Below the pieces are notes generated by a model. That model was not told the origin of the DNA. It worked only from the letters and a program-made list of their open reading frames with translations, and searched no databases. A stretch of 53,581 bases of DNA. Origin: Nevskia sp. Its GTDB lineage: Bacteria > Pseudomonadota > Gammaproteobacteria > Nevskiales > Nevskiaceae. Position 1 is the stretch's first letter, and the number at the start of each line of letters is the position of its first letter. Shown here one piece after another: positions 1 through 53,581 of the stretch. The position numbers were made by a program, and so were the translations under genes. Where the stretch lies: NCBI GenBank assembly GCA_031291075.1, contig JARLJS010000054.1, forward strand, positions 1 through 53,581, written 5' to 3'.

Positions 1-137
1 AAATTTCTTCGTCATTCCCGCGCAGGCGGGAATCCAGTTTTCGATTTTGCACGAAGCTCCAAAGCAGAACTGGGTCCCCGCCTCCGCGGGGACGACAGTC
101 CCAACTTAATAAACGGATTTCCAACTCACCACACTAG
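1..137. mobile_element. MITE, right-hand part (copy 1 of 2)
   Basis: These 137 bases match 51432-51568 with a single difference (G at 116, T at 51547). The full copy there shows that this is a 167-bp element with terminal inverted repeats, so about 30 bases of the left end lie before the window. The interior carries two related hairpins, one near 15-35 and one near 75-103, and the whole unit is close to one long imperfect palindrome. It ends in CTAG at 134-137, abutting gspB. Confidence 0.8.
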
Positions 138-1018
138 TGTGTGACCGGGTACAGCACCTGCTGTCCCCGCCAATCGAACACGATCCCTTCCGGCACGATG
201 CCGATGATACGGGGGCCTTCCGCCAGGACGTCGCCTTCGCGGTAGCTCTTGCCGTCGATCAGCGCGAAGCGGCGCTGCGGGTTGTCGTTGTAGGCCAGCA
301 CGTCGATGCTGATGGCGGGGAAGGCGGCGCGGTAGCTTTCCGGCATCTCGTGTAGCGCCTGCCCGCCGGCGGGCGGAGCTGCCGGCCGGTTGCCTTGCGC
401 CATCGCCGTGGCGGGTGCGGGTGGCGCCGGCATGTCGTGGTCCGCAACTGCGGCCGGAGCCGTGGTTTCCGCGGTCTCGCTTTCGTCCGGCGGAATAGTG
501 CGCGTCGGTACGTCAGTCGCCGGCGCCGGTGCTGGCGGCCGGCGGGATACCCGTGGCGGCGGGGGCGGCGGCGCTGCCTGCTCCGTTTCTGCTTCGGTCG
601 GCTGGGGCGGCGGCGGTGCCGGTTCGCCGTAGACATCGTCCAGCGTCGCGATCTTGTTGTCCTCGATGGTCGCCGAGGCGGCGGGTGCCGCGGCCGCTTC
701 CTGTGTCGCGGCCGGAGGTGGTCCGGCCGGTTCCGGCGCGGGCACAGGTGGTGGCGGCACGACGGCGGCCTGGGGCGGTGCTGCGGGCTGGGCCGGCGGT
801 GCGCTTGCCACGGCGGTTTTGGGCGTGTGCCGGCCATGCAGCAGGGCGAACGCCACTACCGCCGTCAGGATGACGGCGCCCAGCCCGGCCAGCCAGGGGC
901 GTGGCAGCTGACGGGGTGCCGGTGTCGCGGCACCGCCCGGAACTTCGTCGAGCACCGACGCCTTGCCCTGCTTGCGCTCGCGTTCGGCGCGCTTGAGGGC
1001 ATCGAGTATGTAGCTCAT
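134..1018 (-). CDS. gspB: General secretion pathway protein GspB
   Basis: GspB (ExeB/OutB type) works with GspA in the inner membrane and periplasm to place the type II secretion secretin in the outer membrane. The 294-residue product opens with the family signature MSYILDALKRAERERKQG. A single membrane segment follows near residues 45-63, then a long Pro/Ala-rich periplasmic linker (about 65-215), then a C-terminal domain that starts around the LHEMPE motif and contains the IDGKSYREGD stretch typical of GspB. The ATG at 1016-1018 was chosen because it begins this signature and overlaps the gspA stop by 4 bp (ATGA); the frame stays open upstream but looks non-coding. The stop codon TAG comes from the CTAG end of the adjacent MITE, so a few native C-terminal residues may have been replaced. 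No other type II secretion genes lie in the window. Confidence 0.88.
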   Translation of the reverse strand: MSYILDALKRAERERKQGKASVLDEVPGGAATPAPRQLPRPWLAGLGAVILTAVVAFALLHGRHTPKTAVASAPPAQPAAPPQAAVVPPPPVPAPEPAGPPPAATQEAAAAPAASATIEDNKIATLDDVYGEPAPPPPQPTEAETEQAAPPPPPPRVSRRPPAPAPATDVPTRTIPPDESETAETTAPAAVADHDMPAPPAPATAMAQGNRPAAPPAGGQALHEMPESYRAAFPAISIDVLAYNDNPQRRFALIDGKSYREGDVLAEGPRIIGIVPEGIVFDWRGQQVLYPVTH

Positions 1019-2706
1019 CCGCCGTTCTCCGTCAGGACCGGCGTACCGCTGGCACGCCCGATATCCGACAACATGATGAGCGTGCGCGTACCGACCACGC
1101 CATCCGCTTCCAGGCCGTGCGCGTTCTGGAAGTTGGCCACGGCGCTGCGCAGCTCGGGACCGTAGTTCACCGGCACCGGACCGCTGAGATTCTTGCCCTG
1201 CGCCCGCGCCAGCCGCTGGCGCAGCCATACCACGCTGGGGCCCTTGGCGCCGGGGGCGATGCTGGTGGCCTCGGTCTCACGCTGCCACAGCAGCAGGAAT
1301 TCACCGCCCCACACGCCCTCGAGCTGCGACAGCGGCAGGCGCAGAGGGCCATTGCCGGTGTCGAATACCGCGCTGTCGGTGCTGAGCGAACGCAGCAGCG
1401 CGTACTGGGTCTGGCCGGAGGGCAGATTCAGGGTGAGGATGGCGGGGCGATTGAGCTGGGCCAGGTCGCCCCACTGCCCGCTGCTCCGATAGCACTCCAG
1501 GTTCATGCGCGACAGCGCGCGACAGACGTTCTCGCCGCGCGGGATCACGATCCTCGGATTCCACAGCCCGATCAGCCGGCCCATCACCAGCGGCAGCGGC
1601 TGCGCCGAGGCGCGCAGCGCACCGACGCCGGTGTCCATGGCGGTCGCCGGAGCCGGGTGCGGCGGAACGGTTGCCGCTGGCGGCGGTGCGGGAGCAGGCT
1701 GGGGCACGGTGGCGGCCGGCGGTGGGGTGGTGTCCGGCTTGCTCTCCGGCCGGTGTCCGGCGAAGCGGTCGCTCAGGATCACCGCCGCCACCACCACGGC
1801 CGATACCCCCAGCGCGGCCTCGACCCAGCGCATCGGCGGGAGTGCGGCCAGGCGCTGGCGCCATTGCTGCAGGCGGTCCCCGGCGCCGCCATGCCGCGGT
1901 TGGCCCAGCGTCTCCGCCGCGGCGTGGTCGATGACCTCGGGGGTGACGCTGCGGTGGCCCTTGGCGTAGGCGCCGAGCAGGGCGCGGTCGCACAGGATGT
2001 TGATCTGGCGGGGTATGCCCTTGGCGTAGTGGTGCACCCGGCGCATCGCGGCGTCGGTGAAGATGTCGCTGGCGCCGCCGGCCACCTGCAGGCGGTGGAT
2101 GATGTATTGCATCGTCTCCACCACCGACAACGGCATCAGGTGGTAGCGGGCGGTGATGCGGGAGGCGAGCTGGCGCAGGTCGGGCCGGGCCAGCAGGTCG
2201 ATCAGCTCCGGCTGGCCCACCAGCATGATGCGCAGGAGCTTCTCCTTGTCGGTCTCCAGGTTGGTGAGCAGGCGCACCTGCTCCAGCACCGAGGGGTCGA
2301 GGTTCTGCGCCTCGTCCACGATCAGCACGGTGCGGCGGCCGGCGGCGTGGGCCTGCAGCAGGTGTTCGTTGAGCGCATCGACCAGGCTCTTGATCGAGCC
2401 GGCCGGCTTGTCGTAGGGCACGCCCAGTTCGTCGCAGATGGAGGCGACGAACTCCATCTCGTTCTGGCGCGGGTTGTGGATCATCGCCACCTCGACCCCG
2501 TCCAGTTGCTGGGTGAGGAGGGTGCGCACGATGGTGGTCTTGCCGGTGCCGACTTCGCCGGTCAGCTGGACGAAGCCGCCGTATTGGCCGGTGCCGTACA
2601 GCAGGTGGCCCAGCGCCTCCTGGTGGCGCGAGCTCAGGTAGAGGAAGGCCGGATCGGGCGCGATCAGGAACGGCGGCTCGCGGAGCTTGAAGTGCGCGAC
2701 GTACAC
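1015..2706 (-). CDS. gspA: GspA/ExeA-type AAA ATPase with peptidoglycan-binding domain
   Basis: This ATPase partners GspB in type II secretin assembly, using ATP in the cytoplasm and binding peptidoglycan in the periplasm. The 563-residue protein has an AAA domain with Walker A GEVGTGKT at 50-57 and Walker B VLIVDEAQNLD at about 127-137. A membrane segment lies near 295-312, followed by a Pro-rich linker. A periplasmic region resembling the C39-like part of ExeA comes next, then a peptidoglycan-binding repeat near 495-555 (WLRQRL and GVVGTRT motifs). I chose the GTG at 2704-2706 because family members begin at this MYxxHF segment; there is no strong ribosome binding site, and the frame runs open far upstream antisense to astB. 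It is translationally coupled to gspB. Confidence 0.87.
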   Translation of the reverse strand: MYVAHFKLREPPFLIAPDPAFLYLSSRHQEALGHLLYGTGQYGGFVQLTGEVGTGKTTIVRTLLTQQLDGVEVAMIHNPRQNEMEFVASICDELGVPYDKPAGSIKSLVDALNEHLLQAHAAGRRTVLIVDEAQNLDPSVLEQVRLLTNLETDKEKLLRIMLVGQPELIDLLARPDLRQLASRITARYHLMPLSVVETMQYIIHRLQVAGGASDIFTDAAMRRVHHYAKGIPRQINILCDRALLGAYAKGHRSVTPEVIDHAAAETLGQPRHGGAGDRLQQWRQRLAALPPMRWVEAALGVSAVVVAAVILSDRFAGHRPESKPDTTPPPAATVPQPAPAPPPAATVPPHPAPATAMDTGVGALRASAQPLPLVMGRLIGLWNPRIVIPRGENVCRALSRMNLECYRSSGQWGDLAQLNRPAILTLNLPSGQTQYALLRSLSTDSAVFDTGNGPLRLPLSQLEGVWGGEFLLLWQRETEATSIAPGAKGPSVVWLRQRLARAQGKNLSGPVPVNYGPELRSAVANFQNAHGLEADGVVGTRTLIMLSDIGRASGTPVLTENGG

Positions 2707-2789
2707 GGTAGGGTCTGCCGACGGGTCGGGGCGCGGTCCAGTGCCGCGGGAATGCTGCTTTTTCCGGCGGAGTATAGCCGAAGGGCGAT

Positions 2790-3248
2790 TTATCCCTGCC
2801 GCAGCATGTCGACGTGCACGATGCCGTCCTCCAGATAGGGGGCGGCCACCGCGGCGAAGCCGAACCCGGCATAGAAGCGTTCCAGCCGCTGCTGGGCGCC
2901 GATGCGCAGCGGCTGATCGGGGTAGCGCCGGCGGCAGCCGTCCAGCGCCTGCCGCATCAGCTCCCGTCCCAGCCCGGTACGGCGCACCCCTGGCGCGGTG
3001 ACCAGCCGGCCGAGTGAGGCTTCCGGGTACTTGAGCCCGGGCGGCAGCAGGCGTGCGTAGGCCAGCAGGTCGCCGGCGGCGTCGCAGCCGCACAGGTGCT
3101 CGCAGCGGGGGTCGAGGCCATCCAGGTCCTGGAAGGCGCAGGCCTGCTCCACCACGAACACCTCGCTGCGCAGCCGCAGCAGGCGGTACAGCAGATCGGT
3201 GGACAGTTCGTCCCAACATAGCCAGCGCCAGACCAGCCTGGGGTCCAT
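2790..3248 (-). CDS. elaA: ElaA-family GNAT N-acetyltransferase
   Basis: This is a 152-residue GNAT-fold acyl-CoA-dependent N-acetyltransferase of the ElaA type. The family signature is visible: an LLRLRSEVFVVEQ helix near 24-36, the QDLDGLDP loop, the AYARLLPP strand, and the acetyl-CoA loop VRRTGLGRELM near 88-98, followed by RIGAQ and FYAGFGF near the C terminus. The substrate of ElaA proteins is not established. The gene lies 9 bp after astB and on the same strand, so it is probably the distal gene of the AST run. An 83-bp gap separates it from gspA. Confidence 0.88.
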   Translation of the reverse strand: MDPRLVWRWLCWDELSTDLLYRLLRLRSEVFVVEQACAFQDLDGLDPRCEHLCGCDAAGDLLAYARLLPPGLKYPEASLGRLVTAPGVRRTGLGRELMRQALDGCRRRYPDQPLRIGAQQRLERFYAGFGFAAVAAPYLEDGIVHVDMLRQG

Positions 3249-3257
3249 GGGAAGGCC

Positions 3258-4604
3258 CTAGCGTTGGAAGTCGTAGAGGCTGCCCAGGCCGAGCATCCGG
3301 GTCAGCTCGTCCAGGGCGGTGCGCGATTCGTCCAGCAGCGCGGGATCGGCGAGGTCCGCCAGCACCAGGCGGTCGCGGTAGTACCGCTGCGCCCAGGCGC
3401 GCAGGTGATCGTAGAGGGACTGATCCAGCCATACCCTGGAATTGACCGCGGCGCGCTCGCTTGCGTTCAACACCACCCGCAGGCGCAGGCAGGCCGGACC
3501 GCCGCCATTGCGCATCGACTGGCGCAGGTCGAAGGCCGTGTATCCGGCGATGGGGTTGGCCGGGTCCTGCACCAGCCGCCGGATCAGCGCCAGCACCCGC
3601 GGGTTCTCTTCGCATTCCTGCGCCGTGATGAGCCACATCGAACCGTCCGGGGCACAGACCAGCTGGCTGTTGAAGAAGTAGCTGCCCACCGCGTCCTCGA
3701 GCGGGACCTCGGCGGCGGCGATCTCCAGCAGGCAGGGCTGCACCGCGGCGTCCGACTGCTGCAGGCCGCCGCGCACCCAGGCGCAGACCGCGGCGGCATC
3801 GACGAAGGCCTGCTCGTGGTACAGCAGCACTTCGCGGTTGCCGACCGCGACGACGTCGTTGTGGAACACGCCCTGGTCGATCGCTTCCGGCCGCTGCTGG
3901 GCGAAGTGGCATAGCGCCGGATCCAGCCGGTGCAGCCGCGCCACCGCCTGGCTGGCGGCGAGCGTCTGCCGTGCCGGGTGGCTGTGCGGGCGCGGCCCTT
4001 CCTCGCCGGCGGCGCCGTAGACGAACAATTCCAGTCCGGCGGCGCCGTAGCTGGTGCAGAGCCGGGTGTGGTTGGCGGCTCCCTCGTCGCCCATCTGCGG
4101 CATGGCCGGCAGCGGCTGGTGGTGCACGAACTGCATGCTGTCGGGGAACACCGCCCGCAACGCCCTGGCGGTGGTCTCGGGCTCGATGGCGCGGTGCAGG
4201 TGGGTGGCGAGGTTGGCCGGGGTGAAGTGCACGCGGCCGTCGCCGCAGTCCGCGCTGGGCGAAACGGTGGCGGCGTTGGCGGTCCACATCGAGGAGGCCG
4301 AGGACATCGCCGCCAGCAGGCCGGGTGCCTCGCTCCGCGCCTTGCGCAGTACCGCTGCGTCGCGGCCGCCGAAGCCGAGGCGCTTGAGCGTGGGGATGTG
4401 CGGGCGTTCCTGCGGCGGCAGCACGCCCTGCGGCAGGCCGAGGTCGGCCAGGGCCTTCATCTTGTCCAGGCCCTGCAGCACCGCGGCGCGCGGGTTGGAG
4501 GGCTGTTCGGCATTGCGTGCCGAGGCCAGGTTGCCCAGGGCGAGACCGGCGTAGTTGTGGGTGGGGCCGACCAGGCCGTCGAAGTTGGCTTCGACCGTGC
4601 TCAT
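3258..4604 (-). CDS. astB: N-succinylarginine dihydrolase
   Basis: AstB hydrolyses N2-succinylarginine to N2-succinylornithine, ammonia and CO2, the second step of the AST pathway, in the cytoplasm. The 448-residue length is normal. The active site of the amidinotransferase-like fold is complete: Glu in [10 protein letters not shown] (about 174), His in GVFHNDVV (about 248) and the nucleophilic Cys in [11 protein letters not shown] (about 365). The N terminus ([16 protein letters not shown]) and the HFTPANL motif are also family hallmarks. Its ATG shares one base with the astD stop (TGATG), indicating coupled translation after astD. Confidence 0.97.
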
Positions 4605-6076
4605 CAGAGGCGCAGGCCGGGGGCGAGCTGGGCCGGCAGCTCGCAGGACGGCGCTTCGATCGAAGCCACCGGGTAGGCGCAGTAGTCGGCGGCGTAGAAC
4701 GCGGACGGGCGATGGTTGCCGGAGGCGCCGATGCCGCCGAATGGCGCTGCGCTGGAGGCGCCGGTGGTCTGCCGGTTCCAGTTGACGATGCCGGCGCGGA
4801 TGCGGCGGCGGAACTTCTCGTAGTCCTCGCGCCGGTCCGACAGCAGCGCGGCGGCGAGGCCGTAACGCGTGCGGTTGGCCAGGGCGATGGCCTGGTCGAG
4901 GTCGTCGTAGCGGTACAGCTGCAGCAGCGGGCCGAAGTATTCCTCGTCCGGCGGCTCGGCGACGCCGCCGACGTCGATCAAACCGGGGCTCAGGTAGGCC
5001 GGGCCCGCGTCCAGCCGCTTCATCTCCACCAGAGTTCTGGCGCCTAGCGCCACCAGGTGTGACTGCGCCGCCAGCATGGCATCGGCCGCGCGCGCCGATA
5101 CCAGCGGTCCCATGAACGGTTGCGGCTCCGCGTCATACGGACCGATCGCCAGCGCATCGACCGCCAGGGCCAGGCGTGCGACGAAATCGTCGCCGGCGGT
5201 GCCGCTGGGCACGAACAGCCGGCGCGCGCAGGTACAGCGCTGACCGGAGGACAGGTAGGCCGATTGCACCACGTCGTGCAGCGCCGCCCGCGCGTTGGCC
5301 ACCTCGCCCACGATCAGCGGGTTGTTGCCGCCCATTTCCAGCGCCAGGATGCGATGCGGGGTCTCGGCGAACCGCCGCGCCAGGATGCGGCCGGTGGCGG
5401 CGCTGCCGGTGAAGTACAGGCCGTCCAGCGCCGGGTGGGCCGCCAGCGCCTCGCCGGTGGCGCGTTCGCCTTGCAGCAGCGCCAGCACGCCGGCCGGCAG
5501 GCCGGCTTCCAACCACAGCTTGACGGTCTCCTCGGCGGTATGCGGCGCCAGTTCGCTCGGCTTGAACAGCACCGCGTTGCCGGCCAGCAGCGCCGGCACG
5601 ATATGGCCGTTGGGCAGATGGCCGGGGAAATTGTAAGGGCCGAATACGGCCACCACCCCATGCGGCCGGTGACGCAGTGACTGCACCAGGTTGCCGCCCG
5701 GCGTTTCGCTGCTGCCGGTGCGGGCATGGTAGGCGCGCACCGACAGGTCGATCTTGCCGATCATGCTCTGCACCTCGCCGCGGGCGTCCCACAGCGGCTT
5801 GCCGGTCTCGGCGCCGATCACCCGGGCCAGGCGTTCCTTGTCACGCTGCAGCAGCGCGGCGAAACCGCGCACGATCTGCTCGCGCTCGGCGAACGGCCGG
5901 TCGGCCCAGGCGGGGAAAGCGGCGTGTGCCGTCTGCAAGGCGTGCTCCACGTCGGTGGCGTCGGCCGCGCTGCCGTGCCAGAGCACGCCGCCATCGGACG
6001 GATTGATGCTGCTGAACACCGGGCCCCCGCCCGGACGCCATCGGCCGTCGATCAGCAGGGAAGGGTGGATGCTCAT
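4604..6076 (-). CDS. astD: Succinylglutamate semialdehyde dehydrogenase
   Basis: AstD oxidises N-succinylglutamate 5-semialdehyde to N-succinylglutamate with NAD+, the fourth step of the AST pathway. The 490-residue aldehyde dehydrogenase has catalytic Cys281 in SGQRCTC, general-base Glu247 in LEMGGNNP and oxyanion Asn149 in GPYNFPGH. The LPNGH stretch after GPYNFPGH is typical of AstD. The ATG at 6074-6076 overlaps the stop of the DUF218 gene by 4 bp and begins the canonical [13 protein letters not shown] start; open frame upstream is not part of this gene. Confidence 0.96.
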
Positions 6077-6867
6077 GGGGCTCCTCCGCGCGGCGCGGGA
6101 AACCAGGCGTCGGTGCGGCCGAGGACGTGGTACAGCAGCAAGCCGATCCACTCCTTCTCGGCCAGGCCGACGCGGGTCAGTTGCACACCTGTTTCGAACG
6201 CGGCCCAGTCCTGGTTGTCGCCGATGAAGTTCACGGGGTAGGGCACCACGTCCCAACCCGCCATCCGGAAGCAGCCGACCGAGCGCGGCATGTGCCAGGC
6301 CGAGGTCACCAGCAGCCAGGTCTGGCCCGCCCTGGGGTCGGCCAGCTTCTTCGAATAGAGGGCGTTCTCCCAGGTGTTGCGCGACTCGCGCTCGAAAATC
6401 ACCCGCGAGGAATCGACGCCGAGGGATTCGAGCAGCGGCCGCACGAGGTCGGCTTCGCGGACCTGCCGGTGACGCAGCAGGCCGGTGCCTCCGCTGTACA
6501 CCAGCTTTGCGTCCGGATAACGCCGCGCCAGCGCGACGAAGCCGGTGATCCGTTCGCCCGCCAGATTCAGCGCCGGACGCTGCGGTCCCGGCGAATCCTC
6601 GGGCGAGATGGCGCCACCCAGCACGATGATGCCGTCGACATGGGCCGGCAGCTCCGTTACCGGGAAGCGCCGCTCCAGCGGCGCCGCCACCCAGTGGCTC
6701 AACGGCATCAGCCCCAGCGTGCCGACCAGCAGAATCGCCGCCAGCAGCAGACCACGGCTCAGGCCGGGACGGCGGCGGTGCCACAGGAGCGCGCCGAGCA
6801 ACAGCAAGGCCAGCAGCGTCCCCGGTGCCAGCATGGCCCACAGGATCTTGGAGACGACGAAGCTCAT
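6073..6867 (-). CDS. YdcF/ElyC-like DUF218 membrane protein
   Basis: This 264-residue protein has two N-terminal membrane segments (about 8-28 and 38-56) followed by a DUF218 domain. That domain shows the family motifs [10 protein letters not shown] near 78-87, the YSGGTG loop, ESRNTWENA and [12 protein letters not shown]218 proteins such as ElyC and SanA act in envelope or peptidoglycan homeostasis, and none is a known arginine-catabolic enzyme. The gene is nonetheless embedded between astA and astD with 4-bp overlaps on both sides, so it is co-translated with them. The placement is odd and may only reflect operon packing. Confidence 0.88.
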
Positions 6868-7877
6868 GACAGCGGCACCAGGCGCACGCTCTCACCGGCC
6901 TCCACCTCCAGCGCATCGGCCAGTTCGCGGCTCAGCACGACCTGCGAGCCGTCCGGCGCCAGCGCGGCCATGGCGCAGCGGAACCCGGCCAGGCGGGTAT
7001 TGGCGACCAGGTGCGATGTGCCGGCGCCGCTTTCACCGATCGCAGCCGTCAGCAGCTGCGAGCGCCGGATGCTGCGGATGTCGGCCAGCGGCGCCTCCAC
7101 GGTGGGGCCGCCGTCGAAGATGTCGACGTAGCCCTGGTAACGGAAGCCCTCCTGCTCCAGCAGGTGCAGCGCCGGCGCCGTCTGCGGGTGCACCTGGCCC
7201 ATCACCGCCTGCGCCTCGGCCGACAGCAGCACGGTGTAGATCGGATGCTTGGGCATCAGCTCGGCGATGAAGGCCTTGTTGCCCATGCCGACGATGTGTT
7301 CGGCGCGGCCGTAGTCGATCGAGAAGAAGTGCCGGCCCAGCCCTTCCCAGAACGGCGAGCGGCCGAACTCGTCGGACACGCCGCGCATCTCGGCGATCAC
7401 CTTGGTGGCGAAGCGCTGGCGGAACTGCGCCATGAAGGCGAAGCGGCATTTCGACAGCAGGCGACCGCCGCCGCCGCCGCGGAAGTCCGGCGCCAGGTAC
7501 AGCGACACCAGCACGCTGGCGCCGGTGTAGTCGTTGGACAGGTACAGCGTCGGCGTGCGGCGGTATACGTCCAGCTCGTGGCTGGCGTGGACGGTGAGGC
7601 CGACGTGGTAGTTGTAGAACGGCTCGTCGAGGCCGCAGGCCGCTTCCACCGCGCAGCAGCCGCCGACGCGTCCGCTCTCCAGGTCCTGCAGCACGAACAT
7701 GTAGCGCTGGTGGCCGGGTGTCTCCGCCGCGGCCGCGAACGAGCGTTCCGACAGTTCGATCTTGCGTTGCAGGTACTCGCGCACCGGCGGCAGCGAGGTG
7801 AAGCCGGCGCCGGCGGTCTCCGCCATCTGCAGCAGGGCGTCCAGGTCGGCGGCACGGATCGGGCGGATGATCTTCAT
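6864..7877 (-). CDS. astA: Arginine N-succinyltransferase
   Basis: AstA transfers succinate from succinyl-CoA to the alpha-amino group of arginine, the first step of the AST pathway. The 337-residue length and sequence fit: [20 protein letters not shown] start, GAGFTSLPP, the NYHVGL motif, [18 protein letters not shown] at the acyl-CoA-binding GNAT-like loop, and the IDYGRAEHI and [11 protein letters not shown] segments. The ATG at 7875-7877 was chosen for the conserved N terminus. The stop overlaps the next gene by 4 bp. The gene follows the polysaccharide deacetylase by 8 bp. Confidence 0.96.
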
Positions 7878-7885
7878 GGCGTGGA

Positions 7886-8638
7886 TCAGGCGCGCAGGCG
7901 CTCGCGCAGGCTGCGCAGGCCCCAGGAGCGGTAGCGCGCCTGGATGCGGCGCAGCTCGAACGGCGAAGTGGCGGCGTCGTTGAGCCCGAACTGGGTGGTG
8001 CAGGCGGTGCGGTAGCCTGCCTCGATCACCAGGTCGCGCACCCGTTCGTTCCAGGCGCCGTAGGGATAACAGAAGTGCGCCACGGGAACGCCCAGCAGGT
8101 CCTCCAGCTTCTTCTTGCTGGCGGCGATCTCCTCGCGCGCCTGTGCGGGAGTGACCTCGGTCAGCCGCGCGTGGCTGAGGGTGTGGGAGCCGATCACGTG
8201 CCCGGCGGCGAGCCATTCGCGCAGCTGGGCGTGGTCCATCAACGGTTCGTAGGCTTCGCCGAGAGGCAGGTCCCACTCGTTGCCGCCGCCGATGCGGTCG
8301 GCCACCACGTATTGCACCGCCTGGAAGCCCTGCTCGGCGAGGGGCTCGAGGCCGTAGCGCAGCACGTTGACGTAGCCGTCGTCGAAGGTGATGCCGATGC
8401 GGCCGGGTTCGGTTGCCTGACCGGCCGCCACCGCGTCGAGGTCGCAGGAGCGATAGCCGGCTTCGCGCAGCTCCCGCAGTTGCCGCGCGAACAGCCTGTC
8501 GCCGACATAGAGGCCCTTGAGGCGCACGCCGCGTGGCCGCGGGCCCAGCTTGTGGTACATCAGCAGCGGCAGGCCGCCACCGAAGTATTCGCGGAATGGC
8601 GCCAGCGCCGCATAGGTGGAGGGTGGTTGGGCGGTCAT
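7886..8638 (-). CDS. Polysaccharide deacetylase family (CE4/NodB) protein
   Basis: This 250-residue NodB-fold protein has the CE4 metal site: TFDDGY with Asp86 and Asp87, and HTLSH with His152 and His156. A CYPYGAWN motif lies further on. There is no signal peptide, so it is probably cytoplasmic, unlike cell-wall deacetylases. Some NodB-like proteins hydrolyse amides or imides other than N-acetyl sugars. The gene sits between the M20 hydrolase and astA with gaps of 7 and 8 bp, which makes an amide-cleaving role in arginine or nitrogen metabolism conceivable; that is inference. Confidence 0.88.
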   Translation of the reverse strand: MTAQPPSTYAALAPFREYFGGGLPLLMYHKLGPRPRGVRLKGLYVGDRLFARQLRELREAGYRSCDLDAVAAGQATEPGRIGITFDDGYVNVLRYGLEPLAEQGFQAVQYVVADRIGGGNEWDLPLGEAYEPLMDHAQLREWLAAGHVIGSHTLSHARLTEVTPAQAREEIAASKKKLEDLLGVPVAHFCYPYGAWNERVRDLVIEAGYRTACTTQFGLNDAATSPFELRRIQARYRSWGLRSLRERLRA

Positions 8639-8645
8639 CCCAGGA

Positions 8646-9878
8646 TCATTGCCAGGTCAGTTCGCCGGAGGCCAGGCGCAGCAGCAGCAGCGCGCTGAGC
8701 CTGGCGCGTTCCGCCAGGCTCGCGATGCGCATCCACTCCCGGTCCGAATGGATCTCGCCGCCGACGACGCCGAGGTTGTCCACGTTGGGCAGGCCCAGAG
8801 CGGCCAGGTTGTTGCCGTCGCAGCAGCCGCCGGTGGGGCGGAACTGCAGCTCCAGGCCGAGCGTCGCTCCGCAGTCGCGCAGCAGGTGTTGCAGCCGGGT
8901 CATGCCGGCGCTGGCCGGCTTGGGCGGGCGGGTGAAGCCACCGCGCAGTTCCAGGGCATAGCCCTCCTGCCGGCTGGCGGCGTCGAGCAGTCCTTGCAGG
9001 TTATGCAGGAGCCAGGGTTCGTCGTCCGTCGAGGTGGTGCGCACGTTGAATTTGAGCACGCAGCGGTCGGGCACGATATTGAGCGGTCCGCCGCCGTGCG
9101 CGTAGCCGAGATTGAGGGTGAGGCCTTCGCGCCGGCCGTTCAGGTTCTGCAGTTCCGCGGCCAGCTTCACGGCCGCGGCGATCGCGTTGCGGCCGTCCTC
9201 CGGGTTGCGTCCGGCATGGGCGGCACGGCCGCGCACGATTACGTCGAAGTTGCCGCTGCCCTTGCGCTCCGAGGCCAGGCCGCCGTCGGCGTAGGCGGGT
9301 TCGTACACCAGGCCGAAGTGGTTGCGCCGCGCCGCCTCTGCCAGCAGGGCGGCGGAGCCCGGCGAGCCGATTTCCTCGTCGGGGTTGAGCAGCACCTCCC
9401 AGCCCAGGTGTTCGCGGTGCGGGCTCCGCTCCAGCGCCGCCAGCGCCAGCCACAGCACCAGCAGCCCGCCCTTCAGGTCGGCCACGCCCGGACCGTGCAG
9501 GCGCTCGCCGTCGCGGCGCGCGGCCTGGAACGGATGGTCCGTGCCGAACACCGTGTCGAGGTGGCCGCACAGGAATACGCGCAGCGGAGCCTGCGGTCGC
9601 TTGCGCAGGCGCAGCGCCGGTCCGAGTGGACGCTCGCGCCATTCGCCGCGGTCGTCGGTATAGCGGTAAGGGGGCACGGCGATGCGCTCGGCCTGTGCCT
9701 GCAGCGGTTCGAACAGCGCCTGCATGCGCGCGGCGCAGGCTTCCACCCCGGCGGCGTTGAAGCTGCCGGAGTTGATGCTGGACAGGTGCAGCAATTCCTC
9801 GCACGCCGCCGCGGCCTGTCCTTCGATCCACTGCAGGGGCGTGGTGCCGTTCGTGCCCTGGGGGAGCGGAAAAGACAT
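8646..9878 (-). CDS. M20 family metallohydrolase (ArgE/DapE/CPG2-like)
   Basis: This 410-residue M20 dizinc hydrolase has metal ligands and base at His106 and Asp108 (GHLDTVFG), Asp134 (GVADLKGG), Glu168-Glu169 (NPDEEIG) and a late His in GGEIHSDREW. A dimerisation lid (GRAAHAGRNPEDG) is present. The closest general type is carboxypeptidase G2/ArgE, enzymes that cleave N-acyl amino acids. It is the first gene of the minus-strand AST run. Because astE is absent from the window, this enzyme is a candidate to release succinate from N-succinylglutamate; that is inference from context, not from residues. It could equally be a general N-acylamino-acid deacylase. Confidence 0.88.
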   Translation of the reverse strand: MSFPLPQGTNGTTPLQWIEGQAAAACEELLHLSSINSGSFNAAGVEACAARMQALFEPLQAQAERIAVPPYRYTDDRGEWRERPLGPALRLRKRPQAPLRVFLCGHLDTVFGTDHPFQAARRDGERLHGPGVADLKGGLLVLWLALAALERSPHREHLGWEVLLNPDEEIGSPGSAALLAEAARRNHFGLVYEPAYADGGLASERKGSGNFDVIVRGRAAHAGRNPEDGRNAIAAAVKLAAELQNLNGRREGLTLNLGYAHGGGPLNIVPDRCVLKFNVRTTSTDDEPWLLHNLQGLLDAASRQEGYALELRGGFTRPPKPASAGMTRLQHLLRDCGATLGLELQFRPTGGCCDGNNLAALGLPNVDNLGVVGGEIHSDREWMRIASLAERARLSALLLLRLASGELTWQ

Positions 9879-9989
9879 GCAGATAGTCTACTCTGGGCCC
9901 GACCGCACCGGCTCATGCTGCGTTGCGGTAGCCTTTAAACTCGTCGCCTGGGCAACGCGTCAAACGCCTTTCCATCGAGGGAGCGGGAT

Positions 9990-11813
9990 ATGCGGGTAAC
10001 GAGCAGGATGCTGGGCATGCTGGCCGCTTGCGCGGTGCTGACGGCTGTCGCCGCGCCGGCCGGCGACGATGTGGCGGCGCTCAATGGGCTGCTCGCCGAG
10101 CAGTGGGAGTACACGCTACGGGAGGCGCCGGAGTTCGCCACCCTGATCGGCGACTACCGCTACAACGACCGCTGGAGCGACGTGTCGCTGGCCCACGTGA
10201 GGCAGCAGAAGCAGGACCTGGAGGAGTTCCGCAAGCGCTTCGAGGCCATCGATCCGGCCGGTTTGCCGGAGCAGGGCCGGCTCAACCGCGAGCTGATGCT
10301 GCGCCAGCTCGGCGACGGGTTGGCGCAGAACCTGACCGTGTCGCGCCTGCAGGACGGCATCGCGGGCCTGGAGCTGCGCAACAACGAGATGCCGCTGGAT
10401 CAGTTCAACGGCGTGCACTTGGCATTGGCACAGATGGTGGTCACGTTCCCGTTCGACAACACCCGTCACTACGAGGACTACCTGGCACGGCTGCACCAGA
10501 TCCCGCGCCTGCTGGAGCAGGAGACCGAGGTGGCGCGGCAGGGCCTCAAGGACGGGTTGATGCCGCCGAAATTCCTGCTGGAAGAAGTGGCCGGGCAGGT
10601 TCGCTCCATCGCCGAACCCGCCGGCGAGGCCAGCGTGTTCGGGCAGCCGGTCAAGCAGTTCCCGGATGCGGTGCCGCAGGCGGACCGGCAGCGTCTGCAC
10701 GACGCCGTCATCCAGGCGGTGGATACCGAGGTGCGCCCGGCCTATACGAAGCTGGCCGCTTTTGTCGCCGACGAGTACGCGCCCAAGGGGCGCCTGCAGC
10801 CGGGTTTGTGGAGCCTGCCCGACGGTGCTGCGCGCTACCGCTTCGCCATCCGCCTTCAGACCACCACCGAAATGGACCCGGAGCGCATCCACCGGCTGGG
10901 CCTGGCCGAGGTCAAGCGCGTCGAGACCGAGATGACGGCGATCGCGCGCAAGCTGCACTACAAGGACTTGCGCACCATGCGCGCGGAGTTGCGCGCTGAT
11001 CCCAAGGTTCACGCCACCTCGCGCCAGCAGATCCTGGACTTGTTTACGCACTACATCGCGCAGATGCAGCCCAAACTGCCGGAGTTGTTCGGCCTGCTGC
11101 CCAAGACCGCGGTCCAGGTGGTGCCGGTGCAGGCCTACCGCGAAAAGGAGGCGGCCCCCGCCGAGTACAACCAGGGGACTCCCGACGGCTCGCGCCCCGG
11201 CATGGTCTACGTCAATACCGGTGACTACGCCAGCCGCTCGCTGCTGTCGATGGAGGCCACGGCTTACCACGAGGGCGTGCCCGGCCATCACATGCAGATC
11301 TCCATCGCCCAGACCCTGCCGGGCCTGCCGCCGTTCCGCCAGCAGTCCGGCTACAACGCCTATGCGGAGGGCTGGGCGTTGTACGCCGAGCGCCTCGGCA
11401 AGGACATCGGCTTCTACCAGGATCCCCTCAGCGACTACGGCCGGCTGTGCGGCGAACTGCTGCGCGCCGACCGCCTGGTGCTCGATACCGGCGTGCACTA
11501 CAAGCATTGGACCCGCGAACAGATGGTGGCGTTCTTCCGCGCCCACTCCTCGGAGGACGAGCCGGACATCCAGGCCGAGACCGACCGCTATATCGTGTGG
11601 CCGGCGCAGGCGCTGGGCTACAAGCTGGGGCAGCTCAGGATCCTGGAGCTGCGCGAGCGGGCGAAGCGCGAGCTGGGCAGCCGCTTCGATATCCGCGCCT
11701 TCCACGACAAGATTCTCGACGGCGGCGGCCTGCCGCTGGACGTGATGGAGCGGCGTGTCGACGACTGGATCGCCGCGCAGCGACAGGCTGCGGCCGTGCC
11801 GCCGCACAGCTGA
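9990..11813 (+). CDS. Secreted DUF885 family (putative metallopeptidase)
   Basis: This 607-residue protein begins with a signal peptide (about residues 1-22, cleaved near AVAAPA). The DUF885 family is predicted to be zinc-dependent hydrolases. The diagnostic motif HEGVPGHH starts at His427 and is followed by the second signature EGWALYAE about 30 residues later, giving a gluzincin-like HExxxxH-type site. The length is typical. A GGGAG-like ribosome binding site precedes the ATG. It is a single plus-strand gene divergent from the AST run. The substrate is unknown, and an exported peptidase is the usual guess. Confidence 0.92.
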   Translation: MRVTSRMLGMLAACAVLTAVAAPAGDDVAALNGLLAEQWEYTLREAPEFATLIGDYRYNDRWSDVSLAHVRQQKQDLEEFRKRFEAIDPAGLPEQGRLNRELMLRQLGDGLAQNLTVSRLQDGIAGLELRNNEMPLDQFNGVHLALAQMVVTFPFDNTRHYEDYLARLHQIPRLLEQETEVARQGLKDGLMPPKFLLEEVAGQVRSIAEPAGEASVFGQPVKQFPDAVPQADRQRLHDAVIQAVDTEVRPAYTKLAAFVADEYAPKGRLQPGLWSLPDGAARYRFAIRLQTTTEMDPERIHRLGLAEVKRVETEMTAIARKLHYKDLRTMRAELRADPKVHATSRQQILDLFTHYIAQMQPKLPELFGLLPKTAVQVVPVQAYREKEAAPAEYNQGTPDGSRPGMVYVNTGDYASRSLLSMEATAYHEGVPGHHMQISIAQTLPGLPPFRQQSGYNAYAEGWALYAERLGKDIGFYQDPLSDYGRLCGELLRADRLVLDTGVHYKHWTREQMVAFFRAHSSEDEPDIQAETDRYIVWPAQALGYKLGQLRILELRERAKRELGSRFDIRAFHDKILDGGGLPLDVMERRVDDWIAAQRQAAAVPPHS

Positions 11814-11900
11814 CGCCGTTCCGGTACGCCGGTGCCCGCAAAAACGCTAAACTGCGCACCGCCCGGCGGCGGGCTCAAACCGTCCGCTGCCGGTTCCAGC

Positions 11901-11976
11901 GCCCCGGTAGCTCAGTGGATAGAGCGACCGCCTCCTAAGCGGTAGGTCACAGGTTCGATTCCTGTTCGGGGCGCCA
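11901..11976 (+). tRNA. tRNA-Arg (anticodon CCT)
   Basis: This is a 76-nt cloverleaf with encoded CCA at 11974-11976. The acceptor stem pairs GCCCCGG with TCGGGGC, the D-arm has GCTCAGT, and the anticodon stem CCGC/GCGG closes the loop CTCCTAA with anticodon CCT (reads AGG). The T-arm contains GGTTCGATTCC. The discriminator base is G. It is a single tRNA after the DUF885 gene. Confidence 0.97.
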
Positions 11977-11992
11977 TTTGCCGCCCAGTGCT

Positions 11993-12880
11993 TCAGAGTG
12001 CGTCCAGCGGGATCTTGAGATAACGCTGCCCGTTGCCTTCCGGCTCGGGCAGCGCTCCCGCCCGGATATTGACCTGCACCGACGGCAGGATCAGCACCGG
12101 CATTTCCAGGGTGGCGTCGCGCGCATTCCGCATGGCCGCGAAGGCGCTTTCGTCGACGCCGTCGTGCACGTGGATGTTGCGGGCGCGCTGCTCGGCCACG
12201 GTGGTCTGCCACATCGGTCCGCGTTCCGGTGGCGGGTAGTCGTGGCACATGAACAGGCGGGTGTGTTCCGGCAGCGCGAGCAGCCTGCGAATCGAGGCGT
12301 ACAGAACATGGGCGTCTCCGCCAGGGAAGTCGCAGCGCGCCGTTCCCACGTCCGGCATGAACAAGGTGTCGCCCACGAACACGGCGTCGCCGATCTTGTA
12401 GGCCATGTCCGCCGGCGTGTGGCCCGGCACCAACATCGCCTCGGCGGTTAGCTCGCCGATGCGGAAGGTCTCGCCGTCGGCGAACAGGTGATCGAACTGC
12501 GAGCCGTCCTGCCTGAATCCGCTGCCCAGGTTGAACAGGCATTTGAACACACCCTGCACCTCGCGGATGCGGTCGCCGATCGCCACGCGGCCGCCCAGGC
12601 GTTCGCGCAGAAAGTGAGCCGCGGAAAGGTGGTCCGCGTGGGCATGGGTTTCCAGGATCCAGTCGACGCCCAGGCCGGTGGCGTGCACGAACTGCACGAG
12701 CTTGTCCGCCGACGAGGTGGAGGTGCGTCCCGCCTTGGGATCGTAGTCCAGCACCGGGTCCACGATGGCGGCGCGCCCGCCGGGCCGGTCGTAGATCACG
12801 TAGCTGACGGTGCAGGTGACGCTGTCGTAAAACGCCTCGATCATCGGTTGCATAGGAGTGCGCTCGGGTTGCTGTTGCAT
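11993..12880 (-). CDS. blh: Persulfide dioxygenase, ETHE1/Blh-type metallo-beta-lactamase fold
   Basis: The enzyme is predicted to oxidise glutathione persulfide to sulfite in sulfide detoxification. The 295-residue MBL-fold protein has THAHADH (His79, His81, Asp83, His84), VPGHTPAD with the next metal His, and GDTLF with the bridging Asp. CHDYPP, matching the last ligand region of ETHE1-like enzymes, follows. The divergent neighbour is a BigR-like repressor, and YeeE and TauE genes follow on the other strand, as in the Xylella/Agrobacterium bigR locus. The first ATG (12880) abuts the A/T-rich operator and lacks a ribosome binding site; ATGs at 12853 and 12844 are equally possible starts. Confidence 0.9.
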   Translation of the reverse strand: MQQQPERTPMQPMIEAFYDSVTCTVSYVIYDRPGGRAAIVDPVLDYDPKAGRTSTSSADKLVQFVHATGLGVDWILETHAHADHLSAAHFLRERLGGRVAIGDRIREVQGVFKCLFNLGSGFRQDGSQFDHLFADGETFRIGELTAEAMLVPGHTPADMAYKIGDAVFVGDTLFMPDVGTARCDFPGGDAHVLYASIRRLLALPEHTRLFMCHDYPPPERGPMWQTTVAEQRARNIHVHDGVDESAFAAMRNARDATLEMPVLILPSVQVNIRAGALPEPEGNGQRYLKIPLDAL

Positions 12881-12926
12881 TTAATATATAAATATATATA
12901 ATATATTTCAATATATTATTTTGCAG
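12881..12926. promoter_or_regulatory. A/T-only divergent promoter and probable BigR operator
   Basis: Almost 40 bases are pure A/T in DNA that is otherwise about two-thirds G+C. Two self-complementary AATATATT boxes lie at 12900-12907 and 12910-12917, separated by TC, with further TATATA repeats on the blh side. BigR/SqrR repressors bind A/T-rich palindromes in exactly this position between bigR and blh. Binding by the adjacent regulator is inferred. Confidence 0.7.
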
Positions 12927-12935
12927 TGTTTCCGC

Positions 12936-13241
12936 ATGGCCCTGAACCCCGACTCGATGCGCGCCGCCGCCACGCAGGCCACTGGCGTGCTGCGCTCGCT
13001 GGCCAACGAGGACCGGCTGCTGCTGCTGTGCCAGCTCAGCCAGGGCGAGAAATCGGTGGGAGAACTGGAAAGCTTGCTGGACCTGCATCAGCCCAGCCTG
13101 TCGCAGCAGCTTGGCGTGCTGCGCAGCGAGGGGCTGGTGCGGACCCGCCGCGAGGGCAAGCGCATCTACTACTCGATCGCCAGGCCGGACGTGCTGACGC
13201 TGCTCAACACGTTGTACGGGCTGTATTGCCCGGACGAGTAG
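12936..13241 (+). CDS. bigR: BigR/SqrR-type ArsR-family persulfide-responsive repressor
   Basis: This 101-residue winged-helix ArsR-family protein has a recognition region at LDLHQPSLSQQLGVLRSEGL (about 48-67) and a wing with TRREGKRIYYSI. It has exactly two cysteines, Cys32 in LLLLCQLS and Cys98 in LYCPDE. These match the redox pair that forms a di- or polysulfide link in BigR and SqrR, and there is no metal-binding Cys motif. Persulfide would relieve repression of the divergent dioxygenase gene. The ATG at 12936 is preferred over a TTG at 12921, which lies at the edge of the operator. The sulfur transport genes follow after a repeat element. Confidence 0.88.
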   Translation: MALNPDSMRAAATQATGVLRSLANEDRLLLLCQLSQGEKSVGELESLLDLHQPSLSQQLGVLRSEGLVRTRREGKRIYYSIARPDVLTLLNTLYGLYCPDE

Positions 13242-13242
13242 A

Positions 13243-13396
13243 GCATCTTCGTTTAGATGCATACATATTTTTTCCCCTCTCCCGCTTGCGGGAGAGGGGT
13301 AGGGGAGAGGGGCTTTGCGTGAACGAGAAGCCCCTCTCCCGGCCCTGCGGGCCACCCTCTCCCGCAAGCGGGAGAGGGGAAAGAACGCGTGCACTA
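13243..13396. repeat. Dispersed palindromic GC-rich element, copy A
   Basis: This unit of about 150 bp contains the hairpin CCCCTCTCCCGC/GCGGGAGAGGGG at both ends, a middle part with GGGGTAGGGGAGAGGGGC, and CCGGCCCTGCGGGCCACC. Imperfect arms around GATGCATACAT and GCGTGCAC close it. It recurs at 45680-45950 and 51570-51740. Here it separates bigR from yeeE. It can fold into strong hairpins and may act as a transcription terminator or RNA-stabilising structure. Confidence 0.85.
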
Positions 13397-13406
13397 GGAG
13401 GTTCGC

Positions 13407-13841
13407 ATGTCGATCGATTGGGTCCACTTCACGCCGTTCACGGCCCTGGCGGGCGGCCTGCTCATCGGCACGGCCGCGGCTTTGCTCCTCGTGCTCGACG
13501 GCCGCATCGCCGGCATCAGCGGTATCGTCGGCGGCCTGCTGCGCCCCAGGCGCGGTGAACTGGCCTGGCGCCTGGCCTTCGTCGCCGGCCTCGCCGTGGC
13601 TGCGCCCTTGTATCGCTGGTTCGCGGTGATGCCGGAGCCGCAGTTGGACGCACCGACGCCCTTGCTGCTGCTGGCCGGCCTGCTGGTCGGCCTGGGCACC
13701 CGCTACGGTTCCGGCTGCACCAGCGGACACGGCGTGTGCGGCCTGTCACGCCGGTCGCCGCGCTCCTTCGCGGCGACCCTTGCCTTCATGGCCGCCGGCT
13801 TTGCGACCGTCTACCTGCTGCGCCACCTGCTGCCGCGGTGA
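13407..13841 (+). CDS. YeeE/YedE family sulfur transport protein (first half-size unit)
   Basis: This 144-residue membrane protein of the YeeE/YedE (sulfur transport, DUF395) family has four hydrophobic segments. It carries the signature [12 protein letters not shown] with Cys104 and Cys111. In full-length YeeE such cysteines pass thiosulfate through the membrane. A strong ribosome binding site AGGAGG (13396-13401) precedes the ATG. It is followed after 8 bp by a second half-size YeeE, so the two probably form one transporter. Confidence 0.9.
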
Positions 13842-13849
13842 GGTACATC

Positions 13850-14317
13850 ATGAACATCGTCTCCGCGTTTTTCGCGGGCCTGCTGTTCGGCGTGGGCTTG
13901 ATCGTGGCCGGCATGGCCAACCCGGCCAAGGTGCTGGCGTTCCTCGACCTGGCCGGTGCCTGGGATCCCTCGCTGGCCCTGGTGATGGGAGCAGCCATCG
14001 CGGTGGGCCTGCCGGTCTTCGCCGCATTCGGGCGCAGGCGCGCCTCCTTGCTGGGTGAGCCGCTGCAGATCCCGGCGAACCGGACCATCGACCGGCGCCT
14101 GATCGCGGGCAGCGCGCTGTTCGGCGTGGGCTGGGGCATGGCCGGCATCTGCCCCGGGCCGGCCGTCGTGCTGCTCGGCGCGGGCGTACCGCGAGCGGTG
14201 CTGTTCGTCGCCGCCATGCTGGCCGGCATGGCCTTGTTCGAATGGCTGGAGCAACGGCCTGCGCGGCGCCGGGCTCCGCTGCGCGAGAGCACGGCCGGCG
14301 CAGATTCCGATTCGTGA
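13850..14317 (+). CDS. YeeE/YedE-like (DUF6691) membrane protein, second half-size unit
   Basis: This 155-residue membrane protein begins with the motif FFAGLLFGVGLIVAGMANP and ends its conserved core with GVGWGMAGICPGPA (Cys101), the counterpart of the second cysteine motif in full-length YeeE. It pairs with the upstream 144-residue unit, as in many proteobacterial bigR loci. The ATG at 13850 was chosen because it starts the conserved hydrophobic N terminus. The tail is charged and variable. The stop overlaps the GTG start of the next gene (GTGA). Confidence 0.9.
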   Translation: MNIVSAFFAGLLFGVGLIVAGMANPAKVLAFLDLAGAWDPSLALVMGAAIAVGLPVFAAFGRRRASLLGEPLQIPANRTIDRRLIAGSALFGVGWGMAGICPGPAVVLLGAGVPRAVLFVAAMLAGMALFEWLEQRPARRRAPLRESTAGADSDS

Positions 14318-15120
14318 TCGTCTCGCTGCTGCTGGGGGTGCTGGTCGGCATCGTCCTGGGCCTGACCGGCGCGGGTGGCGGCATCCTGGCGGTGCCGGCG
14401 CTCGTGTTCGGGCTCGGTTGGAGCATGCAGCAGGCGGCGCCGGTGGCCTTGATCGCGGTGGCGGGCGCGGCGCTGGTAGGCGCCGCCGAAGGGCTGCACC
14501 TGGGTGTGGTGCGCTACCGCGCCGCGGCGCTGATGGCGGCAGCCGGCATCCCCTTCACCCTGCTCGGCGTACGCGCGGCGCACCACTTGTCGCAGCCCCG
14601 GCTTGGCACCGCCTTCGCCGGGGTGATGCTGCTGGTCGCCTTCCGCATGCTGCGGGCCGAACGCCAGGCTTGGGAACATCGCGCGGAGGCGGACCACGGA
14701 TTGGCCCGCATCGATCGCGACACCGGACGCATCCGCTGGTCCTGGCCCACCGCGGCCCTGATCGCCGCCATCGGCGCCGCCACCGGCTTCATCACCGGGC
14801 TGCTTGGTGTCGGCGGCGGCTTCGTCATCGTGCCCATGCTGCGCCGCCACACCGGCATCGGCATGCATGGCGTCGTCGCCACCTCGCTGATGGTGATCGC
14901 CCTGGTCAGCGGCGGCGGTGTGGCGCTGACGGTACTGAACGGAGCCGATATGCCCTGGCGGGTGGCGGCATGGTTCGCGGCCGCCACCGCGGCCGGCATG
15001 CTGGCCGGCCGGCAGCTGGTGAGGCGGCTGCCGCCGCGGCAGGTGCAGTACGGATTCGGCGCCACCCTGGCCTGCGTGGCGCTCGCCATGCTGGGCCGGA
15101 GTCTGTGGCTGCTGGCATAA
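14314..15120 (+). CDS. TauE/SafE family sulfite/sulfonate exporter
   Basis: TauE/SafE proteins move sulfite, sulfoacetate or related anions across the inner membrane. The 268-residue protein has about eight hydrophobic segments and the two family repeats, GLTGAGGGILAVPALV near residues 14-29 and GLLGVGGGFVIVPML near 165-179. Start GTG at 14314 overlaps the previous stop by 4 bp. In this locus it would export the sulfite made by the persulfide dioxygenase, completing detoxification; that role is inferred from the operon. Confidence 0.9.
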   Translation: MIVSLLLGVLVGIVLGLTGAGGGILAVPALVFGLGWSMQQAAPVALIAVAGAALVGAAEGLHLGVVRYRAAALMAAAGIPFTLLGVRAAHHLSQPRLGTAFAGVMLLVAFRMLRAERQAWEHRAEADHGLARIDRDTGRIRWSWPTAALIAAIGAATGFITGLLGVGGGFVIVPMLRRHTGIGMHGVVATSLMVIALVSGGGVALTVLNGADMPWRVAAWFAAATAAGMLAGRQLVRRLPPRQVQYGFGATLACVALAMLGRSLWLLA

Positions 15121-15293
15121 GAAAAATGCACGGTCCGGCCTGCGCGCGCCCTGCCCGGGCCCCGCGGGTTGGATAATTTCCCTGGTCTGTCCGAAACTGC
15201 AGTTTCACGCATCGCCGATCGGGTGGCCCCCGTCCTGTCGGACGGGGGTGCGGCGATGCCGTTCCAGGACGACCAGTCCGCTCGGGAGAGGGC

Positions 15294-16826
<1,533 letters not shown>

Positions 16827-17036
16827 ACCCGGCCTGCGGTGGGCGGTCCGTCACATCTCTTTTGCACACCCGCGGGCATGATCCGAGGCACGCAGGGGTG
16901 CGCAGACGGTTGATGCACAAGCGGAACTTCGAAACCGCTTTGCATTTGCAGTCGATTTTCTTGTTTTCGTTCGGGTTTAAGGCTAGGATCGGCGACAGGG
17001 ATATGCCGCATTCCTGCGGACGATTTGGGGGAGTTC

Positions 17037-19034
17037 ATGCGCGGTCAGACGATTCTCAAGTCCGGTGCTGCGGTTTTCTTCAGTGTCCTGCTGGCCGCGT
17101 GCAGCGGCGGCGGCTCCAATACTATTGGCACCGGCTCTTCGGGCGGTACTACGTCCAGCAGCAGTTCGAGCTCCAGTTCCAGCTCGAGCAGCGGCTCTGG
17201 CAGCGGCAGCTCGAGCGGAAGCGGATCTAGCAGCGGTAGCGGCGGAGCAGTGGTGTCCTCGATCACCTTGATTTCCAGCTCCGCACAATTGCCGTCAGCA
17301 TCTAGTTCGGCATCCAGTGCTGTGACCTTGTCAGCGATAGTGAAGGACACCAATAACAACCTGGTTTCAGGTGTTGCGGTGGCTTTCAGCGCCACCGCCG
17401 GCGGCATTGCTCCGCAGAGTTCCGGCGTTACCGATGCAAGCGGGACCGCGACAGCGTTGCTCACCACGGCCGGAGATCCGTCCAATCAGGTCATTACAAT
17501 CAGGGCGAGGTCCGGCGCGGCATTGGCGTCAATCCAGGTTCCTGAGACCGGGACCACTTTGAACGTGAGTGGGCCTCCTGTCGTGGGTTCGGGCGCAACC
17601 GCGAATTACACTGTTACTCTGACGAATTCGTCTGCCGTCGGCCTGTCCAACAAGACCGTTTCACTGGCATCCGCGCTGGGTAACGGGATTACGCCCGCCA
17701 GCGCACTCACCGACGTGAACGGCCAGGCCAAGTTTGTGTACACCGGTACAACGGGCGGTAGCGATACGCTTACCGCTTCGGCCGCCGCGCTGAATGCTTC
17801 CAATACGACCACGATCGCGGTGTCGCCGACGAAGCTGGCGTTTTCGGCGCCCGCCGCGAATACGACAATTCCGTTTGGCGCTGTGCAACCGGTCACGGTG
17901 CAGTACACGCAGAACGGGGCGCCGGTTCCTAATGCCACGATCAGCTTTTCCGCGACGCGTGGGACTTTCAACGGCGCATCGGCGACGTCTGCAACTGCGA
18001 CAACTGATGCGAGCGGCAATGCGACAGTAAATATCCAGTCGAACGGATCGGGTGGAGCTGGCGGATCCATCGTTTCCGCGCAGGCTGCGAATAATGGGCC
18101 GTCAGCCACGCTTGCGGTGGTATTTCAAGCCAATGCGCCTGCCACCATCGCAATTCAGGCGACCCCTTCGACCATTGCGCCGTCGGCGACCAGTACGGTG
18201 ACGGCGGTAGTTCGTGATGCGAGCGACAATCTCGTAGCTGGTCAGTTGGTGAATTTCGTCTTGACCGATCCGACGGGAGGCTCGCTGTCTTCCGCGTCGG
18301 GTACGACCGATCAGTCAGGATCCGTGACCGTTACGTACCAGGCGACATCGACGACCAGTGCGATAAACGGTGTTCAAATCAGCGCATCCGTGAACGGTAC
18401 CGGTGTCACCACTGCGGCGCCTGCGCAGATTACGGTGGGCGGCAAAGCGCTGAGAATTACCATGGGCACGGGCAATACGATTACGGTGCTTGACCAGACA
18501 CGCTATCAAATGCCCTACTCGGTGTTGGTCACGGATTCGGCGGGCAATCCGCCTCCCAATGGAACCACGTTCAGTCTTTCGCTGGTTTCCCAGGCGTATC
18601 AGAAGGGTTCTTATACTTTTCCCACGGGCGCCAGCGAGTGGCAGCAAAACTTTACGGTTAGTAGCGATCCGGACTTTGATAGCACAGGATTTGGCTGCAA
18701 AAACGAGGACGCAAACGGAAACGGAATCCTCGACACGGGCGAGGATTACAACAGCAATGGTGTCCTTGACCCAGGAAATGTTGCGAGCGTTCCATCCACC
18801 CTGGCGCTGGACGCCACCGGCTCGGCGCAGTTCTTCATCACATATCCGAAGGATCACGCTAATTGGGTTGAGGTGAAATTGACAGGCATCGCAACAGTGG
18901 CTGGAACTGAAACGACCGCTACTCGAATTTTTATCCTGCCGATCTTGCAGTCGGATCTTTCGAATCAAAATGTGCCGCCGCCGGGCCACCCGAGTCCGTA
19001 CGGCGTGGCGACGAGCTGCGCTAGTCCGAATTGA
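17037..19034 (+). CDS. Lipoprotein with bacterial Ig-like (invasin-type) repeats
   Basis: This 665-residue surface lipoprotein has a lipobox LLAAC near residue 20, then an uninterrupted Ser and Ser/Gly linker to about residue 70. At least three, probably four, Big_1-like domains follow between 75 and 475, each with a VxDxxGNxVxGxxVxFxxT-type strand pattern and a TDASG hairpin. The C-terminal part (about 480-665) is different and has two calcium-loop-like motifs, DANGNGILDTGED and YNSNGVLDPG, near 553-580. The ATG at 17037 is preceded by GGGGGAG. Base composition is visibly less GC-rich than the neighbours, suggesting transfer or rapid surface-driven change. A cell-surface adhesion role is inferred. 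Confidence 0.87.
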   Translation: MRGQTILKSGAAVFFSVLLAACSGGGSNTIGTGSSGGTTSSSSSSSSSSSSSGSGSGSSSGSGSSSGSGGAVVSSITLISSSAQLPSASSSASSAVTLSAIVKDTNNNLVSGVAVAFSATAGGIAPQSSGVTDASGTATALLTTAGDPSNQVITIRARSGAALASIQVPETGTTLNVSGPPVVGSGATANYTVTLTNSSAVGLSNKTVSLASALGNGITPASALTDVNGQAKFVYTGTTGGSDTLTASAAALNASNTTTIAVSPTKLAFSAPAANTTIPFGAVQPVTVQYTQNGAPVPNATISFSATRGTFNGASATSATATTDASGNATVNIQSNGSGGAGGSIVSAQAANNGPSATLAVVFQANAPATIAIQATPSTIAPSATSTVTAVVRDASDNLVAGQLVNFVLTDPTGGSLSSASGTTDQSGSVTVTYQATSTTSAINGVQISASVNGTGVTTAAPAQITVGGKALRITMGTGNTITVLDQTRYQMPYSVLVTDSAGNPPPNGTTFSLSLVSQAYQKGSYTFPTGASEWQQNFTVSSDPDFDSTGFGCKNEDANGNGILDTGEDYNSNGVLDPGNVASVPSTLALDATGSAQFFITYPKDHANWVEVKLTGIATVAGTETTATRIFILPILQSDLSNQNVPPPGHPSPYGVATSCASPN

Positions 19035-19306
19035 GGTGGGAAGCGGCGACTGGTGCGGTGCCATTTCGGTCCGGCGGGGACGCATAACCTAAGGCCGGCG
19101 GAGGTAGATAGGAAGGCGACGTAGGCTTTCTGCGCTGGGCTGCATTGCTTTCCGATCGATAGTCGAAGCTGAATCTTGGCTTTAGTCGATCTGCCGCCTT
19201 CGGCACCTCCGGCCGGTTCGATATGACCGGCGGACAATAAGCGGCTCCGCCGCTAGCTTGGCAGCGGGCTACACTGGGACATCTCAGCAACTACAAGGAA
19301 AGTCCC

Positions 19307-20428
19307 ATGCTGATCGGCGTTCCCAAGGAGATCAAGGTCCACGAGTACCGCGTCGGGCTGACGCCGGCGGGGGTGCGCGAGCTGGCCGGGCATGGCCACC
19401 AGGTGCTGGTGCAGTCGCTGGCGGGGGCGGGCGTCGGCATCGGCGACGTGCAGTACCGGGCGGCCGGTGCGCAGATCGCGACGGATGCGGCGGAGGTGTA
19501 CCGGCGCGCCGACATGATCGTGAAGGTGAAGGAGCCGCAGCCGGTGGAGTGCGGGATGCTGCGTGCCGGGCAGCTGCTGTTTACCTACCTGCACCTGGCG
19601 CCGGATCCGGAGCAGACCAAGGGGCTGGTGGAGTCCGGTTGTGTCGCCATCGCCTACGAGACGGTGACGGATGGCCATGGCGGCCTGCCGCTGCTGGCGC
19701 CGATGAGCGAGGTGGCGGGACGGATGTCGATCCAGGCGGGCGCACACGCCATGGAGAAGGCGCAGGGCGGCAACGGTGTGCTGCTGGGCGGCGTGCCGGG
19801 CGTGACGCCGGCCAAGGTGCTGGTGATCGGCGGCGGCGTGGTGGGCTACAACGCGGCGCGCATCGCCGTGGGTATGGGGGCACACGTGACGGTGCTGGAT
19901 CGCTCGCTGCCGCGCCTGAACTGGCTGGACACGACCTTCGAGGGCCGCCTCACCGCGCTGTTCTCCACCGCGGACGCGCTGGAGACGGAGGTGAGCCAGG
20001 CGGACCTGGTGATCGGCGCGGTGCTGGTACCCGGCGCGGCTGCGCCCAAGCTGGTGACGCGCGCCATGCTCAAGAAGATGAAGCCGGGTGCGGTGGTGGT
20101 GGACGTGGCCATCGACCAGGGCGGCTGCTTCGAGACCTCACGTCCCACCACGCACCAGAATCCGACCTACGTGGAGGAAGGCGTGGTGCACTACTGCGTC
20201 GCCAACATGCCGGGCGGGGTGGCGCGCACGTCCACCTTCGCGCTGACCAATGCCACGCTGCCGTTCGTGCTGGCGCTGGCCGGGAAGGGGTACAAGCACG
20301 CCTTGCTGGACGATCCGAACCTGCGCGAGGGCTTGAACGTGCACCGCGGCGAGGTTACCTACCGCGCGGTGGCGGAGACTCTGGGGTATGCGTATCGGCC
20401 GGCGCTGGAGGCCTTGGAGGGGGCGTAG
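19307..20428 (+). CDS. ald: Alanine dehydrogenase
   Basis: Ald interconverts L-alanine and pyruvate plus ammonia with NAD+. The 373-residue length is standard. Visible hallmarks are [20 protein letters not shown] at the start, catalytic Lys75 in IVKVKEP and His96 in [16 protein letters not shown], and a Rossmann dinucleotide motif [12 protein letters not shown] near 170-183. The GGCCFETS-like segment common in the family ([12 protein letters not shown]) and the Ala/Pro-rich tail also fit. It is a single gene, convergent with the HiPIP gene across a palindromic repeat. Confidence 0.97.
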
Positions 20429-20452
20429 CCGGCGGAGCGGGTGTTCTTCTCG

Positions 20453-20575
20453 CCTCTCCCCCCTGGGAGAGGCCGCGCCGTCAGGCGCGGGTGAGGGCGC
20501 ACCGTTTCGATGGAACGCAAACTTCTCCGCCTCAGCAGCCCTCACCCCTACCCCTCTCCCAAGGGGAGAGGGGAT
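20453..20575. repeat. Diverged palindromic repeat between ald and HiPIP genes
   Basis: Two arms, CCTCTCCCCCCTGGGAGAGG with GCGGGTGAGGGC on the left and GCCCTCACCCCTACCCC with CTCTCCCAAGGGGAGAG on the right, are imperfect inverted copies around a 40-bp middle. The unit is related to, but distinct from, the copies at 13243, 45680 and 51570. It sits between two convergent genes and could serve as a bidirectional terminator. Confidence 0.7.
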
Positions 20576-20624
20576 TTTGTGAATGACAGCTTACGCCGGT
20601 ATGACGCGGGTTATTTACGCCTTC

Positions 20625-20960
20625 TTACGCCTTGGCGGCGAAAGCGCGGCACCAGCCGTTCTTGTTCACGGCCTTGCCCGGGAAGGCGCCGCAGCCGGCC
20701 CAATCGCCGCTGGCGGTGGCGGGCTGGAACAGGGCGCACTTGGAGCACTGGCTTCCGGCCTTGAACGCGGTTTCCTTCTTCGCATCGATCTTGGAGGCGT
20801 CGTTGGTATATCCCAGCGCCTTGGCGGTGGGATCGTCCGGGCTCAGGTGCGGCAGATCGGCGGCCTGGGCCGGCGCCATGCGCAGCAGCGGCAGGGCGGC
20901 AACGCCCAGCGCGACGCGGCTGAGGAAGCGGCGGCGATCGGAAGAGACGGGATTCGACAT
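20625..20960 (-). CDS. hip: High-potential iron-sulfur protein (HiPIP)
   Basis: HiPIPs are small periplasmic electron carriers holding one 4Fe-4S cluster. The 111-residue precursor has a twin-arginine signal (SDRRRFLSRVALG, cleaved after APAQA near 33), fitting folded export. The cluster ligands are Cys72 and Cys75 (CSKC), Cys90 (GCGAF) and Cys104 (GWCRAF). The ATG at 20958-20960 was chosen because it gives the correct Tat signal; the frame is open slightly upstream. It could accept electrons from membrane complexes or donate to the oxidase chain, and no partner gene adjoins it. Confidence 0.96.
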   Translation of the reverse strand: MSNPVSSDRRRFLSRVALGVAALPLLRMAPAQAADLPHLSPDDPTAKALGYTNDASKIDAKKETAFKAGSQCSKCALFQPATASGDWAGCGAFPGKAVNKNGWCRAFAAKA

Positions 20961-21157
20961 GGTGCGTACTCCGGTAAGTTGAGGGAGGGAGCCAAGCACT
21001 TCTTGAGCGTGAAGCGATCTTAGCTTAGACCAAAAACAGACGGCGCAGGCTAGCAGACATCGGCGGCGGGCCGGGTAACGAGAATCGCTCGCGTCTGGTG
21101 ACGGGTGAGGTTACCTGCGGCGCAGGCGAAGACGGGGCCTTTTCCCCCTCATCCCTC

Positions 21158-22351
21158 TCAGGGCGCGAAGCGCCCGACCTCGCTCTTCACGGGGCTCGTT
21201 TCGCGCCCTGCCCAAGTGAACTGGACCAGCACGGCGGCCAGCGTCTGCATCGCCAGCACCAGCGCCACGCAGGCGGGCCAGCCGCCCCAGGACCAGAACG
21301 CGGCCGGCAGGCTGGCGCCGACGCTGCCGCCGATGTAGTAGCTGGTGAGGTACAGGCCCACGGCGGCGGAGCGCGCGGCGACGGCCAGGCGCGGCACCGC
21401 CACGGTGGCCAGCGACTGCACGATGAAGATGCCGCCGGAGCTGAGGACCAGCCCCAGCAGGATCTGCGGCAGCCAATGGCGCAGGGTCAGCAGCAGGCCG
21501 GTGGCGCTCGCCGCCAGCGCGGCCAGGCCCACGTTGCGCGGGCTCCAGCGCAGGGCCCAGCGGCCGCTGAACGGCGTGACCGCCATGCCCGCCAGGAACA
21601 CGAAGAAGATGAACGACAGGGCGTGGGTGGACAGCCCGAACGGCGGGGCGCTCAGGTAGAAGTTGAGATAGGTGAAGCTCGCCACCTGCGAGAACAGCAG
21701 GGTGAAGCCGATGCCGTAGGTGGCGAGCAGCGATGCGTTGCGCAGGTGGCCGGTCACGCCGGACAGGGAAGCCAGCAGCGAGCGGGTGGGTTTGAAGTTC
21801 CGCGAGCGGGGCAGCAGCGTTGCGATCAGCGGCAGGAAGCCGAGGTTGAGCAGGCCCATCACCACGAAGGCGGTGCGCCAGCCGTATTGGGCGGTGACCA
21901 GACCGGTGATGAAGCGGCCGCAGAAGCTGCCGAGCACGGTGCCGGCGACGTAAAGCGCGGCCACCGAGGCAGCCTCGACCGGCTCCCATTCCTCCGCGAT
22001 GTAGGCCACCACGCTGGCGAAGATGCCGGGGATGACCATGCCCTGCACCGCCCGCCAGGCCAGCAGCACGGCCAGGTTGTTGGCGGTGGCGGAGCCGAAG
22101 GTGGCCAGGGTGAGCAGGCTCAGCGCGCCGAGCAGCACGCGACGGCGGCCGAAGCGGTCGGCCAGGCCGCCGGCGAAGGGGGCTGCGCAGGCCACGCCGA
22201 GGGTGGTGACGGTGACGGTGAGGCTGACCTGGGCCACGCTGGCGTCGAAGACCCGGCGCAGCTCGGGCAGCAGGGCCTGGGTGACGTAAAGCTCGAAGAA
22301 GGCGCACATGCCGGCGGCGACCACCGCCAAACGTCTTCGTTCGATCTGCAC
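21158..22351 (-). CDS. MFS transporter, YnfM-like
   Basis: This 397-residue major facilitator has twelve hydrophobic segments. The first-loop signature GGLADRFGRRRVLLGALS lies near 60-77. The N-terminal motif CAFFELYVTQALLPEL places it in the YnfM/YybF-like group of drug:H+ antiporters. I chose GTG at 22349-22351 because CGGAG sits seven bases upstream and the resulting length is normal; the frame stays open to 22684 but crosses repeat DNA. The transported compound is unknown. Confidence 0.88.
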   Translation of the reverse strand: MQIERRRLAVVAAGMCAFFELYVTQALLPELRRVFDASVAQVSLTVTVTTLGVACAAPFAGGLADRFGRRRVLLGALSLLTLATFGSATANNLAVLLAWRAVQGMVIPGIFASVVAYIAEEWEPVEAASVAALYVAGTVLGSFCGRFITGLVTAQYGWRTAFVVMGLLNLGFLPLIATLLPRSRNFKPTRSLLASLSGVTGHLRNASLLATYGIGFTLLFSQVASFTYLNFYLSAPPFGLSTHALSFIFFVFLAGMAVTPFSGRWALRWSPRNVGLAALAASATGLLLTLRHWLPQILLGLVLSSGGIFIVQSLATVAVPRLAVAARSAAVGLYLTSYYIGGSVGASLPAAFWSWGGWPACVALVLAMQTLAAVLVQFTWAGRETSPVKSEVGRFAP

Positions 22352-22661
22352 CGCGGGCTCCGTCGAAAAGCTGCGGCAGCTTAGGGCTTGCGAGGGTATC
22401 CCGCAAATATCGGTTGGGAGTATTTTTCGGTCGGATGCGGGTTCGTTGTTTCCCCTCTGCAGCGTGCGGGAGAGGGGAACAACTTCCGCATCCCAGCGGT
22501 ATCCCGAATCGGAAAGTGCGCCTGAGTTTCCGTCACCCGTCAGCGCGGAAATCGGGGCCGGAGCTGGTGTATGAGTTCCAACTCGCAACGCCAGGGTCAG
22601 GGAGAGGGGGCATGTCCTTGCGCACCTGGCTCGTCCGTGGAGCGCCCCTCTCCCTGACCCT
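22352..22661. repeat. Gene-free stretch with nested inverted repeats
   Basis: No gene is convincing here. It holds a short hairpin near 22448-22475 (TCCCCTCT and AGAGGGGA flanks) and a larger inverted repeat whose arms, 22593-22611 (AGGGTCAGGGAGAGG) and 22644-22661 (CCTCTCCCTGACCCT), enclose about 32 bases. These belong to the same GC-rich dispersed palindrome class seen elsewhere in the window. Confidence 0.65.
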
Positions 22662-22681
22662 CTCCCCGCCGGAGCGGGGAG
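22662..22681 (-). terminator. Hairpin after the acylase gene
   Basis: CTCCCCGC (22662-22669) and GCGGGGAG (22674-22681) form a perfect 8-bp stem with loop CGGA, three bases past the stop codon of the minus-strand acylase gene. There is no clear T run, so it could be a terminator or only a 3' stability hairpin. Confidence 0.45.
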
Positions 22682-22684
22682 CAT

Positions 22685-25600
22685 TCAGCGGCCGCTCTGC
22701 ACCTCCACCACCTGCTGGTAGGTGGGGCGGTTCACCCAGGGCATGGTGGGATCGGCCAGCAGGCTGAAGTCGGAGAATTCGATGGCGTCGTACTGCTCCA
22801 CCGTGGCCTTTTTCTTGGCAGCTTCATTGGGCAGGACGCTGCCGTCCCACTTGCCCATGGTGGCGATGCCGCCGAGATCCGCGAGCGCGCTGGTCAGCGC
22901 CGCCAGCACGGCGTTGCGGCAATCGTCCACGGTGCCGGTGCCGGTGCCGGCGCACTTGAGCGCCTGGTAGTCGGTGTGGCCGGGCGTGTTCAGCGCCATC
23001 TGCAGCATGCGCACCATCGGCTGGTACCAGCCGTACTCGTAGGCCGAGCCCTGCTGGCGCGGCGCATCGTAGCGGCACAGCAGGAGGACGCTGACGCAGT
23101 TGGTGAGGCCGGGGACGTCGTCCTTGGGATCGAGCTGCTGCAACTGGCTGGTGACGGTCTGCATCAGGTGCAGGTACCAGGCGTCCATCAGCACCACGGC
23201 GGCGCGGTGGTCGTACTTGCCGTCGTGGTTGCGGTCGCGGCGCCAGGCGCCGAGGCCCTTGCCGCCGTTGATCCACTGGTTGGAGCCGTCGTCGAGCCAG
23301 GCCTGCATCAGCGTCGCCGCCTGTTGCTGGTCGCTGCTGAGCGTGCCCTGCTGCATGAGCTGCAGCAGCAGCGGCAGCAGCGTCTGGCCGCGCAGGTCGG
23401 TGTAGCCGGCGTCGGCCATGATCTCGACCACGTTGCCGAACTCGAATTTCTTTCCCGTGGCGAGGAAGTTGCGGAAACGCACCGGCTCGGTGTCGATGCG
23501 GTGCACCGGGCCCCAGTTGGGCCGGTTGTCGGCGGCCCACCAGCCGGGGGCGGGGGAGTTGTTCCAGCTGGCGATGAAGCCCTCGGGCGGGTTCACGATT
23601 TGCGGGTGGGAGGCGAAGGGCAGGAAGTTCTGCCATTCATACCAGCCGCCCTGCAGCGGGCCGCCGTTCTGCGCCACCGGCACGGCGCGGCCGGGGAATG
23701 GTACATCGCCGCCGTATTGCTGGAAGAACGCGGCATTCAGGCTGCGGTCGTTCTGCCATTCGTAGCGGCCGTCGCCCCAGGCCGGCAGGTCGGGCGACTG
23801 GCCCGGGTCGCGCAGCGGCAGCAGGCCGCTGGCGACGTAGGCGACGTCGTTCTTGTCGACGTAGAGCCAGTTGAAGGTGCCGGTGATGCCGTTGAACAGG
23901 TGCTGGAAGCTGCTGGCGCCGTGGACGATGGGGGTGGAGGCGACCGCCGCCGGCGCGGCCGTATCCAGCTCGCCAAAGTAGGTGCTGCGCTGGGTGGAGA
24001 TCGCCACCGGCTCGCCGTTCACCGTGGCGGTGGCGAACACCGGGCCGTAGTGGGTGCGCAGCACGTAACGCTTGATCGCGGCCGGCAGGATGGAGCCGCC
24101 GGAGCCGATCGAGGCCAGCGTGGGTGCGGCGGTCCAGCTGTCGGTGCGCTTGTAGAAGCGGCGGCACTGCGGGCCGTTGCCGTCTCCCACGTCGTAGAGA
24201 TAACCGTCGGCGGACGGAAAGCCGTCGACCAGCGTCAGCGAAGGCTTGCTGCCGTCCATGTTGCACATCTTCGACACACGCGTATCGACGATGTCGCTGT
24301 CGTTGGAGGTGGCGCTCCAGGCGTAGTCCACCCCGCGGCCGATGAGGATGTAGGGCAGCGTGCCGAAAGCCATGCCGCGGCCGTCGAAGTCGGTGGCGGT
24401 GCCGCCGGTGGAATGCACCGCGAACTCCCAGGGCAGGTCCGGGTCGTAGTAGCTCATCTGCGGGCCCATCACACCGATGGGATGGCCGTCCATGGTGTTG
24501 CCGGCATTGACCGCCATCCAGTTGGACATGCTGTCGGGCGGGCCGAAGCCGGCGGCGTGCAAGGCGTTGCGCAGCAGGGTATAGGGGCTTTGCGCGGCGA
24601 CCATGGGAGGCCGCGTGGCGGGCTTGCCATGGGCCGCGGCCAGGCGGGTTTCCTTGCCGCCGTGTGCCGTCTTGCGCCGGATCGTTGCCGCGGCGGCCAG
24701 GTTTTCGTTCACGCCACCCGCGGTGTAGGCGGCAAAGGTCTTGTAGCTGCCCACGTCCCACACGGCCGCTCCCGGCGGCAGCATTTGCGGACAGCTCTCG
24801 TCCAGGCTCGCCGGCGACTGGTGATAGGCGGTGCTGATGGTGCGGGTGGCGTCGGGATCATCGGCGTGGCGGATGTCGCGCCACAGCTTGCAGGCCTGCT
24901 CCGGCACCATGCTGTTGCCGGCGGTGAAGCCGGGGTCGATCTGCTGCAGCATCAGCTCGTTGACGTTCTCGCTGCCGCCGCCGACGGCGAACAGCGCCTG
25001 GATGAAGATGGCCGAGGCGACGATATCGTTGCGATTGAATTTCGCCGGCGGGAAGCCGCCGTTCTTGAGGATGGCGTACTCCGGCGGCAGCTTCTTCGAA
25101 TTGCTGCCGGTAAGGGTCTTGACGTAGGCGTTGACGCCCGCGATGTCGGCGTCGATGTCCTGCAGCACCAGCGGGCCGAGGTCGCCGAACTTGGCGGTGG
25201 TGGCGTTCACCATCGCGGTCAGCTCGTCCTCGCTGTAGCCGGCGGTGACCGCCAGGCCGGCGTCGATCTGGTAGAACAGCGGCGCCGGTCCCAGGAACTG
25301 GCTGGTCTGGCCGCGGCCGACATGGCGCAGCACGTCCATCAGCCACAGGCGGTCCTCGGCCTGGGCGTAGCCCACGCCGAACATCGCATCGCGGCGGTTG
25401 GCGGCGGTGATGAAGGGGACGCCCCAGCCGTCGCGCTGGATGGTGGCGGTACCGCCGAACGCGGTGGGAATGGTTTCGGTGGAGACCACCGTGTCCGGCG
25501 TCAGGCCCTCGTGCTTGAAGTAGTTGCAGGCGCTGTCGGAGGCGGCAGTGTGCTGCGCGATATCCGTGGGCGGGGTGCAGGGCGCGGACTTGAGGCCCTG

Positions 25601-25930
25601 CTTGGCATAGCTGAGGTCGCCGTAGAGCGTGGCCTGGTCGACGAAATTCTTGGGGTATAGCGCCGGCACGCCCTGCAGCGGCAGGCCCAGCCCGCCGGCG
25701 GAATTGCCGTTGCTGCCGGGCGGCAGTACGTTGAGGTAGATGCTGTTGCCGTCGCCGGGTCCGAGGCTGCCGCTGGGACCGCCGGAGCCGCCTCCGCCGC
25801 CACCACTCCCCGCCGCGTTGCCGCCCGAGGACGAGTTGGATCCGCAGCCGGCCAGCAGCCCGGCCAACCCGGCCGCGCACGCCAGCCCCATCATCCGCCG
25901 AACAGATCCGGATTGGCCCGAGCCCCTCAT
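22685..25930 (-). CDS. Penicillin acylase family N-terminal nucleophile hydrolase, lipoprotein
   Basis: Members of this family cleave amides such as acyl-homoserine lactones or beta-lactam side chains after self-processing into alpha and beta chains. The 1081-residue precursor has a lipobox (LLAGC near residue 30), a Ser/Gly-rich tether (about 31-60) and an alpha-chain region with RDGWGVPFITA and YAQAEDRLWLMD. The probable beta-chain N-terminal Ser is near 469 in DSMSNWMAVNAG, where the family has SNNWAV. A PQMSYYDPDLPWEF segment follows. At over 1000 residues it is longer than typical acylases (about 750-850). Lipid anchoring points to the cell surface or periplasm. A quorum-quenching role is possible but unproven. 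Confidence 0.9.
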   Translation of the reverse strand: MRGSGQSGSVRRMMGLACAAGLAGLLAGCGSNSSSGGNAAGSGGGGGGSGGPSGSLGPGDGNSIYLNVLPPGSNGNSAGGLGLPLQGVPALYPKNFVDQATLYGDLSYAKQGLKSAPCTPPTDIAQHTAASDSACNYFKHEGLTPDTVVSTETIPTAFGGTATIQRDGWGVPFITAANRRDAMFGVGYAQAEDRLWLMDVLRHVGRGQTSQFLGPAPLFYQIDAGLAVTAGYSEDELTAMVNATTAKFGDLGPLVLQDIDADIAGVNAYVKTLTGSNSKKLPPEYAILKNGGFPPAKFNRNDIVASAIFIQALFAVGGGSENVNELMLQQIDPGFTAGNSMVPEQACKLWRDIRHADDPDATRTISTAYHQSPASLDESCPQMLPPGAAVWDVGSYKTFAAYTAGGVNENLAAAATIRRKTAHGGKETRLAAAHGKPATRPPMVAAQSPYTLLRNALHAAGFGPPDSMSNWMAVNAGNTMDGHPIGVMGPQMSYYDPDLPWEFAVHSTGGTATDFDGRGMAFGTLPYILIGRGVDYAWSATSNDSDIVDTRVSKMCNMDGSKPSLTLVDGFPSADGYLYDVGDGNGPQCRRFYKRTDSWTAAPTLASIGSGGSILPAAIKRYVLRTHYGPVFATATVNGEPVAISTQRSTYFGELDTAAPAAVASTPIVHGASSFQHLFNGITGTFNWLYVDKNDVAYVASGLLPLRDPGQSPDLPAWGDGRYEWQNDRSLNAAFFQQYGGDVPFPGRAVPVAQNGGPLQGGWYEWQNFLPFASHPQIVNPPEGFIASWNNSPAPGWWAADNRPNWGPVHRIDTEPVRFRNFLATGKKFEFGNVVEIMADAGYTDLRGQTLLPLLLQLMQQGTLSSDQQQAATLMQAWLDDGSNQWINGGKGLGAWRRDRNHDGKYDHRAAVVLMDAWYLHLMQTVTSQLQQLDPKDDVPGLTNCVSVLLLCRYDAPRQQGSAYEYGWYQPMVRMLQMALNTPGHTDYQALKCAGTGTGTVDDCRNAVLAALTSALADLGGIATMGKWDGSVLPNEAAKKKATVEQYDAIEFSDFSLLADPTMPWVNRPTYQQVVEVQSGR

Positions 25931-26046
25931 GACCTCCCCTCCCGGCTTATCCGAGTAGTGGAGATACTATGGGGGCGGGCACGGCGCGGCGCCTTGACAG
26001 TTGGCGCCAGCGCCGGTCGGCGCAATCAGGCTGGGGAGCCGGCTCC

Positions 26047-27351
26047 TTACTGCCCCGCCTGGCAGGCGGCGAACACCTGGGCCGGTGTTTCGCTGTTGCC
26101 GGTATGCGTGTCGAACACCGTCTTGGCGCAGTAGGTGGCGGCCGGGAAGTAGTTGCCCATGGTCGCCTTCGGGTTGAGCAGGTTGGTGACGTTGAACGCC
26201 GACTGCGTGTAGTTGGGGGACGGCAGCATCTGGCGGTAGGTCGGCGCGGCCATGTTGGTCGTTCCGAACGGCAGCCAGTTGAAACCGTGTGCCGCGTTGG
26301 CGTTTTGCGGCTGCTTGCCGGGGATGGAGATGACCGTATAGAAGTAGCCGTCCGCCGCGATCGTCGCGGTGTCGTCCTCGATGCAGGCGAAGGTTTCGTC
26401 GGTGAGGAAGCGCGGTGCGTCCTCGCACAGCGACCAGTGGCGCAACTGCGGGTCGGTGCCCGCGCCCGCCTCGGACGCATAGGTTGGTGCCTGGGCCCGG
26501 ATCAGGACCAGGTCGCCCGAGGTCTGGTTGATCCAGGCGTAGAGGTAGCGGACATCGCGGTTGACCACGAAGTCCGTGCTGCTGTTGGGGTTCCTCAGCT
26601 GGAAGACCGGCGGCAGCGGAACCGGCTGGGCAGGAATGGGCGCCGGCTGGAGCGGAGCCGCGTACAACTGGTTGAGATACTGGTTCTCCGTGATGTCGAC
26701 CAGGTTGACGAGGTAGATGCCGGTCGTGCAGATCGGCGGCAGCGTGAGCGAGCCGACCGGCACGTCGCCGTGGTTCGTTTCCAGGTACACCTGTGGCAGG
26801 GGTACGCCGCCGTGCTGCGATACGCTCAGGCCGTTGAAGGCGTTGTACACGCGGTAGGTGACCACGGCGACGCCCTTGTCCGGGAACTTTGCGGGATCGA
26901 CGTAGAGCGTATTCGCCGCCGGCGTGGAAGGCTGCGGGCCGATGACGATGTAGGCGGTGTAGTGGCCGCCCGCGTTGATGCTGGTGTCGACGACGTTGAT
27001 CGCCGTGAACGGATTGCCGCTGCTGGAGTCGGGTGCGATCAGGTAATCCGGCAGCGAGGACAGCGTCTGCAGCAGGTCGGTCAGGTCGTTGGAGACCTGG
27101 AAGGAGAAGTAGCGCGCGTAGGGGAACTGCCCCTTGATCTTGAACGTGGTGCCGACCGGAAAGGTGGCGGAGATGTACATCTCCTGGTAATCCGCGGCGA
27201 GGTCGATCAGGTCCGGCTGCCCGCCATTCAGGGACGATACTTCGACGGAACTCCAGGTGCAGGCGACGGGCGCGGCGGCCTTGCCGGGCGCGGGCAGGCT
27301 CAGCACCGCGAGCAGCAGGATGGAAGCCAGCCAAGTGTGTGCGCGAAACAT
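26047..27351 (-). CDS. Secreted protein of unknown function
   Basis: I do not recognise the family. The 434-residue product has a signal peptide (about 1-26, ending PGKAAA) and no later membrane segment. It looks like a folded beta-rich extracytoplasmic protein. It has few cysteines (CTW near the mature N terminus, CTTG, LCED, ACIED, YCAKT, AACQAG), enough for three disulfides, and a Pro-rich stretch near 230-245. GGAGGAG lies upstream of the ATG. It follows the YCF48 gene on the same strand after 328 bp of AT-rich spacer, so it probably has its own promoter. Confidence 0.75.
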   Translation of the reverse strand: MFRAHTWLASILLLAVLSLPAPGKAAAPVACTWSSVEVSSLNGGQPDLIDLAADYQEMYISATFPVGTTFKIKGQFPYARYFSFQVSNDLTDLLQTLSSLPDYLIAPDSSSGNPFTAINVVDTSINAGGHYTAYIVIGPQPSTPAANTLYVDPAKFPDKGVAVVTYRVYNAFNGLSVSQHGGVPLPQVYLETNHGDVPVGSLTLPPICTTGIYLVNLVDITENQYLNQLYAAPLQPAPIPAQPVPLPPVFQLRNPNSSTDFVVNRDVRYLYAWINQTSGDLVLIRAQAPTYASEAGAGTDPQLRHWSLCEDAPRFLTDETFACIEDDTATIAADGYFYTVISIPGKQPQNANAAHGFNWLPFGTTNMAAPTYRQMLPSPNYTQSAFNVTNLLNPKATMGNYFPAATYCAKTVFDTHTGNSETPAQVFAACQAGQ

Positions 27352-27679
27352 AAGGATCCGACTCCTCCGGTATTCCCGAGGTAAGTTAGCAGCCGCCGCG
27401 CAGGTTTCAGTGGACTATAGTTAGTTTTCTCCAATGGTATTTATATGGAGCGGAAAAATCCCTCTATTTGTTACATTTATGTCAAAAACCCGGCGCACGC
27501 CACGTGCAAAAAAGTTCGATTTATCCGCCTGGAAATTGGCGGGGCGGCCTGGAATTTCTCCAAGCGCTCTGTACGAATGTTTGGTTCATTGCCGGCATCG
27601 GCGGGCACTGCAGCCGCTACATACAACGAAAGAAAAAATGCCCGGTTCAGGCCCGCATAACCGCTGCGCCGCGCGGTTG
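27352..27679. other. AT-rich gene-free spacer
   Basis: No coding region, repeat or RNA gene stands out. The part around 27420-27520 is much richer in A+T than the surroundings (GTATTTATATGG, TTGTTACATTTATG), so it is likely to hold the promoter of the downstream minus-strand secreted-protein gene. A 71-residue open frame on the plus strand lacks coding character. Confidence 0.5.
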
Positions 27680-28684
27680 TCAGGGGCTGTTCGGCCCCGG
27701 CCCGGTGCCGCTGTTCCGATCCCGTTCCGGTCCGGTGACCCCCTGGTCGCCGAACAGGAGCGGGGCGCTGCTCGAGCCGGCAAGCGCCGCATTCAGGGGT
27801 ACGCGGTCGGTGCGGGTGTGGGCAATGAAGCTGTGTGCGCCGTCGGCGCTGGTGAGCGTCACGCCGCCCAGCCCTGTGATCAGGATGGAGCCGTCGGCGT
27901 TCTGCACGATGCCGGTGAGCGACTGGTCGGTGCCCGAAGGCACTTCGCTCCAGTTGGCGCCCTGGTCGCGGCTGACGAAGACGTGGCCGCGCTGGCCGGC
28001 GGCGAGCAGGCTGCCGTCGCGGAGCTGCAGGCCGGTCCAGAATGAGCCGGGGTTGGCGGTCTTGACCTCGTTCCAGCTGGCGTCGCCGTCGGCGGAGCGG
28101 TAGATCAGGCCGTTTTCCGCGGCAATGTAGAGCGCGGTTGCCGGGTCGCCGAACAGGCAGTACAGGTGATGGTCGGTGTCGGCGCCTGCTTCCACCTGCA
28201 GCGGCGTCCAGCTGGCGCCGCCGTCGGCGGTCTGCACGGCGGTGCCGAACAAGCCCACGGCGAAGCCATGCCGCGCGTCCTTGAACAGGATCGAGAACAG
28301 CGGCTTGTCGCCGTCCAGGTCCTCGCGCTGCAGGGTCCAGTGGTCGCCACCGTCCTCGGTATGCAGGATCACGCCGTCGTGGCCGGCCGCCCAGCCGTGG
28401 CGGTCGTCGACGAAGCTGAGGCTGGTCAGCAGGGCCTGCGTCGGCACCGTGTCGGCCTGGCGGAAGTGGGCGCCGTCGTCGTCGGAAAGCAGGATCACGC
28501 CGTGGTCGCCGGCGGCGACGATGCGCCGGCCGGCCCGGGCCGCGGCCAGGATCGGCGCGCGCATCGCGTCCGGCACGATCACCGCCGGCTTCTGCATCGA
28601 GGCCGGCGGCGCGTCCGCGGCTAGCGCGACGCCGTTGCCCAGCATGAGCAGGATCACCGCGAACGAGGTCTTCTGCAGAAGCAT
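27680..28684 (-). CDS. YCF48/BNR-repeat periplasmic beta-propeller protein
   Basis: This 334-residue protein has a signal peptide (cleaved near VALAADA) and repeated YCF48/BNR blades with the DDGAHFRQAD, EDGGDHWTLQ, ADGGASWTPL, ADGDASWNEV and RDQGANWSEV pattern, each the S/T-x-D-x-G-x-x-W type. Such propellers act as scaffolds, as the HCF136/YCF48 assembly factor does. It is the last gene of the DUF1329-DUF1302-RND block, an arrangement common in Pseudomonas and relatives. It is separated from the RND gene by a long hairpin. It probably assists the envelope transport complex; its true role is unknown. Confidence 0.88.
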   Translation of the reverse strand: MLLQKTSFAVILLMLGNGVALAADAPPASMQKPAVIVPDAMRAPILAAARAGRRIVAAGDHGVILLSDDDGAHFRQADTVPTQALLTSLSFVDDRHGWAAGHDGVILHTEDGGDHWTLQREDLDGDKPLFSILFKDARHGFAVGLFGTAVQTADGGASWTPLQVEAGADTDHHLYCLFGDPATALYIAAENGLIYRSADGDASWNEVKTANPGSFWTGLQLRDGSLLAAGQRGHVFVSRDQGANWSEVPSGTDQSLTGIVQNADGSILITGLGGVTLTSADGAHSFIAHTRTDRVPLNAALAGSSSAPLLFGDQGVTGPERDRNSGTGPGPNSP

Positions 28685-28703
28685 GAGCTATGACATCGTC
28701 ATT

Positions 28704-28786
28704 CAGTCCGCAAATGAACGCAAATAAACGCAAATAAAACCACAGTGCTTTTAAATTTGCGTTTATTTGCGTTCATTTGCGGACTG
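28704..28786. repeat. Perfect 32-bp inverted repeat between RND and YCF48 genes
   Basis: Arms 28704-28735 and 28755-28786 are perfectly complementary and are separated by 19 bases. The arms are built on the repeated words CGCAAATGAACG and CGCAAATAAACG. The unit is AT-rich against a GC-rich background and lies in the 116-bp gap between two co-directional genes. It could form a cruciform or an mRNA hairpin that lowers expression of the distal gene, or be a small mobile palindrome. Confidence 0.9.
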
Positions 28787-28800
28787 TTGTTTGATGTGAC

Positions 28801-31212
28801 TCAATGATGCGTCAAACCCGGCACGCGCACCGGGCCGCGGCGGGGGAAGAGTCGCTCCAGCACCACCGCGAAGGCGGGCAGGGCGGTGATGGCCATCAGC
28901 ATGTTGACCATGAACATGAATGCGAGCAGCTTGCCCATGTCGGCCTGGAATTTGAGCGCGGAGAAGCTCCAGGTGGCCACGCCCACCGACAGGGTCAGGG
29001 CGGTGAAGACAGTGGCGATGCCGGTCTCGCGCAACGCGTGCTCGAAGGCGACCACGATGTCCTCACCGGCGGCGAGGTGGAGCTGCAGGCGGTTGTAGAT
29101 GTAGAAGGCGTAGTCCACGCCCACGCCGACCGCCAGCACCATCACCGGCAGGGTGGCGACGGTGAGGCCGATGGCCAGGGCCTTCATGAAGGCATAGCCG
29201 ATGAAGGTCGCCACGGTGAGCGGCAGGCAGCAGGCGAGCATTGCGCGCCAGTCGCGGTAGGCCAGGTATACCAGCAGCACGATGGCGGCGTAGACGTAGA
29301 GCAGCATCGGCAGCTCCTCGCGCGCCAGCACCTCGTTGGTGGCGGCTTCCACGCCGGCGTTGCCGCCGGCGAGGCGGAAGCTTACGCCGGGCACCTGGTG
29401 CGCGGCGCGGAACCGCTTGACTGCCGCCACCACGCGGCCGATGGTGGTGGCCTGGTGGTCGCTGAGGTAGAGGTTCACCGCCAGCCAGTTGCAGCCTTTG
29501 CCGCGCAGCGCCGCCGCTTCCTGCGCCTGGGCGATGATGTAGCCGAGGCTGTGGCTGTCGCGCGGCACCGTGGCCATCTTGGGCTGGCCCTCGTTGAGGC
29601 CGGCGTCGTAGAGCTTGGTCAACGAGGCGGCGGACTCGGCCTTGACCACGCCGGGCACGTTGCGCATCTCCCAGCCGAATTCGTCCAGCAGCTTCAGCAG
29701 TTCGACGTTGCCACACGAGTCCGGCGCCGACACGGTGTCCGAGCGAAGCGAGGTGGGTGCGGGAGGCGCCGGAGGCGCCTCCACTACTACCGTCAGCCAG
29801 TCCAGGCCGACGTCGAATTTGCGGGCGATGGACAGCGAGTCGAGGTTGTAGCGCGCGTCCGGCCGCAGCTCCGGCGAGCCGGGTTGCAGCGTGCCGATGA
29901 CGCGGCCGCGCGAGGCCAGCACCGCGGCGACGAACACCGCCAGCGTCAGCAGGGTGACCCGCACCGCGTTGGCGGGTTCGGCGATGCGCGCCAGGCGGGA
30001 CATCAGGGCGCTGCGACGTTCGCGCCGGCGCAGCGCGCCTTCCGCCCAGTGCTGCGAGAAGCTGGAGTAGGAGGCGGCCAGCGGCAGCATCACCAGGTTG
30101 GTGACGATCTTGTAGCCCACGCCGATGGACGCCGCCAGCGCCAGCTCGCGGATCATCGGGATCGGCACCAGGATCATGGTGATGAAGCTGACGAAGGCGG
30201 TGGCCAGGGCCAGGATGCCTGGGATGAGCAGGCCGCTGAAGCTGCGCCGCGCCGCGGTATACATGTCCGCGCCGCCGGCCACCTCGCGCACCATGAAGTT
30301 GATCTGCTGCACGCCGTGCGAGACGCCAATGGCGAAGATCAGGAACGGCACCAGGATCGCCAGCGGGTCGAGGCCGAAGCCGAGCAGGTGCAGGGTGCCG
30401 AACTGCCACACCAGCGAGGTGAGCGAGCAGACCACCTTCTGGAAGGTCAGCACCCACGAGCGGCAGTACCAGTACACCGCCAGCACCGTCAGCAGCAGTG
30501 CCACGCCGCAGAACAGCAGCACGCCGGCGGCGCCGTCGGCGATGTCCGCCACCTCCTTGGCGAAGCCGATGATCTGGATCTCGGTGTCGGTGTTCTCGAA
30601 CTTGCCTCGCACCTGGCTTTCCAGCGAGTGGCCGAAGGCGATGTAGTCGAGCGGTTCGCCGGTGTGCGGGTCCGGGTCCATCACCTCGGCGGCGACCATG
30701 GCGGCGGAGCTGTCCTTGGCCGCCAGCAGGCCCAGGTAGCCGCCTTCCACCACGCGCCCGCGGATCTGGCCGATCACCTCGGGGGTGAGCGCTTCCGGCG
30801 TGATGGTGCCGCTGATCAGCGGTTCCGCCTTGAAGCCATCCTCGGTGATCTGGGTGAAGAACACGTTGGGTGTCCACAGCGAGGTGACGCTGCCGCGGTT
30901 GACGCCGGGCAGGAAGGTCAGCGCCTGGGTCACGTCGAGCAGGGTCTTCAGCGCGCCGGCGTTCCAGATATCGCCGTGGCGCGGCCGCACCACCACCGCG
31001 ATGCCGTTGGCGTCGTGCAGGCGGTCGCGGTATTCGTCGAAGGTGCGGATGTATTCGTGGCCGGCGGGCAGCAGCTTGTCGAAGCCGGCAGTGATGCGCA
31101 GCTTGGACGCCTGCCAGCCCATGGCGAGGGTCAGCAGGGCGAACACCGCCAGCACCGTGCCGCGGTGGGCGAACAGGACCTCCTCGAGCCGGCGTACGGC
31201 GGCGGTCAGCAT
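28801..31212 (-). CDS. RND superfamily exporter (MMPL/COG1033 type)
   Basis: This 803-residue RND protein has two homologous halves, each with one leading membrane segment, a large periplasmic loop and five further helices. GVSHGVQQINFM and GVGVDYAFYIYNR mark helix 4 of the two halves, the latter with the conserved Asp of the proton relay. It is shorter than AcrB-type pumps and belongs to the MMPL/HpnN/COG1033 group that handles lipids and other hydrophobic molecules. The ATG shares one base with the DUF1302 stop. No adaptor (MFP) or TolC gene is present, so it probably works with the DUF1302/DUF1329 proteins rather than a classical tripartite pump. Confidence 0.92.
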   Translation of the reverse strand: MLTAAVRRLEEVLFAHRGTVLAVFALLTLAMGWQASKLRITAGFDKLLPAGHEYIRTFDEYRDRLHDANGIAVVVRPRHGDIWNAGALKTLLDVTQALTFLPGVNRGSVTSLWTPNVFFTQITEDGFKAEPLISGTITPEALTPEVIGQIRGRVVEGGYLGLLAAKDSSAAMVAAEVMDPDPHTGEPLDYIAFGHSLESQVRGKFENTDTEIQIIGFAKEVADIADGAAGVLLFCGVALLLTVLAVYWYCRSWVLTFQKVVCSLTSLVWQFGTLHLLGFGLDPLAILVPFLIFAIGVSHGVQQINFMVREVAGGADMYTAARRSFSGLLIPGILALATAFVSFITMILVPIPMIRELALAASIGVGYKIVTNLVMLPLAASYSSFSQHWAEGALRRRERRSALMSRLARIAEPANAVRVTLLTLAVFVAAVLASRGRVIGTLQPGSPELRPDARYNLDSLSIARKFDVGLDWLTVVVEAPPAPPAPTSLRSDTVSAPDSCGNVELLKLLDEFGWEMRNVPGVVKAESAASLTKLYDAGLNEGQPKMATVPRDSHSLGYIIAQAQEAAALRGKGCNWLAVNLYLSDHQATTIGRVVAAVKRFRAAHQVPGVSFRLAGGNAGVEAATNEVLAREELPMLLYVYAAIVLLVYLAYRDWRAMLACCLPLTVATFIGYAFMKALAIGLTVATLPVMVLAVGVGVDYAFYIYNRLQLHLAAGEDIVVAFEHALRETGIATVFTALTLSVGVATWSFSALKFQADMGKLLAFMFMVNMLMAITALPAFAVVLERLFPRRGPVRVPGLTHH

Positions 31213-33122
31213 CAGAAGTTGTAGGCCAGGGTGAAGCTGAGGTAGTCGCGGTCGCTGGTCTGGTTCTGCGTGCCGCCGCCCCAGAACCAGCTATAGGCGA
31301 GCGCGGCGGTGATGATGTTGTGGCGGTTTAAGTTGAGCGTGAAGGTGGCGGCCTTGGCGCCCTCCTGCCAGGGCAGCGCATTGGGGGTGTTGCCGATCAC
31401 GCCCTGCGACCAGTCGATCTGCGGCAGCCAGTCGAAACCGAGGTTCATCACGTTGGGATAAGTGATCTGGCTCTCGAAGGTGTAGCCGGCGGAGAACTTG
31501 TCCGGCAGGGCGTAGGCGGGCAGCGACCAGGGGACGCCGCCGAGGCGGTCCAGGCCCGGGTAGTCGGTGGCGCCGAGCTCGCCCAGGAAATAACCCTCGC
31601 TGGCGCCCAGTGTGGTCAGCACCCAGCCGCCGAAGCCCTCGGTGGGCGAGAAGATCTGCAGGGCCGACTGCTGCAGCTGCAGCTTGCTGCGGTCGACCCA
31701 GCCCCGGCAGTACTTGCCGGCTGCCTCGCCGCCGCCGTTGACGCAGGCGTAGGGCGCGCTGTCGGCGATGGTGCCGCTGGGCACCGAGGGATCGATCGCC
31801 ACCGCGTCGCGCGGCCGCCAGGACAGCTCGCCGCCGAAAGCCCAGCCGGCGAGATTGGTGTTGTAGGAGGCGCCGAACAGGTCGATGCCGCCGGGATACT
31901 CGATGCGGTAGGCGGCCGAAGCGGGGTTGTCAGTCTTGTAGGCGCTGTTGACGGTGTAGCTGACGAAGGGGATCTTGGAGTTGTAGCGTTCGTAGTAGAA
32001 GCCGAAGGAGGCGTCCACCCACTCCGGCCGGTAGCGCAGGTTCAGCCCGTACTGGCCATGGTTGCTGCCGCCGCGGTCGGAGGCGAGCGGGATGGCGGTG
32101 CCGGTGCCGAGCGCGGCGTCGACCAGCAGGGTGGCGACCGCGGTCGAGATCGGCCCGCCGGTGCTGAACCCCTTGATCAGGCGCGGCGAGACGTACTTGG
32201 CGCTTTCGAGCTGTTGTGCGCTCAGCCTGGTGCCGCCGGAATCGCCGACGGTGCCGGTCGGCGCCGGGCGGATCAGGCCGAGGCCGAGCAGCGGCTTGGC
32301 GATGGGGTTGGCGGCGAGCCCGGCGTTGATGGCGGAAGTGGGGATGAAGATGGCGCCGTTGTTGCCCTTGCCCACCGGGTCGGCGCTGGAGAAGTAGGTG
32401 CCGGTGGGGTCGAGCAGGAAGCTGTTCCAGTGCCATTGGTAGTAGGCTTCCATGCCCCAGTGCTCGATCAGGTCGGAGTTGAGGGAGATCATCGGCGCCG
32501 GACGCAGGATCTCCTTGACCTGGGTGCCGGCGACGTGGGAACGGCGCACGTCGATGGCATTGGTCGAGTTGATTCCGCCCAGCACGAAGATGTCCTCGCC
32601 CCAGCTCAGTACCTGCCAGCCCACGCGTACGCGGGCGTTGTGGCCGAACCAGTCGAAGTCCTTGTTGACGTAGGCGTCCAGCGGCTGGAAGTTGTAGACG
32701 GAGAAGCGCCGCGCCTCGTCGGCCAGCGGCGTGCGCTCGGTCTCGCCGATGCGGAAGTCGTACAGCTCGCTGACGCGGCCGAAGAAGCTCCAGTCGTCCG
32801 GCATCTTCAGCTGCAGCTCGTGGGTGCCCTTGATCACCTCGGAGAACAGGTCGTACTTGTTGTAGTTCTGGTCGCCGTCGTCGGCATTGAGGAAATAGGC
32901 ATCCTGGGATGCTTCCGGCAGCGGCGCGGTGAGCGAGGCGCAGCCGCCGTTGTCGCGTGCGATCAGGCCGCAGGCGCGGTTCTGCATGCGCATCTGCAGG
33001 CCGTAGGAGACGGTGGAGTCGAAGGCACCGGCATAGCCGCCGCCGAAGTCGAACTTGAAGGCCATGGCCGGGGGTGATAATCCGGCAACGGCGATGACGG
33101 CGAACAGCGCCGTGCGTTTCAT
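31212..33122 (-). CDS. DUF1302 family outer membrane beta-barrel protein
   Basis: This 636-residue protein has a signal peptide (about 1-21, ending PAMA) followed directly by the DUF1302 start FKFDFGGGYAGAFDSTVSYGLQMR. The C terminus ends with alternating hydrophobic strands and LSFTLAYNF, a terminal Phe typical of outer membrane barrels. DUF1302 proteins occur with DUF1329 and RND genes in Pseudomonas and relatives and are thought to act in the export or trafficking of hydrophobic compounds. The ATG at 33120-33122 was chosen for the signal peptide. It is translationally coupled to the RND gene. Confidence 0.9.
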   Translation of the reverse strand: MKRTALFAVIAVAGLSPPAMAFKFDFGGGYAGAFDSTVSYGLQMRMQNRACGLIARDNGGCASLTAPLPEASQDAYFLNADDGDQNYNKYDLFSEVIKGTHELQLKMPDDWSFFGRVSELYDFRIGETERTPLADEARRFSVYNFQPLDAYVNKDFDWFGHNARVRVGWQVLSWGEDIFVLGGINSTNAIDVRRSHVAGTQVKEILRPAPMISLNSDLIEHWGMEAYYQWHWNSFLLDPTGTYFSSADPVGKGNNGAIFIPTSAINAGLAANPIAKPLLGLGLIRPAPTGTVGDSGGTRLSAQQLESAKYVSPRLIKGFSTGGPISTAVATLLVDAALGTGTAIPLASDRGGSNHGQYGLNLRYRPEWVDASFGFYYERYNSKIPFVSYTVNSAYKTDNPASAAYRIEYPGGIDLFGASYNTNLAGWAFGGELSWRPRDAVAIDPSVPSGTIADSAPYACVNGGGEAAGKYCRGWVDRSKLQLQQSALQIFSPTEGFGGWVLTTLGASEGYFLGELGATDYPGLDRLGGVPWSLPAYALPDKFSAGYTFESQITYPNVMNLGFDWLPQIDWSQGVIGNTPNALPWQEGAKAATFTLNLNRHNIITAALAYSWFWGGGTQNQTSDRDYLSFTLAYNF

Positions 33123-33293
33123 GGTCCCGCCCGAGGTGTGCACGAACCCCATCCCGACTCCCAGTTCGATAGCGCGGCTCGATTGTCGCGTGGCCGTCTG
33201 GCTTTAACTATGGCCAATTGCGGCTGCTCCATCTTGACATATGCCGCCACCGTCTCACCGCTGTTGGGAGACCTGATACGCCCAGCCTGTGAG

Positions 33294-34373
33294 CTAAAGT
33301 ACCAACCCGATACTTCCTCCCGGCAGCTCACGCCGGCGCAGCTCGCCGGTACCGTGCTGAAAAGCCGGCATCACCAGGCGGCTTAGGACTTCGTCCGGTT
33401 TCAGCGCCCGGGTACAGCTGCAAGGCGGCCCGGTTTTCTTGGGGCATTGTCGCGATCCCGGCCTGCACCTGCCGGGTGAGCACAGGGTTCGAGCGAGGGG
33501 GCCGATGGGCCTCCATGAAGTCGGATCCAGGGTCGGGCCCGTGGCATAAATGCCCAGGGCGTGCCGCCCGAGCGCGGCGGCGATGTGAAGGGGGCCGGTA
33601 CCGCTGGCCAGCAAGCCGTCGGCAACGTTTACGAACGCCAGCAATTCCCCCAACGACAGCGTGCCCATGACGTCCGTGGTCAAGTCGCTCCGCAGAAGCT
33701 CCGGGCAATCCCGTTCGACGACCTGGCGCTCCTTCTCCGATCCGGTGAGAAACAGCTTGAAGTCATTGGTGTCGCGGAGCGCCCGGGCAAGCTCCAGATA
33801 GTGCTCGAGCGGCCACTCGCGTCCGGAGCCGCCGGATTTCGTATGCAGGATCAGGTTGAAGCGGCCGGGGTCGAGCTGCGCCCTCAGCCTTTCCGGTGCA
33901 GCGCCGACACGCGTCAGGCCGAACAGCAGGCGGGGGTCGGACGGCAAGGGGTCGATAGGCACTCCCAGCGCCTTTACATGCCGCAGGGCAAAACCCAGCA
34001 TGTGCGCATACCCGGTGTTGCCGTAAGCCACGAAACGATTGTGGAACACCGCAGACCGGCGGCGGAACAGGTTGCCGACCCGGATCGGCACCCGCGCGGC
34101 AAATGCCGCACGGGCCATCATGTCGCAGGAAAAAGGGTTGAGGAAAACGTCCGTCCCGATCCTCTTCAGCAAGCCAGGGTCGGCGATGATGTCCTCGCTG
34201 TAGATGACGCTGTCGAAAAACTCGCAGGCCTGCGCCAGCGCCAGCTGCAGACCGGCGAAATGCAGCTTGACGTCAGGCCAATGGCGCCGGATCGCTCCCG
34301 CCAGCGGCAACATCATGACGACGTCGCCAATGGCATACGGGTTGGCGAGTACCACGGTTCGTGGTGCCTTCAC
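33294..34373 (-). CDS. Glycosyltransferase family 9 (heptosyltransferase-like)
   Basis: This 359-residue GT-B protein of the LPS heptosyltransferase family has an N-terminal motif VVLANPYAIGDVVMMLPLA. The C-terminal donor-binding motif is SGRDREWPLEHY-like (GGSGREWPLEHYLELA), followed later by ASGTGPLHIAAALG. Such enzymes add heptose or a related sugar to LPS core or other glycans. It sits between DUF1302 and DUF1329, genes that are normally adjacent, with gaps of 171 and 207 bp and no overlap. Its composition is less GC-rich than its neighbours and the tail after about 325 is unusual. I infer an insertion of foreign origin. Confidence 0.88.
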   Translation of the reverse strand: MKAPRTVVLANPYAIGDVVMMLPLAGAIRRHWPDVKLHFAGLQLALAQACEFFDSVIYSEDIIADPGLLKRIGTDVFLNPFSCDMMARAAFAARVPIRVGNLFRRRSAVFHNRFVAYGNTGYAHMLGFALRHVKALGVPIDPLPSDPRLLFGLTRVGAAPERLRAQLDPGRFNLILHTKSGGSGREWPLEHYLELARALRDTNDFKLFLTGSEKERQVVERDCPELLRSDLTTDVMGTLSLGELLAFVNVADGLLASGTGPLHIAAALGRHALGIYATGPTLDPTSWRPIGPLARTLCSPGRCRPGSRQCPKKTGPPCSCTRALKPDEVLSRLVMPAFQHGTGELRRRELPGGSIGLVL

Positions 34374-34580
34374 GTGCGTTTGCCTTGTATTGTGCCTGGC
34401 GCGGCCTTCAATCCACGGTCAGCAGCGACAGGCTGCGCTGAGCCCGGTGAATGCAGCGCCTTGCCGGACTGTCCGCCATGCCGCCGGCTGGCCCCTTGGA
34501 GTTGAGGATTCCACGAATAATGATCTACAGCGAATACAGGCAGGTCAAGCTGCCTTGCATGACGACGACCGGGCAGGCGC

Positions 34581-35954
34581 CTACCGCGCCCCCTGACGCC
34601 GCAGATAGTCCTCGGTGAACATGTCCGCCTTGAGCCGCCCTTCCTTGCCCGCTAGCCAGTCCGTCTCCGGCTCGCCGATGGTGAAGATGTCGCCCCAGTA
34701 GCGGCCGCTCGGCAGGTCGTAGCTGACATAGTCCTGGCTGGCGTCGCAGGCGCCGATCTCCCAGATCGGGGTGACGCTGCCTTCCTGCACGCGCTGCAGC
34801 TTGTTCTGCGCGTCGTACATGTCCACCAGGACCACCGCCCAGGTGTCCTCGTCGAGGTAGAACACGCGGTGGGGGGAGGAGTGGCGCTGGCCGGGGCGGA
34901 CCTCGGCCTCGATCTTCCACACGCGGTGCAACTCGTAGCGGCGTGCGTCCGGGTTGAGGTGGTCGGCGCCGAACAGCGTCTTGTCGTTGAAGCGGGTGCC
35001 GTCGCGCAGGGCGAAGCTGTCGTACGGGATGTACAGCTCCTGCTTGCCCACCAGCTTGTAGGTGTAGCGGTCCAGCATGCCGTTGTACATCCAGGCCTGG
35101 TCGACGTAGTAGGTGTTCTCCAGGCCGATCAGCGGCGCGTCGTAGGCGTAGGTGGAGAGGCGGCGCACGCGGCGCTGACCGGGGAAGTACTGCCAGCCCT
35201 CGTTGAGCTTCTGCAGGTAGTAGACGCCGGCCTGCAGCGTGCCGGCCAGCGCCGGCGGCGCGGTGGTTTCCTGGTAGAAATAGAACTCGACGCCGTTGGC
35301 GTCGGCGACAGTCCTGGTGTCGGGCGCCTGGAACGGCACCAGGTACTTGGCGACGTACTCGATCTTGGTGAAGTCCGAGCTGCCCTTGGCCGGCGACAGC
35401 AGGGTGTAGTTGGGTTCGATACGGCCCTGGCCTTCGTAGCGCAGCTTGTGGTTCCACATCGCTTCCACCCCGCTGGCCGGCAGCGGGAAGGGGAAGCCGG
35501 AGCCGGTGGCGGCGGCGAGCTCGAAGCCGTCGCCGGCGATCCTGGCGAGCGAGGCATTTTCCTTGGTGCGCTGGTAGACCAGCTCGGGATAGCCGCAGGA
35601 GCGGTGCGTCGGGTAGACGTCCATGCGGTAGCCCTTGATCGTCTTCAGCAGCTCGAGCTGGCCGGGACTGAGACGCGCCTGGTATTGCGAGGCATTCGCG
35701 GCGGAGACGGAAAACAGCGGCTTCTCCGCGGCATAGGGATCGGGCCGCACTTGCCCGGGCTTCCAGCCGGCTGGCACCTTCGTGTCGCCGCCGGTCCAGG
35801 CCGGAATGGAGCCGTCCTTGTTGCCCGCTTTCTCGGCGCCGATCGGTGTGAGGTCCTGGCCCAGCCGCGCGATCTGCGCGTCACCGGCGGCGCTGGCGGC
35901 GCCGCTGAACAGCGCGGCCGCCGCCGCGGTAAGCCATGCTTTGCGTTTGCTCAT
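34581..35954 (-). CDS. DUF1329 family periplasmic protein
   Basis: This 457-residue protein has a signal peptide (about 1-22, cleaved near GAASA) and the DUF1329 pattern: ARLGQDLTPIGAEKAGNKDG near the mature start, IPAWTGG, MDVYPTHRSCGYP, then a long domain with PGQRRVRR and WMYNGMLDRY and a C-terminal EIGACDASQDYV region. DUF1329 has structural similarity to LolA/LolB-like lipid carriers, so a periplasmic shuttle for hydrophobic cargo between the RND pump and the DUF1302 outer membrane protein is plausible; that is inference. The ATG at 35952-35954 gives the correct signal peptide. Confidence 0.9.
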   Translation of the reverse strand: MSKRKAWLTAAAAALFSGAASAAGDAQIARLGQDLTPIGAEKAGNKDGSIPAWTGGDTKVPAGWKPGQVRPDPYAAEKPLFSVSAANASQYQARLSPGQLELLKTIKGYRMDVYPTHRSCGYPELVYQRTKENASLARIAGDGFELAAATGSGFPFPLPASGVEAMWNHKLRYEGQGRIEPNYTLLSPAKGSSDFTKIEYVAKYLVPFQAPDTRTVADANGVEFYFYQETTAPPALAGTLQAGVYYLQKLNEGWQYFPGQRRVRRLSTYAYDAPLIGLENTYYVDQAWMYNGMLDRYTYKLVGKQELYIPYDSFALRDGTRFNDKTLFGADHLNPDARRYELHRVWKIEAEVRPGQRHSSPHRVFYLDEDTWAVVLVDMYDAQNKLQRVQEGSVTPIWEIGACDASQDYVSYDLPSGRYWGDIFTIGEPETDWLAGKEGRLKADMFTEDYLRRQGAR

Positions 35955-36046
35955 TCCGAAAACTCCGCCCCGGCTGTGTCTTCCGACGCGCACTATCGGC
36001 GATAGCGCAGCGCCCATCTTGACATTTCCCGCCAGGACCGTGCGGC

Positions 36047-36868
36047 TCAGCCGACGCCGTAGGAGGCCATCATGAGCCGCTCGAACAGCCTCTGCGGCAG
36101 CACCTTGCGCAGCCACCCGGCGGCGAAGCGCTGGGTCCAGGCGCCCACCTTGTAGCGCAGGCGGGGAGCGCGCGCGACGATGATCCGCTCCAGCGTCCTT
36201 GCCACGAGTTGCGGATCGGCGCCGCCGGATTCGTCGCGCTCCATCGCCGCCAGCGCGTTGAGGAAGCGCTGGCGGTAGACGCCGCGGGGGGCATCGCGCG
36301 CGGCCCGCCCCGCCGAGGTGAAGCCGGTGTGGAAGTCGCCGGGCTCCAGCAGTGCCACCCGCACGCCGTGCGGGCGCACTTCCATGCGCAAGGCCTCGGT
36401 CATGCCTTCCAGCGCGAACTTGCTGGCGCTGTAGAGGCCCTGGAACGGCAGCGCCACCAGCCCACCGAGCGAGCTGACGTTGACGATCAGGCCGCTGCCG
36501 CGGCGGCGCATCGCCGGCAGCACGGCGCGGCAGACGCGCAGCGCGCCGAAGAAATTGGTCTCGAACTGCTGCCGCGCCTCCTCGATGCTGGTGTCTTCCA
36601 CCGCCCCGGCGACGCCGTCGCCGGCATTGTTCAGCACCACGTCCAGCACGCCCTCGCGGGTCAGCACGAGCTGCACGCCGCGCTGCACCGACTCCTCCTC
36701 GGTCACGTCCATCTCGATCATGCGGAAGCCACCGGGCGCGGCGACGTCCTCCTGCGCCTTGCGGCTGGTGCCGTAGACGCAGTAGCCGCGACTGTGCAGG
36801 TATTCGGCGCAGGCCCGGCCGATGCCGGAGGAGGCGCCGGTGATGAGGACTACCGGCTTGCTTTGCAC
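36047..36868 (-). CDS. Short-chain dehydrogenase/reductase
   Basis: This NAD(P)-dependent SDR has the cofactor motif TGASSGIG at about residues 10-17, NNAGDG, the catalytic Ser in VNVSSLGG and the YSASK pair. The tail is basic (APRLRYKVGAWTQRFAAGWL), typical of membrane-associated lipid or steroid SDRs. I used the GTG at 36866-36868, which yields VQSKPVVLITGASSG, the normal SDR start, and 273 residues. An ATG at 36985 that overlaps the AraC stop (ATGA) is an alternative but adds 39 residues with no SDR character. It is probably co-transcribed with the AraC gene and may act on the cargo of the DUF1302/1329/RND system. Confidence 0.87.
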   Translation of the reverse strand: MQSKPVVLITGASSGIGRACAEYLHSRGYCVYGTSRKAQEDVAAPGGFRMIEMDVTEEESVQRGVQLVLTREGVLDVVLNNAGDGVAGAVEDTSIEEARQQFETNFFGALRVCRAVLPAMRRRGSGLIVNVSSLGGLVALPFQGLYSASKFALEGMTEALRMEVRPHGVRVALLEPGDFHTGFTSAGRAARDAPRGVYRQRFLNALAAMERDESGGADPQLVARTLERIIVARAPRLRYKVGAWTQRFAAGWLRKVLPQRLFERLMMASYGVG

Positions 36869-36981
36869 CGACGGCGGATTCCGGTGGCGGATACCGCGGA
36901 TACGCCGCCGCGGCGGGTGCGAGTCGGGCCCGTTCTCCCAGGAGGAGCCGTTGGCCTGGATGAACTCGGCATGGCTGCGGA

Positions 36982-38016
36982 TCATGCGCCGGCCCCGCGG
37001 CGGAATTCGATCGGGCTGACCCCGGACCAGCGGCGGAAGGCGCGGCTGAAGGCGCTCAGCTCGGAATAGCCGAGCAGGTAGCCGATCTCGGTGAGCGACA
37101 GGTGATCCTGCCGCAGGTAACGGCGCGACAGCTCGAAACGCATGCGCTCCACCAGTTCGTTGAAGGTCACGCCGCACTCGCCCAGACGGCGTTGGAGAGT
37201 GCGCTCGCTCAGGTCCATCGCCGCCGCCACCGCCTCGATCGACACGCTGCCGGCGCGCAGGCCGCGCAGGATGTGCTGGCGCACTCCGGCCAGCACGCTG
37301 GCCGGCGGCTGCGGCAGCCGCGTCTCGGCCAGGGTCTGCAGCTGCGCCAGCCGGCGCAGGTCGGCGCCGCCCACGCGCATCGCCAGCACCTCGCGCGGCG
37401 CCACCAGGGCGTTGCAGGCCTGGGAGAAGTACACCGGCGCGCCGAAGATGCGGCGGTGCTCGCCGCTGTCGCGCGGCTCGGGGTGCTCGAAGTACACCGC
37501 CGCGGGGGTCCAGCCGCGCTGGCCGGTGATGGTGCGGGCGAACGTCATCATCTTGACCAGGGCCAGCTCGGCGTCCTGACGGTAGTCCAGGATCTCGGCG
37601 TCGCGGATGGAGTAGGCGATCATCGCGTTGCGACCCTCGATGCGCAGCTCCAGGTCGGCGCCCTCCTGGTGGACGAAGAAGTAGCGTGACACGTTGGCGA
37701 TGGCGGCAGCCACATCCGGCGCGTGCAGCGCCGCGTCGGCCAGTGGTCCGAAGCTGGCCGGACCCTGGCACTGGCCCAGGTGCATGCCGATGGCGTCGTC
37801 GCCGGAAGCGCGCGCCGCTTCCTCCAGCAGTTCCACGAACTGCCGCACCGGCAGGCGTGCCTCCGGGCGCGACAGCATGCGAGGGTCCACCCCGACACGC
37901 GCGCACACCTGCGCCAGCCCGGCGCCGCGGCGATCGAGCAGGGCGGCGAGCCCCTCCAGCGAGGCGCAGCGCATGGTCGCCTCGGACACCCGGCGGTTGT
38001 TTGCGTCCTGTTGCAT
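36982..38016 (-). CDS. AraC family transcriptional regulator (arabinose-binding-like N terminus)
   Basis: This 344-residue regulator has an N-terminal ligand domain of the OruR/ArgR-like AraC group (DDAIGMHLGQ, SFGPLADAALHAPDVAAAI, FGAPVYFSQACNAL). A C-terminal double helix-turn-helix (about 240-340) contains SIEAVAAAMDLSERTLQRRL and LTEIGYLLGYSELSAFSRAF with the closing RRWSGVSPIEFR. It heads the minus-strand SDR and DUF1329/DUF1302/RND block and probably controls it in response to a small hydrophobic ligand, which is inferred. It is divergent from the TetR operon. Confidence 0.92.
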   Translation of the reverse strand: MQQDANNRRVSEATMRCASLEGLAALLDRRGAGLAQVCARVGVDPRMLSRPEARLPVRQFVELLEEAARASGDDAIGMHLGQCQGPASFGPLADAALHAPDVAAAIANVSRYFFVHQEGADLELRIEGRNAMIAYSIRDAEILDYRQDAELALVKMMTFARTITGQRGWTPAAVYFEHPEPRDSGEHRRIFGAPVYFSQACNALVAPREVLAMRVGGADLRRLAQLQTLAETRLPQPPASVLAGVRQHILRGLRAGSVSIEAVAAAMDLSERTLQRRLGECGVTFNELVERMRFELSRRYLRQDHLSLTEIGYLLGYSELSAFSRAFRRWSGVSPIEFRRGAGA

Positions 38017-38315
38017 CGTTCCTCCCGCAGGCCGGACAAGGCGGCCAGTCGTTTTTTTGTCGCATTTACTATGCCGACCAGACGGTAAAGTAATTCAGCC
38101 CGTCCCGGCTGTCGATCCCCCAGTATGTTTTGCCCCCAGGCTGTCGCCGGCGGTCAAGCGCGGCCGCGCCGGCACGGCTAGATTGATGCCTGCTGCCGCG
38201 GCAGGCGCGGCGTGAACGGTGGAGCGGCGTGAGCGAGGACAGGCACGGTTTTCGCGATAAGCTGGGCGGGCTCGATGCAGACGCCGAGCGCCCGACCCAT
38301 CGCCGCCGCCCCGTC
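38017..38315. promoter_or_regulatory. Divergent intergenic region of the AraC and TetR genes
   Basis: The 299-bp spacer separates two regulator genes facing away from each other, so it must hold both promoters. It includes a less GC-rich stretch near 38048-38100 (TTTTTTTGTCGCATTTACTATG, split by context) that suits the AraC-side promoter. I could not identify a firm operator. A GTG at 38229 would extend the TetR protein by 29 residues. Confidence 0.45.
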
Positions 38316-38924
38316 ATGTCCGAATCCCGCCGTCCCCGAGGCCGTCCCAGTTCACGCGAAGCCATGCTCGATGCCGCGCAGGCGGTGGTGCTGGAGGGCG
38401 GCGCCTCCCGCCTGACGCTGGACGCCGTGGCCCGGCGTGCCGGCGTCAGCAAAGGCGGCCTGATGTACAACTTTCCGACCAAGGACGCCCTGCTCAAGGC
38501 GATGCTGGAGCGGCTGGTGGAGCACAACCGCCAGGCCCATGCCGATCTGTGCGCCAGCCTGCCGGACCGGCCGGGGCGCAGCCTGCGGGCCTACGTGATG
38601 AACTCGGTGCGGGCGCTGGACCTGGACGACCGCGTCAGCGGCGCCCTGCTGGCGGTGCTCAACAGCAACCCGGGCCTGCTGGGTCCGGCGGCGGAGTACT
38701 TCAACGGACGCTACGCCAAGCTCGCGGCCGACGTGCCGTTCGAGCGCGCGGCGCTGGTGTACCTGGCGACCGAGGGCCTGTGGGCGCAGGAGCTGTTCCA
38801 GCTGTCCCCGTTCACGCCACGGCAGCGCGCGCAGATCGTGCGGATGCTGGCGCGGATGGCGGAGGATGGCCTCGGTGCGGTGAAGGAAACCGTGAAACGC
38901 AGGAAGGCGAAAGCCGGGAGGTGA
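38316..38924 (+). CDS. TetR/AcrR family transcriptional regulator
   Basis: This 202-residue repressor has the N-terminal helix-turn-helix RPRGRPSSREAMLDAAQ, TLDAVARRAGVSKGGLMYNF and PTKDALLKAMLE (about 4-60), and a C-terminal ligand domain of the TetR_C_37-like type ending FERAALVYLATEGLW. The ATG at 38316 starts the family-typical MSESRRPRGRP; a GTG 29 codons upstream is possible but not conserved in character. It is the first gene of a tightly spaced plus-strand operon and lies 3 bp before the cytochrome gene, so it is probably autoregulatory. Confidence 0.9.
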   Translation: MSESRRPRGRPSSREAMLDAAQAVVLEGGASRLTLDAVARRAGVSKGGLMYNFPTKDALLKAMLERLVEHNRQAHADLCASLPDRPGRSLRAYVMNSVRALDLDDRVSGALLAVLNSNPGLLGPAAEYFNGRYAKLAADVPFERAALVYLATEGLWAQELFQLSPFTPRQRAQIVRMLARMAEDGLGAVKETVKRRKAKAGR

Positions 38925-38927
38925 GAC

Positions 38928-39311
38928 GTGAGACGTGACCCGCGCTTCCCCGACGTCTGTTTTCCGTGGCGGCGGTCCGCTGTCGTCCTGGCCCTGCTGC
39001 TGGCGGCATGCGGCAACGGGCACCCGCAGGCTGCGGCCGGTCCCGTGCCCGCGCCGCCGCCGGCCAGTCCGGCGGTGCAGAAGATCTACGACGGCAGCTG
39101 CCGCACCTGTCACGGCAACCCGGCCTCCGGTGCGCCGCAGGCCGGCGACGTGCAGGCCTGGGCGGCGCGCGTGGCGCAGGGGCGCGAGGTGGTGCTGGGC
39201 CACGTCATCAACGGCTACAAGAAGATGCCGCCGATGGGCTTGTGCACGCAGTGCTCCGAGGACGACTTTGCCGCCCTCACCGCGTACATGGCCGGCGGAC
39301 CGCTGAAATGA
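38928..39311 (+). CDS. c5-type cytochrome c, probable lipoprotein
   Basis: This 127-residue protein has a hydrophobic leader with lipobox LLAAC (Cys28) and a Pro/Ala linker. One haem-binding site CRTCH lies at 58-62, a possible axial Met in KKMPPMG near 100-103, and a following CTQC pair (106, 109) that forms the disulfide characteristic of cytochrome c5/c555. It would carry electrons in the periplasm. The start GTG is 3 bp after the TetR stop, and its stop overlaps the oxidase ATG by 4 bp. The coupling suggests that it accepts electrons from that FAD enzyme. Confidence 0.92.
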   Translation: MRRDPRFPDVCFPWRRSAVVLALLLAACGNGHPQAAAGPVPAPPPASPAVQKIYDGSCRTCHGNPASGAPQAGDVQAWAARVAQGREVVLGHVINGYKKMPPMGLCTQCSEDDFAALTAYMAGGPLK

Positions 39312-40687
39312 CCGCGAACCTGAGCCGCAGGGAGTTGCTGCGATACCTGGCCGCGCTGGGCCTGCCCGGCGCCGGCGGCGCCGCCCTGGCGGCGCGTCCC
39401 GAGCGGATCATTCCCTGGCGCAACTGGTCGGGCGGCCAGGCCTGCATCCCGGCGGCACGCATCGCGCCGGACGGCGAGCAGGCGGTGGCGGACGCGGTGC
39501 GCGCGGCCACCGGCACGCTGCGCGCCGTAGGTTCCAGCCACTCCTTCAGCCCCCTGGTGCCGACCGAGGGCACGCTGTTGTCGCTCAATAATCTTACCGG
39601 CATGATCGGTGCCGACAGCGCGGCGCTGACGTCCGAGTTCTGGGGCGGTACGCGCATGTCGGACATGGGCGAGCCGCTGCAGAAGGCCGGCCTGGCGCTG
39701 TCCAACATGGCGGACATCGACTACCAGACCCTGGCCGGCGCCATCGCCACCTCCACCCATGGCACCGGGCCCAGGTACGGTTCCTATTCCACCCAGGTGA
39801 CCGGCCTGCGCCTGGTGCTGGCCAACGGCGATATCGTCGATTGCGACCGCCAGCACCGCCCGGAGCTGTTCGAGATGGCGCGGGCCTCGCTCGGCGCACT
39901 CGGCATCGTCACGCGGGTGCGCCTGCAGAACCGCAAGGCGTTCCGGCTGCGCCGCAAGGAATGGGTGCAGAACACCGAGGAGCTGCTGGACAACCTGCCG
40001 CAGCTGATCCGAGACAACGACCACTTCGAGCTCAACCCGCTGCTGCATTGCGACCTGTCGCTGGCCTCGTCGCTCAACGAGACCGACGACACCCACACCA
40101 TTCCCAAGGACATGGGCGGCGACACCGAGAAAGTGCGGCCGCTGGCGCTGGTCGACACCTACCTGCGCGACGCGCCGCGGGCCCAGGCCACGCTGCTCGA
40201 CTTCTTCGCCCGCCACATCGACTTCCCGGAGGTGGTGGACGATTCGTTCCGGGTCTTCGCCAACGTGCGCGACGTGCGCTTCAACGAGATGGAGTACGAG
40301 GTGCCGGCCGAGGCCGGGCCTGCCTGCCTGCGCGAGGTGCTGAAGACCATCCGCGAGCAGAACCTGCACAGCTACATCCCGCTCGAGTTCCGTTACGTCA
40401 AGGGCGACGACATCCCGCTGTCGATGTTCCACAACCGCGACACCTGCGCCATCTCGGTCCACCAGTACTACGAGCTGGACTACCACAACTTCTTCGCCCA
40501 GGTCGAGCCGATCTTCTGGAAGTACGACGGTCGTCCGCACTGGGGCAAGCTGCACACGCTCAACGCCAACCAGCTGTCGCGACTGTATCCGCGCTGGAAG
40601 GATTTCCTGGAAGTGCGCGCCGCCGTCGACCCCGCGGGCAAGTTCCTCAACGGGCACTTGCGCTCCGTGCTTGGCGTCAACTGCTGA
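39308..40687 (+). CDS. FAD-linked oxidoreductase, D-arabinono-1,4-lactone oxidase type
   Basis: This 459-residue VAO-family flavoenzyme has an N-terminal FAD-binding (PP-loop) domain with GSSHSFSPL. His78 is at the position that binds FAD covalently in the aldonolactone oxidase group. The domain continues with YQTLAGAIATSTHGTG, then an ALO-type C-terminal substrate domain ending RAAVDPAGKFLNGHLRSVLG. The N terminus (SRRELLRYLAALGLPGAG) resembles a twin-arginine signal, so it may be exported folded with its cofactor. Adjacent cytochrome c suggests dehydrogenase rather than oxygen-using chemistry. The substrate, perhaps a polyol, sugar lactone or similar alcohol, is not determined. Confidence 0.9.
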   Translation: MTANLSRRELLRYLAALGLPGAGGAALAARPERIIPWRNWSGGQACIPAARIAPDGEQAVADAVRAATGTLRAVGSSHSFSPLVPTEGTLLSLNNLTGMIGADSAALTSEFWGGTRMSDMGEPLQKAGLALSNMADIDYQTLAGAIATSTHGTGPRYGSYSTQVTGLRLVLANGDIVDCDRQHRPELFEMARASLGALGIVTRVRLQNRKAFRLRRKEWVQNTEELLDNLPQLIRDNDHFELNPLLHCDLSLASSLNETDDTHTIPKDMGGDTEKVRPLALVDTYLRDAPRAQATLLDFFARHIDFPEVVDDSFRVFANVRDVRFNEMEYEVPAEAGPACLREVLKTIREQNLHSYIPLEFRYVKGDDIPLSMFHNRDTCAISVHQYYELDYHNFFAQVEPIFWKYDGRPHWGKLHTLNANQLSRLYPRWKDFLEVRAAVDPAGKFLNGHLRSVLGVNC

Positions 40688-40697
40688 CGCGCCGACA

Positions 40698-41969
40698 ATG
40701 AACCGCCGCGGATTCATGCTGGGCGCCGCCGGCCTCGGTGCCGTCGCGGCGGGCGGGGCGCTGGCGCGTCCGGGCGCGCACGGCCGGCCCTACGACGACT
40801 ACTTCCGCCGGCTCAACGAGGAGCTGAAGAAGAACGGCCCGATGCGGCCCTGTCTGCTGATCGACCTCGACCGGCTCGACCACAACATCGACCAGGTCAC
40901 CGCCTCGGTCCGCGCGCCCAAGCACTACCGCATCGTCGAGAAGTCGCTGCCGGCGCAGGGATTGATCGACTACGTCGCCAGGCGTGCCGGGACGCGGCGG
41001 CTGATGTCATTCCACCAGCCTTTCATCAACGACGACGCGGTCGCGTTTCCGGACGCCGACATCCTGCTCGGCAAACCGCTGCCGGCGCGCTCGGCGGCGC
41101 TGTTCTACCGCGATCTGAAGGGGCCGTTCGACCCGTCGCGCCAGTTGCAGTGGCTGAGCGATACGCCCGAGCACCTGCAGCAGTACCTGGAACTGGCGCA
41201 GGGGCAGAACCTCAGGCTGCGCATCAACATCGAGCTCGACGTCGGCCTGCACCGCGGCGGCGTGCGCGACCCCGCAGCGCTGGAGCCGATCCTGGCCCTG
41301 ATCGCGGCGCACCCGCGGCAGCTCGAGTTCGCCGGCTTCATGGGCTACGACCCGCATGTCGTCGCCGTCCCCAAGGCAATCGCCTCGCGCGAGGAAATGT
41401 TCCGGCGCGTGATGGCGGCATACCAGGCCTGCGTCGACCACACCCGCAGCCGCTATCCTCAATTGTGGCGCGAGGACCTCACCCTCAATACCGCCGGCAG
41501 TCCCACCTACAGGCTGCACGAGGCGGAAAGCCTCAGCAACGACATCTCGGTGGGCACCGCGCTGCTCAAGCCGACCCACTACGACCTGGACACGCTCGCG
41601 GCGCACGTCCCGGCCGCCTATATCGCCACGCCCGTGCTCAAGGCCAACGGCCCGCTGGTGCTGCCCGGGCTGGAGCAGGGCTCGCGCATCCTAAGCTGGT
41701 GGGACCCGAACCTGCGCGAGACGTATTTCATCTACGGCGGCTACTGGATGGCGGATTACGAATCGCCGAAGGGCTTGCGCTTCAACGCGGCCTACGGCCA
41801 TAGCAGCAACCAGGAGATCGTCAACGCCTCGCCCGGCGTCGGCCTGCAAGTGGACGACCAGGTATTCTTGCGGCCCTGGCAGAGCGAAGCGGTGCTGCTG
41901 GAATTCGGCGACCTGGTGGCGGTGCGGGACGGCAGGATCGTCGATTATTGGGCACCGCTGAAAGCCTGA
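40698..41969 (+). CDS. Alanine racemase N-terminal-like (fold-type III) PLP protein, exported
   Basis: This 423-residue protein of the D-threonine aldolase/D-serine dehydratase-like group has a TIM-barrel PLP domain with LLIDLDRLDHNI and the likely Schiff-base lysine Lys82 in HYRIVEKSLPAQG. A C-terminal beta domain includes GYWMADYESPKGLRF and ends DLVAVRDGRIVDYWAPLKA. The N terminus (MNRRGFMLGAAGLGAVAAG) is Tat-like, unusual for this family, so it may act in the periplasm beside the FAD enzyme and cytochrome. It begins 10 bp after the oxidase stop. A diverged duplicate of its last 307 bp lies at 43611-43917. Confidence 0.87.
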   Translation: MNRRGFMLGAAGLGAVAAGGALARPGAHGRPYDDYFRRLNEELKKNGPMRPCLLIDLDRLDHNIDQVTASVRAPKHYRIVEKSLPAQGLIDYVARRAGTRRLMSFHQPFINDDAVAFPDADILLGKPLPARSAALFYRDLKGPFDPSRQLQWLSDTPEHLQQYLELAQGQNLRLRINIELDVGLHRGGVRDPAALEPILALIAAHPRQLEFAGFMGYDPHVVAVPKAIASREEMFRRVMAAYQACVDHTRSRYPQLWREDLTLNTAGSPTYRLHEAESLSNDISVGTALLKPTHYDLDTLAAHVPAAYIATPVLKANGPLVLPGLEQGSRILSWWDPNLRETYFIYGGYWMADYESPKGLRFNAAYGHSSNQEIVNASPGVGLQVDDQVFLRPWQSEAVLLEFGDLVAVRDGRIVDYWAPLKA

Positions 41970-42027
41970 GCCTTCCGCAACTATCGTTAGAAATTCGGTC
42001 TGACGGATTCCAAGGCACAAGTTACTT

Positions 42028-42123
42028 CGTAGCCAGCGTAGGTCCGAACCGCCGAAGGCGTTTCGGACGCATGTCACTCATCCCCAGCGACCGAAGCCGA
42101 AGCATCGCCGCACCAACGGATCA
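42028..42123. repeat. 96-bp perfect direct repeat, copy 1, containing a REP hairpin
   Basis: Bases 42028-42123 are identical to 43351-43446. The unit starts CGTAGCCAGCGTAGG and ends CACCAACGGATCA. It includes the 27-nt palindrome at 42042-42068 (arms GTCCGAACCGCC and GGCGTTTCGGAC, loop GAA). In copy 2 part of the unit is the tail of a truncated RAYT frame. Confidence 0.95.
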
Positions 42124-42148
42124 TTGCCCTGTCCGGTGGAGCGCTTGG

Positions 42149-42379
42149 TTAGCTCCCACGCTCACGTTCGCGGCCTTCCCGCACTGCAGCGACTACTTCC
42201 GCGCGGCTCAGACGAAGCGAGACGCCCTTAACGGCTAGTGGAGACGGAGACTCCTTGACAGGCTGGACGGTAAACGCCCGGCCGTCTCGACGAGTGATCC
42301 GAACGGCGCCTTCCTTCTGGGCATTCTCCAGAACGGCGGCAAACTTCTGCCGAGCTTCCGAAAATGTATAGACCTTCAT
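42149..42379 (-). CDS. Phd/YefM family antitoxin, without a toxin partner
   Basis: This 76-residue protein has the Phd/YefM N-terminal pattern MKVYTFSEARQKFAAVLENA followed by ITRRDGRAFTVQP, the DNA-binding and dimerisation half of such antitoxins. The C-terminal tail is short and charged (AAVREGRERERGS), and would bind a toxin. GGAGG lies 7 bases upstream of the ATG at 42377-42379. No toxin gene follows: downstream is repeat DNA. The stop codon TAA is part of an AGCTAACCAAGCG sequence resembling the start of an attC site, so it may be a second gene cassette, read in the same direction as the adjacent one. Confidence 0.82.
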   Translation of the reverse strand: MKVYTFSEARQKFAAVLENAQKEGAVRITRRDGRAFTVQPVKESPSPLAVKGVSLRLSRAEVVAAVREGRERERGS

Positions 42380-42416
42380 AGCTACGCCTCCAGGACCTCG
42401 ATGCCAAGGGACTTGG

Positions 42417-42495
42417 TGAGCTGGCCTCAAGTCCCAAGTGTATCGCGGGGAGCGAACGTTTGAAATGCGTCCGAAACGCCTTCGGCGGTTCGGAC
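42417..42495. repeat. Module D with an inserted REP hairpin (filled site)
   Basis: Bases 42417-42472 (starting TGAGCTGGCCTCAAG, ending GAAATGCGTCC) recur with a few changes at 43546-43601. Here a 27-nt REP palindrome occupies 42469-42495 and the sequence then resumes CTACACGGGC. At 43601 the same CTACACGGGC follows directly. The palindrome is the reverse complement of those at 42042-42068 and 43365-43391. Confidence 0.85.
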
Positions 42496-42536
42496 CTACA
42501 CGGGCTCGCCTACGGGCCGTCACGTTAAACCGACGG

Positions 42537-43205
42537 TTAGCAATCATTTCCGCCGGCTCCGAATTGGCCAATTAGCTCGTAGATTCGGCGGGCTCTGAAG
42601 GTAGACCAACGCTCCTCAATATGGAAGCACTTCCCCTCAACCATGGAGGGCGTCCAAATATTGCTGAGATCTGCTTGAATGATGGCGCCTTCCGTCAGAC
42701 GTACGGATGCCTGCCCCACTGCAGACTTTGAATAGGCTTCTTTTACTATTGAAAGCACCCTGCCCTGATGAAAGCTTGGCAGGAGAGCATTACGTACCAA
42801 GATAGCTACGACGAATATCGGCACAGCAACAACCACGCTCCAAGGAAAGTGCTTTGGGATTCCTGGAAAGGCAGGATTTCGATAGATGCCAATCCACCAA
42901 TATGCAAGCCCGGTACCCGCTCCGAGGATAACAAACATAACATTGTTTGAATTAATCAAACGATCGAGGTTGGGGGCGTAACTTAGCGCAGTATCAACCG
43001 CGACGAAGCATGCGCCACAGAACGCTCCAGCCAAAAGTGAATGCCACCACTGAAGCCAACCGGCGCGCCTGAGGACAAGCAGAAGAGGGAGCGCGATGAC
43101 GACCGTAATAGCTAACATGAATGGCAAGGCAAAAAGTGCAAACAGCCCAAACATGAGGCTCGAAAGGAGTGGAGCTATAAAGAGGGCAAGCAATGCGCGC
43201 TTCAT
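42537..43205 (-). CDS. Low-GC membrane protein in a probable integron gene cassette
   Basis: This 222-residue protein of unknown function has four hydrophobic segments, about 3-24, 26-46, 55-78 and 87-105, and a fifth near 115-140, then a soluble C-terminal part with STFRARRIYELIGQFG. It has no recognised domain. The gene is close to 50% G+C by eye, far below its neighbours. The ATG at 43203-43205 begins MKRALLALF; longer starts read through the recombination site. A 12-bp inverted repeat GTTAGCAATCAT/ATGATTGCTAAC flanks the gene exactly (42535-42546 and 43206-43217), the stop TAA lying inside it, which is the boundary pattern of a mobile gene cassette. Confidence 0.72.
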   Translation of the reverse strand: MKRALLALFIAPLLSSLMFGLFALFALPFMLAITVVIALPLLLVLRRAGWLQWWHSLLAGAFCGACFVAVDTALSYAPNLDRLINSNNVMFVILGAGTGLAYWWIGIYRNPAFPGIPKHFPWSVVVAVPIFVVAILVRNALLPSFHQGRVLSIVKEAYSKSAVGQASVRLTEGAIIQADLSNIWTPSMVEGKCFHIEERWSTFRARRIYELIGQFGAGGNDC

Positions 43206-43210
43206 ATGAT

Positions 43211-43304
43211 TGCTAACGCTAGAGGTAAGCGGCGCCGAAGCGCGTTGCACCGAGGACGCCAATAGCTACAAGATGACGGCGTCCACTTGACCAAACAGTT
43301 AGGC
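43211..43304 (-). other. attC-like recombination site
   Basis: Read on the minus strand, the order is GCCTAAC (43304-43298), GGTCAAG, the stem GGACGCC/GGCGTCC, CTTACC and GTTAGCA (43217-43211). CTAAC pairs with GTTAG, and GGTCAAG pairs with CTTACC leaving one extra C, matching the R''-L''-L'-R' layout with the single extrahelical base of attC sites. A 24-nt insertion on one side makes it non-canonical. No integrase gene is in the window. Confidence 0.5.
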
Positions 43305-43350
43305 CCGTCGTTACGGGAAGAGACCTCACGTCGGCACCTCTGAAAGCGAA

Positions 43351-43446
43351 CGTAGCCAGCGTAGGTCCGAACCGCCGAAGGCGTTTCGGACGCATGTCAC
43401 TCATCCCCAGCGACCGAAGCCGAAGCATCGCCGCACCAACGGATCA
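43351..43446. repeat. 96-bp perfect direct repeat, copy 2, containing a REP hairpin
   Basis: This is identical to 42028-42123, 1323 bp away. The REP palindrome is at 43365-43391. The part from about 43397 on is the end of the truncated RAYT frame on the minus strand. Recombination between the two copies would delete the antitoxin and membrane-protein genes. Confidence 0.95.
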
Positions 43447-43531
43447 ACAGGTCATTGCCATACCGCTGCAGCAGATTGACGGTGAAGAACCACGTGCCGC
43501 CCGGCACGTAAGCTCGCCGATGGTTGGGCAT
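43397..43531 (-). pseudogene. REP-associated tyrosine transposase (RAYT), N-terminal fragment
   Basis: The 44-codon frame starts ATG at 43529-43531 with GCGGAG upstream and reads MPNHRRAYVPGGTWFFTVNL, then LQRYGNDLL. This is the hallmark N terminus of RAYT (Y1_Tnp, TnpA_REP) proteins, the part before the HUH motif. The homology stops after about 29 residues and the frame ends at TGA. The HUH and catalytic Tyr are missing, so it is inactive. The flanking REP hairpins are what such transposases mobilise. Confidence 0.8.
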
Positions 43532-43610
43532 CTCCGCTGACCCTCTGAGCTGGCCTCAAGTTCCAAGCGTATCGCAGGGAGCGAATGTTTGAAATGCGTC
43601 CTACACGGGC

Positions 43611-43917
43611 GCCCGGCTTCGAGCAGGGCTCGCGCATCCTGAGCTGGTGGGACCCGAATCTGCGCGAGACGTATTTCATCTACGGCGGTTACTGGATGGC
43701 GGATTACGAATCGCCGAAGGGCTTGCGTTTCAACGCGACCTACGGCCACAGCAGCAACCAGGAGATCGTCAATGCCTCGCCCGGCGTCGGCCTGCGGGTG
43801 GACGACCAGGTGTTCCTGCGGCCCTGGCAGAGCGAAGCGGTGCTGCTGGAGTTCGGCGACCTCGTCGCGGTGCGGGACGGCAGGATTGTGGACTCCTGGG
43901 CGCCGCTGAAGGCCTGA
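43611..43917 (+). pseudogene. Diverged 3' fragment of the PLP protein gene
   Basis: These 307 bp align without gaps to 41663-41969, the last 102 codons of the intact PLP gene, ending at the same stop. I count about two dozen differences, mostly at third codon positions (for example QV to RV, DYWAP to DSWAP in protein). The frame continues upstream for nine codons into module D. It has no start or PLP domain of its own and is not functional as an enzyme. Confidence 0.92.
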
Positions 43918-44068
43918 GCGTCTGTCGGGCCCGATGCCTTCGTTGACACCCGAACGCGACGGGTGTTATGTCTGGCAGAAGAGCCGGACGGCGGGCGATC
44001 CCCGTCCCGGCCGCTGAAAACCAATAAATACACGGCCGGTGTTCCGGCCCGGGAATCGGGGACTGACG

Positions 44069-45679
44069 ATGGGTCGTACTGCGATGTGGCGGGTGCTCCG
44101 CAAGCATTTCCTGCGCCGGGCCCTGGGTTGTGCGGGGTTCACGGCTATCGTCGTCGGCGTCGCCGTCCCCGCCGCTGCCCAGCCGCCCATTGCGCCGGTC
44201 AGCCCGGCCCAGCCCGGTTCCTGCCTGGGGCCCTGGCTGGGCGATTCACAGCTCGACGAGATCCTCACCGGCTTCACGCCGCCGTGGAAGCTGGTCGCGC
44301 AGCGGCTGGGGCAGGCCGTGGCGATCAAGGACAGTCACGATCCCGTGACGATCGCCCAATATATGGCCGGCTTGAACCTGAAAAGCCGGGGCGATTTCGA
44401 GCGCGCGCTCTACGCCTACAGCGGCCTGAACGCGCAGGACATCGGCGGTTTCGTCGCCGCCAATGCCGCGCTGGTGCGCAGTTTCTCCCTGGCGGTGCAG
44501 GCCCACCAGGACTGGTACGAATCGCTGACGGCACGGCTGCTGGTCGGTATCGGCAGCAACATCACGGTGCTCGGGCCGGTGCCGGAAGTGCAGTTTTCGC
44601 AGGACCAGCTTGCGGCGATGCGCACGGCGTTCGCGGCCGACGACGGACTGATCACCAACGGCGGGCTGCTGCTGGCCTATCCAGACCGCGAGGAGCGCAA
44701 CGAGACGGTCACGCGCCAGTATCGCGATCTGTCGGATACCATGCGCGCGATCACCGGCGCCGACAACGCCCTGTGGAGCACCTACGCGGTGTGGGCCTCC
44801 GACGAGATCGGCCGCAATCTGTTTGGCAACATCGACATCGTGCTGGCCGAGGCGGCGGGCGGCAACCCGCGCTACTGGCTCAGCGTGGGCAACTCCCAGC
44901 TCGTCTCCGACATCGGCCCGGCCTTCCGCTCCTTCGTGCAGACCTTCGGCCAGGGCCGGAACCGCGGCACCTCCTTCGCACAGTTCTGGGCCGCGTTCCA
45001 GCAGAGCCATCGCGGCCGCAACATCTCCTACGTCGACGGCAGCGGCGATCCCAGCCTGTACATGGAGAATGCCTTCAAGGCCTACTACGAGGTGATGCAG
45101 TTGAACGACGCCGAGCCCGGCATCGCCGATCCGGTCCAGCGCGCCGCCAGCAGCACGCGGCGCGCCCAGCTCACGCTGCTGGCCAACACGCTGGTGGGAC
45201 TGCAGGAGCAGAGCATCGTGCAGCCGGTGCTCGACAACGGCCTGTGCGTGCTCAGCGTGGTCAATCCCGCCGGCGCCGGCGGCGTGGGCGTCGACTACGA
45301 CCTGCCGCAGGCCGACGGCAGCGGCGATCTCAAGCTGCACACCGACCAGACCCTGCCCAACACCCCGTTCCGGGTCGAGCTGAGCCTGCCGTTCACCACC
45401 GTCGGCGGGCAGACCGTGCCGATGAACCAGGTGATGCAGGAACTGCTCGACGGGCTCAGGAACAACTACTTCCACATCGACCGCTACAACCCGGCGAACA
45501 ACGCCGCCCTGGACTGGCAGAACTACAGCCAGCGCATGGGCTTCATCTTCAGCATGTTCGCCGACTACCAGCGCTACGGCGCGCCCATCTTCCTCGATCC
45601 GCGCCAGGTGTTCGGCACCCGTTCCACGCCGCTGGACAACACGCCGGAGATCGCGGTGCTGACCATCCTCAGCCTGTAG
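44069..45679 (+). CDS. Secreted protein of unknown function
   Basis: I do not recognise the family. The 536-residue product has a long basic leader and signal peptide (LRRALGCAGFTAIVVGVAVPAAAQP, cleaved near residue 35) and no further membrane segment. It has few cysteines (SCLG near the mature start, LCVLS later). The middle is helical and Gln/Asn-rich; the C-terminal third contains TDQTLPNTPFRVELSLPF and NNYFHIDRYNPANNAALDW. The ATG at 44069 was chosen over upstream frame. It lies just downstream of the mosaic island and ends against a palindromic repeat. Convergent with the serine hydrolase gene. Confidence 0.75.
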   Translation: MGRTAMWRVLRKHFLRRALGCAGFTAIVVGVAVPAAAQPPIAPVSPAQPGSCLGPWLGDSQLDEILTGFTPPWKLVAQRLGQAVAIKDSHDPVTIAQYMAGLNLKSRGDFERALYAYSGLNAQDIGGFVAANAALVRSFSLAVQAHQDWYESLTARLLVGIGSNITVLGPVPEVQFSQDQLAAMRTAFAADDGLITNGGLLLAYPDREERNETVTRQYRDLSDTMRAITGADNALWSTYAVWASDEIGRNLFGNIDIVLAEAAGGNPRYWLSVGNSQLVSDIGPAFRSFVQTFGQGRNRGTSFAQFWAAFQQSHRGRNISYVDGSGDPSLYMENAFKAYYEVMQLNDAEPGIADPVQRAASSTRRAQLTLLANTLVGLQEQSIVQPVLDNGLCVLSVVNPAGAGGVGVDYDLPQADGSGDLKLHTDQTLPNTPFRVELSLPFTTVGGQTVPMNQVMQELLDGLRNNYFHIDRYNPANNAALDWQNYSQRMGFIFSMFADYQRYGAPIFLDPRQVFGTRSTPLDNTPEIAVLTILSL

Positions 45680-45950
45680 AGGATCTTTAGTTCAGGTGCA
45701 TGCATATTGTTCCCCTCTCCCGTTTACGGGGTCCGTTGCGCCGGCTTGCGAGCGAAGCTCGCTGGCGCAACGGACGGGCGGTGCAGGATGCACCGCCCAG
45801 CTTTCAAGCGGAGCAGGAAGCGCAGCGCTGAAAGAGGGGTAGGGGAGAGGGGCTTTTGATTGAAAAAATGCCCCTCTCCCGGCCCTGCGGGCCACCCTCT
45901 CCCGCAAGCGGGAGAGGGGAAAGAATGTGTGCACATAAGTGAAATGCTCT
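45680..45950. repeat. Dispersed palindromic element, copy B, split by a nested element
   Basis: The ends match copies at 13243-13396 and 51570-51740 (start GGATCTTTAG, CCCCTCTCCCG; end GGGAGAGGGGAAAGAATGTG, GCACATAAG). The left hairpin is interrupted after CCCGTTTAC by about 105 bases at 45731-45834 that are absent from the other copies. The site lies between convergent genes. Confidence 0.88.
45731..45834. repeat. Nested triple-hairpin insertion
   Basis: Three consecutive inverted repeats fill this stretch: GTCCGTTGCGCC (45731-45742) with GGCGCAACGGAC (45764-45775), itself enclosing GCGAGC/GCTCGC; GGGCGGTG (45776-45783) with CACCGCCC (45791-45798); and CTTTCAAGCG (45801-45810) with CGCTGAAAG (45826-45834). 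It interrupts the larger palindromic element and probably inserted into it. Confidence 0.75.
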
Positions 45951-45960
45951 GGCGACGGCC

Positions 45961-47166
45961 TCACTCCTGCGCCTGCCCGGTCATGAATGCCTTGCGGATG
46001 CTCATCCCGCACACGACCGAACGATAGTAGGGCGCGTCCTGGGTGGTCTTCGCCTTGGTGCGGTCGAAGCGGGCCACGATGCCGTACCAGGTCTTGCTCG
46101 AATCGATCCAGGGATAGAAGCCGAACCGGCCGGGGCTGCTGTAGGAACCGTCGCCGGTGGCGGGGTCGTCCTCGATCCAGTGGGTGATGGAGTAGTGCCA
46201 GCTCACGTCGCTGGGCAGTGGCGTGAACACGGCCAGGGGCTGGCCGTCGCCGTCGACGCAGTTGGGATCCGAGGGGTTGGTGCACACCGCGTAGGGGTCC
46301 GCGCCGGTGGGGCGCAGGAAGGCGCTCATCACCAGCGGATCGGTCTTGCGCAGCATGGCCCGCAGGAAGGTGGCGTAGTCACCCGGCGTGGTGCGGATGC
46401 CGCCGGCGAGGATCGGCGCGATGAACGACAGGCGCATGTCGACGCCCTTGGCGGCGAACGCCAGCTCGATCATGGAGGCGAGCATGCCGTCGTCGTAGTG
46501 CGCGCCGTGCATCACCCCGGCGATCGACGGGTCGGCGCCGCCCTCGAACACCTCCAGGTGGCCGGAGTTGTAGTAGAAGCGGCCGATGTCGGCCGGCGTG
46601 CGCGTGTTGTTGGGTACGGCCGAACTGCCGCGCTGGTCCGGTGCTTCCAGGCAGGCCTCCACCGTCGGCGTCAGTTCGGCGGGGCAATGGTCGCCCATGT
46701 TGTCGTAGCCGCTGGTGAAGTTGAGGAACGGCACATAAGAGGCCGGCATGGTCCATCCGCCGCTGCCCGGCAGCGCCCGCGTCTCGGCGACGTAGGCGCC
46801 GTATACCCACTTGCTGGAGGAGGCGATCAGCATGGACTTGTCCCGCGTGTAGCGGGGGATCAGCTCTCCGGACGGCTGCACGCTGCCGGCGGCTGCCAGG
46901 CCGCTCGCCGGATCGGCCACGATGCCATCCTTGTCGCCGATCTCCCAATAGAAGCCGTCGTTCTCGCCATACCGGTTCTGGCTGATCGTGCCGCAGGAGG
47001 AAGCGGGGTCTGGATTGGTGGCGGTGGCCCGCGCGGCCTCGATCTGCTGGCGCAGGGTGGGAGCGGTGCCGGCGCGGCCGGCGCCGCCGATACAGCAGCC
47101 GGCCAGCGCGATCAGCGTCAGCGCCGCCGGACGGGCTGCACTCGTTGTCCTCTTCGATTTGTTCAC
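45961..47166 (-). CDS. Beta-lactamase-like serine hydrolase, exported
   Basis: This 401-residue protein of the serine beta-lactamase-like/esterase superfamily has an N-terminal hydrophobic leader with a lipobox-like LALAGC (about 19-24). SxxK is at Ser116-Lys119 (ASSSKW). A YYNSGH motif serves as the YxN element. GGIRTTPGDYATFLRAML is typical of class C-like hydrolases. Many extra cysteines suggest disulfides. The GTG at 47164-47166 is preferred because TGGAGA lies six bases upstream and the leader begins cleanly; an ATG at 47199 is the alternative. It is the last gene of a four-gene envelope operon. Substrate unknown, perhaps an ester or a peptidoglycan peptide. Confidence 0.83.
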   Translation of the reverse strand: MNKSKRTTSAARPAALTLIALAGCCIGGAGRAGTAPTLRQQIEAARATATNPDPASSCGTISQNRYGENDGFYWEIGDKDGIVADPASGLAAAGSVQPSGELIPRYTRDKSMLIASSSKWVYGAYVAETRALPGSGGWTMPASYVPFLNFTSGYDNMGDHCPAELTPTVEACLEAPDQRGSSAVPNNTRTPADIGRFYYNSGHLEVFEGGADPSIAGVMHGAHYDDGMLASMIELAFAAKGVDMRLSFIAPILAGGIRTTPGDYATFLRAMLRKTDPLVMSAFLRPTGADPYAVCTNPSDPNCVDGDGQPLAVFTPLPSDVSWHYSITHWIEDDPATGDGSYSSPGRFGFYPWIDSSKTWYGIVARFDRTKAKTTQDAPYYRSVVCGMSIRKAFMTGQAQE

Positions 47167-47205
47167 GGGAATCTCCACGATGGTTGCGGTAGGTGGCATC
47201 GATGC

Positions 47206-47580
47206 TCAGGGTGCTGCCGGCGGCGCGCCGCCGGAACGCATCTGCGCAAAGCGCTGGGCGAATTGCTGGCGCAGGGCCTGCTTCTTCTGCTCGCAGGAGG
47301 CGGGATCCTGCTGGCATTCCTGCACAAGCTGTTGCCGGCGGGCCTGCATGCGCTCCCGCATCTGCTTGCACTGGCCGGCGTTGTTCTGGCAGTAGTCCCG
47401 CACCTTGGCGCACTGCTCCGGCTGCTGGCTGCAGAGTTGCTGCAGCCGCGCGAGCGGCGCCGCGGCCTGGCCGGCGGCGGGCGGGGAACCGGCGGGCGCG
47501 CCGGCGGCGGTTGCCTGCGCCTGACACACACCGGCTGCAAGGGTGAGGCCCGCGAGGAACACGGCGGTCAGGGTTTTCAT
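47206..47580 (-). CDS. Small Cys-rich, Gln-rich secreted protein
   Basis: This 124-residue protein has a signal peptide (about 1-21, ending VCQAQA), an Ala/Pro linker and a helical core with regularly spaced Cys pairs: LCSQQPEQC, YCQNNAGQC and ECQQDPASC. The repeated CxxxxxxC spacing gives three similar units on long amphipathic helices ending RQQFAQRFAQM. The family is unknown; it resembles periplasmic helical chaperones or metal-binding proteins only in general style. Its ATG overlaps the desaturase-family stop by 4 bp, and the serine hydrolase follows, so the three are co-translated. Confidence 0.8.
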   Translation of the reverse strand: MKTLTAVFLAGLTLAAGVCQAQATAAGAPAGSPPAAGQAAAPLARLQQLCSQQPEQCAKVRDYCQNNAGQCKQMRERMQARRQQLVQECQQDPASCEQKKQALRQQFAQRFAQMRSGGAPPAAP

Positions 47581-48440
47581 GCGGGTTTTCCTTCGATGGT
47601 CTGCAAACGAGGGGCGGCCTGTGCGTTCTGCTGCGGCGGGCCAAACAGGGCGTGGGCGAGTTCCCGTGGGTTGCCGGCGCGCGTCGCGTCCCGCAGCAGT
47701 CGGTGCCATTCGCCCAGGGCGACCGCCAGCGGATTGACGGAGTGCTCGGGGTGCACCAGCCCGTACCTGCAGGGCGATTCAGCGCGTTCCTGCGCGTAGG
47801 TCCCGAACAGGCGGTCGAACACCATCAGCACGCCGCCGAAATTGCGGTCCAGGTATTCCGGGTTCGAGGCATGGTGCACGCGGTGGTTCGACGGCGAGTT
47901 GAAGATGCGGTCGAACCAGCCCAGCCGCGGGACGAGCTGGGTGTGCAGCCAGAACTGGTAGAGCAGGTTCACTGCCAGCGCGCCGACGATGGCCAGCGGG
48001 TGGAAACCCAGCAGGACCAGCGGCAGCACGAACAGGCCGGCACCCGAGATGGGCCCGGTCCAGCCCAGGCGGAACGCCGAGGACAGAGTCAGCTCGTTGG
48101 GCGAATGGTGGACGGCGTGGGTGGCCCATAGCCAGCGCACGGTGTGGCTCAGCCGGTGCTCCCAGTAGTAGGCGAACTCCACGGCCAGGAACAGGGTGAC
48201 GACACCCCAGGCGGTGTCCAGCGGCACCGTCAGCAGCCGGTGCTTCCAGCAAAACCAGTACAGGCCGGCGAACAGCGCCCGCGCCGGCAGCTTGGACAAC
48301 TGGTGACCCGCGGCGATCGCCACCGTGATGCCGGTCTCGCGCCAGGGATACGCCTTGCCGGTGCGGCGCCGGAACAGCAGCCATTCGAACAGCATCGCGG
48401 CGACGGCGACCGGCAGGACGTAAACGGCATACGGTCTCAT
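47577..48440 (-). CDS. Sterol desaturase/fatty acid hydroxylase family protein
   Basis: This 287-residue di-iron membrane hydroxylase has the histidine boxes HRLSH near 97-101, HAVHH near 110-114 and HRVHH near 190-194, plus a late His region. Four hydrophobic segments lie around them. The family hydroxylates or desaturates lipid chains and sterol-like molecules using oxygen and electrons from an outside donor. It is coupled by a 4-bp overlap to the Cys-rich protein gene and follows the tandem-repeat gene by 24 bp. The operon context suggests modification of an envelope lipid. Confidence 0.92.
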   Translation of the reverse strand: MRPYAVYVLPVAVAAMLFEWLLFRRRTGKAYPWRETGITVAIAAGHQLSKLPARALFAGLYWFCWKHRLLTVPLDTAWGVVTLFLAVEFAYYWEHRLSHTVRWLWATHAVHHSPNELTLSSAFRLGWTGPISGAGLFVLPLVLLGFHPLAIVGALAVNLLYQFWLHTQLVPRLGWFDRIFNSPSNHRVHHASNPEYLDRNFGGVLMVFDRLFGTYAQERAESPCRYGLVHPEHSVNPLAVALGEWHRLLRDATRAGNPRELAHALFGPPQQNAQAAPRLQTIEGKPA

Positions 48441-48464
48441 GGTGGCGTTTCCCGTCGGGGGCGC

Positions 48465-49007
48465 TCAGCGCGGCGGGATGGAGACGTCGCGGGTGGTGGT
48501 GGCGCCGTCCGGGGCGGTGCGGGTGACGTCGCGGGTGTAGCCCTGGCCGGGCGCGCCGCTGGCCTCCACTGTGCGCGTGCCGCCGAGCGGGCCGGTGGCG
48601 GAGGAATCGCGCTGGTAGCCGTTACCGGCGCCGGCACTGACGCTGCTGGTACGGGAAGCGCCGTCGGGGCCGTTGGCGTTGACCTGGCGGGTGTAGCCCT
48701 GCCCAGGGGCGCCGCTGGCCTGCACCGAGCGGGTGCCGCCGAGCGGACCGGTGGCGGAGGAATCGCGCTGATAGCCGTTGCCTGCGCCGGCACTCACGCT
48801 GCTGGTACGGGAGGCGCCGTTGGGGCCGGCCGCATTGACCTGGCGGCTGTAGCCCTGGCTGGGTGCCCCCTGCGCCTTGACGCTGCGGTGGCCGCCGAAG
48901 GCGCCGGTGCGGGAGGTGTTGCGCTGGAAAGCGTCGGCGCTGGAGGCGAGGCCCAGCGCGGTGGCGACGGTGCCGATCAACAACAGGGATTTGAGCGACT
49001 TCTTCAT
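48465..49007 (-). CDS. Secreted tandem-repeat protein
   Basis: This 180-residue protein has a signal peptide (about 1-26, ending SSADA). The mature part is built of a 52-residue unit repeated about three times: RTSSVSAGAGNGYQRDSSAT, then GPLGGTRSVQASGAPGQGYT and RQVNANGPDGAS. The first unit is the most diverged (FQRNTSRTGAFGGHRSVKAQ). The repeat is also strong at DNA level (156-bp period), so unit number can change by slippage or recombination. No cysteines or known domain. It is the first gene of the envelope operon and divergent from the two-component system. Confidence 0.85.
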   Translation of the reverse strand: MKKSLKSLLLIGTVATALGLASSADAFQRNTSRTGAFGGHRSVKAQGAPSQGYSRQVNAAGPNGASRTSSVSAGAGNGYQRDSSATGPLGGTRSVQASGAPGQGYTRQVNANGPDGASRTSSVSAGAGNGYQRDSSATGPLGGTRTVEASGAPGQGYTRDVTRTAPDGATTTRDVSIPPR

Positions 49008-49186
49008 GTGGACTCCAACGGTGGTGGGGGTGATTGCGTGCTGCGGAATACAAGCTACGCGGGGCGGCGACGCCCTTGGTTTCGGCCGGGGCGAGGATTG
49101 TTACGGCGTGTTACAGGCGCGGCGCCCGGTAACGAACGGACACGAAACAACTTGAGCGCGCCCGCCGAACCGGGTTGAATGCACTC

Positions 49187-49902
<716 letters not shown>

Positions 49903-49906
<4 letters not shown>

Positions 49907-51201
49907 CCCTGCTGCCGAGCAAGCTGGCGCTGCGGGTGGCGCTGATCCTGCTGCTGGTGCTGTTCGCCGGCAGCACGGCCTTCGTCGTCACGCTGCGCGC
50001 CCGATTGCAGGACGTGACCGCGCCCCAGGTGGCGGGGGACCTCAGCACCAGCATCGCCGGCATCCGCGCGGCACTGGCCGCCCTGACTCCCGAGCAGAAG
50101 GAGGTCTGGCTGCAGCAGTTGAACGCCGGCGGCGAGGCGAAGCTGCAGGCCATGCCGGGCCCGCCGGCGGAGGGCGGACCCAGCCGGCCGATGCTGCGCC
50201 GCATCGATGCCGATCTGCGGCGCCTGAGCGGCGACGATACCCGGGTCAGGCTGGAGTCCCGTTCGAGCAGCCGCATGCTGGTCGAGTTCCGCGCCGGCGG
50301 CGGGTTCTACCGGCTGTCCCTGCCGGCACGCGGGCTCGCCTGGTCCGCGCTGCTGCCGCTGGTGTGGCTGTTCCTGTCGATGGCCGGCGCGGTGTGGGCG
50401 GCCGTGCTGATCGTGCTGTGGCAGGTCAACCGGCCGCTGAAACGCAGCGCGGAGTCGCTGGCGCGCAGCGTCGACCAGCTCGCCGAGATCGACATGCCCC
50501 GCTCCGCACCGCTCGAATTCCGCATCTTCGCCGAGCGCTTCAACACGCTGGCGGCGCGCCTGCGGGCGCAGGAGCGGGAGCGCGGCCTGGTGCTGGCCGG
50601 GGTTTCGCACGACCTGCGGGCGCCGCTCACCCGCATCCGCATGCGGGCCGAGCTGGTGGATGACCGGGCGGCGGCGCAAAGCCTGGTGCGGGACGCGGAG
50701 TCGATGCAGCACATCATCGACCAGTTCCTGGACTACCAGAGGGCGGGGATGGCGGACGGCATGCGGCCGGTCGATGTCGGCGAGATCGCCCGTGGCGTGG
50801 TGGCGCGCTATCGCCAGCTCGGGGCGGGCGTCGAGCTGGCGGAGCAGGGCCGGCTGAGCGTGATGGCCTCCGGCCCTATCGTCGAAAGAATCCTCGACAA
50901 CCTGATCGACAACGCCCTGGCCTACGGCGCGGTCCCGGTGGAAGTCAGGGTCACCGGCTCGGCTGCGGGCGGCACGTTGGAAGTGAGGGACCACGGCAGC
51001 GGCATTCCGCCGCAGGACATGGCGAGGCTGCTGCAGCCGTTCGAGCGGCTCGACGAGGCGCGCAGCGCCCAGGGCCACTGCGGCCTGGGACTGCCCATCG
51101 TCGACCGCCTGGCGCGGCAGATCGGCGGGCGCCTGTCGCTGTCCAACCATCCCTCCGGAGGCCTGAGCGCGCTGCTCAGTTTCGAAGGGCTCAGCGCCTG
51201 A
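49903..51201 (+). CDS. EnvZ-like sensor histidine kinase
   Basis: This 432-residue kinase has membrane segments at about 11-31 and 147-173 with a periplasmic sensor region between, then a HAMP linker (174-225) and HisKA with the phosphorylated His236 in VSHDLRAPLTRIR. The HATPase domain has NLIDNALAYG (N box), DHGSGIP (G1) and GLGLPIVDRL (G2). The domain order and size match EnvZ/RstB-type kinases. It is coupled to the response regulator. The 3' end overlaps the end of a decayed opposite-strand gene by 11 bp. Confidence 0.95.
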
Positions 51202-51335
51202 GCCGCGCCAGCGCCGCGTCCGCCAGCCGCCGCGTCAGTTCCGCCGCCGGCAGCTCCCGTCCCAGCGCTGCGGCCTGGCCGTCCCACAAGGACTGGAAAT
51301 CGCCCGAGCCGGTCGCCTCGGCCTTGGCGTATCCA
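51191..51335 (-). pseudogene. Nitronate monooxygenase-like 3' remnant
   Basis: The minus-strand frame reads YAKAEATGSGDFQSLWDGQ then AAALGRELPAAELTRRLADA before a TGA at 51191. This is the C-terminal pattern of 2-nitropropane dioxygenase/nitronate monooxygenase-type flavoproteins (LWAGQ and GRELPAAEL). Upstream of about 51335 the similarity stops and the frame runs into unrelated sequence and the MITE, so only about 45 codons remain. The rest of the gene was probably lost in a rearrangement. Confidence 0.65.
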
Positions 51336-51401
51336 GTTGTCCGTCGTTGTAAAAGAAAATGGCTGCGCGGGTTGCGCACGGCGACGCTGGCTCCTGCTCG
51401 G

Positions 51402-51568
51402 CTAGTGTGGTGAGTTAGAAATTCGTTAACTAAATTTCTTCGTCATTCCCGCGCAGGCGGGAATCCAGTTTTCGATTTTGCACGAAGCTCCAAAGCAGAA
51501 CTGGGTCCCCGCCTCCGCGGGGACGACAGTCCCAACTTAATAAACGTATTTCCAACTCACCACACTAG
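51402..51568. mobile_element. MITE, complete 167-bp copy
   Basis: The element runs from CTAGTGTGGTGAGTTAGAAA to the imperfect inverse TTTCCAACTCACCACACTAG, with about 34-bp terminal inverted repeats. The interior holds ATTCCCGCGCAGGCGGGAAT and GTCCCCGCCTCCGCGGGGAC, which are themselves inverted relatives, making the unit a near-complete palindrome. It codes for nothing. CTAG at both ends fits the TA/CTAG target habit of IS630-type elements. The partial copy at 1-137 is nearly identical. Confidence 0.85.
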
Positions 51569-51569
51569 G

Positions 51570-51740
51570 GCATCTTTAGCTTAGATGCATACATGTTGTT
51601 CCCCTCTCCCGCTTGCGGGAGAGGGGTAGGGGAGAGGGGCTTTTGGCCGGACGCAAAGCCCCTCTCCCGGCCCTGCGGGCCACCCTCTCCCGCAAGCGGG
51701 AGAGGGGAAAGAATGTGTGCACGTAAAGAGAAAACGCTCT
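51570..51740. repeat. Dispersed palindromic element, copy C
   Basis: This is the fullest uninterrupted copy: GCATCTTTAGCTTAGATGCA start, the CCCCTCTCCCGC hairpin, GGGGTAGGGGAGAGGGGC, a variable 15-bp middle, CCGGCCCTGCGGGCC, the second hairpin and an AAAGAATGTGTGCACGTAAA end. The two outer arms of about 45 bp are imperfect inverses. It directly follows the MITE (1-bp gap) and lies downstream of the hsdR remnant. Confidence 0.88.
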
Positions 51741-51775
51741 AAAGCATCTGGGATTTCGCAGTCCTGCAATCTCGC

Positions 51776-53368
51776 TCATTCCTTCGCTTCGCCACCTGGC
51801 AGTTCAGGCAGTTTCAATTCCCGTAGAAACGCGTTGTGCTTTTGCGTGGCGGCTCGGATTGTCTTTTCAATGTCCGTCAACCTGCGATGAGTCGCCTCCA
51901 GGTCAATCTCCTGCTCGGCCAGCGCGGTACTGATGTAGCGGGAGATGTTGAGATTGTATGCGTGCAGCTCGTGCTGGAACAGGTCTTCGGTGGTGCGGAG
52001 GGATGCCTGTTCGCCCGCAATCTGGAGGCGCGAGGCGTTCTCCTCGAAGATAGGGGTGCCTGTGAAGCCGAAGAGCTGCGCGCGGGGAAAGAATTCCTTG
52101 ATCGCCTTGTGGTTATCGCCGAACTGTGAGCGATGGCACTCGTCGAAGATGAAGACGATGCGCTTGTCCCGCAGGGGCGCGAGAAGCTCTTTATAGGTTT
52201 CCTTGTTCTGCTTCGCCCGCTGCTTGTTGCGCTTGCTGTTCTCGTCAAGGGCAAGGCCGAGCTTCTGGATGGTGGTGACGATGACCTTGTCGGCCTTGTC
52301 GTCGGACAGCAGGCGGCGCACGAGCGTGGCGGTGTTGGTGTTTTCCTCGACGCAGCCTTCCTGGAAGCGGTTGAATTCCTCGCGCGTCTGCCGGTCGAGA
52401 TCCTTGCGGTCCACGACGAACAGGCATTTGTCGATGGCCGGGTTGTCCTTCAGCAGCGTGGAGGCCTTGAAGGAGGTGAGTGTCTTGCCGCTGCCGGTGG
52501 TGTGCCAGATGTAGCCGTTGCCGCAGTTCTGCTCGATGCAGTCGACGATGGCCTGCACGGCATAGATCTGATACGGCCGCATCATGAGGAGCTTCTGCTC
52601 GCTTTGGATCAGCACCATGTAGCGGCTGATCATGCGGCCGAGTTCGCACTTCTGCAGGAAGCGGTCGGCGAAGTCGTCCAGGTGGATGACGGGCTTGTTG
52701 TCGCGGTCCGCGAAGCGATAGACCGGCAGGAAACGCTCGTCGGCGTTGAACGCGAAGTGCCGTGCGTTGTTGTTGGCGAAATAGACCGTATCGGTGCGGT
52801 TGCTGACGATGAAGAGCTGGATGAAGCAGAGCAGCGTGCGGGTGTAGCCGTTGCCGGGGTCGTTCTTGTAATCGACGATCTGCTCCATGGCCCGGCGCGG
52901 GTTGACGCTCAGGGTCTTGAGTTCGATCTGCACCACCGGGACGCCGTTGATGAGGAGAAGGACGTCGTAGCGGTGGTGGCTGTAGTCGGTGTTGATGCGG
53001 AACTGGTGGACGACCTCGAAATCGTTCTTGCACCAGTCCTTGATGTTGACCAGGGTATAGGCGAGCGGGGTGCCGTCGTCGCGCGTGAAGTCATTCTTCT
53101 CGCGCAGGACGCGGGCGGCGGTGAAGACGTCCGGGATCGTCAGCTCTTCGAGCAAACGCTGGAACTCGGCATCGGTGAGGCGGACGCGGTTGAGGGCCTC
53201 GAACTTCTCGCGAAAGTTGCGTTCGAGCGCGGCGCGGTCGCGGATGTCGGGGCGCTCGGTGTACTTCAGGCCGCGAAGCTTCTCGATAAAGGCCGTCTCG
53301 ATGTCCTGTTCTTTGAGAACAAGAGGCAGGGAACCGGGGGCCTGCTGATAGGTCATCTCGGAGGGCAT
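51776..53368 (-). pseudogene. Chimeric hsdR'-'hsdM gene (type I restriction remnant)
   Basis: Residues 1 to about 471 of the 530-residue frame are the front of a type I restriction subunit HsdR: the nuclease domain with HHRYDVLLLINGVPVVQIELK (Asp, Glu and Lys of the PD-(D/E)xK site) and a helicase first half with Walker A WHTTGSGKTLTS, DECHRSQFG and FGFTGTPIF. A normal HsdR is about 1000 residues. After HAY, the last 59 residues (NLNISRYIST, EEIDL-like EQEIDLEATHR, KHNAFLRELKLP) are instead the C-terminal tail of the methylase subunit HsdM. The junction is near 51955. The frame is open, but second helicase lobe, most of hsdM and any hsdS are missing, so restriction activity is not expected. 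Confidence 0.85.
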
Positions 53369-53441
53369 CAGAGAAGTGGGAGATCGCGTGTCTTTATTCA
53401 GAATATAGATAGTATAGAAGGGCTTCTCGCTCGGAGTTCAA

Positions 53442-53581
53442 CTAGTATCCTGAGTTAGAAATTCATTGAATTAATTTGACTCTCCGTTGTCTTATGCTCT
53501 CTCACCAGCACGCAGGGGGGCATATGGGACTGGGGCGGCCGATGCCGGAGTTGAAACTGACGGCGACGGAAAGCGATCAAC
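53442..53581 (+). mobile_element. IS630-type insertion sequence, left end (continues past window)
   Basis: The left end begins CTAGTATCCTGAGTTAGAAA at 53442. About 29 of the first 36 bases match the MITE end at 51402. A transposase reading frame starts at 53524 behind a G-rich ribosome binding site. It lies 73 bp upstream of the hsdR start codon and could influence its promoter. Confidence 0.78.
53524..53581 (+). CDS. IS630 family transposase, N-terminal fragment
   Basis: Only 19 codons lie in the window: MGLGRPMPELKLTATESDQ. This matches the usual start of IS630-family transposases, which read GRPxPELxLTxxE before the first helix-turn-helix. GGGGGG at 53513-53519 precedes the ATG. The DDE catalytic domain would lie beyond the window edge, so completeness cannot be judged. 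Confidence 0.72.
   Translation, partial: MGLGRPMPELKLTATESDQ

Follow-up and report, generated by a model that had tools for sequence, protein, structure and literature searches.

In homology-facilitated illegitimate recombination, one side is joined by homology and the other side is joined without it. RecA-dependent uptake of DNA with large heterologous stretches is described in PMC6382021, where it is also cited that a divergence of 3% strongly blocks transduction and that Bacillus subtilis transformation proceeds at up to approximately 15%. In Escherichia coli, PMC6379469 describes a 163-bp end of icd that is displaced by e14, the end of the reading frame being supplied by the prophage, and the e14-icd region is described as unstable in PMC5431349. 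Among smaller mobile elements, GTAG is involved in recognition by TnpA-REP according to PMC8266576 and PMC3733652, and attC is mentioned in PMC8266576 for comparison between folded single strands.

The window analysed in this study, namely, the whole stretch of 53,581 nucleotides of Nevskia sp. contig JARLJS010000054.1, contains a locus with the layout described for e14/icd of E. coli K-12: a complete gene is followed by an insert and a displaced, truncated 3′ end, and the duplicated end brackets the insert. Unlike e14/icd, the present insert is 1.6 kb long, no integrase or phage genes were found in it, and it ends in a damaged RAYT element; the repeat measures 307 bp here versus the 163 bp described for e14.

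The complete gene (40698–41969, forward strand) encodes an intact DSD1-like PLP enzyme with the alanine-racemase N-terminal fold. It starts at ATG 40698 and encodes 423 aa, as read directly from the sequence in correction of an earlier start, and a Pfam scan matched it to PF01168 over 40707–41966 (6.9e-15). Orthologues in relatives reach identities of up to 76%. The 3′ end within this gene (copy A, 41663–41969, forward strand) recurs as a remnant (copy B, 43611–43917, forward strand) that adjoins the RAYT element E2; the remnant was delimited by its blast match and by codon comparison. The sequence-only reading had described a second, gap-free 307-bp copy with the same stop and about two dozen, mostly synonymous, differences, and the alignment bore this out. 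Positions 41663–41971 and 43611–43919 match without gaps over 309 bp at 92.2% (blast, E = 7e-128), with 24 differences within the first 307 bp; 21 codons differ, 17 synonymously and four non-synonymously (L/F, A/T, Q/R and Y/S). The two copies lie in direct orientation, 1948 bp apart, and share the same TGA stop. Similarity stops 2 nt beyond the TGA, and neither inspection by eye nor blast relates the stretches of DNA that follow the two stops. Copy B is in frame with an ATG inside E2, thereby forming an open reading frame at 43585–43917. Identity between the copies is 92.1% over 303 bp, and 18 orthologues, which were selected from the relative loci examined, reach at most 79.9% to either copy. 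It had been considered that the fragment might be nearer to another paralogue; the genome, which is 96.9% complete, contains these two matches to the PLP 3′ end only.

The intervening DNA (41972–43610, 1639 bp) is a mosaic of two defective RAYT/REP copies, a vapC-like tail with an antitoxin gene, and one integron cassette. Its GC content is 0.515–0.608 (400-bp steps from 42001, 42401, 42801 and 43201) versus 0.675 for the window. The earlier description of this DNA as foreign-looking calls for a caveat regarding the RAYT/REP parts, the family of which has further copies in the same genome. A spacer of 59 bp, X1 (41972–42030), extends from the PLP stop to the first element and matched nothing elsewhere in the genome. 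Its internal repeats, namely, an exact direct repeat of 96 bp (42028–42123 = 43351–43446), a direct repeat of 62 bp at 90% and inverted repeats of 46 bp at 93%, are the ends of RAYT/REP elements.

The first of these elements, E1 (42031–42506, reverse strand), was delimited by the repeats, its termini and alignment with six other copies. Both of its ends are intact and carry the AG-N5-GTAG hairpin in inverted orientation, and its middle is replaced by the vapC-like tail and the antitoxin gene. The second, E2 (43354–43609, reverse strand), is a miniature RAYT element that matches the copy at C74 at 93% over 255 bp. The internal deletion of E2 is that of the C74 copy, which suggests past copying only. 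GTAG-tagged REP hairpins are present in inverted orientation at both ends of five of the seven copies (E1, C74, C176, C93 and C40); E2 and C205 have one hairpin each, and E2 retains that of the left end. At the right end, the hairpin and a conserved terminal CT are retained in six of seven copies. E2 lacks both exactly at the junction with the PLP fragment, where its terminus is CTACACGGGCG, so the joint between E2 and copy B is not a normal transposon end. Microhomology at this joint amounts to a few G/C at most and is short and uncertain. A full-length copy of the family at C176 in the same genome carries a RAYT gene (NF047646, 1.7e-58; no Pfam match), and six REP-associated tyrosine transposase genes were counted in this genome. 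The family shares with REPtrons and REPINs the inverted GTAG hairpins at both ends and a complete copy that encodes a REP-associated tyrosine transposase. It differs from known RAYT/REP elements in its low copy number (seven seen), in the antitoxin gene inside one copy, and in the lack of one hairpin from E2 and C205, lost in the same way. With at most nine candidates scored per genome, the REP ends were matched in one of 61 genomes, the element's own, which makes this lineage, or one closely related to it, the probable place of origin of the island.

Within E1, an intact gene of 76 aa (42149–42379, reverse strand) encodes a Phd/YefM-type antitoxin (PF02604, 8.3e-9; TIGR01552, 3.5e-6). Relatives at 77% were detected in two of 85 genomes of the order, each directly 3′ of a toxin-like gene, and the one scanned (L201) contains a PIN domain. 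Of a vapC-like toxin gene, only the final codons remain, at 42382–42416 on the reverse strand (TKSLGIEVLEA*); they occupy the same position as the pre-antitoxin genes in L200 and L201 and have a similar ending. This pre-antitoxin sequence had been considered as a damaged attC boundary, and the idea was dropped since the relatives show the end of a vapC-like gene.

The attC site of an integron gene cassette lies between the two elements (43211–43304, reverse strand). It was identified from a site that separates two cassette genes on Pseudomonas aeruginosa plasmid pNECK1, which it matches at 75% over 91 bp (E = 2e-5); the other seven of the eight plasmid records listed matched weakly (E 0.1–0.4). 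In the minimum-energy folds of both strands (−15.6 and −15.0 kcal/mol), the end boxes are not fully paired and no full-length hairpin forms. The cassette open reading frame (42537–43205, reverse strand) encodes 222 aa, a probable membrane protein of no known family, and begins just past attC, as in integron gene cassettes. It has no Pfam or NCBIfam match and none in plasmids or, by a pattern-based scan, in viral contigs; plasmid and viral searches with both island proteins yielded no useful result. Among 369 genomes, a single weak match came from outside its own genome, which itself contains a second, weak match. A putative front part of a further attC-like site (42507–42542, reverse strand), recognised by eye from a CTAAC/GTTAG box, includes the stop codon of the cassette frame and is cut at E1; a second complete attC is absent 3′ of the frame. 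X1 was considered as the missing half of this cut site and dropped, as inspection by eye showed no pairing between it and the front half. In contrast to cassettes in integrons, no integron integrase was found next to this cassette, and the next attC is cut by E1. A search of the genome with TIGR02249 gave nothing above the cut-off; a partial match marks an IntI-like piece elsewhere in the genome, on C88.

The surroundings of the PLP gene vary on its 3′ side. The left neighbour of the gene is conserved in nine of 11 relatives, and neither the 44069 nor the 45961 gene adjoins the PLP 3′ side in any of the 11, 10 of which are informative since one contig stops 33 nt past the PLP stop. The relatives have a single PLP copy but different downstream DNA. 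A sister lineage with other downstream DNA is therefore expected; a sister genome with either PLP allele was not found among the relatives searched. The downstream gene (44069–45679, forward strand; 536 aa from 44069) is an orphan among these relatives: its protein was found in one of 61 genomes, its own, has no relatives in genome_contigs by a pattern-based scan, and has no Pfam or NCBIfam match. An uninterrupted PLP gene leading directly into the 44069 gene, the arrangement that the sequence-only reading had suggested as a comparison, was not found in these relatives. Farther right, a histidine kinase search for synteny matched 18 of 18 genomes, with at most 39% outside the own genome among the matches listed. 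The protein of 45964–47199 matched 13 of 18 genomes, best in G001 (57–60%, on three contigs); all three differ from the contig of the G001 PLP gene, so this right-hand gene yields no common border. Whether close relatives have the same two copies as an old tandem duplication had been raised in the sequence-only reading. No second PLP 3′-end copy was seen: each of 70 relative loci examined, several of which come from one record and the flank lengths of which differ, gave a single match.

We regard it as somewhat more probable than not, and as likelier than the alternatives below, that the island is the scar of recombination between sister-lineage PLP alleles. In one version of the locus, accessory DNA (RAYT miniatures, the antitoxin fragment and the integron cassette) would have come directly after an intact PLP gene; in the other, the PLP gene would have led into the 44069 gene. 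DNA from the former would have entered the latter through homologous exchange on the left, within the PLP gene or upstream of it, and its right end would have been joined without homology, at the damaged end of E2. One whole PLP gene would thereby have been kept, and the final 307 bp of the other allele would have been left before its native downstream DNA. In a variant of this scheme, a circle with the PLP 3′ end would have integrated by a Campbell-type single crossover, the joint pre-existing in the donor. In favour of allele recombination are the mostly synonymous codon differences and the neutral simulation described below, the restriction of the PLP 3′ end to two copies in this genome, the search with 22000–41970 described below, the varying DNA on the 3′ side of the gene, the end of similarity 2 nt past the stop and the abnormal joint at E2. 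The scheme would resemble homology-facilitated illegitimate recombination, in that the 8% divergence of copies A and B falls inside the RecA range of up to approximately 15% cited in PMC6382021 for B. subtilis transformation. That process has been described in laboratory transformation, where it occurs at low frequency, whereas we infer the event here, with its direction and its donor, and its left crossover is unseen. Sequence divergence as a barrier to exchange counts against the allele-recombination reading, as do the short microhomology at the right joint, the weakness of the simulation at about eight changes and the failure to find a sister genome with either allele among the relatives searched. 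If this reading is true, the locus preserves a legible record of an exchange of alleles by sister lineages, in which the abnormal joint, the passenger DNA and the two alleles can still be recognised, and RAYT miniatures, an integron cassette and part of a toxin-antitoxin system accumulated in the variable DNA that follows a conserved gene. Duplicated gene ends like that of e14 could then be mimicked without an integrase, which is relevant to genome scans that call integrated elements from 3′-end repeats.

The site-specific insertion model predicts the same topology as allele recombination, namely, a complete gene, an insert and a 5′-truncated, displaced 3′ end. An e14/icd-like integrative element with a replacement end would have entered at the PLP 3′ end and later lost its integrase and most of its DNA, the end of copy A being the element's and copy B the displaced original. 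Homology stops 2 nt past the stop, as if the coding letters alone were preserved, and the GC3 of copy B (0.91) is closer to that of the remainder of the gene (0.92) than is that of copy A (0.87), values that rest on few codons; codon composition was dropped as a guide to the native copy for this reason. This origin, which had been proposed from the sequence, is unlikely and has so far gained no support: integrases are missing from the 15 window frames scanned (Pfam) and from the two genes between the copies (Pfam, NCBIfam), and no phage record matched the PLP gene end. Viral contigs contained no relative in a pattern-based scan, which reaches close relatives only. The four plasmid matches to the gene end are annotated as ‘DSD1 family PLP-dependent enzyme’ (two) or ‘alanine racemase’ (two), the island is built from RAYT, toxin-antitoxin and cassette pieces rather than phage or ICE genes, and the single copy at all 70 relative loci also counts against it. 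A tandem duplication that arose in situ at the PLP 3′ end and was followed by insertions and divergence agrees with the direct orientation and spacing of the copies and is disfavoured as very improbable by that same single copy, by the unrelated DNA after the two stops and by the excess of synonymous codon differences. In neutral simulations (n = 4000), 12 changes in a released copy left at most four amino-acid changes in 1.0–1.5% of runs; with about eight changes in copy B the value rose to 15–21%, where the test is weak. The codon differences and the simulation support the earlier view that copy B is not a recent self-copy and instead behaves like a homologous allele shaped by selection.

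Transposition by RAYT, in which a REP-bounded unit moved together with an adjoining piece of a PLP allele, would account for the miniature elements that flank the cassette and for the contact of E2 with the PLP fragment, and the genome contains a complete RAYT gene belonging to the family of these elements. We consider it very improbable, given that the end of E2 at the fragment is abnormal, lacking the REP hairpin and CT, and that the other five loci with copies are free of PLP DNA. A unit of approximately 1.95 kb, REP-bounded, with a coding 3′-end replacement and inserting at gene ends without its own integrase, has the slightest chance; if true, it would be a single-strand-transposon counterpart to e14-type insertion. 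An assembly chimera of two strains in one metagenome bin is likewise very improbable. The genome appears to be such a bin (302 contigs), and the exact 96-bp repeat of E1 and E2 might mislead a short-word assembler. However, contig starts are shared over 138–141 bp in eight of those listed and 147–308 bp in four, which suggests a word size of approximately 141, and in a comparison of the window and five loci of the same genome, no exact repeat that touches the region exceeds 96 bp. A query of 22000–41970 (40 of 1170 first-look candidates scored) returned no second-strain copy; apart from a short dispersed repeat, the PLP end was all that matched at approximately 92%. Both PLP joints lie outside repeats.

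The last 307 bp of the intact PLP gene (40698..41969, + strand) are present twice in the window, which is contig C223 of a genome assembled into 302 contigs (5.65 Mb). A BLAST search of 41600-44100 against the window aligned 41663-41971 with 43611-43919 over 309 bp at 92.2% identity (E = 7e-128); the same TGA ends the copy within the intact gene (copy A, 41663-41969) and the truncated copy (copy B, 43611-43917), and similarity stops 2 nt past it. The sequence-only reading had described a second, diverged gene end with the same stop and about two dozen mostly synonymous differences, and both descriptions were confirmed: 24 differences were counted within the first 307 bp, and 17 of the 21 differing codons were synonymous and 4 non-synonymous. 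The PLP remnant shares its frame with an ATG within the adjoining element E2, which gives a predicted 110-aa reading frame (43585-43917).

Copy B had been read as a homologous allele evolved under selection and not as a recent self-copy. The PLP protein was matched in 27 of 61 genomes searched, including its own, where the only two matches were the intact gene and the copy B fragment; copy B is thus not closer to another paralogue of this genome. One other genome (G046) had two matches; the second of these, at 26%, is a paralogue for most of its length. A double copy was not seen in relatives: the 101-aa PLP end had a single match in each of 70 relative loci, several of which came from the same records, with unequal flank lengths. 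Copies A and B were 92.1% identical over 303 bp, and the nearest of 18 compared orthologues was 79.9% identical to copy A and 76.2% to copy B. Neutral simulation of 12 substitutions gave a mean of approximately 8 amino-acid changes, with four or fewer in 1.0-1.5% of cases (4000 simulations); with 8 substitutions, four or fewer occurred in 15-21%. Assuming that a released duplicate would have taken 12 or more of the 24 changes, the substitution pattern favours, but does not prove, two alleles that each evolved under selection.

Between the copies lie two elements of a REP-associated tyrosine transposase (RAYT) family, of which a full transposon is present on contig C176 (5425-6105), where two inverted GTAG-tagged hairpins flank a 176-aa gene of this family (NF047646, 1.7e-58; no Pfam match at 0.01). 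Six such transposase genes were found in the genome. Alignment with the copies on C176, C74, C93, C40 and C205 revealed E1 (42031-42506, - strand) and E2 (43354-43609, - strand) as further family copies. E1 retains both ends with its middle replaced, and E2 carries an internal deletion identical to that of the C74 copy, which suggests past copying of a miniature form. Left ends followed AG-N5-GTAG in 7/7 copies and right ends CTAC-N5-CT in 6/7, the sole exception being E2, whose right hairpin is also gone. Palindrome loss is recurrent in the family: the C205 copy (5990-6090) lost its left-end hairpin in the same manner as E2 (43354-43609), and GTAGGACGC is left in both. Among 61 genomes searched, 18 had a match, and the REP ends were matched in this genome only, although at most 9 candidates were scored per genome and short ends could be missed; in the remaining 17, similarity (65-78%) was confined to the transposase region. 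By eye, the copies on C74 (3680-4420) and C93 (7230-7850) adjoin apparent toxin-antitoxin pairs.

E1 contains an intact 76-aa Phd/YefM-type antitoxin gene (PF02604), matched in 4 of 85 genomes of the order (this genome, two others at 77% and a fourth at 45%). In both 77% relatives, the antitoxin gene directly follows another gene, which encodes a PIN domain in the scanned locus (L201) and is similar by eye in the other (L200); in the window, the toxin gene is reduced to its last codons (TKSLGIEVLEA-stop). Between E1 and E2 lies a reading frame of 222 aa with no known family. An attC site (43211-43304) sits right at its front and is 75% identical over 91 bp to the stretch that separates the ester cyclase and fosX cassettes on plasmid pNECK1; predicted folds of the attC strand did not include a single full-length hairpin. 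The stop codon of the frame lies within a CTAAC box, followed by the apparent front of a second attC cut by E1 (by eye). No integron integrase reached the profile cut-off in this genome. A short, apparently broken-off IntI-like piece on C88 (about 205-450; 58.5 bits, 80 positions) is a lead only, because control profiles gave sub-cut-off signal in all 14 genomes.

The structure is a real, well-preserved scar built from known kinds of parts in an unusual arrangement, the mechanism of which we infer. A simple insertion of E2 into the PLP gene was ruled out, the far side of E2 not being PLP DNA. At the right joint, E2 ends in CTACACGGG and copy B begins with CGCCCGGCTTCGAG; lacking the hairpin and CT, this joint does not have the form of a normal RAYT end, and we interpret it as illegitimate. 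In combination with the two selected alleles, it suggests exchange with a sister lineage, whose DNA would have been joined by homology on the left and illegitimately at E2/copy B on the right; alternatively, entry may have occurred by single crossover of a circle. Homology-facilitated illegitimate recombination has a one-sided outline.

Site-specific integration of the e14/icd type at the PLP 3′ end would leave the same outline (PMC6379469). The e14/icd case involves an integrase, whereas none was found in the window frames scanned, in agreement with the earlier reading, and neither a viral scan nor a phage search yielded a carrier of the PLP gene end; this explanation is therefore placed second to sister-lineage exchange. 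An assembly chimera is unlikely. Among the contigs listed, 8 start with a shared 138-141 bp and 4 more with 147-308 bp, which suggests assembly words near 141; exact repeats that touch the region reach 96 bp at most (window and five loci of the same genome compared), and no second-strain copy was found for 22000-41970 (40 of 1170 candidates scored).

On the left, an FAD oxidase gene stands beside the PLP gene in 9 of the 11 relatives compared, and three relatives of the same genus keep a longer block. To the right, the 44069 gene (44069..45679, + strand) or the 45961 gene was present in none of the 11 (one contig ends 33 nt past the stop), and the proposed arrangement of a PLP gene followed directly by the 44069 gene was not seen there. 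Of 61 genomes searched, only its own has the 44069 protein, and scanning genome_contigs by pattern gave no relative. Because the left order is common to relatives and the right genes are absent there, the PLP stop seems to mark a general boundary at which conserved DNA gives way to variable DNA. Repeats were also observed: an 83-bp near-palindrome (28704-28786) recurs in at least 19 other places of the genome at 79-92%, and a repeat of approximately 280 bp (45672-45953), which overlaps the end of the 44069 gene and extends past it, in at least six at 89-95%. Many contigs of the genome share the repeats at 51402-51742 and 53442-53581, frequently right where the contig starts; these repeats seem to interrupt the assembly, and the window itself ends in one of them. 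Adjoining these contig-end repeats is an HsdR-like type I restriction gene (51776-53368, 530 aa) with only N-terminal and helicase matches, which is possibly truncated.
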